A stretch of DNA of 64,000 nucleotides from Polytrichum commune (Eukaryota > Streptophyta > Polytrichopsida > Polytrichales > Polytrichaceae): the NCBI GenBank assembly GCA_950295325.1, contig OX485805.1, positions 49,252,758 to 49,316,757 of the forward strand, given 5' to 3'. Made by a program: the position numbers and the translations under genes. Positions 1-64,000 of the stretch are shown one piece after another. The notes beneath the pieces were generated by a model, which saw only the letters and a program-made list of their open reading frames with translations, was not told the DNA's origin and did not search any database. Positions within the stretch are counted from its first letter, which is position 1. Each line of letters opens with the position of its first letter.

Positions 1-330
1 AAGCTTTTGTAGGGTTATGCTTTAACTATATATTAACTGTTCTTGAGGCTTTGCTGCATGGCAGTCTTACATTGCTTAAGGCCTATGCGAACCTCATGTG
101 AAAATTATAGTATCTTGACATCAAAAAAGCTGAAGTAGGGAAAGCTTCTTATATTTTAGTTCAGATGGACCTCATTCACAAATTGCAATGACCGATTTTT
201 TATTTTAGCATCAAGCTCCTACAAAGCTAAGATTTCTTTTTCTTTTCTTACCAAAGGTTGAGTTGATAGTTATTTACATGCTATCCAGTTGACGTTTCAA
301 GAATATTCATTCAACTGTATGATGGAACTG

Positions 331-830
331 TCCATGCTACTTGTCTAAGGGCCACTGCACAGTATGGCCATCCAGGTCGAGAGGCCGTAGGATTGAATGG
401 CCAAACTTTGTTGAGAGTCGAAAGAAATGGGCTGAAAGTAGCCGATATAATTATATAAGATTTGGAGCTTTCGGCCGAGCATAGTGTGAAGCCTCGAAAG
501 GCCAAGCCCAAAGTCCAAGCCCACTTTATTCCGTACCCAAAACAACCCCTCCAATCTAACGGCCAAGATCTTGTCAGTTTTGATTTTTTTAATGAAAAAT
601 TTGGCCTCTCAACCATAGTTTGGGTTTTCATTCCTGTCCGACCCAAACTTCCTTCAAGAGTCTGTCGCCCTGGTCAAAAAGTACTGCCATGTATGCATTT
701 TGGGGAGCAATGGCCTTTGGACTTTGGCCTCTAGTGTGAAGGGTGGAGAGGCTGAATTCTTGGTTTCTTGCAATCGGATTGGTGGAAATCGACGGCCTCT
801 CGATCTTCGGCCATAGTGTGAAGCAACCCT
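331..830. repeat. Dispersed repeat, copy 1 (second copy at 57483-58010)
   Basis: About 500 bp that aligns with few gaps to 57483-58010 (shared stretches include GTCGAGAGGCC, AATGGCCAAACTTTGTTGAG, CAAAAAGTACTGCCA and TTTCTTGCAATC). The right end here reads GGCCATAGTGTGAAGC. Its reverse complement resembles the left end of the other copy (GCTTCACACTATAATGGCC), so terminal inverted repeats of a non-autonomous DNA element are likely. I found no convincing target duplication. Short open frames inside are not conserved between the copies. Confidence 0.75.
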
Positions 831-1709
831 AACCATGCTCTTCCAGTAATCATAAGCATCATAAACTATCGATCCAAGATAGTTTAGTAACTCCCTAGAC
901 CTTATAAGTAACCGGTTTGACGAGGTACTTAAAGGATGATGTCAAGCTACCGGTCATGGTAAGGCAGATGATGTCATCTACCGGAGAGGGACGTTACCAA
1001 GGAAGAATGGCGTGGATAAAACAATACAAGTAGCAAGGGGAGGATCTAGTAGTATCAACAATGAATGAAAATTGGTAGAGGGTCGTAATCGCAAGCATGT
1101 ATGGTAGTGTGAGGCCAAACCACCCACCCTTAAGCGTCCTAGTCCGGGTGAGGGCATGGGGATCACATTCGTGTTCATATAACTCCCTCTTACCGACTTC
1201 GTACAAATCCATTTCATTTCCCATCAACTCTTGCACACCAATTTATTCCATAATATGAGTACAAGCATTGAAAAATGCTCTTCTCTATTTATTCCCTTCC
1301 TCCTACACTAATTCACAACCCCATAATCAAATCCCTACTAAAGCTTATTCCCTTATGCCACCCTCTAAGTTATGTGAATCCAACTCCACTAATTCACTAA
1401 TGAGTTAAGCTCTTAGTTAAATCTTCCCCCCTTTTTCTAATTAAGTAGCCCCCATAATAAGTGTCCTTAGCCTCTTCCCATACCCGGCCGGCTCACAACC
1501 GGTCCCCTTGATGGTCCATACCTGGCCTCCTACCCGGTCACTAAATCCCAGCAGCTCCTAAGCTCGGAACCAGCAGTCCCCAACTGAATCCCAGCAGCTC
1601 CTAAGCTCGGGCCAGCAGTCCCAACCGAATCCCAGCAGCTCCTACCTAATTCCACTAAGCCCCCTACCTAATTCCCACATTTTTCCGAGCTCTAAGAGCT
1701 CAACTTCCT

Positions 1710-1744
<35 letters not shown>

Positions 1745-3530
1745 GAGAAGGAGAGGGCACCCAAAACCACAACCCCTTAAACTTTCTCCTACTTAGTAGG
1801 ACCTTATCCTATCCACTAAACCCTCACCCCCTAAACCAACAAGATATATCCCAATTCAAACACTTAAACCCAAGGCCCTTCCCCTTGCTTCATCAAACAC
1901 TACTCACTTAACCAAAACACTCCCTAATGCCACTAAGCTTCTAATTAACCACACAAAATAAGCCTAAGGCCTAAAACATAACTCCACACCAAGCCTCACT
2001 CTTTTTAATACTTTTAATTGTTTTAATAACAACTTCAAATGCAATTCTAAGTAAATTCTAAACCTAAAACAAATATGAGCAACCATTTTGGGCTCATAGA
2101 TAGCGGTAGTAGAAATTGGTAATGTGTAGGACCGGCAGAGGTAGTAGTGGTAGCAATATGCAATAATATCCTAGAACCAGTAGCATGGTAGGACCTAAGT
2201 TAAAAAGTAAGGTAAGGTTTATTAAAAATGACGCGGTAGAGAAAACATTCATGATTTTGTATTAGAACCAGTAGTGTAATAAGGTAATAGCATAAGGGAA
2301 TGAAGTTGAGCATTGATGGGACATGCCAATGGTTACTTGGGGTCAACAAATGCTAATTAAAAAAATATGGAAGCTAGGTTAGTGATGCATGACACATGTG
2401 ATGGCATATAGGTAGTGCTAATGTTAGTAAGTGGTGTGTTGGTTTGCGGATATATTGAGTCATATAGGGTCTGCTTCATTGGGTTAACAAGGACGGCTTT
2501 GAGCTCAATGCATGCTAGAAACGGGGACAACTGGATTGAGGTTGTGGCAACTTGATTCAAGGGTAGGACAAGTTGGGAAAAGGCTAGGTGGGGGCGATAA
2601 AGGCTATTAGGAACTTGCTTTGTAATTAGGCAATGACCTAGTCAAGGCTCCCTATATGTGGTGGAAACTGAGAAGCTAGTACATGTGGTGAGAATTTAGG
2701 CGTTGAAGAAAAAAATTGCATACTATACTTATTTGTAGTGAAGATATTTAAAATATATATTCTATAACAATGTGGTTGCATTTGCTAAGGCATACATGTC
2801 ATCTCTTATACAATTTGAATGCTATATATTATAGGCAAAATCATCCAAAGGATTGGTTCAAGCACTCTCTACCTTAGAGTTACAAACACACTTTTGAGTT
2901 AGTCAATCCTTATCATTTAAAAGCCTGCTGTAGGAATTAAAAATTACACAAAACCATATTACAACAAGAGTTCATGAAATATATGTAATGTATTGATCAC
3001 CTTGATAAGTATATCCAAAAAAAACTTTACTACACTCTAACCTCCGTAGTATCACACCTGTGGGAACCAAAGTGCACGTGATATTACAAAGTTTTGTAGT
3101 GTTAACATGGATGCGTGGTCCTATATAGCACTATATTCGTTAATCGGAGACTTTTGAAAGTCTCAAAATAAAATATGCCCATAGTTTGGGATGCCAATAT
3201 TGTGGGCATATGGAATGTTGGGAACATCAAGAACATGACAATTTAAAAATTCGCACGTAAAGAATATTTTAATACTAAAAATAGAAAATTGCAATTATAA
3301 TGAAAACGTGAACTCCATGTGGAAAATAACAAGCGAATCTAAAAAACAAATGGTTTATGTCATTATAGAGTTTGGGGTGCGCATCCCATAAGTAAGGTTC
3401 TTATGGTTTTGGATGGCACATCCCAAACGTATATCACAATGGAGTATGACAAGTCTACTAAGTCTATTAAAAACCAAGACTACTAAGCACTAATGTTTTT
3501 CCCCGCCGTTAACTTTCACCTATGTTATGT
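831..3530. other. Intergenic DNA, no gene recognised
   Basis: AT-rich DNA without a convincing coding frame. It contains a 41-43 bp tandem repeat with three units at 1544-1645 (each starts AATCCCAGCAGCTCCTA) and a (GA)n run at 1711-1740. Nothing else could be assigned. Confidence 0.6.
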
Positions 3531-6500
3531 TTACCCATCTCCATCTTCCGCTTCATATCCATTCTCGGCGTCATTTTCCGCAGCTACAATACGTGCCAAG
3601 TTGTCTTTGGCAAAATCTATATGTTTTTGGGGGATGGTCATTGCTTCTGTGTTGGAACCTTTGCGCGGCTTCCAAGCACAAAGTATAGTATCCGTGTTTA
3701 TCCAAACCGGTGTGTACGCTGAGTCCACTGTCCACTTAAAATTCTTTTTGGTGTCCCAACCTAAATAAGTGCGGAGCACGTTCTGGTCTTTAGTGCTTGG
3801 ACGACAATATTCCACCTCAATTTGACGAAAGTTGGGGCTAGTTCGAACAAAATTGGGTGAAGACAATGCTTTTACCAACCAAATTGGCTTGGGATGCTCC
3901 TCATCCCTTGCTCGTACGAGGATCAAATAACCTTCATGGCAATCAACACCTACACGAAACGACGGTGCCGGTCAATTGCGGGCAGGGCCAACGTAATGCT
4001 CGTCCATTGCGAACTCTTCACGAGCGTCTCCATTGCTGAAAAACATAGTATTGGACTCGACAACCGTCAAACGACTTTGTGGCCAAAATCCTTGTGTCAA
4101 AGTCGTACGGGTGTCGCCACCAAGTGTCATCAAGGCTGAGCGAATGCGATCCCAATACGCGATCAACGGTTCATGGGTATCTCTAACACGTCTTGTGATG
4201 TCCTCCTCGCACAACTCTTTCCAATATTCAATGAATCCGGATATGCCTTTGATGATTTCCGGCCCATTCCTCATGGGTTCGGGTTTGCAAGGCTTTGGTT
4301 CCCCATCCGGGACCAAACATTTCCCATCCTTGTCTTGACGCCATACGAGTATACCATCATCCGGGCCCCAATTAGGAGATGTGCACAAAAGCTTGAACTG
4401 CATGGCCGGGACACCATCATCCCTCATATAAAATCGGAATTGTTGTGCTTTGGTATGTCCCACCAAACGGTCCACTCCCTTCAACATGTATGGCTTGATG
4501 AAGGCCTTGAAATTTGGTACTTCCTCAATCATGTGCGGTATCACCGGCATATGGTCTAAATCCATATATGATTTCATAAGAAGTGGTATTGTCGGAAAAT
4601 CTTCCTCATGCAACTTCATGCTCCAACGGCCAAATGACACATCAATGTCGTCATGTGTGTGTCCCACCATCAAGAAAGACACAAACACCTCTTTGAAGAT
4701 TCATTTTGCCACGAGCAATGACCAAAAATAAAATATGTATCGACATTTGTTGTCCTTCACACAATTATCTAGTTGAACGTGGAAAGTTGGAGGCAATGGT
4801 TTTGCACAAATGGGTTCTCTAGGTGGTTCCCGTAATGATGACATACAAACCTCCCTCCCCGCAAGCACTGCCTCATAAAGGGGTGTCGTTCCACAACCAT
4901 CAAAAAGTCCACGGGAGGAATGTACCGGTGGCTGCTCAAGATCGCGCAAGAGTCTTGCAAATGAACCCACCGTGTGGTTAGCATCTCTAAGGTAAAAATC
5001 CAAACCATAATGGGTATACTTAACATCCCCATGGCCATGCGCAATCATACCTGGAAAAAACAAACGATGCGTGAACAAAATTGGATGAAATGGAATAACT
5101 ACTAAATGGATGTATGGAGTTGAACATTTGCCAAACACACTCAAGAAAATTTGATAGACTTTAAACACGTCGTTGTGATTTCATACGAACCTGTGACAAC
5201 CACGGGCAACTTGAAGAGACCATCCGTGGCCTTTATTTTGCGTGCATAACAAGGGCATGCGGTCTTAGCGTGGTCCATTTTATCATGGATAACTGTTAGA
5301 ACCTTTGTGGGCCTCATTATAGATAGAGCACGATTTTTGTAGTAATCTTGACGGTGTGCCTCTTGGTTGTTGACATGCTCAATATATTTTGTCTGGTGTC
5401 TGGTATGAGATTCAGTGCCTATGGGGTGGGCGTCTCGAAGACCTTTGTATTTTTCACACGTCGTACACCTAGCGAACTTGTCTCCGGGTCTCTTCAAAAT
5501 GTATTCCGCAAACTGTTGGTTTTTAATCACACTCAATTTGGACAAAGAAATGGGCTCACATCCCGCTATGCGACCCACTTCGTTGATGTCCGTTAATATG
5601 TTCTTCCATTTTGTGCCCGTGGGCAACACCGTTTGAACAACTTTCTCCCCTAATGACAATGTCCTCGTCTTGTGGGGCATTGCATCGGCCAATGGCACTA
5701 TGATCGTGGAGAGTGTCGCCGAGGCTTGGAGTGTAGCCTCCCGAGGTTTCTTTGTGCCCAAATTTCCATGAAATCGAGAGCGGCGACCCAACGATGAATA
5801 CTTTTGAAACCTATAAAAGTCAGACTTTGACACGGCATGGATGGTATACCACGCGGTACAACACACTTCCACATTCTCTAGTGTGACCACCTTATGCCCA
5901 TGGGTGTCAATGTGCACATTTCTGTGGACCTCGAGTTTTTTTGCCGATCTCATACGGAAATCGGCAAGCCACATCTCTTCACGAAGAGACCTAATGTTTT
6001 CGCGAGGAAAAAATTGGCAACATCTCCTCGCGCAACAGTCCTTGGCGGACATGACATGGATAGAATCGTCTCCCAATATGCGATCCCGTCGTCGCTCCTT
6101 ATCACCGCGAGACACGTGGTTAGAATCATATATGCGAAGGCCTTTGCGAGGAGGTAATTTGGCCAACAAAGCTGATTGCGTTTCTTTGTGCCGCCGCCCA
6201 TGATTCCACAAACTTACTTCTTCATGTAGAACTCGACGAAGGGGCCATCGACGCAAGGAAAATCTCCATGTCACCGGAACCTCAAGTGGAAGCAAAAAAT
6301 TCAAGATGCAAACACCAACATCGTCGTCACCGAGGGAGTTGGCATCAATACAATCACGGGGATCGGAGTTTCGACATATGTCATTTGCTACCGGTACCCC
6401 AAGGTCGTTAAGTAGAACAACATCAAGGCCTACCCATTGCTCTCTTCCAAAACCCACAGACAACGGAATGTCACCGTGGTCATCCCCGGAATGTAGAGAT

Positions 6501-6668
6501 TGTTCGAGCCCTTCAAGTGTCTGATCGGGGGATGCATCCACAGGCACCCCCACCACGTTTGTAACGTCAGTACCATCCGCCGACGTGAAAGATAGTTCGC
6601 ATTCACTATCGGCGGACGATGCATTAGTAGACAACTCCAATGAAATATCTCCCAAATGCATCTTCATT
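3531..6668 (-). pseudogene. DUF7869-type transposase-like protein, two exons, two in-frame stops
   Basis: The minus-strand gene reads from ATG at 6668 (an upstream in-frame ATG lies at 6715). Exon 1 is 6668-5191. A GT-AG intron (5190-5051, donor CACAG/GTTCGTATG, acceptor TTTTTTCCAG/GTATG) joins it in phase to exon 2 (5050-3531, TAA). Exon 1 carries a Cys-rich stretch, then CCTAWYTIHAVSKSDFYR, a C-x2-C knuckle (CTTCEKYKG) and DKMDHAKTACP. Exon 2 carries QLDNCVKDNKCR and FLMVGHTHDDIDVSFGRWS. These are hallmarks I associate with the DUF7869 group of transposon-derived proteins in plants and aquatic animals. Two TGA codons interrupt exon 2: 4703-4701 (after SLLVAK) and 3974-3972 (after HYVGPARN). 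The frame and family-like sequence continue past both, so point nonsense mutations (CGA or GGA to TGA) are likely. The full length would be about 1,000 residues. A possible leader acceptor (TTTGTTTAG/GGACA) precedes the start, so the palindrome-rich DNA at 6.8-8.0 kb may be its leader or promoter. The family call is from recognition, not a search. Confidence 0.75.
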
Positions 6669-6801
6669 GTCCCTAAACAAACCACCAACACCTGAACAAA
6701 CAAAAACCATCGCAATGTTCAGAAGAGCGCACAAATTAGATGTCCAAATATATGGCCTAGAACTCAAACAAGGGAACTAACGGAAGGCTCCACAAAAATA
6801 G

Positions 6802-8040
6802 ACGAACGCACGTTCGAAAAGAATACCAAGACATGGAAACACTGCATGGAAATCCCATGGCAATTGACACCGGCAGCAAATTGTGATATATATCATTCGT
6901 GAAGGGTGATCATATGATTTGCACAACCATAGCGAGGATAGCACACCAACCAAGGACAGGTTAAATATACGAACGGCCGTTCGTAAGCTCTTCCCAAAAC
7001 AATATACGTAAATCACACTTGGACCCGGCGCAATTCCAATAACTCAGGCCATACGATGCCTGAAGACATGCCACCCTGTCTGTCGTGGCAAATGACAGGT
7101 ACCACATCCCGGCGTTCACTTGAAAATCAGTGAACGTCATGTTTACGAACGTGCGTCCGTAAGTTCTCTGCCGTACTGTGGGGTTACATGCAGCAATGTT
7201 TGTCTCTAAGTAAAATATCGGATGCGGCAAACATAATCCCAGGTTGTATTTACGAACGAACGTTCGGAAATTTGATGAATCTACGAGTATACGTTTGAAA
7301 TGGCCGTGAGGAGAAACGAACGTTCGTTCGCATATAACTGTCATATTGAAAGTCCAGAAACAATCAGTGATGGTGATGCCTGCGTGCACAATAATCCCAT
7401 GTGGCTTTTACGAACGCGCGTTCGTAAATACCCGTCCATCCTATATGCTTGTGGAGAGAACTGGAAAATGGTGGAATTACAGGTATACATTTGTATGAGG
7501 CTGGTGTACATATTTACGAACGCGCGTTCGTATATCAATGACATCTACAATATGAATATGTCTATCCATATGCACTGCCTGTGACTACCCATGTGCACGT
7601 GTATCTATAGGTCTCTGAAATCGGACTGCTTATACGGTACTTACGAATGTGCGTTCGTAAACTATCCACCATCATCTATCAGACCAATTTATATATGTGC
7701 CAGATCGTGTGATTTACGAACGCACGTTTGTAAATACCCGTCCATCCTATATGCTTGTGGAGAGAACTGGAAAATGGTCGAACTACAGGTATACATTTCT
7801 ATGAGGCTGGTGTACATATTTACGAACGCGCGTTCGTATATCAATGACATCTACAATATGAATATGCCTATCCATTTGCACTGCCTTTGACTACCCATGT
7901 GCACGTGTATCTATAGGTCTCTGAACTCGGACTGCTTAGACGGTACTTACGAACGTGCGTTTGTAAACTACCCATCATCATTTATCTGACCCATTTATGT
8001 ATGTGCCAGATTGTGTGCTTTACGAACGCGCATTCGTAAA
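6802..8040. repeat. Palindrome cluster, left group (12 copies)
   Basis: Twelve copies of an inverted repeat with arms ACGAACG and CGTTCGT separated by two bases and usually flanked by TTTA and TAAA. Approximate starts are 6802, 6968, 7143, 7249, 7314, 7407, 7513, 7641, 7713, 7819, 7947 and 8019. The copies at 7407, 7513 and 7819 keep both arms perfect. Others carry single changes, several of them C-to-T or G-to-A at CpG. The spaces between copies are AT-rich and unrelated except for a 306-bp tandem duplication. The group lies directly upstream of the minus-strand DUF7869-type gene. Confidence 0.95.
7407..8040. repeat. 306-bp tandem duplication carrying palindromes
   Basis: Two near-identical units. 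Palindromes at 7407, 7513, 7641 and 7713 recur at 7713, 7819, 7947 and 8019, each exactly 306 bp later. The intervening DNA matches too (for example TCCTATATGCTTGTGGAGAG in both). Units are 7407-7712 and 7713-8018, plus the closing palindrome, so both breakpoints lie at a palindrome. This suggests recombination between palindromes made the duplication. Confidence 0.9.
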
Positions 8041-10084
8041 ATCCCGGTATTTACGGCGGTATATGCGGGTGTGAAGGTTGTCGTGTACCTGGGAGGTGGG
8101 GGTTGGCGCACACGAAAATGCCTTCCGCGAGCTCCGTCGGGTCTCTGGAGCGCACCCGGCGTGTGCCGCAGAAAAGAGCTTTGCAGTGGGGGGAAGAGCT
8201 TTAAGTACTTGTCTACGATGGTTCAAAATTCCTTGGATGCTCTTAAAAAAGCCGATTCCCGCCGCCTACTTTGACCTACCAGTATGTCATTCCATCCATG
8301 CGCAATTATATATTAAATAGCATTATGTAAGGAACATGTATTGCATACACGCAACTTGATATTGAAAATATGTAAATCGGTCGCAAACCTTAGGTGTTAC
8401 CAAGGTCTCATGAATATAAATATGTATATAATAGATACATAATATCAGAATATGATGTTGGTCAATATAGAATATTAAATGATTTGCGACCAAGTTGTGA
8501 AGTCCAAGTTAATTGACAATGGAAACCTAATATATGTTATGAATGAATGTGATTGTGTGTGTATATATATATATATATATATAACTAAGGTAAACTCAAT
8601 TAAAAACAAGTTGTGGAGGCCCCTAAAATTATAGGAATGCCCATATGATTCACATCGAATCACGCCCGTAATATGCTCACAAGTGTGTGAAAACCATTAA
8701 AAAGATGGGTTAATCCATAATGGCTTGTACTAGGGTAGATTGAGGATAATATGAATCTAATCATAACTAGATGTAAGTTAGGACTAAATTCAAATGTAAC
8801 CATAGGTATAGGAATAATGAATTAAAATGGCATGTATGGAAATGTTTAATTAAGTTGGAATGATCAATATGATAGAGTAATCATAAGAAATGAAACCATA
8901 CTTATGACAAGTCACACTTAAAATTATGTGTTTTACATCCTGTCAGAAGTATGTGGATGCTTGTATTAGATAAAAGTGTTGAGTTACAGTAAAGTCTTAA
9001 GACATGCATGTTATAATGATCCCATGTTTGGATTATGTGATCAAATAGCACTGAAGAGTATTAAGGGGGAAGATGGAGCATTTCAATACTCACTTTTTGC
9101 CCAAACCAAAGCTTTCCCCGAAATCTATTAATGTTGAATCTCAAAATAACAATTGGCATGGTATAAAAAAAAATGTAGGGATGCAGGGTTTAGGGTTTGT
9201 GATAGTTGTGTATTAGGGTTTAGGGTTTTGTCATTAGTACGATACATTACACACACACACAAACAATATTGACTCCTAAAAACCCGTACTGCACTAACTT
9301 AATTTATGCAAGCTCAAAGTTCATGATACCCTCTCTACACAATCTCAAATTGGTCCTTTATGAATGTAATAGTGATTTGAAAAACCATGGTTCGAATTGA
9401 AAGATATTATATTGTTTACGAAAACTGTATATTATTTGAAAACATCATATACACATCCTTAGGGGTGTGTTCTTCATTGGAAACCTATTCCATACATTTG
9501 ATGCTAGCGAGATATCTGACCATATGGCTCATTGGTTAAATGCAATCCCATCATTGTTGAAAATTAAAGTTCAATGCACTGTACAAGTTTTAGTTCAAGT
9601 TGACGCCCAATTAAATGATTCAATTGACGTCCTATTGGAGATTGAATTTTCCTCCACCTCTTGTAAATAAGCGAATAGGGCCTCTAAACAATCTCAAATT
9701 GGGTCCTTTAAGTACTATGTCATATATACCTGAAGAACGATGGTTCAATCTTAAAGTTATCTCGTTCATGAAAACTCTATACTGTACAACACCATATACA
9801 CATCCTTGGGGGTGGATTCTTCATCGCAATCGCACAAAATGCATATATTATTGTGCAATACGAATTAACTTAAGGTTGTTTTGAAAATATGTTTACAAGG
9901 AATCTAATAGTAAATGTACTAAGGGCATATGGTAATCAAAATTCATGTCTTCATACTAAGTTCTTTAAGTTAATGTGATTAATGCTTCCATTACATATAA
10001 TACATATACACATGTTTTACGCCCCCCCTTCATTACATCTACATCCATCTCCAATTGCATTTCCCCCCATCCCCCCATCCCCCC
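8041..10084. other. Intergenic DNA with simple repeats, no gene recognised
   Basis: The GC-richer start (8070-8280) has no convincing frame. A (TA)n run lies at 8562-8583. Plant-telomere-like TTTAGGG units occur at 9186-9230, too few and too imperfect to be a telomere. A roughly 345-bp spaced direct duplication links 9330-9500 and 9676-9840 (both contain CAATCTCAAATTGG and ATACACATCCTT). No palindrome of the 6.8-16.2 kb family occurs here. Confidence 0.6.
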
Positions 10085-10092
10085 ATCCCCCC
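10063..10092. repeat. (CCCCCCAT)n simple repeat
   Basis: Four imperfect units of CCCCCCAT just upstream of the G-box-like CACGTGG at 10092-10098. Confidence 0.9.
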
Positions 10093-10618
10093 ACGTGGAG
10101 CGTCGCCAATGAAAGGACGGCATTGGGCCGTCGCCATTGGCAGAACGCCATGTGGCAGCCAAGGGTAAACCCTAACGGCGCCGGCCACCACCCCGCGGCC
10201 CTTCCCACTTCTCCTCATTCTCAATTGGAACAGAGAGGAGGAGAGGAGAGCTTAGAATATTCGAAGCGAAGCTCTGCCAGATTGTAGTCTGCCTTGTTTT
10301 ACTTTGCTTGAAGTTGTGTTTGAGTTGCATATTTCGCTTGAGAGGTGACTTATTGTGAGTAGGGAGCTTGAGGGTTGCAAGAGCGCTAGTAGACTCACCT
10401 GCAGTTTGAATATTGGGATTTGAAAGCTTGAAGCTTGAAGCTTGAAGCTGCACCAGATTAGGCGCTAGGGTTTGTACATAAAGAGTGAGGCCTTGAAAGT
10501 GTGGTGAAGGAGTGAGTGGTGCAAGAGTGCATTTCAACAACAGGCATTGTAGATTTGTGTGTTGTTGTGTGGTTTTTTCAGCAAGGGAGAACCAATTTTT
10601 GTCAAGGAACACTTCAAT
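10085..10618 (+). promoter_or_regulatory. Probable promoter and 5' leader exon of the ParB/methyltransferase/FCP1-like gene
   Basis: The sequence becomes GC-rich and holds a G-box core (CACGTGG, 10092-10098), a CCAAT box (10106-10110) and a telo-box-like AAACCCTAAC (10167-10176). Such elements are common in plant promoters. A purine-rich leader-like tract follows, with an imperfect AAGCTTG repeat near 10420-10450. A good 5' splice site (CAAT/GTGAGTAC) at 10619 could pair with GTGCAG at 11393, which directly precedes the ATG. That would give a 775-nt leader intron holding seven palindromes. No TATA box or start site could be fixed. Confidence 0.5.
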
Positions 10619-11393
10619 GTGAGTACATTCCATCCAACTTGCCTCACAACCCACATCCTGAATTGGTTCATTGTAGATTTCCTTTTGCATTGTTTGAAGG
10701 GTGAGCCTTGGCAGGTTTTGCATGCAATTTGAGCTTTGCTAATCATTCTAAAGCTCAGATATGTTGTGTTTTTCATTTTTTGTTCAATTCAATCGTTCTG
10801 ACCACGCACTTGCAAGCATTCTACACATGAATAAGCACATTCTACCCTATACGTATTCGTATATATATACGAAACCGTATATATACGGACAAGATGTGAA
10901 CAGCCAAACCAACCACATTTACGAACATGCGTTCGTAAATGCGAATGCATTGCCTAACCCAACCCTTTTTACGAACGCTCGTTCGTAAATACCCCTATCC
11001 AAAGCCCATGCGAAGGAGTTTTACGAACGCGCGTTCGTAAATACCCTTCACCCACAACACAAATTCAAAACTTTACGAACGCTCGTTCGTAATATACGAT
11101 ACAAAACAACATACACCAACATACTGTCAGTGATAAACACACTAAGTGAAATCATTCAAACCAAATATCAATCTTACGAACGCACGTTCGTAAAAACGTG
11201 AAATGTAAATTAAACCGACCAAAAACTATTTACGAACGATCGTTCGTAAATATGAACAAAGGCCTCTAGATCAAATATATGAAATGTTATACAACCAAAC
11301 CAACAATGCAAACAACATTGTCTGCGGCATAGTGGTACCACTCACGAACGAACGTTCGTAAATACTTCACTAAAAGTGTACATCATTGTGCAG

Positions 11394-12689
11394 ATGGCTA
11401 GATCAACCAGGAGTGCCATCGAGATGTTCGCAGTGAAGGTGGACAGCCTGCCACAGTCAGTGTCGGATACAAACGACAATGACAATTACGTCCCAAAGAT
11501 CGACTTCATGGGGGAGTGGACAGCGCTGCCAGAGAAAACCGAAGACGGTCTTTTTGTCCTGCGCTTCACCTACGAGCTGGAGACGAGACCGGACCAGCCA
11601 GAACAATGGGTGCAGATGAAGACATGGGAAATAGAGTCAATAGAGGCCCAGGGGGATTACGTCATTTTGGATATGAAAAACAAGAAGGACCACATCAACC
11701 TCCTCTTGCACTACATGGAGCACTCCTTCTCCCACAATTACGCCATTCTGACCGTGGGAGAAGAGGCCAAGCATTTCAACCTGCAGAATCACTTCACAAA
11801 GTACGCTTTGAGCCAGTACTGGACAGCCAGAAAGTTAACTGCCTTGGCTTTAAACATCTCCAAGTATAAAAGTGTGGTCGCCGAGGCGAACAAGAAGAAG
11901 AAGAGTCCTAGAAAACCTTCTGTGTCCGGCGCAGGAGGTTCGAGAAGTGCACCCCGGCCTGTGCCATCCGCGAGCCGGGGGACGGACGGGCCCAGCAGAC
12001 AGTCCACGCCATCCAAAAGGACAAAGGATGACTTGGAAAAATCGGGTGTAACAGACACGGCGGAGGTGAGCTCGCCTCCCGTTATGCCAATTCCTTTGAA
12101 GAAGGGACAAAACCCGGACGCCGTGAAGGCTACCAGAATCCTGAGAGACTTCAACACTTACTCAAAGGATTGCTGGCCCATGGGGAGGCACTTTACATTC
12201 AACGTTGATTGCTTCAAGTGCGAGAAATCGCCAAACAAGTGGGTGGTGAGGTCTCGTGAGAGCGGGGGTGTCAAGTGGCAAATTAACAATTTGATGAACA
12301 ACGTCAAGTGGGACAGGCAGACCGTTTGCGTGATGCCGAAGGGCTTCACGTCCCGTCCGACTGAGAAAGATTGGCCCCGGATCCAGAATGGTGAGTTCTG
12401 GATCATAGATGGACAGCACAGCCTAGAGGCGTCGCAGCTCATCCTGAAGGACGATAACTTCCAGCATGAGCTGAAGGCGGACCTGCGCTACTGGAAGGCC
12501 TTCTTGGTGTGGTCTGACGACTGGGACAAGCTCCGAAAGATTTCAACTTTCTTGAACTCAGGCAATAAGATAAAGGCGTTTGAGGCGTCCTGGGCAGCAA
12601 ACATAGTGGCTGCACGAGATGTCTAGGTGGCACATGGTTGCCCACCAAAAGAGAGAGAGAACGCGAAGACCCAGTCTCCTCAGTGGAAG
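11394..12689 (+). other. Exon 1: ParB/DGQHR-like region
   Basis: Residues 1-432. After an N-terminal part of unknown type comes a basic, Ser/Pro-rich linker (about 160-230). Residues about 250-410 resemble the ParB/sulfiredoxin-like fold of DGQHR-type proteins. The core motif is WIIDGQHSLEAS, with D339-G-Q-H-S343 (canonical DGQHR). The region before it (PNKWVVRSRESGGVKWQ) may match the strand-rich start of that fold. The last stretch (KISTFLNSGNKIKAFE) fits the helical follow-on in which such proteins often have an F-x2-LN signature. The in-frame TAG is at 12624-12626. No helix-turn-helix of bacterial ParB was recognised. Confidence 0.6.
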
Positions 12690-15600
12690 GTATGTTTACG
12701 AACGAACGTTCGTAAAAGTCACTGCATTTCAATTTTCTTTTTTTCATGAAGTTTCCATTTCACGAACGTGCGTTCGTATTTAGAGCAACACTGACATTTG
12801 TTTCGCATTGTAGGCATTTTGCGATGCGATGGTGGACAAATTTTCCTCTATCGATATGAAGTCCACCACCACAAAGTCAGTACTTGAGCTGAAGGGTGAG
12901 CTCCGTCTCATCTGCTGCAACAGGGACACTTGGGAGTTGTGGACCCAATTTTTTGACGCGCACAGCTCGGGCGATCTCGTGAACCCCGACACCGAGGAGA
13001 AATACAGCTCGGACAAGACCGGAGAGGCCCCTCCACTCCTAAGGAAGTTTTTCAGGTCCCTGCAAGGACTCACGGAGTCCGAACTTCAGCGCTGCGCGGT
13101 TCATGTACTTGGGAACACAGTTGGGAGAACAATCCCATATCCCAAGATTTTTTTGAAGAGGCCCAAGCATAAGCCCGGAACATACTCCATCAAGGAATGG
13201 TGTGAGCATAGGAAGATGAAGACATCTATGATGCGAGAGCTTAGCGCTCTCGTGCCAGAGATGCACCTCTTCCTTGCCGACGGCGACATCAACTGGGCCA
13301 ATTGGAAGGTGTTCAAGTCGCGTTACAACATCAACGGGGCCTCAATGCGAAGCCTAGTGAAAGAGCACATCGCCGTTCTGAAACTCAAGGGCAATAAGAG
13401 GGCCAAGAAGACCGAGACAGAACCCGAGGAGCTGCAACGGTACATCTCCTTCTTGGAGAGGAAGCGTAACGCCACATTCGAGGGCGTTGCCAGATTTTGT
13501 GTGGTGACCACGGGGCTGGAGAGGACCACGTTTTCCAAGTGGGATGGCACCTTCAGCAGGTCCGAGGTCAGGGAGGATCGAAGGGGTTGTCCCTTCGCGG
13601 TCATCGACTTCAGAGGGATCCCCGGTGCCTCGCGACAGGGCGCGAAGGGGGAGCCTTTTTACAACCCTTTCATGGCGAAATTCATGGAGCACAAATCTCT
13701 GACCATGAGGGAGCCGCACGTATGGCTGTGGATTGTGGAGCAGGAGAAGCAATCCGACGTCATCGAATTGTATGAGAACAAGATCAAGTTCGAGTACAAC
13801 ATCTTCCACAACACATACGTGCCAGCGAAGACGGAGGGGATTGTTGCCGTAAACGAGGCCAGAGGCAACAAGCAGGTGGGAGCGGTGAGCCTCATCTTCT
13901 TGACGTACAATGCGCTTAGGAATGGGCGAGCACCCATAAAGGCGAACAACACATTCAAGAAGATATACAGCATCCCTCACCCACCTCCAAAGGATCTCTT
14001 CCAGGAGACTTTGTACACTGTCTTCCCAGCGCTGGAGCTGAGGATGGAGTTCTACATCTCCATATTGCAAGGTTTGGCGATGACTGGCGAGACTGTCTAC
14101 AACATATTTGGGGGCAGCAAATTTATGTACGCGGCCATGGTAAGCCATCTCACACCACTTTTTACGAACGCTTGTTCGTAAACACTACATGCTCCAAACA
14201 ATTTATCATGGGCAACCGATACTTATGATTGTTTTGTGAATTGTTTTGTTAATATTTCCTCGCTCGAAGCCTTTATGTTTACGAACGCGCGTTCGTATAT
14301 GACTGAATCTTTGCCTTTGTATCTCAGATGCTGGGGCTGTGCGTGAACACATACATTGATGCCGTCGACGAGGAGGATTACAAGTTCCACAGGACAAAAG
14401 CGTCGACGATGGACCTAGCTGACATGTCCGTGCCCAGAACGGACTTCAACATGCAGGCTGACGAAGGCATGCCTCCCATGGAAACAGACGACGACGAGCC
14501 TGGCCCCTCCGTCAACGTCGATGCCATCCTCCAGGCTTTGGATGTCACCCCTCTCCGGTTGTTGGCCCCATCGGGGGAGCCTTCGGAATACCAAGGGACC
14601 CCGGCTGGATGTACTGGATCCTCGGCAGGTGCCACCCAGGATGTCCTCCCCGCAAGAGTGTCTGGTGCGGAACCCTTCGGCACGCCTGGAGGCTGCTCGA
14701 CTTCAGTGTCTCCAAGGCCCATCGTTGTTCCGAGGATGGAGACCCTCGACCTCCTCGACCAACGCTCGCGTCCATCCTTGGACCTCTTCCGAAACACGAG
14801 GAGGAGGATGAAGAAGACGCCGTACGTGGAGTTGCCTGAGGGAGCAATCATCGAGGTGTCCGACGAGGACGAGGGCGACATGGACATCATGGCGGAGCTG
14901 GGGGTCGATTACGACAAGAACAAGCGGGTGAAGGAGGAGGCGCTGACTGTTGCCGAGCTGAATGCCAAGCTAGAGCAGAAAATGAAGGAGGAAATGGCGG
15001 CTGCGGCAGAGGAAAGTGCAAGAAATATGGCCCGCATGCAGGAGGCGCTGCGGGAGTCCGCAGCAAAGACGGACGCCATATTTGAGATGCTCAAAAATAT
15101 GCAGAGCTTCTCAGCACCAGCACAACAGCCTTACCCCTTCCCCGGAGGATACCCCACCCATTCCCCCCATCCAGGCCTGTTCCCCGGAGGACCTTCGCAC
15201 CCACCAGCACCACACCCAACGCCAGCTGGGAGTCCTCCGCCCCCTCAAATGACTGCCACCCCCGCCAACTCCCACGATGCGATAAGGGCTGCCATACGCG
15301 AGGACGAAGATTTACGAACGCGCGTTCGTGAATCCTCAGGTCCTGCAGTCCTAACCCCTCCCCCTCCAAGGATAGGACTGGCCTCAGTCACGGACACCGC
15401 CTCTTTGACAGTCGTCCCGAGGGTAGTGGATAGGCAGGGCGATGAATCTGCGCAACACACTGACATGGTCATTGTGGAGGAAACGCAGGGGAGCCCCAAT
15501 GACACGGCAGCTGTCCAAGGAATGGACGTTGAGAGCCCTGACCTAGGACGACATCCATCCGCGGAGATGGAGGATGTCCGCATGGACACTCTTGACCTGG

Positions 15601-17116
15601 GCGGAGACGACGACGACGACGAGGCGGACCACATTGTGCAGACCCAGGCGTCACAGTCGGAGCGTGCCACAGATGCCATGGAGACAGAGGCGGCTGGCCC
15701 AATGGGGATTACGAACGCGCGTTCGTTAATCGAAGAGGAGGGAACTGCTCGGTCCAGCGCCGCTGCCCCTCCCCTCGATGACGAGGTAACTCTCCTCTGA
15801 GAATACCACTCATTTGACGAACGCGCGTTCGTAACCACTAACCCATGCGCGTTGTGTTCTTGGCGGTTCCTGTCCATCAGCATCACGAGGCGTGCGAGGA
15901 CTCTTCTCTACGTGGACCCTTAGCCCGATAAATTTTGTAGAACACGGCATGTATTTGCCATAGGAAACTGTGAAAAATTATCACGTGAGACAATTGTAAA
16001 TATTCACCGAATTAATATATGAGCATATGATCTCTGCGTCGCATCTCCCAAACTTATTGTATCGTATCGCATCTTGTATTATGTATGTTCATGCGCATCA
16101 TTACACTTTCACACCCACCTCATTAACGACCGCCCGTTCGTAAAAGGGTGCGACCATCTGTCCACCTCCTTCACGAACGAGCGTTCGTAAATGATGCGCC
16201 ACCCCAGCCTTCATTCACGAACGCTCGTTCGCAAGTCTGCACTTGACCACATTCTCCTTGCACTATTTTCCTCGCATAATCGTCTTTTCCTTAATGCAAT
16301 GTTATTTATTGGATCATAGAATTAAACTAGTCGAGTTGTTAATCACAGGATCCCCCGGAGATAGGTCGGAAACCCTCGACCAGTGGACGTCTTACCCGAA
16401 ACAAACCGTTCGTCGTGTTCGACCTGAACGGGGTGTTGTGTCACACCGAACACATCCCCCGGGTCCCCACGCGTCCCTTCCGTCACCCCGACGAAAGGGA
16501 CTACGACGGAGAGCTCGACACGCTCATTAACCGCAAGGCTGTCCGCGCCCGTCCCGGCCTGCGTGACTTCCTTCGAGAGGTGCTCGATGTAGCTCACGTC
16601 ATTGTGTGGAGCTCCATGGTCATGGAGAACACCGAGCCAATCGTTGACTTCCTCTTCCGCGATCTTCCGAGGCCTTGCCTCATCCTCGGCCAAGAGGATT
16701 GCGATGAATTGCTTGACGAAAAGGGTATGCCGGTTCCAAAGTTCGGCGGTCGTGGCGGAGGACAACAATTCCTCAAGGTCCTGAGGTCAAGACTGTGGCG
16801 GGGCATCCCCCGGTTGCAGGGGGTACCCCACGGGTGGTGGCCTACCCCCGAGAACACCGTCCTCGTCGACGACAGCCCCACCAAAAGCGTCTTGAACCCC
16901 CCGGGGAACGTCATCTTCCCCGCCACTTGGACCGGCGATAGGAACGACACGTTTGTGGTCGATACGCTAGCGCCTTACCTTAGAAGGCTTGTTGTCCACG
17001 CCGGTAGCATACCATTTTTTGTTAGGTCCAACCCCATCGGCAATGTGGGTTTAAGCCCCCGTGATAATGTATTCAAGAGCATCATGAGGCTCGCCAAACT
17101 CAATAAATTGATTTGA
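11394..17116 (+). CDS. Multi-domain gene: ParB/DGQHR-like, degraded DNA-methyltransferase-like and FCP1/NIF phosphatase-like segments; one in-frame TAG
   Basis: Four exons join in frame: 11394-12689, 12814-14139, 14328-15785 and 16349-17116 (1,615 codons before TGA). Donors are GTATGT, GTAAGC and GTAACT; acceptors are TTGTAG, TCTCAG and ATCACAG. Junction phases agree at all three introns, which supports one gene. The start is chosen because ATG at 11394 directly follows the acceptor-like GTGCAG. Codon 411 is TAG (12624-12626), between ARDV and VAHGCPPKE, and is not removed by any visible intron. It may be a TGG-to-TAG mutation, so this could be a young pseudogene. Composition is clearly coding: GC-rich with few stops across 4.8 kb. 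ParB-domain/methyltransferase fusions are known in phages and bacteria; I do not know this combination with an FCP1 domain. Every intron, and exon 3, carries the palindromes. It lies head to head with the DUF7869-type gene. Confidence 0.7.
12814..14139 (+). other. Exon 2: methyltransferase-like segment with degraded catalytic motifs
   Basis: Residues 433-874. The end of the exon, read into exon 3, has GETVYNIFGGSKFMYAAM followed by MLGLCVNTYIDAVDEEDY. This matches the layout of motif I in beta-class N6A/N4C DNA methyltransferases (G-D-x-V-L-D-P-F-x-G-S-G, then A-x2-LGR and D-x2-Y). The key Asp-Pro is N-I here and GSG is GSK (N862 to K868). Upstream, FAVIDFRGIPG (D697) sits where the catalytic DPPY/DPPW motif IV is expected, but the Pro-Pro-aromatic part is missing. 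PHVWLWIVEQ resembles the strand after motif IV. The fold is plausibly conserved and catalysis probably lost. A structure-based comparison would settle this. Confidence 0.5.
14328..15785 (+). other. Exon 3: acidic, coiled-coil and Pro-rich linker containing two palindromes
   Basis: Residues 875-1360. It begins with the end of the methyltransferase-like motif. An acidic, Pro-rich region follows, then a charged helix likely to form a coiled coil (about 1065-1110: VAELNAKLEQKMKEEMAAAA), and a Pro/His-rich stretch. Two palindromes are translated. At 15311-15332 one gives LRTRVRE (1203-1209). At 15709-15730 the other gives ITNARSLI (1335-1342), where an extra T makes TTA of what would be an in-frame TAA. 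The rest is acidic (GGDDDDDEADH). The exon is taken to end at GAG/GTAACT (15785); without splicing the frame stops at 15800. Confidence 0.6.
16349..17116 (+). other. Exon 4: FCP1/NIF-type HAD phosphatase-like domain
   Basis: Residues 1361-1615, entered at ATCACAG/GATCCC in phase 0. The domain starts PFVVFDLNGVLCHTEH. D1385 is the expected nucleophile of the HAD signature DxDx(T/V), but the second Asp is Asn (N1387), as in some plant NIF-like proteins. Motif II is HVIVWSSMVMEN. The acidic motif is LVDDSPTKSVLNPPGN (D1534, D1535), typical of CTD small-phosphatase/FCP1 proteins. Family members dephosphorylate Ser in the RNA polymerase II CTD or other proteins. With Asn for the general acid, activity here is uncertain. 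No ATG opens this domain, which supports it being a downstream exon rather than a separate gene. Confidence 0.8.
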
Positions 17117-17228
17117 AATTCCTCCATGTCTTTGCTTGTTATCGTGTGGTTCACATATCTAATGCTTGCTCTGTTTTGGATGTCTTTTGTTGTTGTGATT
17201 GTTGTTGTTTTTGTTGTTCTTGCCCATA

Positions 17229-18187
17229 GTCTGCCCCAATATGCTACGCCCCTGTGGTCGACGGCCCTTCCCGTCCCCTCTCGCCCCCTGCCTCCCCTTC
17301 CCGCGACGTCACGGACTTCCAAATGCCATCCCTCTACCACTTTTCGGCGGTCGACGCGGCCTCGGCTGTGGATTACTCCCGTGACGTCGGCATCGACGAC
17401 GGTGTCGTCAACAGCCCGCCCCCCGCACTTGTCACCCGCGCCTACGCCCCGTCATCCTCCCCCCTCTCCAAGGAGAAACGGACGCTCGTTCGTTTGGGGC
17501 ACCTCTCGCCCTCTAGGGACGACGGCGTCTCCGCATGGACTTTGCCCCCGCCGACTCCGTTCCTCCCCCCGCAACGTCCTCCGCGATCGTGGGCCCTCCA
17601 GGCCTCGACTCCCCCCCGCCATCCAACAGTGCAATAGTTCCATCGGCTCCGGATGCTCCCGTCGACGCCCCCCTCATTCCCACCGTTCCCCGCATGGACG
17701 TCCTCAAAGCCAAGGTGCCCTCCTCAACCCTAAACCCCTTTCCCGCTTTTGCTTTGCTTGTCTTCCGTGTGCGTGCCGTTCTCTTTACGAGCGCCCATCC
17801 CAAACCGCCCTCATTATTTTCCCCACTCCATTCCCATTCTTATCTTCCTATGACGTTGTTTCGCAGGTGGCTACCCGCTCGCTTGGTGCCCGGCCCTCCT
17901 CCACGTCCTCCTTGGATAGGCACGCCCTCAAGGCCGCATCTTCCGAGTCCGATCGTTGTCTGGCCCTCCGGAGAAGCGCAAGACGTTCCCTTTCGCAAAC
18001 GCCCTCGTATTCTACTTATAATACCACCTCGTACAATTCGGGAGCGCGTCCTGAAACATGCAAGAACAACACATATTCCTGTCCAGGCAACACACAAGGA
18101 TACAGTCGTGGGCCTGAGATTTTTAGAGCCATGGAGGCCGCCAAAAAAAAGGACTTAGCCGCAAAAAAAAATAGTGGGTCGGACTAG
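17229..18187 (+). CDS. Proline-rich exon-like tract, frame interrupted; relation uncertain
   Basis: A pyrimidine-rich tract ending in CCCATAG (17228) precedes GC-rich DNA with coding-like but shifting frames. One frame runs to about 17520 (contains VDYSRDVGIDDGVVNSPPP and SKEKRTLVRLGHL). A second continues from 17535 (MDFAPADSVPPP to MDVLKAK at about 17715). After a possible intron (AAG/GTGCCC at 17716 to TTTCGCAG at about 17866) a third runs VATRSLGARPSSTSSLDRH to a stop at 18187. The change near 17525 suggests a frameshift or a missed splice. It could be a 3' part of the preceding gene or a separate decayed gene. No domain recognised. Confidence 0.3.
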
Positions 18188-20129
18188 TGTGACTAGAAGC
18201 GTACTAGTGGGACGGACTCCCTAAATGGGCTTAGGTGTAGAACATATTTAAGTGCTTACTTTCTATGCTATTCCAAGTTACTCAAGACATTGATGGTATT
18301 TCCATTATAATTGTATTTCAATCCCAATTAATTCATTCAACTTCCATTCATTCTTCGCATCTTCCCTTCCATTCATAACGAGTTGTCATTTCATACGCAA
18401 CTATTTTCATGTATGCCTCACATTTTTGTTCACTTTCATGCCTTTATGTATAATAATAGTAGCATACCATTATACATATGGGATTTTTAGTCGTCATTAC
18501 TGGTCCAATTTTGAAATGTGCATCCTTATATAGTCTCATAATCAACAAAAAGTCTCCAATTACCGAATATAGTGTTATATAATTAGTGTAGCATGTGACA
18601 CTATGGAATAACACAAAGTGCAACATTTTAATGGTGTGGTGTGGTCTGCTCCACTTGGCCTTCCCGGGCGATGTGGCATATGCATGCACCGACATTCAAC
18701 AAGTGGCATAAGAAGAAGAAAAAGAAGAAGAATAAGAAGATGACACTCCACACGTTGACACATGGCGCAATGCGAGAATGTGGGTTGACTTCTTGAATGG
18801 TCTGCATTAATGACAAAATTCATGATATAAGGAAGAGAAAGGTGACAATAAGGAGTGAGATTTGAACTACGAACGTCCGTTCCCTAGGGTGTCGGGATAT
18901 TAGAGAGTGAGTGACATTATGGAGGTTGATATTACGGAGTTTAGGGTGTACGTACCCCAATCATAACATTGGGGCCTTCGTGTAAATGATAGTGGGGTAT
19001 GACTACATATGGTACATAAAGATGGTTGTGGATATGCCTCCGATATGTTGTCGGTTTACAAATACTGAAGCAAGCCAGAAGTGGTTCATGTGCACCAGGC
19101 AGGGGTTTTCTGACGCTTATGCATGCTTGTGACACCTGGGCCAGTCCTTCCTCTGCCAAAAGTGAGAGTCTTGTCTCCTTGACCTCAAATCGCTTGATTG
19201 CATGCCTAGTAAAGCTCTGCGGAGTGTTGAGTGCATGTACGTTTGCGAGCCTGCAAGGTAGCTGGCTTTGAAGGAGATGGAAGAAGGTCTTGTTATTACT
19301 CAGGCGTTAGTGACGTACTGTCACGTGGTCAGGCGTCTCTAATTGGGGGAGAGAGAACAATATCACTGAGCGCGTATCAACACATAATAAACACTAAAGG
19401 CCCGTTTACATCATGGATAATGAAGTTGGATCATGGAAGATGGCCTTTTTTCATCGTTCGATTTCTTGAAAAATCAATAATTTACAAAGCCTTTGGGCCT
19501 TTCACTAGGTGTAAACCGAATGTGAACCAAGAGGAATGACCATGCACCAACTTCATGATCCATGGTGTAATAAGTTAACCCCTAAGAAAGTTAGTTTCAT
19601 GGAAAATTGTGAAAAATATAACATTCAATCATAATATTTTTGGAAGAAAAAGTTTAGGGTTGTAATTAACCGAAAATTTATGGACAGTGGTGGTCATGGT
19701 GGTGGTGGTGGTGGTGGTCATGATGAGGCCATCATCGAATTGTTCTTGCCTAAAATAAGATAGAGAGGAAAAAAAATCATATGTAAAAGATTTATTCTCA
19801 AAACCAACATGTGATCAAGAAAAATGTGAAGGGAGGGGGTGAGTGTAAAAAGAAGGTTAACACTTATATTGAAGATACGAACTCCCCAAAGGAACTTGGC
19901 AGCACCATTAGAGTCAAGTGGTTTGGATGGTCATGATTTGCACTATTGATAAAGGGTAAAAATCACGTGGGTTTAATGTCTACATTGGGAGGAGGGACCA
20001 TTTAGCCATTAATCCTCTACGACTTAAATGGAAATCAGGAGAGGAGTTCTTATGCTACATCTTTTGCCATTGGGAGAAACGCATTCAATCGAAAAACCCG
20101 TCACCTAAGTCATCATGACCAAGTGGCAT
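18188..20129. other. Intergenic DNA, no gene recognised
   Basis: Holds a degenerate trace of the palindrome at 18868-18885, a (GAA)n-like run at 18709-18740 and a (GGT)n run at 19688-19718. Segment 19024-19390 is related to 21808-22400. No coding frame can be supported. Confidence 0.6.
19024..19390 (+). repeat. Duplicated segment, copy A (copy B 21808-22400)
   Basis: Shares GGTTGTGGATATGC, TCGGTTTACAAATACT, AAGCAAGCCAGAAGTG, GCGAGCCTGCAAGGTAGCTG and the TCAATACA/TCAACACA...ATAAACACTA tail with 21808-22400. Copy B is interrupted by a hAT MITE (22110-22320) that is absent here. Confidence 0.8.
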
Positions 20130-21080
20130 GGTATCCTCAATCCTAGACTCAAATTGAAATGGGGGAATGTTTTGGATAGAACCCACTATTGCCAGTGTGA
20201 GATGTTTTTGGCAAGAAACTCCCCATCTCACTAGAAAATTCTCTAGAATTCAAGTTTTACTTAAAGGGACTACATTGTGGGCCATTTCGGTTGAGAGAAA
20301 CGATCTCACATTCAACAATAATAGATGGGATGTTAAAAAGATAAGCATATGATATGGCAAAGCCTCATTGAGTATGCTAGAATCACATGGGATATTGCAT
20401 GTAAAGAGGCAGGTAGGATTGTCATTTATGATGACATGATTGGTATTTACAATAATATGTGGGAAGGAAAGGAACTTCTCTACCACAAAGATAACACTAG
20501 TCTAGAACCATGCATTAGAACGCTAGAGCACCCAATGTGGGCTTAGGGTGAGTTTCCATGTAGGCCGCTTGCCCACTAGATTCTAGGTAATAATGGGTCG
20601 AAGGTGTTCGCATGTAGTTAAGCACAAGCCACCCTCCAACCACATTTTGATGGTTTGCTAGAATCTAGAGGGCCATGGGCATGGGCCACTAGACTTCCAT
20701 GTGCACACTAAAAAATCTAAAATGTACAAGTACCAAATCACCAAAGAATTAAGACCGGTTGAAGACGTAAGAGAACCAATGTTGGTCTAGAACTCCATCC
20801 TTGATTATCGGGAGGAGGAGGTTAGTAGGTGGGCCTGGATTTGAGAAGATGGGAGTAGCTAGTTGGCACACATAACCCTACCCCACCAAATTCCCTCATC
20901 AGTTAGGTTGCTTTGTCCTTATCCACATTACAATATGTTGGGCAAGCGACACCTACATGAAAACTCACCATTTGTCAATCATGTTCAGGGTGATTACAAG
21001 TTTAGGAATGTTATGGTTTTATCGGGTGCACCCAAGAGAGCTCGCCACAATGTCTCTCTAGGTCCCTAGTGACTTTGTAT

Positions 21081-21712
21081 CAGATTCTATGATTGGGGAG
21101 AACCGGCAATTAGTTGTAGATGAACCGGTTGAGTTTGAGAAATAACCGGTTGAAGTTCAAGACTGCAGGAGAATTACCGATCACTTTAGAGGAATTTATG
21201 GAATACACCCCAAATCAATATAGGAAAACCGGAGGATGTCATCAACATGTAACCACGGGTAGATCACTCCATTGTCAAGTTGAACACCACGTGCGGCCAA
21301 AAAAAATCTTCTTTTGGTAAGTTGCACCACCAAAATGGGTCAAAATTTTATCAAATTTTTTTCATGAGTAGATATACACAGTACCTATGACATAGTTAAA
21401 AGTGGTAACTAAATTTGATGATTTGTTTTTTTCATAAAACATACCATTTCTAACTAGAATGACACAGAATTGGACTAAAACAATTACTAAAAAAAATTAA
21501 GATGACTAAAAATTTCAAAAAAATATACAAAAGATACTATCAATGTAGGAAAAAATATCATAAATTTTAAAATTATATATGGCATGTAATATAGGGGTAG
21601 CAAACTTTGTCCGCACGTGGTGTCAACTTGACAATGAAGTGACCTCCCCGTGCATGTAACCAGTTGGACTTGCAAACACTAGGATCTCAACCGATTATGC
21701 CCAAAAATCTCC
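21081..21712 (+). mobile_element. hAT-type MITE, copy 1, carrying a nested insertion
   Basis: The ends are CAGATTCTATGATTGGGGAG and CTCCCCGATCACTG. Flanks are CTTTGTAT (21073-21080) and CTTTATAT (21713-21720), a 7/8 match to an 8-bp target duplication as expected for hAT. The body (AACCGGTTGA-rich) matches 42393-42625 and others. An insertion at 21254-21652 enlarges it from about 230 bp to 632 bp. Confidence 0.8.
21254..21652. mobile_element. Nested DNA element with long inverted repeats and 8-bp duplication
   Basis: Starts CACGGGTAGATCACT and ends AGTGACCTCCCCGTG. The inverted repeats extend about 47 bp (ACCACGTGCGG against CCGCACGTGGT). The flanking 8-bp duplication CATGTAAC is perfect (21246-21253, 21653-21660). 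The family is shared with the larger element at 55053-56577. An 8-bp duplication and CA/TG ends point to a hAT relative. No coding capacity. Confidence 0.9.
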
Positions 21713-21807
21713 CCGATCACTGCTTTATATGACTTTCTTTACTTGGCATTGAAATAAAAAGGATTCAAGTGTCTCCAAAAAAGAAAAAAACCCTACAAAA
21801 AAAGTTG

Positions 21808-22400
21808 GTTGTGGATATGCTTACGTTGTGCTGTCGGTTTACAAATACTTGAAGCAAGCCAGAAGTGAATCATGTGCATGAGGCAGGGTTTCTGACAAGT
21901 ATGCCCAGTCCTCTCTCTGCCAAAGCTCAGAGTCTTGTCCCTTTGACCTCAAATCACTTGATTGCATGCCTGCCTAGCAGAGCTCTGCTGATGAGTGCAT
22001 GTACGTACGTTGGCGAGCCTGCAAGGTAGCTGGCTGCGAAGGAGATGGAAGAACTTCTTGTTAATTACTCAGGCGTTAGTGACATACATACATACGTACA
22101 GTTGGGCCTCAGTGTCCCAGGAGATTTTTTGGGCATAGTCGGTCCAAACCCTAATGTTTCCAAGTCCAACTGGTTACATGTGGTGATCTTTTGGTTTTTC
22201 TTTGTTTAATTAGAGGTAAATTCCATGGATTCCTCTACAATGGGTGGTAATTTTCCTGGTGTCTTGAACTTCAACAAGTTCATTTGTGACGAGTGGTCGG
22301 GTTCGGTCCTTGAATCATTGTTGGGCCTCTCTAAGTGAGGAAGTGAAAAATTATCACTTTGGGTGTATCAATACATGATAGACACTAGGAAAGTTTGTTT
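21808..22400 (+). repeat. Duplicated segment, copy B
   Basis: Homologous to 19024-19390 in the same orientation, about 2.8 kb apart, and split by the MITE at 22110-22320. Confidence 0.8.
22110..22320 (-). mobile_element. hAT-type MITE, copy 2, reverse orientation
   Basis: Starts CAGTGTCCCAGGAGATTTTT and ends CCTTGAATCATTG. It is flanked by a perfect 8-bp duplication TTGGGCCT (22102-22109, 22321-22328). The body is the reverse complement of the family (for example CCAACTGGTTACATG). Confidence 0.9.
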
Positions 22401-22743
22401 CAATATGATATTATTTGTCAACATAAGTAATTTTTAGAAGTGAAACTACATTTTGGCATTTAGAGTAGCACATTGGGATATTTGAAATGATAGTTTTGCG
22501 TTTAGCATGCAAGGGGAAGATATTATTGAGCATTCTAATGGCAAGTGTCATGTGTAGTCCATTGGTGTACACCGTTTTTGACTGGGATATGGAGTGGTTG
22601 ATCTGAGGTGGTGTAATCTAGTTTGCAAATCTGGGCAGTCGACTTGAATATTTAGGTCGATGGTCTCACCCTTATCCTCAAGGGTGAATAATTACATTGC
22701 ATTATGCTTAAATATGCTTAAATAATTTAAATGTGTATGATTA

Positions 22744-23091
22744 CTTGGGGGGGGGGGTAGTCATTGGTTGGAGTAGCAAAATACGTGCGAACAAATGATA
22801 GGGTATTTTAAAAACATGGGGGCTAAAAATTATAAATGGACTTAAGAGTAATATAGGGTATCAAAAATGGCACTGGACATCTTTAAAGTACTATAGGGTA
22901 TGGAATAATAGGTAATTTGGAATTATAAGTAATGCAAGCCATTTTTCTATTAACCCAAAGTAGAAATTTACATAATGATAGCATGTGAAAAAAAAAAAAA
23001 ATGAAAGTAATACCCCCCTATAAAATAGTGGTTGTTCACACCTATATCCTTAACTTTTTAACACACTGCCCCCCCCCCCCCCCCCCCCGAG
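22744..23091 (+). mobile_element. MITE with poly-G/poly-C ends, copy 1
   Basis: Begins CTTGGGGGGG and ends in a long C-run then CGAG, with perfect duplication TATGATTA (22736-22743, 23092-23099). The body matches 36594-36940 and, reversed, 46362-46706 (GTAGTCATTGGTTGGAGTAG; AAAGTACTATAGGGTATGG). At 348 bp with no coding frame it is a hAT-type non-autonomous element by target-site length. Confidence 0.9.
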
Positions 23092-23533
23092 TATGATTAC
23101 TTATGAAAGGAGAAGTAATTAGTTTCAATATTAGAAAATGAAGCAACTAATATCAATAAATTATTTAAAGATAAAGTATAAAATGACAAAGGCCATTTCA
23201 ATGGCAAGTCACAAAATTATCACCTCATTGCTAATGAGGAATTTTCCATATTTCAAACTTCCAAGTTAAGTTAGTTACATGCTTTCTTGATGGTCTCACT
23301 TTGGGAATGAAATCCAGTCAATTGCTTATTTATGAAGTGAAAATGAACATATATTTTGGATTTTGGGCCTTGAAGAAGAATGCACTCAACATGGGCTTTG
23401 TGGGCAAGGTGGCCCTCATGAATGCAAGGATAAATTCTTTTGGAAGTCAAGCAGAGTGGGCAACGTTTTTCAATTAGGCTCAGAATAAATTATTCTCAGG
23501 TTGCCCAAGGGTTGCAAGTCATGAGCCCTAGCC

Positions 23534-23713
23534 CTTATCCTAACATTAGACTCCTCCCCAAAAAGCTTGTTGGGGAAAGGTTAGCGTCTCTCATGAAGTA
23601 CAGTAACACATTGTCTCATTGCTCTTATCCTAACATTAGACCCCTCCCCAAAAAGCTTGTTGGGGAAAGGTTAGCGTCTCTCATGAAGTACAGTAACACA
23701 TTGTCTCATTGTT
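23534..23713 (+). repeat. 90-bp tandem duplication, in frame (30 codons)
   Basis: Two units (23534-23623, 23624-23713) differ by a single base noted. They sit in an open frame at 23440-23736 (98 codons) and would give 30-residue repeats containing LPKKLVGERLASLMKYSN. There is no other sign of a gene, so the open frame may be chance. Confidence 0.85.
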
Positions 23714-23736
23714 CAAACTTGGCCTTTCATAAATAA

Positions 23737-26501
23737 GAGAGAGACCAATTAAGGGGAAATGCATGTATCAAGAAAAGAATCCCTAATCACTCTTTGAAAG
23801 AATTCTCTCACCTTAGAAATGAGAATAGAAATAAAATAAAATCCTCTTATTCAATACACTTTAAGGGAGTTAGCCCACAATATTTAAATGCCTTGAAGGG
23901 GGTGCAAGCATGGTAAATTGGACTACTAATGTACTCTATGAAATTCTAACTATAGAAGATCCAAAACTCCATTAAAATTTTATATTTTTAATTTTTTCTA
24001 AAATGTACATATTCTTGAAGATTGTAGAAGCACTTGAAACTAAAAGTAACTTGCATCATGACCCCTGGGTGGTACACATGTATAATAAGCACCCAGGTCA
24101 TCCTCAAAGTAAGGCTCTTACAATTTGTAATTATAAGTTCATAATAAAGCATGGTCAAATGCTATGATAAGAGTACTAAATGTAAATCTAAGGTATGATA
24201 AGGTGTAATATGACATAATAAGATAATATAAATATTTTTTTATTTTTTTTTTGAAAATTAAAGCATTATATATATCCAAAGACCTATGCATAATAAATTC
24301 CCTTATTCTTCTTTCAAATAAGATTATATTATTCATTGGCCACAAAATATGAAGGTCAACAATGTCAAATAAGATACCACTGGATCATCTTCTTGAGTCT
24401 TTTGCAACATGACCAAATCTATTGCGAGAATAAGCATATTAATAAAAGATATTATAAATGGCATGTTGCTGTTCCAAGCTATGGCAAGCAATTTGTATAA
24501 AATTGGCTGAAAAAAATGCTTCTTCTAAATTTTCTTTCTAATGAAGCACTCATGTGCACCATGAAATTGGAAAGAAATAAATTAAAGTATTTTACTTAGG
24601 TCTTGAAGTTTGTATACAGGACTAGATATTGCCATTTGTTTGTGGATGTGTTCTTGATGATAAGATTTGACTCTTGCATACTTGTAACAACAATAGAGGG
24701 CTCCTTGAAAAAGAAAATCAATATTTAGAAGGTATGTTGATGCTAATTTGTAGCCTTGAACCAATGATTTTTTGATTTCAAGTTTCCACATTTGTGACCA
24801 ACTTTGTGGTCTAGTTTGATGTGCTTGCACCTAAAGGGTTGGAATAGAAGTAATGGGTCTTAATGACTCGCTAGTAGTGAATAGCCCTTGGCACTAGATG
24901 TAAGCATAGGAATTTTCAACCTACTATTAACATTTGCTTCCTTTAAGAGCGTAAACTCTGATTGAACATAACATTGAAACTTGACCAGTGTTAGTGTCAA
25001 CTAGAGATTATTAACAAAATAATTATGGAAGACTCATTGGAACATGAAGATGCCTACTATTGGCTTACTTAACCATGCTCATGATTTGAAGCTTCCCTAG
25101 GGTTGTGTGTTTCCACCAAATGCACCCTAGAGATTTGCCTTGCTCGTTGTTTTGGAACTTGGTGGCTTGTATGTATTTTGGCAATGAAATAAAACCTCGA
25201 TTCATTTGTCTCAAAGAAATTTAAAAAACAAATGTGGATGCATATGCGGATATTGAAATTAGACCAAATCCTAGAAGGGGGCTCCTTAACTAGACCATCA
25301 CTTGTAAAGCATATTAGGGATGAAAGGACAATCTAGATAACTGAATTTAGTGGTTTCAACTATCAGGGAATTTTGTTGAAGACATCAAGGAATTATAACT
25401 AATGTCTAATATGCCTTTGATGATGTTTGTGAACGCATTGAATAATGAGAGGCCATACTACAATTTACACTTAGCATTTGCAAGTGGATTCTTAACAGGG
25501 ACTGGAATATAGTGAAGTCTAAAACGGAGAGATCTGAAGGATGTAGAGCATTCATTAGTTAGCAAAAAATATCTCCTGGGAGCAAGCAAAACAATTTACC
25601 TTTGGTGTTAGGGTTGTGTTTATGGGCCCAACAAGAGATTCGAGAATAAAGACTTTGAATGTCAAAATCCCATGATTGCTTCATATTGAATCCCTCTCAC
25701 TACTTGTGTACTCCTCAAATAGAATCAAACTTTAGAAAGAACTAAAAAAAATTTCAAAGTTTTGTTGCCCCGAAATAGAGCAAAACAACTTCCCCTCCCC
25801 AATTCTATTTTAAGGTTACTGACACAAGTGTTGGAAGCGGTAAAATATGGGAGATTGCATAAAAAAAACTTGAGTTGATCCCCATATTTGGTCACTTTTC
25901 GGTAAACTCTATTACTTTGAAGGAAATAGAGCCATGTGTAAAGTCCCTCAAATATCGGTCACTAGTATGTTTCTTAGAAGTGTCAAATAGGACAATGGGT
26001 CCCATGCACATACCCAATTTTAAATTCTAAAATTCTCTCAAAATTAAGAGGTGGAAAAAGGAGGTCCCAAAAATATCACCCAACTTTCAAAGTAGGCTCC
26101 GGAATATCACAAAGTTAACTCTTAATAGAAAGTTTTCTCAAAGAAGGATCACTTTGAATAGCCTGACATCATTCTTTGTGTATAATAATTTAAGTATTAA
26201 GAAAACTTGGGTGACTTTGTGTTGACACTCACACACTCAACGTTTGGGACTAAACCCATGATGGTTTCATTTGCTTTACTTCACGGATAACTCTAATGTG
26301 GGTGGCTCAAACCACCTCCTTGCCTTACTTTCAATATTTTGGTAGGAGAAATCAAATCTAATTCTAACATCTAAAAGATGAATGCAAGATGCTTAGGACA
26401 ACCTGGGGTGGGTGATGCTATCACCTACATTTGGCATGAGGAATGTAACTTAGGCCAATCTTTTATCTTTAAATTCATATATTTTAACAAGTTTAAATGT
26501 A
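23737..26501. other. Intergenic DNA with a LINE tail
   Basis: AT-rich. A LINE 3' UTR-like tail lies at about 25070-25215 on the plus strand (CCACCAAATGCACCCTAGAG, then TTTTGGCAATGAAATAAAA). No gene seen. Confidence 0.55.
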
Positions 26502-26718
26502 TTCCCTCCGTCCCAAAATGATTGTCCTATCCCCCAAAGTTTTATGTCCCAAAAAGATTGTCCATGATCAAATGTTTATTGATTTTTTGGATGAAAAATT
26601 TGTTTGGCACACCAAATAATTTGGTAAAATTTTCTACATCAACAAAATCAATAAACATTTGATTTATTTGGGACATTAAACTCCGGGGGGTAGGACAATC
26701 ATTCTGGGATGGAGAAAG
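26502..26718. mobile_element. Stowaway-type MITE (Tc1/mariner superfamily)
   Basis: The left terminus TTCCCTCCGTCCCAAAATGA and the right terminus (reverse complement CTTTCTCCATCCCAGAATGA) are inverted repeats continuing into TTGTCC. TA dinucleotides flank it at 26500-26501 and 26719-26720. The 217-bp size and CTCCCTCCGT-like end are classic for plant Stowaway elements. Confidence 0.9.
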
Positions 26719-27472
26719 TAAGTGTTATTATAAATAACAAGCTAAGCTCTTGATAGTCTTGAGAGAAGATGAGGACAACCTTAGCTAGAAGATCTCCTTA
26801 TGGCCAATGCAAATTTGAAAAGTTAGCTAATCAACACCGCACTGCAAGATGTTGTTGGGGAGTGTAGAGAGAAGCTTCAACTTTTAGGTCCAAGTCTTAT
26901 GAGAACAGAGGATCCAAGTGTGTGTTGAGGGTTTGATAGACCTCCAAAGCAAATATTATGTCTAAGTAGGTGTTCCAAACATGAAACGAGCACTCTCAAT
27001 CTGCTTACTCAAAGAGTCAGAGGATGAAAATAGGGTAGTAGTAAGTGATGATGAGGGACTCAGGAAGGTGTGTACTATTGTCTACAGCAATTTGAAAACA
27101 CAACCTCATAGCACTACCTAATCTAGAGAAATGGTGGCGTCATTAACAGTCATACACTGAGAAAATTATTATAGCACGTACAAAATCAACAATAAGCAAT
27201 GTAACAATTCTATCTTCTCCATCGTAAAGCATGGCAAGCTCAAGACTATCACTATATACTGCAACTTACGAACACAAAGTACAAAACGAACAAAATAACA
27301 TCAACAATCTACTAACCTCCCAAGGAGATTGAGAGTCCGCATGTTTAACCTGTCAATCTGTAGAGTGCATAATCACCTCTTAAAAGTAGCATAGTTTAGA
27401 ATACCATTGGCCACTATCTAGGAGCTAGTATTCAAAGTTGCCAAATTTCCTGCAGTTAAGCATCATGTGTGT
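26719..27472. other. Intergenic DNA 3' of the minus-strand gene
   Basis: No frame supported. Its 27180-27470 part is related to 43740-43900, so the gene and its flank were copied together. Confidence 0.5.
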
Positions 27473-28228
27473 CTAACGGAATAAATTGGGCTCATAGTCT
27501 TCGACCTCACCCAAGGTGTCATCGGAGTCAGTGGGGCTCGCCTGTACAGATAAACATAATGGGCAATCATAATAACTATGCTCTATCTCGGGAGACATGA
27601 TGGCGTGCCCATATCTCTCATCGGAGAGCAGAATAGGAGAGAAGAGAGGAGATACGGAACCATGTTCCGGTGGTGCTATTGCATCGTCAATTGCCGCAAG
27701 GTCCTCCGCATAGTCATCTACCGCAAGGTCCTCCGCATCGTCATTTATCACAAAGTCCTCCAGATCGTCATCTTCATGGTGGACGCGAATTGGTGGGATA
27801 ACCATTGCGGAAGAGTCCACATAAATATCCACTAGTGCCTCTTGCAGCTGGGCGGCTGGATCTTCATTTGAGGCAACAATGTTCGCTCGAGGACGATGCT
27901 GTTGTGGGGGTGGAGAATGGTATTGAGCATTGGGATGCAATGCTTGCGCCCGAGGGAGGTTGCCATTGATTCTTCGCATCATCTGTAGATAGCCTTGGAG
28001 GACATCCACGGATTGGCTTTGGCGAGGTGGTATCCCCATGCCCTCGGGACGGGGGAGCAAGAAACGCTCAACGACGTTCATTGTGTATGCACGAGGACCG
28101 ACGATGCGGCGGTGGATCTGCCCCAACTTTGGGTGTACTTTGTGATTAACGCCTTCGCTCACTGGCTGTGGAATTCTATCCACTCTTGCGTTGCGCGGTG
28201 CTCGGCGACGTATAGTGCGTGGTGCCAT
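27473..28228 (-). CDS. Unrecognised acidic protein, 251 residues
   Basis: Reads from ATG at 28228 (MAPRTIRRRAPRNARVDRIP) to TAG at 27473. A good 3' splice site (TGTGGCCACAG/GCAAC, exon from 28236) lies just before the ATG, which decides the start over the upstream in-frame ATG at 28246. The N-terminus is basic. The middle is Pro/Gln/His-rich (YHSPPPQQHRPRANIV). An acidic repeat region follows (EDFVINDDAEDL, VDDYAEDLAAIDD). Near the C-terminus is a C-x2-C pair (YDCPLCLSV). No family recognised and no membrane segment. Candidate leader exons lie upstream at 28955-30900. A decayed copy of the 3' part is at 43.9-44.1 kb. It could be a real lineage-specific gene or part of an old mobile element. 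Confidence 0.5.
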   Translation of the reverse strand: MAPRTIRRRAPRNARVDRIPQPVSEGVNHKVHPKLGQIHRRIVGPRAYTMNVVERFLLPRPEGMGIPPRQSQSVDVLQGYLQMMRRINGNLPRAQALHPNAQYHSPPPQQHRPRANIVASNEDPAAQLQEALVDIYVDSSAMVIPPIRVHHEDDDLEDFVINDDAEDLAVDDYAEDLAAIDDAIAPPEHGSVSPLFSPILLSDERYGHAIMSPEIEHSYYDCPLCLSVQASPTDSDDTLGEVEDYEPNLFR

Positions 28229-28439
28229 GATGTTGCCTGTGGCCACAAAGTTAAGGTCAGAAAAAGGAGTACGTGATTACATTTGTCATTCCAAAATGCT
28301 ATGGTGACGATGTACAACCCACCCAACAACCCCACCCAAACAAAGAAGATGACTTATCTACAAAAGCCGGAGCTAGATTATAGCCCAAGAACACCCATGC
28401 TAAAGACCTAAGCCCAAGAACACCCATAATAACATAATA

Positions 28440-28600
28440 GATTAGTCTTCTCGTTGCCTTTTTTTTGTGTGTGTGTGTGTGTGTTGGGGGGCGGGGCGCA
28501 GGGAGATAAATGAAACAAGTCTTCTCCATTTCCTGAAACCTTATTGAAGGCCACCGAGGCCGAATACAAAGAGCAAGGTATTTTCTAGTCTTTATATTGC
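28440..28600. repeat. T/TG-rich simple repeat with possible retroposon tail
   Basis: A T-run is followed by (GT)n and a G/C-rich tract (about 28460-28500), then CCTTATTGAAGGCCACCGAGG. Its reverse complement looks like the 3' end of a truncated plant retroposon. No target duplication was found. Confidence 0.4.
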
Positions 28601-28954
28601 TAGCGATTAAATTCCTAATGCAGGGCCGTATGAGAAACTACTTAGTAATGAATTTAGGTGACTTGCTTATCTGGAGCCTTGTTCTAGTTTGCAATCTAGG
28701 AAGAAATTAGTAAAATGATAGGTAGCTAGCTCTGGCATCCAGGAACTATTCTCCTACTATTTAACATTGTACTAACCCAACATTGATTAAACCCTGACCT
28801 GCCAGATAGCAGAAGTAATATATCAACGCCCTTCATATCCATTATAACAATATTAATAACGATCCCGCACGACACCTTAATGTCTGGTTTTTCGAAGACA
28901 GAAGCCCAAAGGTCAACCCCAAACATTGGTAGCAAGTGCAAGTGGTGCACTAAC

Positions 28955-30005
28955 CTCAAAAGCTTGAGCCGATGTAATCTCGCCACGAAGATAACTTTCG
29001 TGCCCTTCTGGTGTCTCTTCCGGCTTGTGCTGCGGTGTCGTAGTTGTGCAGATACCTCAGCCTTCGGAAAGGCGGCAAAAGGCGTATTGTTGTAGATCAG
29101 CACTCCTGAGTCGTCTTCAGTGCTCAAATGGTCTTGTCGTCCAGTTCCGGGAAAAGGGCTGGACGAATGTCATTGCTCATACAGCCACCGCCGGTGCACC
29201 CACGTTCAAGCTTGAGCCGATGTTATATCCCCAGACGCCTCAAGAGCAGTCTACCTTAACGACGACCAGCTATCCAGAAGGCATGGGCTGTGAAAAAGAG
29301 GAGCGTGCTTCACTGAATAGTATGAACAGGAGGGGCGGTACGCACTTCCTCAACCACAGAGAGTTACTAGCAACCAGAGTGGAAGCAATGACGGTGATCA
29401 AAGAAAGCCATCAAGAGGGGTGACATACAAAACTGCAGACGGGTATACTGGCTCAAAAAACAAAGGGAAAATGAATTAATAAATAAAAATAACCCAATAC
29501 CCTTGATCATTTTGATGAATAAGATTAAATCATGACCCACTAGGTAGCAGAAGTTATATTTGAGTACCCATATCCACTGTAACAATATCACTAACGATCC
29601 CGCAGGCCACCTTTTTCCTGTTTTTTAAAGCCATAAGCCAAAGATCAACACCAAACATTGGTAGCAGGTGCACTCACCTCAAAAGGTTGAGCCGATGTTA
29701 TCTCCCAACGAAGATGTTTTTGGTGCTCTTTTGGTGTCTCTTCCGCCTGGTGCTGCGGGGTCGTAGTTGTACAGCGGCCTCCGGCTTCGGAAAGGCGGCG
29801 AAGGCGTGTGTTGTAGAGCACTCGTGAGCCGTCCACAATGCTCAAATGTTTTCGTCGTCCAGTTCCCGCAGAAAGGCTGGATGAATGCCGTTGCTCAAAC
29901 AGCCACCGCCGGTGCATCCACCTCCAAGCTTGAGCCTTTGTTATCTCCCCAGGCGATCTGAGAACAGTCTACCTTAACGACGGTCGGCTATCCAGAAGGC
30001 ATGGG
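28955..30005 (-). repeat. Tandem duplication of a spliced-looking leader exon
   Basis: Two homologous segments with splice signals at both ends lie on the minus strand. Exon A is 30005-29678 (acceptor CATTTTGCAG/CCCATGC, donor TTTTGAG/GTGAGTG). Exon B is 29287-28955 (acceptor TTTTTCACAG/CCCATGC, donor TTTTGAG/GTTAGTG). They are about 330 bp each and some 720 bp apart. Their reading frames differ through small indels, so they are probably not translated. With 30386 and 28236 they form a consistent splice chain leading into the 251-residue gene. Confidence 0.65.
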
Positions 30006-30385
30006 CTGCAAAATGAGGAGCGTGCTCCACTGCATAGGTACGAACACGAGGGGCAATATTCACTGACTCAACCACAGAGAGTTACGAACAACCGGAGTGG
30101 AAGCAATGATGGTGATCCGAGAAAGCAAGCAAGAAGTTTGAGAGACAAAGCTGCAAACCGCTACACTGGTCATTCCAGGAAGCTACTTTGACAATCTCCT
30201 ACCGACTCAACAGCCCACCCAGAGTAAGAAGATGACCCAGCACTCGACTGATGGCCAGAAAGACCCACGCTAAGGATGTAAGCCCCTTTCATCCGTTAAC
30301 CACACAATGTCTGTGTAAGGGCTGTCTATAAAGCTTCGATGAAAAACATCGACACTTCACAAATGGCGGGTTAGCACACTTACCT

Positions 30386-30900
30386 TTACTACGAAGGGCT
30401 CCGAAGCCAGTCGAAACTTGAGCTAGGATCTTCACCGCAGGAACTCCACACCTCTAATTCATGAACGAACAAGAAACCTTGGACACGCTGGCACAGAACA
30501 AAACGACCATAGGCTGGTCAACGACCCCGATCTACCGAGCCTCCGACCACATCCGCTGCATGACCGGAACCGGGTGGGTGATCACCGACGATCAAAGCCC
30601 GTGAGCGTGTAACAAGCTAGCATAGGAGCACTTCTCGAGCACCAAACACAAACCGCGACGAAGCAAAGCTGTGACAGAGTTCAACGCAAGGAAGGTAGTG
30701 TTGGCAGTGCGAGTTGGTCTGTCCTGGAGTCTCCCAGCCTCTTCTCCTTCCTCCTTTCCTCCCTTCCTCCCTCCCTGCCTCCCGCTCGTTCTGTCTCTCT
30801 CCTTGCCTGCAGCAATGGCGATGGATGGCATGGCAGCCTGTGATCATGAGCTGGTTATCCGGTTTAAATTGAGGATCAGAATGGCAGGCCCTTCGCTGAC
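30386..30900 (-). promoter_or_regulatory. Probable first leader exon and promoter side of the minus-strand gene
   Basis: A donor AGTAAAG/GTAAGTG at 30386 ends a GC-richer stretch with a purine-rich minus-strand leader (GGAGGAAGGAGAAG region, 30730-30790). It fits the 5' exon of the gene whose coding part is 27473-28228. The transcription start is not identifiable. Confidence 0.4.
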
Positions 30901-30929
30901 CACCGGCAAACTTGGACTGAATGAATGAA

Positions 30930-32420
30930 AATGAATGATAGAATGAATGAGGTTTGCCCAAATCCGAGCTGCAAGCAGGAGCTGCTTTGTGTTGCGTTCA
31001 GGTTGCTTGTTTCCAGGCTTGCTAATCATCATTGGTGTAACTTCAATAATCGAACAGAACATAGCAACCATTCCTGTTTTAATTGCTGGGAAACATGGAT
31101 CACTCTGTTCTGATCCAGCTTACCTTGCACTAAACTAATGCAGGGCCTGAAGTGGACAATGTCTGAGTATGAGTAAGTCTTACACATTCAAAGTTTAGGG
31201 TATGTCATAATATGGCCGTGCGCACTAGTTTACAGACCCGGGGTGAATGAATGAAGTTAGGCCAAATCCCAGTTGCAAGCAGGAGCTGCTTTATGTTGGG
31301 TTTGGGGGTGGTCGTTTCCCTTGCTGACCTTCAATGATGATGTACCTTCACTACTTGAACAAAAGATAGGAACATCTCTGAGTCTTAATTTTGCTGTAAA
31401 GCCTGGATCACTCGACTCTAACCAGCTACTTACTTTGGACTAAACTAATGCCCAGGTGTATAGCTTAGTATCATGAGAAGTTTAGGGTAATATGTGCTTA
31501 TCTGGAGCCTTGTACTAGTTCCACGATGCTAGCAACCAGGAACATTCTCCTGCTGATACTATTGTACTAACCCAGAATGGAGGCCCAGGGCAAGCAGGAG
31601 CTTGTTATGGGTTTTAGAGTGCTTATTTCCCTTGCAGGCCATCATTTATGGTCTTCTATGAATTGAGCAAAGCATACTATCATCTGGACCCCATTTTATT
31701 GCTGCAAAGGATTACTTTACCTTGGCATAATCTACCTTATGGAGGGTCTGCTCAATATCTTAGTATGAGAAATTGCTAATGAGTTTAGGTATGTGATTAC
31801 CTGGAGCCTTGTGATAGTTTGCAATCCAAGAACCATTCTCCTGATACCATTGTACTCACCCATGTTGCAGGTGCTTAACTGAATTTACTCGGGTGTTAAT
31901 AAGGTTAAGTGTAAGGATATAGAACACCTGACCCGACTAATATCACATCCTTCAATACCAGTAAAGATAACCCAGGTCCAGCTAATATTTGCATATGTAC
32001 CATGAATGCAATTTCTATGGTATTACCTTTATCACTGGACACCCTTGACCATTCTTATGAATTCTACATGAATATAGGTTCATGACCCACTAGGTAATGA
32101 ATTTTTTCTTCCAAAACTCTCTGCACTAATATACTATTAAACCAATACTCGCACAACATAGGTACTAACCTAGAATGGCCCAAGGCAACTTAAGCTTTGA
32201 TTAGGTTTCTCGGTGTTTTTCTCCCTTCGTATGGTCAAGGTTCTCAAACAACCGCCAAAGTGGCTCAATGGATGACGACAATGTTCAATATTTAAACAGA
32301 ATATGTCTCTCAACCTTTGTATTGGTGCAAAGGATGACTCTTCTATACCTAATCCCACTGTGAACTAAATTAATGCATATTTTTAGGTCACAAGCTATAA
32401 ATAAATACTAATGGGTTTAG
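30930..32420. repeat. Degenerate tandem repeat, units of about 300-350 bp
   Basis: Units begin near 30940, 31245, 31590 and, more weakly, 32170. Each has GCAAGCAGGAGCT or a relative, then a TTCATTAATT/GAACA-rich middle, then ACTAAACTAATGC and CTGGAGCCTTGT...ATTGTACTAACCC. A partial unit is at 28590-28770. The units probably derive from the leader introns of the minus-strand gene. Confidence 0.65.
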
Positions 32421-35400
32421 TGATTTGACTATTTGGTTGTACTAGTACCCTGATAGCAACTGTGGGGTCCTGACTTCAAGAACTGGAGTCATGTTTGCTA
32501 GTACTGTTGCGGCCCACTACACCATTCACTTGCACATGATTATTCGATGTCAATATGGTTTGGATTCGTTCTATTTTTTTTTTTACCTATGTTCTTCGTT
32601 TTTTTTCCAACAGTTTCTTTTTCTTCTTCTTATTGCACATGGTGGAACCAAATTAAACTACCCCTCAAAGGGCGACTTGTCTAACCATGAGACAACTACC
32701 CTACTTAACGGACTCTGACATTTCATGAGACTTTGAGGCTGGACTTGCTGCAGAGACGATGGTTGGCTCTCCATGTCTTGTCGAAGCAGAGCATGTATTA
32801 TTCTAGTAAGCTTAGAGTAGGTTTTTCTGTGAACTTACTCTCTTTGTCGCATGCGGCTCTATTATATTTGAGCAGACTCTGCCAGATCACGATTTAATTC
32901 TCCTCACGTCCCACCGACTGCCATTGAATATGATGTTGTTCCGTGCTATCCAGATTCTTAGCTTCATATTTTAAATCTCTTTCATTTTTAAAAATAATAA
33001 GTCTCTTTGTTTCAGTAAAGTTTGAGAAAATCCAAAAGTTTCAAAGTTAAGTTTCTCAAGTTGGGGCAGCTAGTGTAAATCTTGTTTTTTCTACATTTGG
33101 ATGACATGATGGATAAGACTTGCGAAACTTACTTGACACACATATTTGTGAGAATTAATTCATATGCCTATTTTAGAGGTGGTCAAATTTGAATTGATCG
33201 GTTTTGTTTGTCAAATAAAATAATACACACATTGACTAGATGATAATCTGTCCCTCACAAATGGCAATGAGCTTGAATGCTAATTTTGAAACACTTTTGG
33301 TTCAGGGTGTTTTCCACATAATTATTTTAGATGGATGATTGATGCGATGGGCAACTACCAACACCCCAAGCATGAGAATTTTTTCTCCTTCTGAGACAAA
33401 CAAAACTGTAATATTTGTTTCATTGCCAAAAAGCAAATCAAGGCCACTTGGACCCAAAAAGAGAGAGCAAGGAAACTCTCTTGGGTGCACCCGGTGGAGC
33501 CATGATATAGGGTATACTAGTCCATACAATATGTTGCAACATGGTCCATTTTCACTTTACACTAGGTTGATGTCCCATTAAAATTAGATTCTATAACCCA
33601 TGAGCCATAGTATTATAAATAACCTTTAGGTGGTTTTTAAGGACCCTTTAATTTTTGTGGTCAAGGCTTTGGGTATGTGTGTAAAGCAGCCTTTAGTGAC
33701 CTTCTAGAAACTTCAAAAAACCTCGCAACATGTCTCTCTTTCAACTTAAATCAAAACCAAGTAATTTGATTGCACCTATCTAATCTTGAGACCTAACAAA
33801 ATCTCCAATGTGCCGAGTGGGAGGGAGGAGGGGTCGAATGAAGACATGATGTGGCTCTTTGGTGGCTTCCCTTTTAAAGAGAGCCCATGGGGTTTGCCCA
33901 TGCAAGCGAGAGTTAATCAAGATGAGTTAAATGAGTTGTCATGGATCTTCAATAATTGTATTGAGACAGGGTCGTAGGCAAATATATTTCTAGCACTAGA
34001 AGAAAACTTTCCTATTTCAATCATCCTTTTGTTTATCGCAATTAAAGGGAGGAAATTGCATAAACTAATCATTTTGATTACCAACCACACATTTTTAGTT
34101 GAGTTTTTGCACAATTGATAACCAAAAACCTCTAGTTGACAACCAAAACAACTCATTTATGCATTTTCTCACCACTAGCTACAAAGACCGAATTGCAAAG
34201 AATGGTTGTAATGGATATTAAGGTTTCTTAGTGTAAGAATCCATTTCCAAGTTTTAGTTTGAGGGTATTAAACTGTAGATAACTTCAGTAGATTTTCAGT
34301 ATTTTCATTGTGAAGGTGCTATTTCAAAAGGGTCAGGGTCACATGACATTGTTGTGCAAACAGAATAGTATCAATTTTTTTTTATGTCCACACCTTGCCC
34401 TACCTTCGAAGGTGTGTTGTAGCATGTAGATATACCTTTATGCCAATCTTGGTCTACACCCTTTCCATGGATTCACCTTATCAACATGTATGATGTTGAT
34501 GTTGATGTTGGTCTCAATAATACTCACTCATGAAGATTTAAATGAGGTGGAAATGCCTAATTTGGTTACTTATCTTAATCGAACACTCATATTTGAGTGG
34601 TATGTGGTTTGGTGTGGTTCCAAGATTGCACACAAAAAGAAGACATGTGTTCAAAAGAGATTGAAATGTCTGCTTAAATTATAATAATCATTTTAGGTCA
34701 ATAACCAACATCATTGGGGGACCTATATGACCATTTATTGTCAGGCTTACATCACACTTGCTATTTGACACGGACAACCATTACAACATGACCCCATTTA
34801 TATGTGTCAAGTCCAATCTACATTGGACTCGACCCCAAGGGGTGGACTCTTCATTGGAAGCCTACATGACGTGCATAGGTCATTATGAAATTAAACTCCC
34901 TATATATGCAAAGTTTATAAAGAAAACAAGTGTATACATACTGATGGTATGCTAGAAAATGGACTTATGTAAAAATACTGAGCTTTTTCAATTTAATGTG
35001 ATAAAGGCCTCCACTACATATACAAAATATAAATCATGAATAAGTATTCCTTTATTACATGTAAAATTCATATTCACTTTCTAATGAGAAAGTCATTGAA
35101 CATTTATTTCGTTCATAGCATGTAACCCAATGACTGCATCAAACCAACAAAGATAAGAGCACATAACTTAGCCGCAATCCAGAGAGAAAAACTCAAGGAA
35201 GTCCATGAGCACTCCATGAACCTCTAGTTTGTCCTAAAACCAAAATGTGCACCCTCACAAGGGAGTCATTGAGAACGTATACCATATAACAATAATGGAT
35301 GAATGTGAATTGGATGAACTAACATGTTTATTGTCAAAAAAATCACTAAACCTTAGGGCTCTGTTTTGTATAGCTACCTTTACTTCAAAAAAAAATTATA

Positions 35401-36309
35401 ACTTTCTTAATTGTATGCAGTATAGAAAATTAATACCTCTCCCTTATGTATAGTATGTACGCTAATGCCTCAAATAATACCCCTTCTTACACTCACGTTA
35501 ATTTGTATGTGGTATGAAGAGTCCACCCCCCGGGGACTCGACACATGTGAATGGGAACATACCACAATGACCATCCATGTCAAATGACAAGACTTTTGTT
35601 CTAGGACCACGCTTTGAAAGGATTTTTTTCAGGATTGCTCTTGAAAGTAGGCCAAGAAAAATATGCAGTAGGCCCAAGGAGTCCATCCATAGATATTAAT
35701 TAAAATTATATTCTAAATATATTCATGCTTAATTCAAAATGTGATTGTCGAAGCTACCATAACTATTCTGTAATAAATTTTCTAATATATAAAAAATTTC
35801 ATTGTGGAGTAAATGAAGTTGAATTTTCTAATTCATGCCCTATAAATAGATCTTGAATGCTCATGTTATTTTTGTTTGTGTGTGAAAGGTTGAGCAAGAG
35901 ATTCTAGAGTTAAGGCCTACTTGGTCCCACTTTGCCCTCTTGTTACCACCTTATGTTTTCTCTCTTTCTTAATGGAGGTTCTTAATTGTATGTTGTCCCT
36001 TTCATTTCCCCCTTCATTTAGACATTTAATCAAGAGGGCAAGGTGCATATATGGTTAGCTAAAGATGTATGGTAATTCCTTGAATAGATAGCTCAAGATG
36101 TCAAAAACATGTTTAGACTAGGCTTGTCTCCTTAACCAAACCTTACCTATGCTATCCCTAGAAATAGTTAACTCATTAGCTATGGGTTCAAGACCCTTAT
36201 GTGCAGAATGGCATTTCTAGGCGACTTCAAGATGCAAGACACACGGAATTACTTTATATAGCCATTTTCTTTAAGATTTATAGCAATTCATTTCATTTGT
36301 AACCTTTTT
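32421..36309. other. Intergenic DNA, no gene recognised
   Basis: AT-rich. A LINE tail lies on the minus strand at about 33395-33510 (TTTGTTTCATTGCCAAAAAG and CTCTTGGGTGCACCCGGTGG, read in reverse). A short inverted relation links 34830-34860 and 35510-35550. No gene is supported. Confidence 0.55.
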
Positions 36310-37060
36310 TCATTTTTCCTTTTGAGGCAAACTATACAAGTTTCACTATATCGTCAAAACATACACAAGGCCATAAGGCTTGAAAAAGAAGAGCGGATAA
36401 CCCCTTTTGGGTACACTTGGTGAACCACAAGACCAACTTTCAAGAAGATGTAAAAATCTAGTAAGCATGATTAAGTAAGCCAGTTTTGGGCGTCCGATTG
36501 TCCCACATGATTTAAGAATTTGACTTGTGGAAGAAAAGGTTGATGTTGTTGCCCTATGTATCATCAAATTGAGCAAGGGCAACATCATAGATTCTCGGGG
36601 GGGGGGGGGTAGTCATTGGTTGGAGTAGCAATATACGTGTGAACAAATGATAGGGTATTTTAAAAACATGGGGACAAAAAATTATAAATGAACTTAAGAG
36701 TAATATAGGGTATCAAAAATGGCACTACACATCTTTAAAGTACTATAGGGTATGGAATAATAGGTAATTTGGAATTATAAGTAATGCAAGCCATTTTTCT
36801 ATTAACCCAAAGTAGAAAATTTTATAATGATAGCATGTGAAAAAAAAAAAATTTTGAAAGTAATACCCCCTTATAAAATAGTGGTCGTTTGCACCTATAT
36901 CCTTAACTTTTTAACACATTGCCCCCCCCCCCCCCCCGAGCATAGATTGTCTCTTTTTTTCAGAGTATGAGAGTTTTTTCCCAAGCAATTTTAAGATAGT
37001 CAAGAAGACCTTGCACTAAATCACCTTGCTAGCATCCCATCTAGTGTTGCAACAACCTTG
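36310..37060 (-). mobile_element. LINE 3' end, minus strand, interrupted by a poly-G MITE
   Basis: A LINE-tail signature (GGGTACACTTGGTGAACCAC, preceded by a GAGGCAAAC tail) runs to 36593. It resumes after the MITE at 36941 with sequence matching the LINE coding tail in reverse (CAAGAAGACCTTGCACTAAA, ATCCCATCTAGTGTTG), as at 42.8-42.9 kb. Confidence 0.6.
36594..36940 (+). mobile_element. MITE with poly-G/poly-C ends, copy 2
   Basis: Starts CTCGGGGGGG and ends CCCCCCCGAG, with a perfect 8-bp duplication CATAGATT (36586-36593, 36941-36948). It is 347 bp and nearly identical to 22744-23091. Confidence 0.93.
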
Positions 37061-40000
37061 ATATCATAGTATGCAGTTGAATGTGGACATACTATAGTTA
37101 TGTTTATATAGCACTAGAATGATATAGGTAAAATACTTGATTTTCCACATGCTATAACCAACAACATGTTTATTGGGTGGCCATAGTCTAAAGCCATAAT
37201 TTGGTAATATGTCGATGCTTTCCTCATCCTCAAGGAATTACCAAACTTGTAGTCTACCAAACATTCAGCTAAGATATTTTCTCATCATTATCAAACATGA
37301 ACAAGAGTTGTCATTGGCCAAAGAATTAAAAACTTAAAAACAAAAAATAAACGTATGTATTCTTGCACTGACATGAATATGAACCCACTTTCTCTAAGCT
37401 TGTTGGCCAAATATATTACAAATTATGAATAAATGTGAATATAGATTGGTTTTCATACCAAGGAGTCTATTGGCCAAAGAGTCCACCAAAGATTTTGATA
37501 AAGGTCAATGTCCATTTTAGTTTCACAAACATTGTAGTTTGTTCAAAGGGAGAATGTAAGGCCAACAATTCACCAATTGAATATTCTGAGAGTGCTACAC
37601 TAAATATGATATTTGGTGTCACAATGCTATACATTTTAACAATGCTATTGACGTAATTTTTTACCAAGTAAATGTTTTTATGTTCTAATGTCCAACAACC
37701 AATTTAACATTTGTTGACAAAATATGAGATTTACAATAAATAGATATAGCATTGCATAACTCCAAATAGTAAGTGACACTATATACATTATTTAATGTAC
37801 CAAGTTGAGGTCCCACAAATTTGGCTTTTCTTCTTCTTCCCATGATGTAGTAAAACAAAGAGCCCATACTTGCCAATCTACAAAGCAAATTTATGTACCA
37901 TGGAGACTTTAAAACTTAACCCTAATTTAAGTGTTTAAGAAAAATTTGGCATACACAAAAATTAAGTTAAATTCAACTAAGTATGTAAGTATGAGGCCTT
38001 GAACTAAAAGGTAATACTCCTTGGACTCAAGCTACCTTCTTACCATATTTGTTGTAGTTGGTATATAGGTGAATGCATGGTATCAATTATGGTATTAAAG
38101 AAGCCTACCCAACTAGTAAGTAATAGTAGTCAAGTACTTGATGGGTACTAGAAGATGAGAAAATCTTAGTCTGCCTAAGTCATTATTCAATGGGTCAAAG
38201 ACAAGTTTTAACAATCTCATACTCAAGCGATTTTACCTAGTTATCATGCTTTCTTAATGATATATAATTCTATCTATTGTCAAAGCCAAACATATTTTCA
38301 CATATGCATACCCTAATAAAAATAAAAAATCCTTATTACAAATTTCAAAATTCATTTTAGAACGTCAAGTATGTATTTGTCGGTGTAGTTGATCATGCTT
38401 AGGTGTCACCATGGGGAGGTCACTTTCAAAATTTTATTAAACCACATGAGAAAAAATATAGGGTACTTTCAATTCAAGGGAGAAGAAATTCATGTCAAAT
38501 TTCTCATATTTGATAAATGCTACAATATACAAACAAAATAGAGTTTATAAAATAAATTCATGGTGTAATTACATTTACGTGAAGGGTCTTTAAATATTCT
38601 TCAACGTACCATTTCTATACTAATAGGTTGCCAATTACTCAAGAAATTTAGATAAATGTCCCATCTTAAATAAACCCCTGACATCACATGATTTACATAA
38701 GTGTATAGATTGTGATATCCCCAGGGATATCATACATTTAGATTGTTTGGTTTCAGCATGTGCACCCTAAAGAATTGCCCTCTCATTGCCCTTTGTGTTC
38801 GTGGCCTTCCATATGTTTTGGCAATGAAACAAAGTATTTAATTCATAATATTATATATTTATATATTGATTTTGAAATCCCCTCCTTTCCTTTTTGGGGT
38901 CTTGGTGGCCTTGTATGTTATCTAGCAATTGAATTAAAAACATGTTTGATTTTTTCTCCACTATTTAAATCATTAATACTTAAATAAATAAATAAGACCC
39001 CAAAATTCCTCATCATATATACATGCAAGATATCAATAAAACAGGTAATATTTACCCAACACTGGTTCTAACTTCTCTCCTCTTTCTTTTTTGAGATAAC
39101 AAAACAAGTTCATTTGAATGCCAAAAACAATACTAGGATGTCGGGACCCAACATGGAGAGAGGGGCATCTCTCGAGAGTGCGCATGTTGGAACCAAACCA
39201 CCCAAAGAACAACTCAAGAAGTGTCAACATACACCAAGTAAACGTAATTAACTACACCAACATCCAGCACGTGAATATACCAAAAGATTTTAGAGTCCGT
39301 ATGGAAGTAGAGAAGGACATATTCTCCCCACAAAGTGTCAAACGCATTCATTGTCTCCCCATAGCCCTCGACCTCTTCAACCTTCTTAACTAAACGTCTT
39401 GATTGACTCCGCTCTCACATATTCAAGAAGCCTTTGCCAAATTGTTTGATGTACCTTTGTGTTATCCCACCTAGTGCTATTGAAGGTGAGATCATTACAC
39501 TTGCTCAAAATGGTCCATATATAAGGTCATCCCTCTTACGATAAAATCAACAAAATTCCCCAAGTAATATAATCAATCCCAAAACCGCCATGGCATTACG
39601 GTAGACACTATTTAAGAGCGAAAAAGTCTGAAAAGTTGATACTACCTCTAACATGAACCCACTACACTAAACATTGTAGTAAGCGTCACTTACGATACGA
39701 AATCACGCTAAGCTATAATTACTTACCCTACAATATCTCATTTTTCTCACCAACAAAGGTCAAACTAGTTGTTCGGACATGATTATAGAACATTCGCATC
39801 TTCCACTTGGTTAAAGATTACATTTAACGGTCAAAAGATTTAGCATTGTGTAACCCCGAATTAGTAAGTGACGGTAAATACAATTATAATTAGTGTAGAA
39901 TTCTAGAGTCGCAAGCCCAATTGCCAACTAGGTACTAGGGAAGGTTGGTGCAATCTTATAAATGGGAACATGCAAGTTACCGCATTCGTGACTATAAAGG

Positions 40001-40067
40001 TAGATATATAGTGCTCTAGATATATAGTTGATCTTTAAAGGTGGGTAACAATTTCTTGGTGCCTGTA
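37061..40067. other. Intergenic DNA with LINE tails
   Basis: Tail-like pieces lie at about 38755-38850 and 38870-38945 (plus) and 39075-39200 (minus). No gene seen. Confidence 0.55.
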
Positions 40068-41775
40068 CACCCTAACCTTGATAATATCACACTTGTTAAT
40101 AGAACACCTTGATATTGTCACCTAAAAGTTTGAAACCGATTTCCATAGTGTAAAACTCCCTCGTTATTATCACTATCACCCTTGATAATGTCACATTTTT
40201 TTTTCAAAATTTGTAGTGTAAGTGTGATAATAACAAGTAACATGGATGAAAAAAGGCCGGATGGACAACAAATTCTATGGATGACAAATTCTACAGACGG
40301 AGTCGGAGTTGCATTGGCCATGGCAAAGATCCCATTCATATTGAAGAAATATGATCCAGAAGACATCTTCAATTTTGATGAGACAGGTTTGTATTATAGA
40401 GCCTCTCCTTATAAGACTTTGAATATTGGGAAGGCGAAAGGAAATAAGAAAAAGAAGGACCGTGTGACATTGGGGCTTTGCACTAATATCTCAGGGAAGG
40501 AGCGATTGAAGCTTGTTTTCATTCACAAAGCAGCGCGTCCCAGATGTTTTCCTCAGAATTTTGATCCAAATAGGACAGTACACTATTATTCTAACAATTC
40601 AGCCTGGATGAATGGTGATGTTTTTACACATTGGGTGAAGAGTGAGAACCGAAGAATGGCATTGAAAGACAAAAATATTTGCATTATTATGGATAATGCA
40701 GGAAGCCATGATATTCATGGTGAGGTCAAGAAAGTTATAGATGGGTTTAATGCTTTTGTACTCTCCCATATCACTATATTGTTCCTTCCACCAAATGTGA
40801 CTTAAGTTGTTCAGCCTTTGGATCAAGGAGTGATTGTAGCATTCAAAATGTGCTATAAGCGCAAGCTTGTTGCCTGGACTTTGCAACAAATTGATAACAA
40901 CTCAAATGAAGATTTGGGGAAATTGAATGTTGATGTATTTCAAGCTATGCTATGGTGTGTGGCGGCATGGCATGAATTAGATGATCAAACCATTAGAAAT
41001 TGTTGGAGAAAGTTTGCCATATTGCCTACAAAGTGGAATGCAGATATAAACAATCTTGATGAACGTATGAAGTCCAAAATAAAGGAAGCAACTTTGGAAT
41101 TGGGTAGACTCATCGCCGCATTAAATTTGGGTTTGGATGTTGAAGGCAAGCCTGTAGAAAAGCTTTGTCCTTTGGAGTACATAAACATGGAAGGTGAAGA
41201 TGATTTTGAGGTGGAATTTTCTACTGAGGAGCTTGTGCAATTAGTGCAAGATGGCGAACATGTTCTTGATTCCATGGAAGTGGACCCATTGATTGTTGAT
41301 AGCAGTGATGATGAGTCTAAAGTAGTGAAGCTAAGCGATGCACAAAATATATGCTAAAGATATTTTGAATTTTATGGCTAGCCAAGGTTCTCAGATTTTC
41401 AGCACTCATGAGTTGTTAGAAATGGAAAAAATCCATGACAAACTCATTAGAATTGGTGTTGCACATTTAACATCAACAAAACAATGTGACATTAGAAGCT
41501 TCTTTGTCTCTAGTGAGAGGTCTTTACCTGATCTCAATGACACATTATGATGTGCTCTTGTTGTTATTCACAATTTTGAATTAGATTTTACATTCAAAAA
41601 CATTGAAGTCTCGTATTTGTTATTTTTTTAAAATTGTTATTATATTTTGATTTTCTACATATTTTTTGATAATATCACATTATGCACAAAATGTGACATT
41701 ATCAAGTATGTCACACCTTGTTTATATCACACTTTTTGGTGAAACGGAGGGTGTGACATTATCAAGGTTAGGGTG
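40068..41775 (+). mobile_element. pogo/Tigger-type DNA transposon (Tc1/mariner superfamily), 1.7 kb, internally deleted
   Basis: Terminal inverted repeats of 25 bp are CACCCTAACCTTGATAAT..ATCACAC at 40068-40092 and its reverse complement at 41751-41775 (one mismatch noted). TA flanks are at 40066-40067 and 41776-41777. Sub-terminal copies of the CTTGATAATGTCACA motif near 40180, 41670 and 41695 are likely transposase-binding sites. The element encodes only the DDE part of a transposase. Confidence 0.93.
40182..41357 (+). pseudogene. pogo/jerky-like DDE transposase, N-terminus missing, one in-frame TAA
   Basis: One frame from 40182 (or ATG at 40242) to TAA at 41357, broken by TAA at 40803-40805. 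It has the hallmarks of the DDE_1 domain: FNFDETGLYYR (first Asp), IIMDNAGSHD (second Asp) and ILFLPPNVT then VVQPLDQGVI. The stop stands where Ser is usual, so TCA-to-TAA is likely. The C-terminus is acidic (VDPLIVDSSDDES). The CENP-B-type helix-turn-helix expected at the N-terminus of pogo transposases is absent, so the element could move only with help from another copy. Confidence 0.9.
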
Positions 41776-41777
41776 TA

Positions 41778-42110
41778 TGAAAGTTAGTTATATAACTGCC
41801 ACCTTTCTGAACTTAAGGCTTTATGTCAGCAGACATTCCCCACGTATGATGTGTAATCAATTAATCACACGTACACTTGTAACAGCTTTGGACAAAAAGG
41901 CTCTCGGGCCCGATTGGGATCGTTCAATCTAATCTGCATGGCAGTTATTTTCTCGTTGCGTGTTGATTGGACAGCAGCTTCTCATCTGCATGGGGCGTGT
42001 GAGATTGGAGTTCATCTGGGCCGTCCGATTTCAGGGTTCATGCGAGCGCACCCATTGGTTGTTATTTGCATGGGCCACTAAGCTTGGGTGATTTCTTAAA
42101 ACCTTCAGTG
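41778..42110. other. Intergenic DNA
   Basis: About 330 bp between the pogo element and a MITE; nothing recognised. Confidence 0.5.
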
Positions 42111-42340
42111 TGATGAATGGGGAGACCTGGCTGCTAGTTGCAGATGACCCGGTTGAGGTTGAGAAATAATCGGGTCTAGTTCAAGATTTCAGGAAAATTG
42201 ACGAATCGTTTTAGAAGAATTCTAATCGAGTCGACCTCAAATTAGTGAAACAAAGACCGAAAGGTCGCAACAAGTAACCGGTTGGACTTGGAAACACTAG
42301 GATTTTGATCGATCATGCGTAAAAACCTCCTCGGATGTTG
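42111..42340 (+). mobile_element. hAT-type MITE, copy 3, diverged
   Basis: TGATGAATGGGGAG to CCTCCTCGGATGTTG, flanked by CTTCAGTG (42103-42110) and CTTCAATG (42341-42348), a 7/8 duplication. The internal AACCGGTTGGACTTGG and AAGTTCAAGA-like parts match the family. Confidence 0.7.
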
Positions 42341-42392
42341 CTTCAATGTGTTCTTATTTGGAGACACACAAAACGAGTTTAATATTCCAATC

Positions 42393-42625
42393 CAATGATC
42401 GGGGAGAACCGGCAGTTAGTTATAAATGAACCGGTTGAGTTTGAAAAATAACCGGTTGAAGTTCAAGACTGCAGGAAAATTGCCGATCGTTTTAGAGGAA
42501 TTTATAGAATATACCCCCAACTTAATAAAGGAAAACCGAAGGATGTCAACATGTAACCGGTTGGACTTGGTCAAACACTAGGATCTCAACCGATTATGCA
42601 TGCCCAAAAATCTCCCCGATTACTG
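42393..42625 (+). mobile_element. hAT-type MITE, copy 4, reference copy
   Basis: Terminal repeats are CAATGATCGGGGAG and, in reverse complement, CAGTAATCGGGGAG. A perfect 8-bp duplication TTCCAATC lies at 42385-42392 and 42626-42633. At 233 bp it is the least disturbed copy. Confidence 0.93.
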
Positions 42626-42639
42626 TTCCAATCATCAAG

Positions 42640-43256
42640 GAGCATACCATGTCATTGGGATAGAAAGAAAAAGAGTAGAGGACCTCTTTTGGGTGCACCT
42701 AGTGGAACCACACAACTCCAAGATGGAAAAGTAAACTAAGCATGATCAATTAATGAACCAACGTCAAGCGTCATTATAGTATTGTAAGGATTTTCTTAGT
42801 ATTTGATGTATGTCGTAAATTTATGTCTTGTCCCACACAATGCGAGCATAATCAAGGAGACCTTGCCAAATGTTTTGGTGACCTTTCTTCACATCCCATC
42901 TTGTGTTGTTGGAGGTAGGGTGATTCCAAATAGTCACACAAGGTGATCCCCCTAAAGAGTAACCAAATTCTAGTATATTTGCTATGAGATGAGGGGATAT
43001 TCTTCGCAAAGATCCCATGGAGTCCGTTAAGGGCTCATTTTGATTAGGTCTAGCCTTCATGGAATTAAGAATGCTAGCCTGAACTCTTTTAGCATTCCCC
43101 AAAACCAATGTGCAATGGTTTTCCAAGATATCACATGCGCACATGGGACACTTGTCATTAGTATGAGTATATTTGGCTATCCAAGACTTGATGGCCACTG
43201 CTTTGTGCCAAAGGACCCATGTGAAGACCCCCTTTAAACATATGCTATAGTACAAC
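42640..43256 (-). mobile_element. LINE 3' end with reverse-transcriptase zinc-binding domain remnant
   Basis: The minus-strand frame 43255-42821 encodes VFTWVLWHKAVAIKSWI and KCPMCACDILENHCTLV. This is the C-x2-C...E-x2-H pattern of the zinc-binding domain found after plant LINE reverse transcriptases. TRWDVKKGHQNIWQGLLDYA follows, matching the tail at 20.3 kb. The 3' UTR motif (CTTTTGGGTGCACCTAGTGG, read in reverse) is at about 42690. It is 5' truncated and has a frameshift or stop before the 3' UTR. Confidence 0.8.
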
Positions 43257-43739
43257 CTACTTTTTTAGGTCAAAAGACTAACTTTTGTAACAAATATAAT
43301 GTGCTATTTTTCTTTTGTCTCCCACAACCTCTAATGATAGGGTCGATGAAGATGTTATTCATTGTGATATTAAGGTGCATTCAAATAGAAGTCATGAAAA
43401 AAATATGCCCAAACAAATACCCTCTTAATACACATGTATACTACAAAAAAACTGAGTGTCCACTTTAAGTGGACGTTGGCTTCAAAATGTTGCATACTAA
43501 GGTCCTAAGGATCATGTATTTTTAGCCAATTAAAAAAAAAATCCACGTGGTTTCTCTTTAATTTGTAAATAAGGTCTTAACCATTTAAAAAAATCCAAAC
43601 GGGAGTATACATCATGTTGAGATGTTGTTATTTCCTTCAAAGAGAGAGACTTGTCTTGGTGGGTTTTTGGCTTAAAGATTACAATTTCAACCTTAATATT
43701 GCTACACATTTGCCATATAGTACATGAACAATAAATATC

Positions 43740-44110
43740 ACCACTCTACTAGTCTCTTGGAGGAATTAGTGGTATGTTGGTTCATGTGCCAATATGCGGA
43801 GTGCATCGTCAACTCTCATAGGTATTATAGTTTAGATGACCATTGGCTACTAGCTAGGAGCTAAGACTATAATGCAAACTTGTTGTTGTTAAGCATCATG
43901 TGTGTTTAACATAATATATTGGCCTCATAGTCTTGGTCATCAAGTTGACCTCGGATTTGGTGGAGCTCACCTCCACACATAAACCCCATGTAAATGGAAG
44001 GGGCAATCATCAATAATATGCTCTATCTTGGGGCCATCTCGGGAGCCATATGGCATGCACGTGTCCCTCATCAAAGGAGCTAATGTGAGACAATAGAGGA
44101 GATCCATAAC
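43740..44110 (-). repeat. Decayed copy of the 27.2-27.65 kb gene end
   Basis: Shares GTTAAGCATCATGTGTGT, CCTCATAGTCTT, TATGCTCTATCT and CGGGAGCCAT/CGGGAGACAT in order with 27450-27610, and the flank (CCATTGGCTACTAGCTAGGAGCTA) with 27400-27430. It has no open frame. Confidence 0.75.
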
Positions 44111-45589
44111 CATGTTATGGTGGCAAACACTAAAGTTTTACATGACGCTTCTAGAGTTAGGGCCTTCACTAAGTAGGAGATGGGGATTAGGAGCAAGTCA
44201 TCCCCCCACCCATTTCTCTAAAATAGTCTTATAAGAGAGTTACAACAAAAGGGGGATAGATTTTGTCAATTCTCTTGCAACATATGAAGGTAAATAAAAT
44301 GAATGGTTCTAGTATGAAATATCTTTGAAGTTGTGTAGGGCAATTATGTGGTCCATGACTCCATGAAGCTCCAAGTCCGATTATACCCAACAAGTAACTC
44401 CTCATGTTGGTATGCCACCACCATTACATGTAGTGAAGCATAACATGATGGTAAATTTATCTTGAACGCCATCATAACGTCACTTATAGGATTTTGTTAC
44501 TTTGGTATCTTTGGTCATTGTTAATTGTGTGTAGCTATTGTTGGCCTTTGGTCTATTTTTCAATGATAGAAAATAATTTGGCTTTGGATAGATGACCTAT
44601 AATCAAAACAATGTAAACAATAGATGACAATTGTTTATGGCATGTCAAAAGGCCTCGTATGAGTTTGACCTCAATGCAGTAATTGAAGAGGGGGGGGGGG
44701 GGGGTAACAAGTGTTCCACTAGAATACACCATGATGCTACTTACACGTTTGTATCCTAGGCATAAGCCATACTATTGGTTACTATATACAATTGAAACTA
44801 GAATTTTTGGTAGGTTAACTTTTGTGAATCTTGTCAACTACACTAAATTGGTGTCATGTTGGTGTGGGTGGAGAGTTTATGTGGAAAGACTAATGTGGGC
44901 AATTCTAAGGACCGTGTTTTATATTATGGTCCAAGTTCAAGAAACTTGGGATCCAAAACACCCCTTGAATGGACCCTACTTTTGGATTAGAGGTTGGACT
45001 TAAGCTTGAAGATTTGTTTCTCAAGCTAAGAGGAGTATTAGTTTTTGGGTGAGAGTTGTGGAGATGGTGATGCCATAGTTGTATCACTTCATTTTGTCAT
45101 GACTTTGGACTTAGACCCTAATGTAAACTCCTTGGGTCTCAAGTTTTGCTCTTGACTAAGTAGGATCACTTGATTTCGGAGTTTTTGGGGTCTTGGACCC
45201 AAGTAAGGAAATCCACTCCAAATGTCTAGGTATTTAAATTCACAATTAAAGTGGAGTGGTACACTAAAGTTGGTAAATATTGTGGGAAAAATCTACACTG
45301 TGATTTACCACATGCACCTTAATAGTGCATTGGTCCACAATAATACATGTTCTAAAGAGAAACAGTGTGTAATTGATATATGATATCTTTAATAGTAAAT
45401 ATCAATTCACATTCTACAATCTACAATTGACATCACATGCTAAATATCGGGCGTTGAGAAATCTGGTGAACACCCACAAAGTATTCGCCAAAGGTTATAG
45501 TATGGGAAAAAATCTTAATATTGTGGCCCACATATTTATTATTTTTAGCACATAAGTTAGTAAAATACTACTATAATATCCATGTCTTG
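44111..45589. other. Intergenic DNA
   Basis: A G-run of about 16 bases lies at 44689-44704 without the MITE body. No gene seen; the frame at 44683-45003 starts next to the G-run and resembles nothing known. Confidence 0.5.
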
Positions 45590-46040
45590 GGTGAGTCTCT
45601 AGATTGGATGCTAGTAAGGTGAAGCAAATGATATGGCAAGGTTGTCTTGACTATATTAGAAATGCAAGTGAATCATTTTTGCAAAGATTCAAAGAGGAAG
45701 GCTATCTATGTCGACATCATCCTTGCTAAATTTGACACTACGTGGGGCGAAAACAATCTCCCTTATCTTTTTTTTTTTTTTTTTTTTGAGACAGAAAGCC
45801 AACCGGGTCAACGCCAAAAACAATCTCCCTTATCATAAGTCAAATTGTAGGATTATGTGGAACAATCGGGTCTCCAATGTTGACTTAGTCATTCATACTT
45901 TAATTAGTTCACCTTTCTTGAGGTTTTGTGATACCATCGGGTGCATCCAAGAGATCCCCAACTCTCTATTCTCAATTTTACGGTGGCCTTGTATATTCTT
46001 TAACAATAAACTGTGGCTTGTTTCCTTGATCTCTAAAGAT
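45590..46040 (+). mobile_element. LINE 3' end with a tiny retroposon inserted
   Basis: A coding-tail relative (ATGATATGGCAAGGTTGTCT, GACTATATTAGAAATG) is followed by the 3' UTR motif (ACCATCGGGTGCATCCAAGA and TTTAACAATAAACTGTGG). It is interrupted by the insertion at 45768-45816. Confidence 0.6.
45768..45816 (-). mobile_element. Severely truncated retroposon with poly-A and 18-bp duplication
   Basis: Twenty T then GAGACAGAAAGCCAACCGGG and TCAACGCC (to 45815). It is flanked by a direct repeat of about 18 bp (AAAACAATCTCCCTTATC at 45750-45767 and 45817-45834). This is the footprint of LINE-type target-primed insertion on the minus strand, truncated to some 28 bp plus tail. A related tail (AGACAGAAGGCTAACAAAGC) occurs at 48820. 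Confidence 0.85.
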
Positions 46041-46054
46041 TTCAAAAACAATCA

Positions 46055-46086
<32 letters not shown>

Positions 46087-46309
46087 ACACAAACGTCACT
46101 TGGGATCCATGTAGTAATGTGAATGCTACAAAGCTAACTTAATCATTGAAGACTGATGCATCCAAGAATGACATTTTATTGTGTAATCTAAAATAATATA
46201 CAAAAATCAAAACTATTAAGGACATGACCATACATGGGATGTTTTTAAAGAACCTTGCATTTTTGTGGCAATGCAATGAACTTGTTTCATTTGCCTCCAA
46301 GTCTACAAG

Positions 46310-47235
46310 TCTTTTTACAAATAGAAAGAAAGCATATGCCATAGACACATGGCTTTCCAACCTCGGGGGGGGGGGGGGGGGCAATGTGTTAAAAAATTAA
46401 GGATATAGGTGCGAACAACCACTATTTTATAGGGGGGTATTACTTTCAATTCTCTTCTTTTTTTGCACATGCTATCATTATGTGATTTTCTACTTTGGGT
46501 TAATAGAAAAATAGCTTGCATTACTTATAAGTCCAAATTACCTATTATTCCATACCCTATAGTACTTTAAAGATGTCCAGTGCCATTTTTGATACCCTAT
46601 ATTACTCTTAAGTCCATTTATAAAAAATTTCCCCCATGTTTTAAAAATACCCTATCATTTGTTCGCACGTATATTGCTACTCCAACCAATGACTTACCCC
46701 CCCGAGCTTCCAACCCCAACAAGTGTCCCACCTTCATCCATCCTCTCCACCATCATTTTCCATCCACACCTAGCTAAGCCTCTCTACCCATGTGTCATTT
46801 TGGGAGGGTGGCCATTATAAAACACTTTTTTAGTGTTCAAGTAAATGCAAGTTCTTCATATTAAGTAAAAGAAGCTTATTTCCTAGAGGCACTACCTTCC
46901 AGCCCCAACAGGTGGCCCACCTTCACCAATACCCTCCACCACCAATTTTCATCCACACCTTGATCAATTCTACCTACATAGCCTTGTTGTACTCATGCAT
47001 TATCTGGGGAGGGACATTATGAGATATTTTTTCAATGTTTAGATATATTTGTACATGTTTTTAACAAATAAAAGAAAGTATATGCCAAAGAGGCATGACC
47101 TTCCAACCCCATTAGGCACCACACCGTCACCCATAACCTCCACCATTTTTTTTCATCCACACCTAGCTAGCCTCTCTGCATGTGCGTCATTTAAGGAGGG
47201 GGGATTTTGGAATGAATTTTCAAAGTTCAAGTAAC
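46310..47235. repeat. Tandem repeat array, units of about 200 bp, split by a MITE
   Basis: Units contain ATGCCAAAGAGGCATGACC, CTTCCAACCCC, TCCATCCACACC and CATTTTGGGAGG-like parts at about 46705, 46895 and 47095. A partial unit at 46310-46361 precedes the MITE at 46362-46706. No coding frame runs through the units. Confidence 0.75.
46362..46706 (-). mobile_element. MITE with poly-G/poly-C ends, copy 3, reverse orientation
   Basis: CTCGGGGGG to CCCCCCCGAG. Flanks TTTCCAAC (46354-46361) and CTTCCAAC (46707-46714) match 7/8. The body is the reverse complement of copies 1 and 2. The array unit shows that CTTCCAAC was the original target. Confidence 0.9.
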
Positions 47236-47351
47236 TATTTACATGTTCTTTCAAAAAAGAAAAGAAAAAGGAAAAACCGATTATGTGCCAAAGAAATAAA
47301 ATTGAATTTAAAATCTGGGAAACCAAAATATCGATAACTGGGAGTCGGGAC

Positions 47352-47549
47352 CAATGAACGGGGAGAACGAGCTGCAAGTTACATATGAACCGGTTGAAGT
47401 TAAAAGACTTAAAGAAATTTACCCATCATTTTAGAATAATTTACAGAATATGCCTCAAATTAACAAAGAAAAACCAAAAGATCACAACATGTAACTAGTT
47501 GGACTATTAAGGATTTGACCAATTGTGCCCAAAAACCTCTCCTATCACG
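47352..47549 (+). mobile_element. hAT-type MITE, copy 5, diverged
   Basis: CAATGAACGGGGAGAACG to CTCTCCTATCAC with the family body (GAACCGGTTGAAGTTAAAAG, CATGTAACTAGTTGGACT). The flanks match only weakly, so the duplication is decayed. Confidence 0.7.
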
Positions 47550-50500
47550 AATCCTGACTCGTAAGGACGTGGCAGAATAATAAGTAAATTCCAAACTTGA
47601 TGGCAGTGACAGTTATACCTCGGATGATCAGAACTTTTAAGGCTAATACGTACAGTCACACCCAACACCTGATACTTTTAGAGACTAGCATGTTAGTTAA
47701 AATGTAACTGCCATCCCTTTGACTCTGGCTTTTGTCACTCCAACATTCTTGGGAAATCGTTACCTTGACTCACAGTCTCAGACACAACTTACAAGTACTG
47801 TATTAAAGTTCCCATGTTATGTATTTTGAATCCATGCAAACGCATGCAAAATGCTCATCTGCATGGCTCCTACAGCAATCAACGGAGAGAACTGTGAGCT
47901 CACTTGATCACTATATATGCTTACTTCTTTATCTTCGATTGGTGAATCATGGAAATGCTTCAATTATTTCCTTGAAATATTATTACTCAGAATATAATTT
48001 TCTTTGGAAATTTGTACAATTTGCTTCTTAGAAATTAGATTTTGAATAGGTAATTTGAGAGGAAATGAACCACTTGATCTGTAACTAGTACCCGGTTTTC
48101 CTTGCTTATTGTTTTGGATGTCATTTGCATACGCCATTGGGGAATTCTGATTCTAGTCAAGGGTGGTCCTTGGTTATGATTGATGTCATATACTAGCTTC
48201 GACCCCTTCTGTCCCGGCTTGTTGCACCTATACAAGTGAATTAATCTTCCAAAAAATTTGTCCATTTCGATTTCGCACTGTTGCACCTGTGCATATGATT
48301 TAATATATAGTGTAAACCCAACCCAATATGTCATGCAACCATTTGTCCATGTGCCTATATGCTCCCTATGCCTATGCATACATGCTATATGCATGTATGC
48401 CATGCCCATACTCCTAAATCCCCATGTCCCGCCATCATGCACCCTCCCTTCCATACAATGCATGCCCAAGTTTTTCCCACCTTACCCACCTTTTGGTGCA
48501 CTTGTAGTCCTTCCACCTTTTCATATTTGTTTCTCAATATTTGTTTTATCTCATGTTTGTTTTAAGAGGAGGAACTTTGACATGTGACCCTTTTCTTTAG
48601 GAAACCTTTTTGGGTTTTTTGGCAAGAGCGGTGGGAAATGGCAAAGCAATTGTCTCACCACCACCACCATTTCGTCTCTTGTATGTAGATATCTTGTACA
48701 AATTGTTAGGAAGAATGTCATGCCAATGTCTTTCATCATGTACATGCAACTATACTATAGGTAATGTATATGCCTTTGTTTTTTGTTTTTTTTAAAAAAA
48801 AATTTAATAAAATTTTAGACAGAAGGCTAACAAAGCCAAAATGCCTAATGAATGTCCACTTCCATTGAAAGGAATCAACCCCAGCTTGGTTTATTACTTG
48901 TTTTATTATGCCAAAGTACAACCAATTCGTCCTAGTTGATTGTGAGAGACCTTACATCCTTTATCATTTGAAGGTGGTTAACCATATGGTGGGCCTCCTT
49001 AACACGCTTGAGGAGTTCCGCATCGCCTTCAAACATGCATGTCTTCCTTTGTTTGCACTTTAATGGTCTTTGTCTTAAAAACAAAAAAAAACCAATCTTG
49101 TAATGAGGTATGGAGACACACCTAAATCGTCTATGATCTATAATGTCCAACTATCACAACCCTTGCTAGTGCCCCTTAACTATCTTGATCATTTGTCAAT
49201 TCTAGCAAGGTCATGAGCGCTAACCCTTAGTATTTCACCATGCGAATGGTTAGATCCCCATATCACGGACCTCTTTAGCACATAGGTAGGGGACCAACCC
49301 TCCTACACTTGCATTTGGGACTCTCCCCTTGATAGGTTACCAATGACTAGTTGTGGACTTCCATTCATGGAAATCCAATCTTTAGTTGATCATCGTGTTG
49401 CTAGAGAAACACTACAACAACCCGAACCATACTAGGCAACTATGGCCCCACGTTGGCCCAATACCCGTGGAAGCTGCACAATTTGGCCTCGGGTGGGTTT
49501 AGCCGATCATGCCGCCTCACCCATATAAGTCTAAGACTTTGGGCAAGGCCCTCTACCCCGTCATTAAGAAACCTTTTGTCTCTTAGACTCCTAAGAGTTG
49601 GGGCCAAGTAGACATTTTCCCTTAGCTGTTGGTGTTGGAAGCTGTGGTACAACTTTTTGGTCTCAGAATAGTCATTTTAGGATTTTGATAGGATGTGAAT
49701 TCATATCGACACTTGCAATGTGAAATGGACACTAAAGTAAGTTATTAGTGATCAATTATCCAAAATGAGCTAAGGGTGAGACATTTAGTTCATATGAAAC
49801 AGTTCCAAGAGGAAGAGTCTTTTGGGCAGGGCAATAGACATGTGACCAAGTCGAAGAGACTTATGAAATCTGGCCCCAAGAGGCAAGGAAGCTAGTTCAG
49901 GGGATATAGAGGAGAAGAGGGGGGGGGGAGAAGTTAGTTCCTCTCGAAAAGAGAGTCTCCCTCGTCTTGCAGTTTTTGAGCGAGTCTAACTTGGGTGTGA
50001 AGCCCTTTTAAATGTACATTTTACTCTACATAATATAAGCGTGAAGCTATTTTGTCAATTCTATGTGAGAAGATTGAATTTGTTGTGTGGGTATACGTTG
50101 TGAATTAATTGAGTCAGAGTATATTTCCTGGTTTCGGGAAGAATCCAGAGTGAAGTTGCGACGTCTTACTTCTGTGAAAGAAGTAAATTAATTGTCGTGT
50201 GATTTCAATGGTGAAAGTCTATCAGTCACCGGGTTTGAATGTGAAATTCCAACGTGACTGATTGGTAGTGGTCCTCTCGGGAAGGGAGAGACAATCTCTC
50301 TACAGTTGCTGGAGTCTACCTTGTTTAATTACTCTTGGCGTGAAGCCTATTGAAGATTGTAAATCGTGTCTTATGATTCACTCCCGGTAATGGAAATGTA
50401 AGTTCGCATTGTGAACTCATCATGTCGTCATCGGGTGAATGTGAAATTTGTCCCTTCAGTGTGTATTCGGCCATGAGAATTGATTGGATTAATCCCACTC

Positions 50501-51582
50501 TATCTGATGTGAATTCAGGGTAGAAGTTTGAGAAACATCCTGTCTTCTCTTTGGAAATTCCTATACAGGTGCAAGTTGAAATCAAACATCGGTGAAAGAA
50601 GTGAATTCTATTTACCTTTGTCTTGTGATTGTCTGAGGTGAAACTGTGCGAAGCAGTTTAACCATATTATATCCTTTGGGCTTATCTATGTGCATGAGTG
50701 GAATGAGGAATGTGAAATTCCGTGAGAGCCACTTTATGTCTTAATTCTGTAAATTTAATCAGGAGACTCCAAGCCAAATAAGTAAGTGTGTCTGGACGCC
50801 TGAGGTGATAAGTGTCTTAATTGAATGCAAGAACTTATTTCAGTGAGCAAACCCCCTTCCTTTCATGGTTGTGATGGTCGTGGTTAACTTACCGTGAATG
50901 ATTGAAGTCGAACTCTCGATCAGAATGAAAATCCAGTGTCGAAAACTCATCAGCCAAAGGGAAGAGAGTAGTGGAGATTACTCGAGATGAATTCAGTATA
51001 GAAGATATCTTGAAGTCGAATCCTTAGATAACATACTCATTTGATAACTAAGGTGCTATTTGAGTGAAGGAAAATACCTGTCCACACAAAGTTTGTCTGT
51101 AACTCCAAACGGATAACAACGTTATGTTTTCAGAGTAGAGATTCGTCGGTGGAAATCACTACTGAATTAAGTGTCGAGTGAGCAGGTGTAATGAGGCTCT
51201 GAAATTTTGCCGCGATGGAGTTTGCTAAGTGGTAGTAGCAATTATCACCTTGAGAGAGAGTGCGAAGATTGTTCTGTCGAAGCACTTTGTCTGATGCACG
51301 GAATCGGTGTAGTGATTACTCACCATAATGATGTGGATAAGCTCAAATGCATTCAAAGGAAGAAGTGTTGCTGTGATAAACTTGTCGCCAATTGCGAAGA
51401 GGGGGAACGAAAAGCGTAGATGTGGCCGATCGGAGAGGAAGTCGCGCGCGCGGGAGTGAAGACTGAAAAGGAAGGAGTCGCGGGAGAAGCGTGGGTATTT
51501 AACCCATATCGTTAGGGGGAGCACTCAAAGGCAAGCATAAAAGGAGGAGCAGCCTGCTCCTTAGCCGAGAACAAGACGCTGA
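47550..51582. other. Intergenic DNA, no gene recognised
   Basis: Contains a retroposon-like tail at about 48800-49080 (poly-T/A then AGACAGAAGGCTAACAAAG). An imperfect direct repeat at about 49930-50010 and 50270-50350 shares CCTCTCG...GAGAGAGTCT, TTGCAGTTTTTGAG/CAGTTGCTGGAG and GCGTGAAGCC. A long tract to 51560 is rich in GTGAA/GAAGT words and has no open frame over 100 codons. Confidence 0.5.
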
Positions 51583-51640
51583 CTTGGTTACTGGTTACTA
51601 GTTACTGGCTACTTGTTACTGGTTACTGGATACTAAGACT
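51583..51640. repeat. GGTTACT-type minisatellite
   Basis: Seven or so imperfect 8-bp units of the GGTTACT(G/A) type (GGTTACTGGTTACTAGTTAC...). Looser units and ACTATGG words follow to about 51730. Confidence 0.8.
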
Positions 51641-54539
51641 ATGGCCCTCTCTATGAGACGTGACTTGACACTGGTTACTTGTGATTGTTATTGGTGACTA
51701 GACTATGGCCGTGCCGTGCAGACTATGGTCCTACCGATTAGACTCTTACGGTCCCGGTCCGGTTCAGTTCGCTTCGCTTAGACTCGGTCACTAGGTTTCT
51801 GTCACACGTTAGACTTTTGTTAATTTTAATAATTTATTTTAATGCATTCAATTCCACTGAGATAGTGTTAAGTCTAAAACTGACTAAGGAAATAATTCAT
51901 TACTGTGGTCTATAACTAATTTAATTAAATCCATCACTTAACCATAGGAGGAGTCAATTGTGAACATAATATCCTTACTGACTGTGGTGTGGCCTTTCGA
52001 TACTTGGCTACTTTACTGAAGAGACTATGGTTCACCTCAAGGAGTTTTTGCCTTGGGTTTCTGAGACTATGGCGTACTCAAATGTCTATGGCTGAGCTGT
52101 GACTCCCTGAATTGCAAAACACATTATAAGAGTGATGTTACTGATGAGAGTGGGTTGTGAGGGAGTGACTGATCAATTGCATGTACTGCTGTGAGTGACC
52201 CTCAACCTTAATTAAATCAATCCTAAAACTCATTCTAGAAGTCTTTTTCCCTGTGTTTGTTGTCCTAAATACATCTTAATTCTCTTGTAATCTATCAATT
52301 AACTCAATGGTGATCCCTAGATGCAACACCTGACACTCATTTGGCCTTCCCTGTGTGGTTTTCTTAATTGGAACCCAATCTAAAAACCTATCTACAGAAG
52401 CCCCCAATAGCTTTAGACCATCATTACTTCTTGGTATGATATTATTTGATATTATCAAGAAACCACTCTATCAGTATGTAATCTTTGCGTAGATTCCGAT
52501 GGACCCCTTATTTTTCCCATTCAAGCAAGTATTGAGGAAGTTATGGCTATTCAAACCTAGGCAGTCCCGGGCGCCACTCCCAGGTCACTGTTGTCCTAGG
52601 GCGTCGTTCCTAGGTAGCGCCCCATTCAAATTGCCATATCTCCTAGCTCACACTTTTTGTTAATTTAATTAAGTGTTCTTGAGCATTCTAGAATCAAGAT
52701 GCTTTAAGCTACTCAAAGCTCATGGCCTTACCCTCATGACTCCTAGTCTCCGTGGGTGGGAGGCGTTCCCAACATTTGGGGCCTTCACCCACAGTAGGAT
52801 CACTTGGGCCCTCCCACCAATGGCGCCACAAGTCCTGGGTGTCCCTCTTGTGCCCATGGTGTTTTGGGCACTTCTCATGGACAGTTGCGCGACACCAACC
52901 CACCTATTGAACTTTTACTAGTAAAAATCAAACTTCTGAGTAAGACCTTATTGCATTGCGTAACTCCAAATAGTAACATGCACTAATTGAGATAATCAGT
53001 TTAGAGTTTATTGGGTCAATTGTTGCGCCTAGCTTAAGCATGGTGAACTCACCCTTATTGGTCCTAACATTGCCACCCATGCCTCCTAACAAAGTGGGTA
53101 ATCAAAGGGTTTGATGGTGGTGTCTCTAAAGTTGCACCTTCTAATTAGTGCAGTGGACGGACAGAGCCAATAAGTGGCATGTGGGGCCGTGGTGGATAAT
53201 TCTTAAGAAACAATTTCCTATCCAAAGGCCTGACATATGGAATAGGAATAGCAAGGTTTGAAATAACATTCTTGAATATGTTATCAATCTACTACCTAGT
53301 GATTGGTTTTACATCTTGTTCTCCTACCTATGATGGCTTTGTAATTTAGATTTTGGATATAACAAAACCTAGGGAAACTCTTAGGGAGACTTAAAAGGTG
53401 TTTTGTGTGTCATCTAGGTGTTTCAAATAAATTTAATTGGGACAAACATAAAGTTATTTAAGGTTATTTGGGATTTAGGTTGATAATCCATTCATTTATT
53501 CAAACAAAAGGTTATGGGATATCTCTTAATCTTAGTACATGCATTTGTGATTACTAGACACATCACTTTATTTACCTAGTCAATAGCTTGGCAGTGGATT
53601 CATTCGACTTGGACCTTGTGTGGTGGGCAAAGATAAGCACACCATATAATTGCATAAAATAACCCATTTTAGTATCTTTCCCAAAAGCCAAGGGCACTTT
53701 GGTGTAGCCAATTGTCTTAGATTAATTAATCATTTTTTATGTGATTTGAAATGTTGGTATAGGTACTCACTCAGGATGAATAGTGTTTCCTCGGTTAATC
53801 TTTTATCATGTATGAGTTTATTGTCCAACTATAGTCTTTTGTTGAGTTACAACCACAACTTCCATGCTTGTCCCAAAGATCACTATAATCCAACACATCA
53901 TCAAAGTTAGAAGACCATGAACTTCTTCTTTGGAGTACACTCTTGGTTCTTAGGTGTAAACTATAATTTTTCCTTCTGAATTTAATATTTCAACTAAGCA
54001 AATGTAACATTTATTTCCTATGATTTAGATTATCCATGTTTTAGAAGTAACTACCCATTCAAAGTAAATAAATCTCATCAGTATGGAAGAACAATTTAGA
54101 AACATCTAATATTACATATTAAAGTTTCAAACCTTAGCTCTTAAGCACTTAGTTCACTTGAAGTGCCATTATTAGTCATACTCTCCAAGTTTTCATTTTG
54201 TTCAGTTATCATTTCCCCTTGGTTGCGTGACACAATTTTGGTACACCTTATAATGGTTGTACCCGCCTACCCTTTCTCATATCCTTGCCTTGGATGATCT
54301 AGGACCCCATGTAGCAACTCCAAATCGAGGTGGTTTAGGGTGGTTAAAGTGGGTAGAATTTAAAGAAGCCTCAAAGAAAAAAACGTTTGACCTCTACCCA
54401 AAGAGAAGTGATTCTATTCATGTCAACCCACAAAGATTAAAATGGGCATGTGGTGAAGGATTTTTGACTCACACTTAACCATTGGATGCAATTTTTTGCA
54501 ACGTAAGAACCCTCTTCCTAAAACCATTCATGTTAACTG
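51641..54539. other. Intergenic DNA, no gene recognised
   Basis: A GC-richer patch at 52540-52900 (CCTAGG and GCGCC words) has no supported product. The remainder is AT-rich without repeats I can pair. Confidence 0.5.
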
Positions 54540-56870
54540 GCTTGAGATGCTTATGCCTTCACTCAAGCTCAAATGAGGAAATGTTTGGGATAAAATGAGG
54601 AGTAAGAAGAGAGGGGCCTTCATCTAGTCCCTGTGGCATAAGGTAGTGGCCATTAACTCTTGGAGAGCTAGGTTCATTATCGAGATTGATGAAAAATGCC
54701 TCATGTTTGCATTTGACATCTTGAGATCATTGCACACAAGTTTTGAGATTGTAGAATTCTGAGGATAGCCTCATACTTTACCTTTGGCATCATGGTAAGT
54801 CCATGAAAGATCACAAGGAAGGTCCAAGTGGAGAGCCTTTCGCTAGTAACATAGTTTTTTTGGAAAAAAACACCTGACCTCTCTTAGCAAAGTACTCTAG
54901 AATTTGGCTCCTTCTTAGAGGCATTAAATACGTAATTACATTGTGGACCATTTGGATTGAGAGGGAATGATCTTGCCTTCAACAACAATAGAAACCTAGT
55001 AAGGTGATGCAAACAATCATAATAGTAAGGTCTTCTTGACCACTCTTGATTGCATGGGGAGGTCACTCAGTAGGGTTTTTGTGTACCACGTGCGGCGGAG
55101 GGGTATTTGTTTAGGGGCTATTTACCTCCAAGGCACGAATTAAAAGCTCCCTATAATTACATAATATTCTAAAATGGCCTATTTTTTGTACCCTACCATT
55201 ACTTATAATGCCATGTCATTGAAATTTTTTGTAGTCTATATTCCTTTTAATTAAAAAAACTGAATTTAAGAATGTATGCAATGCAAAAGTGATGGGAAAA
55301 GCATGGCAACAAAAAAATATAAAAATTACGTACCATTGTAAAAATCAAGTACAAAAACTTAAAGTGAAAATACAAAAAAAAGACTTAGGATGAAACACAA
55401 CATGATTGAGTATGTGTTTACAAACACAACAAGATTGTGTGTGTGTTCACAAACACAACACCCGCTCCATAAAAATCCTTTATTCAAAATCACTTTACAT
55501 GCTAGTGAAGACCAAAACCATATAGTGTGAAACACTTTAAGCTTGGTCATGAATCTTATATAGTTCGTTCTGTCACAAACTTGGACAGTTGCTCTGAATC
55601 ATTCCTATCAAGAGTGTACACCTCATTTGTAGAATTGTAGCTCATGGTTATCATAGATATAATGCAATCTAACGGAGAGAGAGAGAAAGAGAGGAAATTG
55701 CAACAGGTGCTCCCCAAGCAGGCGGAAGAGAAAGGAGAGGGACTGATGAGAGGGAGGGCCGGGGCGTCAGTGATTGAAGGGCCAAAAAACGCAAACTCAA
55801 GTATTGAAGGTAATCACTACTCTCCTTTACAAAAGTGGGAGGGTGAGGCAAGCAAGCTTTCGCATCATAAAATTCAGCCTAGTGAAAATATCGACACAAG
55901 ATTGGAGAATAGGAGGACAACAAGCAACGTGATATTGGTACTCTCTGCCTGCGCTATGCTTATATAGTTCCTGCAAAGCTTGGGAGCAAAAACTGACTAA
56001 CAATCAGAATAACCACGACACTCAATGATCACTAATCTCTGTGGATCGTTTTAGACCTGCTCTTCAAGGTTTCCGCATCAGATCACACAGCCTGGCTAAA
56101 AAACTCTACACAAGATTGGAGAAGAGGATGACGACAAGCAATCCTAAACCCTAAACACAACGGTGAGGCTCAAATGTTGTGCACAAACGGGCGCCCTACA
56201 ATCGGGTTGAAGAGTTTCAAAAGAGAAGGGGAGAAAAACCACCAAGAGAAGCCGGGCATAGAGTTAGGCTTCCAATTTCATCCATTTTTGGATGAATGAT
56301 GAGTATTTTTTCATCCATCCCTCGTGAGGCATGCGTACGAAATTGATTCTACTAAACATACATCCTAAGATCCTTATTTTTAGCCCCTATATTATTTTTA
56401 CTAAAAGGGAATGGCCCATATTTTATACCTATTTATTTTACTTGTAATGGGCTTATGTACTTTTAATGGTCCCTTCATTATTTGGAATTCTTTTATAATT
56501 TTTATGTCAAATGATTTTAATCCTCCCTATATTATGCCGCACGTCGTTTTTAAAATGCACTAAGTGACCTCCCCGTGCTTGATTGCATGGGAAAAACTCT
56601 CAAAGACTTGAAGAGGAAGGCCATTTGTGACAATGTCCATGTCAAGTTTGATGCTAAGTGAGGTGGCAACATCCTCTACCATAGGTTGAATTCCAAAATC
56701 ATGTGGAATTATAGTTCGCCTAATAATGGTTTGGTTAATCATGCTTTAAGGTTGTTCACCCTTCTTGGGGTTTTGTGGTTCCACCAAGTTCACCCAAGAA
56801 AGTTTCCCTACTATCTTTTTGGGTCATAGTGACCTTATATGTTTGTTCGCAATGAGATAATCTCACGGAA
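54540..56870 (+). mobile_element. LINE 3' end split by a 1.5-kb hAT-like element
   Basis: The LINE tail before the insertion (54900-55052: TTGTGGACCATTTGGATTGA, TTCAACAACAATAGAAACC) continues after it (56586: GGGAAAAACTCTCAAAGACT, then GTTCACCCAAGAAAGTTTCC and TTCGCAATGAGATAA). Many stops show it is old. Confidence 0.7.
55053..56577. mobile_element. hAT-like non-autonomous element, 1,525 bp, same family as 21254-21652
   Basis: Ends CATGGGGAGGTCACT and AGTGACCTCCCCGTG, then ACCACGTGCGGC in the left arm and GCCGCACGT in the right. The 8-bp duplication CTTGATTG is perfect (55045-55052, 56578-56585). The AT-rich sub-terminal arms are inverted relatives (TTTTGTACCCTACCATTACT against AATGGGCTTATGTACTTTTA). 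The middle (about 55640-56260) is different DNA with a 107-codon frame at 55644-55967 of no recognised family. No transposase was seen. Confidence 0.85.
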
Positions 56871-57482
56871 TGTCAAGTTCTTGCTTGTTGACTTAGTAGG
56901 TCATGCATAGCTATAAACGTACTCTTCTTGCTTAAAGTTGCTTTGGGGTTTCATAAGGGGTTGTGAGGGGTACCCTTTAAAGTAGCTGGATAGAAACGAT
57001 AAGTGCTCCATGTATGATCGATGTTAGTGTGGAAAAATTCCTATAAATTACAACTTTGAGTGACACACTATATTTGGCTAGATTAGTTATAGAACCAATA
57101 TCACACACCGTTTAAACTAATGGTTTTCATTTCCCATACATTACCAAGGCCAGGAATACCAAATGCTCATTAGAGTTCTGGTCCACATACTATTTGGCAT
57201 CCTATATCTATGAGGGTTTCCCACTAAATTTTGTAAAAGCAGGATGTAAGTGATAATAGTGGGTTCATGTTGAAGAGTTCTATTGCCTACACCTGCACCT
57301 ACAATGGACCAGGTGCCAAACATGACTATGTGTCAACAACTGTGACTTCTTTTTTGTAACAAATGAAATAACTTAGTTTAATTGCCAATTGATTACCAAA
57401 TCACATACAAGACTAGTGTGCTTTGACTAAGTTGATCTCACCTCAAAGTGCACTATTATGTCAAAAAGCGGACATTCCAATG

Positions 57483-58010
57483 GCCGCTTCACACTATAAT
57501 GGCCATCCAAGTCGAGAGGCCATGGGATTGAATGGCCAAACTTTGTTGAGTCCAAAGAAATGGGTTGAAAATAGTCAAAAAAATATAGGAATTGGAGCCT
57601 TCGACCATGCACAGTGTGAAGCCTCCAAAGGTCAAGCTCAAAGTTCAAACCTTTGGCTATGCTCTCACGGCCTCTCGACTTGGACATGCACAGTGTGAAG
57701 CCTCCAAAGGCCAAGCCCAAAGTTCAAAAGAAGAAGGAGCCATCCCACTTTATTCCTTGCCCAAAGCAACCCCTCCATTCTAACAACCAAGATCTTGTCA
57801 ATGTTTATTTTTTAATGAAAAAAATTTGATGGCCTCTCGACCATAGTTTGGGTTCCCACTCCTATCCAACCCAAACTTCCGTCGAGAGTCCGTCGCCTTG
57901 GTCAAAAAGTACTGCCACGTAGGCGTTTTGAACTGCGACAACCTTTGGACTTTGGCTCTAGTGTGAAGAGTCGAGAGGCCGAATTCTCGGTTTCTTGCAA
58001 TCCAACCGTC
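57483..58010. repeat. Dispersed repeat, copy 2 (first copy at 331-830)
   Basis: The left terminus GCTTCACACTATAATGGCC is intact. The right end stops at TTTCTTGCAATCC and lacks the terminal part present in copy 1. It contains an internal duplication of GCACAGTGTGAAGCCTCCAA (about 57610 and 57688). Confidence 0.75.
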
Positions 58011-58699
58011 CGCTTTTGATTAAAAATTACACAAAACTTTGTGCAAATTGTCACGTATCACATATAAACACACCCCTGGACCTCCTTTACATATTAGATA
58101 ACCATCAAAAGGAGAATGGATGACTCATCCACCTCCTCAAACCGGTTACTGGTCATAACCAATCAGCTCATGGACAAGACCTTGGAATTATGGATGATAT
58201 GACGCCCACATGGATGAAAGAGCAGGACGAGTTCTGTCAACCCTTCCGCTGTTGGATGAGCGAGCGGTTATTAATAAAATGGGCTAATGGTGGGGCTGGC
58301 CAACATGATTCACTAACGGTGCCATGTGCATGATCGTGCCTTGCAATAAAGAAGCGGAGTCGACATTAAGCAGGCAACGAGCCAAGTGTAAGAAACTCTT
58401 GAAGTTCGCACGGAAAGGTGTGGGTTTGGGGCCTCCATCGCTTGCTTTACTCCGTCGTGTGCCTTTTGAGAGAGCCTAGAGAGATTCTCTTGTTCGCTAA
58501 AGGTTGGTGGATGCGTCTGCGTGGAAATTGTGTTGGACCTAGCTACTCCCGAGTCCCTGTGTACAAACTAACAGCGATGGATTACTGCTCACAAGCGGTT
58601 CCAAGTTTGACCCAGCGCTGACGACGATCTCTAAACTCGACGATTCCAAGTTCGTTTACGAAGGCTTGGAGTAACTCGGTATTTATGTTCAAGTAAGTT

Positions 58700-59690
58700 T
58701 TGTTCTGGAAGCCCTCAGGGTGAGGAGGTTGCATCCGAAACACAAACGGAGTCCTCCATGGAGGAGCTGTTGTGTTTCTGAACTCGAGTTCCATGCTAAG
58801 TTCGTACTCTCAGACTTGGAGTGAGGTGTTCATGTGAGTAATTTTTAATTTGTTCTTGAAGCCCTCAGGCTGAGGAGGTTGCATCGATCACAAGCGTCCT
58901 CCATGGAGGTGTTTCTGAACTCCAGAATGCTAAGCTCGTAGACTTAGGCTTGGAGTTAAGGTATTCGTGTGAGTAAGTTTGTTCTCAATGCCCTCAGGGT
59001 GAGGAGGTTGATTCGGTCACAAACTTCCTCCATGGAGGAGGTGCTATGTTTATGAACTCGAGAATGATAAGTTTCGTATAGTGCCTAGATTTGGAGTAAG
59101 GTATTCATGTGAGGAAGTTTGTTCTCGAATCCCTCAGGAGGAGGAGGTAACAACAATCACACACCTCCTGCACGGAGAAGCTGCTGTGTGGCTGAACTCC
59201 ACAATCATAAGTTTGTATATTGAGGCTTGGAGAAAGGTATTCATGTGAGTATGTTTGTTCTGGAATCCCTCAGAGTGAGGAGGTTTCATCGTCACAAACC
59301 TCCTCCATGGAGGAGCTGGTGTGTTTCTAAACTCCCGAAAATGAGCCTAAGTTCGTATCCTTCAGACTTGGAGTAAGGTATGGATGTTGAGTAGGTTTGT
59401 TCTCGCGTTGCTGTTTCACTTATCTCACCAAAAAAACAAAAAAAGAATCTCAAAACCCTCAGGGTACAGAGGTTGCATGGATCACAAACCCCCTCCATGG
59501 AGGAGTTCCTGAGTTTGCATACTTAGACTTAGAATAACGTATGGATGTAAGTAAGTTTGTTCTCCAACTGTTGCATTTGTCTTGGAAAAATAAGAATACA
59601 ATAAAAAGATGTTCTAGAGGCCCTCATGGTGAGGAGGTTGCATCGATTACGAACCTCCTCCATGGAGGAACTTCTGTGTAATTCCCATTA
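58700..59690 (+). repeat. Degenerate tandem array in the F-box leader, seven units plus one outlier
   Basis: Units start at CCCTCAG/CCCTCAT near 58712, 58862, 58991, 59131, 59267, 59456 and 59621, with an eighth at 60118 (spacing 129-189 bp in the array). Each has GAGGAGGTTGCATC, then a spacer, then CCTCCATGGAGGAG, so the RNA could form a short hairpin (AGGAGG against CCTCCT) and carries a CCTCCATGGAGG palindrome. Most units are preceded by a TGTGAGTAAGTTTGTTCT donor-like word. None has a continuous reading frame. Confidence 0.8.
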
Positions 59691-60975
59691 GGAACTAAAT
59701 TGCTTTCTCATTTCACTGGACATGGATTTTGCCGTACTTTCGTGACCGCCGCAAAAACGTAGTGACTGCATGTGTGGAGGACTTGAAGGTGCTGGATTGG
59801 AATGGTTTCGTGACTTGTGGTAAACTGAGGTTCCGTGTTTTGTTGCGAATTACAGGTCGATTGGATTCAGGGGATAGTCTTGGCTGACAGACTGAAGTGG
59901 TTGCGGTGACATCACTCTGCTGCCAAGGAAAGGAGTCCAGGAGTGAAATTTATTGACTTGGGAAAGTTGTGGAAACACACTCTTGTAAGGTATGTATGAA
60001 TGTCTCACACTAGGCTTAACTTTGCATCTTGCATAAGTTTGTTCTCAAACAGGTGTATGTGTCTATAAAAATTAATTTAAAAAATATTAAAAGGGGAAGA
60101 AGAAGAAGTTCTCAAAGCCCTCATGGTGAGGAGGTTGCATCAATTCACATCTATGGAGGAACTGTTGTGTTTCATTTTGGAACTAAATCTGCACTCATTT
60201 CACTAGACATGGATTTCGCCATACATTCGTCACCACAGTGGAAACTTAATACCTGCATGTGTGGATCACTTAATGGCAACGTATGTTAGATTAAATGAAC
60301 TTCTATTCCTAATGAAGGTGACTTAAAGTCTTATGATTACATTTTGAAGAATTTTTTTTGAAAGTACACAAGAAATCCAATAGGGTGATTTTTTTGTTTA
60401 AAAATAAGAAGAGTATGCTTTTTTTAGCAATGATTGATGAGTGGATGATAACAAAATCAAAAAGTGGGTATGTGCATATAGGGCCTGGATAAATTTCAAC
60501 TCATAATCATAAGAGAAAATACAATATAATATAAGATAAGATAGTACATTTCATGATTATGGACCTGTAAGAAAGATTTGGGATCACGTGAAATCATCAC
60601 AGAGGCATGCAACGTGATGTGGATGGTTTTCATATTATAACTATTAACATAATATACCCATTTGACCTCTTATCAATAAAGTGAAACCCCCCGAAATATG
60701 ACAAACGCACAATTAGGTCCAAATCTTGATTAGTATTTGCACACCCTTGTGAATTATTAAGGAATTGTCACCCTGGGTAAGCGACGATTATAATGGTTTC
60801 CTGACTTGTGGTAAGTTAATATTTTGTACTTTGTTCTGGATTACAAGTTGATCAGATGTTGCCAAGGAAAGGAGTGTAGTAGTGAACTTTGTTGACTTGG
60901 AAAAGTTATGGTGAGAACGCTCTTGTAAGGTATGGATGAATGTCTCATATTAGGAATAACTCGCCATCTTGGTGT
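59611..60975 (+). repeat. Duplicated leader block, second copy interrupted
   Basis: Block 59611-60010 (GCCCTCATGGTGAGGAGGTT, ACATGGATTTTGCCGTAC, TGCCAAGGAAAGGAGT, CTCTTGTAAGGTATG) recurs as 60109-60262 plus 60768-60975. About 500 bp of unrelated AT-rich DNA is inserted between the halves. Both copies end in a donor-like CTTGTAAG/GTATG. Confidence 0.75.
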
Positions 60976-61190
60976 GAAGAGTCACAAAAATGTGCTTCAT
61001 ACCAAACTTGGTTCTGCAACATGCCTTCTAATTTGATTAATATAGTATTTTTGATTGCCAGTAGATGTCAATATGACACCTTTAACTTTTGTTCCTTTGA
61101 TTTTTTTATGTAGTCGTAAAGAACTGTGTTTGACATGGTGCAGGTGTGGTCAAAAGGAAGAGGAAGAGGAACTGCAACCTAATAGTTTGA

Positions 61191-63731
61191 ATGGAGGCTG
61201 ATTCTTCTAAGCAGAGTAAGTCAAGAGTAAATTTTCAAGCATTGCTTCATGATAGACTTGTTGTAGCTTACTATTGTTCATAGATGTGAATTACAAACAT
61301 AATTGTAGTCTAAAGTCTAGAATGTAACAAGGGTGCAAGCACAATAAAGTGGAGGAAAAAAATGCTTTGGTATCCTAAAACCATATTTTTTGGGGTCAAA
61401 CACCTAAAAGTAGTAGCACAATGTTATTTGAATTGAATTGTTTTTCATGGTGACCTTTTTTGTTGTGTCAAGTACTCATATGTTGAATACCAAGGTGAGA
61501 TCTTCAAAACTTATCAAAAATTAATGCTCCAAACAAATGCCTAGATCTTGTTTTGGACGTCAATTTCATGACCTTAACTATTTTGAACTTGATTATTTTC
61601 TTCGAATTCCTCAAATTCATTATACACTTGAAGTCAACATCAAATATTTTTGTAGAATATCATCAATTCAATAATTTTATTATATTTAAAAACTATTTTG
61701 ACAACATGTTCAATATCACCACTTGCACATCCACTTGTATCGTATGCTGAAATATGTAGACTTTGTTTACATTGTTTTTTTCAACATAAATTGCTTGGCT
61801 TTGTAGATACATTTCTTAAATGTTTACAATCTTTTTTGTCAAAAAAATCAAAGTTAGTACATTAATTTGAACTCTGACATTTAAACCTATGCAAGGATCA
61901 AGAGCTATCCACTTTACTGTGCTTGCACCCACAAGTCTTGCATTATGATAGTTTTGCACATTTAGTGATTTATGTACATTGTGACTTATGAAGAATTGAG
62001 TCAAGGTCCAACCATGATAAGGTGTGCCACTAAGGACTAAATAACAAAGAGTCCTCACATTTCATAAGGATACATGTTGGAGGCAATATTAATTATAAAC
62101 TGTACCAATCATTCACCAACAAGTATGGTGATCCTCATTATAATTATGCTATGTCTTGACATAAACTTATGTAAATTCAAGAATAAAAGCATGACACCTA
62201 GTATGCAAAGTGCCAAGTATTCTGAAGAAAGGGTAATGCATGACACAATTTTGGTACACCTTATCATGGTCAGACCCATCATTGAAAATCGTTATGATGT
62301 ATGAGTCATATTCAAAAGTCCAATTTATCAAGCTTTGGAAATGATGTTTTATGTGCAGATGCGCCCATTATGGACTTGAGAAGTTCTTGCAATACACAAG
62401 TTGCCACGTGGCACAATCTCCCCGAGCTCCCACAGGACCTTGTCAAGAAATGTTTGTGCTACATGCCCAAGTTCAAAATGGTGGGGATTCTCCCTTGCCT
62501 GAACAAATTCTGGAAGGAGTTTGTCGAGACGGGAAGGATTTTGGAGCAACACGGACACGGCGATAATATCAAATCGTCTTTCGGGTTCCTCATGTATGAA
62601 ATGGCATTTTCGCAAGATTTCATACTCAAAACATATACACTGGAGCACGAAAGTTTCCGTTGGGAGCAAGCGCCTCATCTGTGGCTCCGTCAATCCAGAT
62701 ATGTAGGTATCAGGGACGATGGCAGGTTGGAGTCCACGAGTGATGGGTATCTGATGGCCAGCATCTGGACATCGGATTTCATGGTGGCAAATATACTCAC
62801 CGCATTCTACGTGTGGAATCCCCTTCTGCCAACCTCGCCACACGAGGTGAAACTACAATCACCAGAAATGTGCTACGAGCAATCGATCAACATGGTGGAT
62901 GCTCACTTGACAGTGGACAAGGAATCGGCGCCCTCCACCTTCAAGGTAGTCATGTTCAATCGGGACGCGAGGAATGGAGGGTGGATTTATTCATCTTCCA
63001 CTCATCAATGGACGACACCGGAGGTGAATATATATCACATATTTGAGCAGAGGGATATAGAGCGTTTGGATTTAGTGAACCCCCGTGCATTACGAGTGTC
63101 CACCGGTGGATGCATCTACATTGCGGCACAGAACCATGTCAACGCAGTGGAGTTCGGAGTATTGTGCTTTGATACCCGAGAGTGCACATGGAACACCATG
63201 ATGGTCCTCAACCATGTGGGCTCCACGGTATCGTCGCAACACTTCATCGTGCGCTTCACCGAAGCTCTTCTGGTGTTACCTGGGCCGACCTTATACATGA
63301 TTGTACTGTATCGAACGCAGTCACCGGGTACTTTTGTGTACTCGGAAATAGAAGGCTCATGGTCTACTTGCTCCAGCAAACACTCGGAGATCAGGCACAT
63401 TTGGGCATTGGATGTGGGGAAGCCTGCAGGATCCACCGCGCAAAAATGGAGATATGTTGGGTGTGGCCCAGAGGGAGCAAATTGTCGCATTGGTGGAAAG
63501 ATGGTGAAGTGGTACGCATGCGTGGTGAAAGGTGCCAACTACATCTGTGCGCTTGTATCAGCGAGGACCGTTCTACAACCCAAGGATGTTTCGATATTGA
63601 TGTATAATATCGAACGCAACACTTGGAAAAATGTAGGATTGGCGGAAGCTTTCCGCGTCCTCCCTCCGGGATGGAAGACCATGTTTGAGCACGACAGATT
63701 CATGCCAAACTACTACCCTCGTTGGGTTTAA
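61191..63731 (+). CDS. F-box protein with kelch/beta-propeller-like C-terminal part, two coding exons
   Basis: A small first coding exon (61191-61215, ATG GAG GCT...) ends in AGCAGA/GTAAGTC. A 1,143-nt intron ends TTATGTGCAG at 62358. Exon 2 is 62359-63731 (TAA), and the split codon joins in frame to give 465 residues starting MEADSSKQNAPIMDL. The F-box is at about residues 28-65 (NLPELPQDLVKKCLCYMPKF, then NKFWKEFV). The remainder has the W/Y-rich blades of plant F-box associated propellers (AFYVWNPLLP, GGWIYSSSTHQWTTP, GVLCFDTRECTWNTM, GTFVYSEIEGSWSTC, SILMYNIERNTWKNV). Such proteins are substrate receptors of SCF ubiquitin ligases; the target is unknown. If the 25-nt exon is not used, ATG at 62370 is the start. 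ATG at 62301 lies within the predicted intron. The frame is intact; spliced leader exons probably lie at 59.8-61.1 kb. Confidence 0.85.
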
Positions 63732-64000
63732 GTGCTTCCCACGTCGCGAGCCTGGTTCCAAAGTTGACGACACTGTGTGCTTCGATCCGTCTCCAGATCC
63801 AAAGTGCTACCAATATATTGGAGGCCATAAGAAGCTTAGGGCCACTTCACACACGAGACTGAGAGCCCGTGACCATCACACTTCAAGCACTCGCATTGGT
63901 GGAAAAGGCGGAGCCAGTCCAAGTTGGCTTCACACTATGCTTGAGGGACCAACGGAGTATGTGAATGCAAGATGGATGGAAAGTCTACATGGATTCCTAC
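63732..64000. other. 3' flank of the F-box gene
   Basis: No second gene. GCTTCACACTATGC at about 63930 resembles the end of the dispersed repeat at 331/57483, but the body is not present before the window ends. Confidence 0.4.

Follow-up and report, generated by a model that had tools for sequence, protein, structure and literature searches.

Clade-specific palindromes conserved within a family of moss DNA transposons are candidate recognition sites for an element-encoded protein

Introduction

Short motifs read by a transposon's own proteins are known from plant DNA transposons. In VANDAL elements, tandemly amplified arrays of a short motif precede the transposase-type gene and also occupy introns of element genes, the motif differs between related families, and the VANC protein diverges rapidly, according to the passages cited here (PMC5735166, PMC10398659). 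The same passages give the VANDAL21 motif as the 9-base, non-palindromic YAGTATTAY in one orientation, place VANDALs among Mutator-like elements, and report that demethylation by VANC has been demonstrated in Arabidopsis (PMC5735166, PMC10398659). For the soybean CACTA elements Tgmt*, the section cited describes a repeated motif that is presumed to be bound by an element protein, with different motifs in two subfamilies of one species; CACTA elements there have 3-bp duplications and carry their motifs ∼160–730 bp from the ends (PMC2613891). In Ectocarpus, the cited account of Sola1-1 describes a ParB-MTase accessory protein with an N4C/N6A methyltransferase domain, encoded on the strand opposite the transposase and proposed to bind its own transposon (PMC12477816).

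Here we show that a cluster of CpG-rich palindromes, in a genome that its LEAFY gene marks as that of a moss, consists of conserved sites carried by the members of a large DNA transposon family. By analogy, the closest described counterparts appear to be the transposon-encoded protein-binding motifs of the VANC/VANDAL and TNPA/CACTA systems, and not REP-like elements, and the moss system is probably a variant of the self-recognition strategy known from Arabidopsis VANC/VANDAL.

Results

We scanned the window, the whole 64-kb stretch of DNA that was analysed, for the pattern ACGAACG-NN-CGTTCGT at the mismatch levels given with each count. At up to 3 mismatches there were 35 matches, compared with 0.83 expected (100 shuffles; 0/100 reached 35), and when at most 2 mismatches were allowed and overlapping shadows dropped, there were 31 palindrome sites with the consensus ATTTACGAACG-NN-CGTTCGTAAAT. 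Twenty-nine of the 31 fall within 6802–16232 (17 exact and 12 with one mismatch), as the first-pass annotation had reported, and its division into 12 and 17 copies is correct: 12 sites are upstream of gene A and 17 are around or in gene B. The degenerate traces that it saw outside the cluster correspond to sites at 17478 (1 mismatch) and 18869 (2 mismatches, weak). The left group of 12 sites (6802–8037) holds a 306-bp tandem duplication (sites 7410/7716/8022, 7516/7822 and 7643/7949), so the annotation's view that the sequences between copies are unrelated has to be corrected for part of this group. Around gene B there are 7 sites upstream (10921–11359), 2 in intron 1 (12698 and 12762), 2 in intron 2 (14164 and 14281), 2 in the exon 3 reading frame (15314 and 15711, spanning 15314–15726), and 4 directly 3′ of the gene, before the phosphatase-like gene C (15817–16232). 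The set is neither a satellite nor CRISPR-like and is linked to particular genes, as first described.

All window sites except 18869 fall within one decayed transposon copy of 15,450 bp (3127–18576), whose ends were located by comparison with two other copies. The element is flanked by a 4-bp target duplication, ATAT, read from the window sequence (3123–3126 and 18577–18580). The same copy comparison gave the terminal inverted repeats, the left on the forward strand at 3127–3155 (of the AACACTATATTCG type, beginning AG in this copy) and the right on the reverse strand at 18548–18576, and the 34-nt terminal arms are 91% complementary. Among 23 paired ends on C1, 19 have 4-bp target duplications (shuffled mean 1.23), and there is no excess of 3-bp duplications in the same pairs (at most 3/23 at any offset). 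The element is large and its terminal repeats contain CACTA, as in CACTA/EnSpm elements, from which it differs in its 4-bp duplications and its internal, not subterminal, sites; its ends contain CACTATATTCG, yet begin two letters further out (AACACTA). Target duplications of 4 bp are characteristic of the Sola superfamily, a likeness that the moss element shares, whereas those of Mutator-like elements are 8–11 bp. Because of the 4-bp duplications, and since no Pfam family matches gene B above the cut-off, the moss element is not a VANDAL member.

Genome-wide, the exact ACGAACG-NN-CGTTCGT palindrome (the AAC site) occurs 5602 times, compared with 4 for the reversed control pattern, and ACGGACG-NN-CGTCCGT (the GAC site) occurs 1394 times, compared with 1. 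The annotation's "nowhere else" is thus true of the window and false of the genome. All 100 AAC sites among the matches listed (of 5602) group into 6 clusters without singletons, as do the 50 GAC sites among those listed (of 1394), also into 6 clusters. In a GG-centred subset, 8 of 100 sites among the matches listed are singletons, though palindromes with a different centre may lie beside them. Of the 100 listed exact AAC sites, 81 are no more than 20 kb inward from an exact element end (22 ends counted), and related elements with the same layout are present on many separate chromosomes. The annotation had proposed a genome scan, in which many clusters at this gene type would indicate a linked system and similar density throughout, or an assembly artefact, would speak against it; the outcome favours the linked system, as the listed sites are clustered in one transposon family and the repeated layout contradicts an artefact. 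Its analogy with bacterial or organellar palindromic elements gives way to a site type within a DNA transposon family, and since the sites are confined to one such family with defined ends, the unit is not an autonomous palindromic repeat. Matches to the motif strings in the literature, among those listed, look unrelated by title.

The transposon carries genes A–D, and the element genes show purifying selection where dN/dS was computable (0.05–0.27). Gene A is a remnant on the reverse strand (3972–6667) encoding a DUF7869 protein, the sole family matched (Pfam PF25273, E 2.5e-19 and 3.4e-12 in two pieces). It is interrupted by stops in the window copy and is longer and open in copy L041 (PF25273 E 2e-40). 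Its product is a probable transposase; a literature search for DUF7869 found no paper. Gene B, on the forward strand (11394–15800), has exons at 11394–12689, 12814–14139 and 14328–15800 with splice sites assigned by reading, leaving introns at 12690–12813 and 14140–14327. The window copy has one in-frame stop in exon 1, and in copy L042 the spliced model of 1356 aa is open. Gene C (16343–17116, forward strand) belongs to the NLI-interacting-factor-like (HAD) phosphatase family (Pfam PF03031, E 2.1e-15) and has homologues in 3/3 GAC elements read. Gene D is a fragment at 17227–17526 on the forward strand, identified by tblastn matches in sister elements.

Gene B appears to carry a ParB/DUF6551-like DGQH block at approximately 12387–12626, a motif-length resemblance built from individually weak matches. 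A comparison of the block with phage DUF6551/ParB proteins gave an hhalign probability of 91.3% over only 20 columns (controls 0.2 and 0.4). For exon 1, 3/6 members match phrog_1033 (best E 0.014), and 12/12 of the phage matches to the block among those listed (of 19) are annotated as ParB-like, at E 1–9. A Pfam search of gene B found no family above the cut-off, and the single-sequence family matches were all below it. One of the 6 exon-1 members also matched phrog_21482, of unknown function (E 0.0026). The strings "IDFRG" and "VFGGSK" in exon 2 had suggested a methyltransferase; family, phage and motif searches were all null, with no family or phage match to an N4C/N6A methyltransferase domain in gene B; exon 2, inspected in two clades, lacks a DPPY/FxGxG motif, and we therefore do not claim this reading. 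AlphaFold models of the second exons of genes B and A had mean pLDDT of 44.9 and 31.2, a confidence too low for use, and PDB sequence searches gave no meaningful match.

Three sister elements have the layout of the window element with ACGGACG-NN-CGTCCGT as their palindrome. It is the main site in 3/3 of these GAC elements (14, 10 and 13 exact copies, compared with 0, 1 and 1 exact ACGAACG), whereas exact ACGAACG sites number 17 in the window element, 24 in element copy B, 24 in L046/47 and 33 in L043. From one clade to the other, identity is 74–84% for the DUF7869 gene and 31–53% for gene B, gene B being the most divergent (3 GAC and 4 AAC gene-bearing elements). A comparison made by eye showed no GAC-type gene A adjoining a gene B of AAC type; several gene A matches were unpaired among those listed. 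In 8 subfamily representatives, the palindrome arms in the two gene B introns are identical at 737/784 and 770/784 positions (94–98%), compared with identities of 0.598 and 0.588 in the same introns outside the palindromes. Both intron-1 palindromes are kept in 32/32 AAC sequences, and at least 2 intron-2 palindromes in 31/32. The sites are thus conserved far above their surroundings, amplified in tandem, and clade-specific along with the element genes. Two site versions, each with its own gene version, indicate that the palindromes probably mark recognition by an element-made protein. What favours gene B as the binder is its divergence alone; the type of motif goes with the element as a whole, clade by clade.

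CpG transitions are no less frequent close to the palindromes (25/936 inside, 19/628 at 1–50 bp and 54/3180 beyond 400 bp), and there is thus no hypomethylation footprint. In the site clusters, the CpG observed/expected ratio outside the sites is 0.81–1.25 in the window element and element copy B, and 0.53 and 0.94 in L044/45; in the gap it is 0.47–0.62, a mixed contrast that is confounded by composition.

Discussion

We favour, with moderate confidence, the reading that the palindromes serve as operator-like sites of a dimeric protein which the element itself encodes, most likely that of gene B, which acts in activation or anti-silencing of its family in the manner of VANC on VANDAL. We infer separately that a protein binds the palindromes, that gene B encodes it, and that binding has this effect; the products of genes A, C and D are alternative candidate binders. 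The gene B product, with its ParB-like block, would bind as a dimer. Given that both gene A and gene B have sites at their promoters and that the gene B introns hold more, the protein, once bound, would regulate genes of the element itself, most likely by activating the family or shielding it from silencing, and elements such as L043 that retain sites without gene B would be served in trans. As in VANDALs, the moss element has noncoding arrays (of the 29 sites, 12 precede gene A, 7 precede gene B and 4 are intronic), and its motif differs between clades along with gene B. It differs in that the sites are 16–24-bp CpG-rich palindromes and the element has CACTA-like ends, 4-bp duplications, a DUF7869 gene and a ParB-like protein.

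A bolder version, which we put forward tentatively, is that a ParB-type protein and parS-like palindromes have come to serve a land-plant transposon for self-recognition: the protein would load on the sites of its own clade, at promoters and introns, and spread or recruit factors that keep the family expressed, and sites and protein would change specificity jointly, from ACGAACG to ACGGACG. Like bacterial ParB-parS, the moss system groups palindromic sites of ∼16 bp close to a gene whose product is ParB-superfamily-like; the site sequence differs and the DGQH block is the sole shared part. The bacterial flavour of the locus survives only in this block. The algal ParB-MTase elements are similar in their large size, an accessory gene on the strand opposite the transposase (in the moss, the probable one of gene A), a ParB-like block, and the proposal that the accessory protein binds its own transposon. 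The moss differs from the algal host, gene B has no detected methyltransferase domain, and the moss element offers candidate target sites, whereas the cited text describes none for the algal proteins (PMC12477816).

It is unlikely that the palindromes are instead transposition cofactor sites, bound by an element protein so that the transposition complex can form, in the way TNPA acts at CACTA subterminal repeats. TNPA-like motifs that diverged between two soybean subfamilies provide a precedent in the section cited (PMC2613891), and L043, in which gene B is absent by tblastn, retains its 33 exact palindromes in tandem arrays, intact-looking ends and a target duplication. However, the sites of the window element are internal, with 3.7 kb between the left end and the first site and 1.1 kb between the last site and the right end, they are concentrated at promoters and introns, and three mini-elements of 243–253 bp that share the TIR core have no palindrome at up to 3 mismatches.

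A function at the RNA level, in which hairpins or a pair of sites bracketing the intron would control gene B splicing, is improbable. In both introns of gene B, one site lies close to the donor and another ∼30–45 nt before the acceptor, and the MFE fold pairs the two, as perfect palindromes do by construction. At the 4 intronic sites in 18 close copies, C>T changes at CpG, which would keep G-U pairs, outnumber G>A (14/324 and 3/324, p 0.013; elsewhere 94/4383 and 76/4382), but the skew is weak, the copies are not independent, and p is 0.11 over all 6 sites. The identical motif is also found upstream of both genes, in opposite orientations. Binding by a host transcription or silencing factor could conserve promoter sites equally well; we give it a similarly small chance, as the genome holds two site versions, each going with a single element clade, and their restriction to the element family suggests element-specific recognition. 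That the palindromes are an independent REP- or MITE-like repeat inserted many times, or an assembly artefact, is hardly credible given their clustering in one transposon family (REP/BIME sequences are dispersed on their own), their retention at homologous intron positions while the flanks diverge, and the many related elements on separate chromosomes.

If our preferred reading of operator-like sites is correct, the evolution of self-recognition through motif arrays was not confined to the Mutator-like VANDALs but also took place in a moss transposon that is unrelated to them and has a bacterial-type DNA-binding module, and a tool protein specific for a 16–24-bp sequence would follow. Should the ParB-type version also hold, it would provide the target sites that are still missing for the proposed ParB-type proteins of the algal elements. 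Two natural specificity variants occur in a single genome, set apart by one base pair per half-site (A-T to G-C), and both proteins have many open copies, which makes the recognition code directly testable. The same variants allow a test of the binding of a ParB-type transposon protein to its own element, as proposed in the cited account (PMC12477816). Within the window, the site at 17478 in the gene D fragment is a mixed palindrome, ACGGACG-CT-CGTTCGT.

Palindrome sites and their genomic distribution

There are a total of 31 sites matching ACGAACG-NN-CGTTCGT in the window at up to two mismatches once overlapping shadows are removed (35 matches at up to three mismatches, with 0.83 expected). 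As the first-pass annotation had described, 29 of these fall between 6802 and 16232; single sites lie at 17478 and 18869. Its division into 12 sites upstream of one gene and 17 around another also holds: 12 precede the DUF7869 gene (gene A), and the 17 comprise seven upstream of the three-exon gene B, four in its introns, two in its exon 3 and four between it and the next gene. Across 126 sites from four elements the consensus is ATTTACGAACG-NN-CGTTCGTAAAT, with a free centre.

The genome (407.8 Mb, 64 contigs, seven above 42 Mb) yielded four LEAFY matches, with none in 14 control genomes; one copy reads KPKMRDYVHCYALH, with Asp, the moss type, at the diagnostic place. The exact palindrome occurs at 5602 places (control, 4). 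The assembly-wide scan that the first-pass annotation proposed revealed clustering and not uniform dispersal: 100 listed sites of the 5602 form six clusters with no singletons, and 81 of the 100 lie within 20 kb inward of one of the 22 element ends used. Gene B gave at least 102 scored matches for exon 1 (1057 first-look candidates) and at least 95 for exon 2 (1173 candidates).

The palindromes belong to a transposon

The palindrome set is part of a transposon, whose ends were located by aligning the window with two more copies, L039/L040 and L041/L042, themselves 98.5-99.4% identical over the main aligned blocks. Ends common to the three copies lie at 3129 and 18574, and across the genome the inverted-end pattern is matched 376 times in forward and 377 times in reverse orientation (reversed control, 0). 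A 4-bp duplication immediately outside AACACTA was found in 19 of 23 facing end pairs hand-picked from the first 100 ends listed on contig C1, as compared to a partner-shuffled mean of 1.23; three of the 23 pairs are 243-253-bp mini-elements. ATAT flanks the window copy on both sides and TCTT flanks L041/L042; the alignment of L039/L040 reads without a flanking target duplication. From the common ends and 4-bp duplications, the element spans 3127-18576. The window copy is decayed, with stops interrupting genes A and B, both of which are open in other copies. The mini-elements (L052-L054) share CACTATATTCG ends with outer letters AT, TT and GA, not AA, and two of the three have the 4-bp duplication.

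Gene products

dN/dS values of 0.05-0.27 where computable indicate that genes A and B are under purifying selection; several dS values are saturated, and the 0.27 values stem from nearly identical pairs. Gene A carries DUF7869 (2e-40, copy L041) and, by conservation and place, is the putative transposase. For gene B (spliced model, 1356 aa) no family in the library searched reaches its cut-off; the conserved block GEF[WY]I[IV]DGQHS suggests the ParB/DUF6551 group. Below cut-off are DUF6551 (E 0.077), DUF1015 (0.064) and GmrSD_N (0.03), and phrog_1033 'ParB-like partition protein' matches three of six gene B members (best E 0.014). A tblastn search of phages returned 19 records, all 12 listed being annotated ParB-like (E 1-9); the best among those listed is a DUF6551 protein (3.3e-21). 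With hhalign, exon 1 scored 91.3% over 20 columns against seven such phage proteins (controls: gene A 0.2%, gene B exon 2 0.4%). This evidence supports a ParB-like motif, not yet a fold. Gene C (16343-17116) is of the NIF/HAD phosphatase type and about 60% conserved in the sister clade; FDLNGVLC stands where DxDx(T/V) is usual.

Two clades with different palindromes

Exact ACGAACG sites number 17 in the window copy, 24 each in L041/L042 and L046/47, and 33 in L043 (AAC clade). Three sister elements, L044/45, L048/49 and L050/51 (GAC clade), contain 0, 1 and 1 of these and instead 14, 10 and 13 exact ACGGACG-NN-CGTCCGT sites, a motif with 1394 genome places (control, 1). Protein identity between the window and the three sister elements is 74-84% for gene A, 42-43%, 52-53% and 31-33% for gene B exons 1, 2 and 3, 60-61% for gene C and 52-63% for the fragment gene D. 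Site type therefore shifts with element clade, and gene B shifts most. By eye, the matches listed include no element combining gene A of one clade with gene B of the other. In this genome TTA/TAA-flanked arms never have C or T at the variable place; arms with another second letter occupy 39 places, mostly ACGGCCG. One site of this third palindrome, ACGGCCG-NN-CGGCCGT (at most 39 places), is found in L045, within the second intron of gene B. The lone ACGAACG-type sites of two of the three GAC elements (L049:3351, L050:6951) precede the start of gene B by 59-76 bp.

Comparison of L042, L046, L047 and the window (3127-6717 and 17545-18576) suggests that element ends were exchanged while a core of gene B and palindromes stayed fixed. 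Among the window copy, L040 and L047, identity is 97-98% at the right end and about 80% in gene B. Modules differ in history: for the same two elements, dS is 0.227 in gene A exon 2 (L041 vs L046) and 1.25 in gene B exon 1 (L042 vs L047). At C4:30556307-30584252 the gene positions (AAC-type gene B at 30574550; GAC-type gene A at 30556307 and gene B at 30582936) suggest that an AAC element is nested in a GAC one.

Sites also occur without gene B. L043 is 9.5 kb long, with element ends and a target duplication. It gave no match to gene B and retains genes A and C as fragments only; its 33 exact palindromes lie in tandem arrays of 34-160-bp units. Other dense clusters of this GG-centred type are found on C1 at 16.41, 31.48, 34.34, 50.56 and 76.15 Mb, and the three mini-elements read contain no palindromes.

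Possible function of the sites

Palindromes lie near each end of both gene B introns. Among 32 AAC-clade sequences, window included, all have two intron-1 sites and 31 have at least two intron-2 sites (locus L013 has none); in the GAC elements, too, these introns contain sites. In eight hand-picked subfamily representatives, arm columns are identical at 737/784 and 770/784 positions, as compared to 0.598 and 0.588 for other intron columns; calling sites by motif match in one of two sequences raises the arm figure, though by less than the difference observed.

The free centre, the two-fold symmetry with extended flanks and the promoter and intron positions suggest that the palindromes are candidate sites at which a dimeric DNA-binding protein would influence how the element itself is expressed. 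Their arrangement closely resembles the one known for VANC targets, which makes self-recognition by an element-encoded protein, with an activating or silencing-countering effect, the most likely reading. VANC targets lie upstream of VANA21 and in VANB21 and VANC21 introns, and their motifs are multiplied by tandem repeats and differ among VANDAL groups (PMC5735166). However, a CpG mutation test across 18 close copies found no protection near palindromes: transitions were 25/936 inside sites, 19/628 at 1-50 bp, 41/1702 at 51-150 bp, 56/3255 at 151-400 bp and 54/3180 beyond 400 bp. A live alternative to self-recognition at the DNA is that the intronic palindromes act at the RNA level, in keeping with their paired placement within introns and a weak C>T bias (14/324 vs 3/324).

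The moss element is not a VANDAL, nor, given its 4-bp duplications and internal sites, a standard CACTA. Sola transposons generate 4-bp target duplications, which the moss element fits. Ectocarpus Sola1-1, a Sola member, encodes a ParB-like and methyltransferase protein on the strand opposite the transposase. According to the authors, this protein may bind, and modify, the transposon that encodes it, and similar proteins are reported from green and red algae (PMC12477816). Gene B shares the position, orientation and ParB-like block, but no methyltransferase is detectable in it. We rate the gene B system as either a relative or an analogue in a land plant, one whose candidate target sites can be seen.

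Elsewhere in the window, a DDE_1 (pogo/Tigger-type) transposase remnant lies at 40149-41357 (PF03184, E 7.7e-17), and a different palindrome, TCCTCCATGGAGGA, unrelated in sequence to the ACGAACG motif, occurs in six copies within 0.9 kb (58752-59669) at up to one mismatch, with 0.02 expected.
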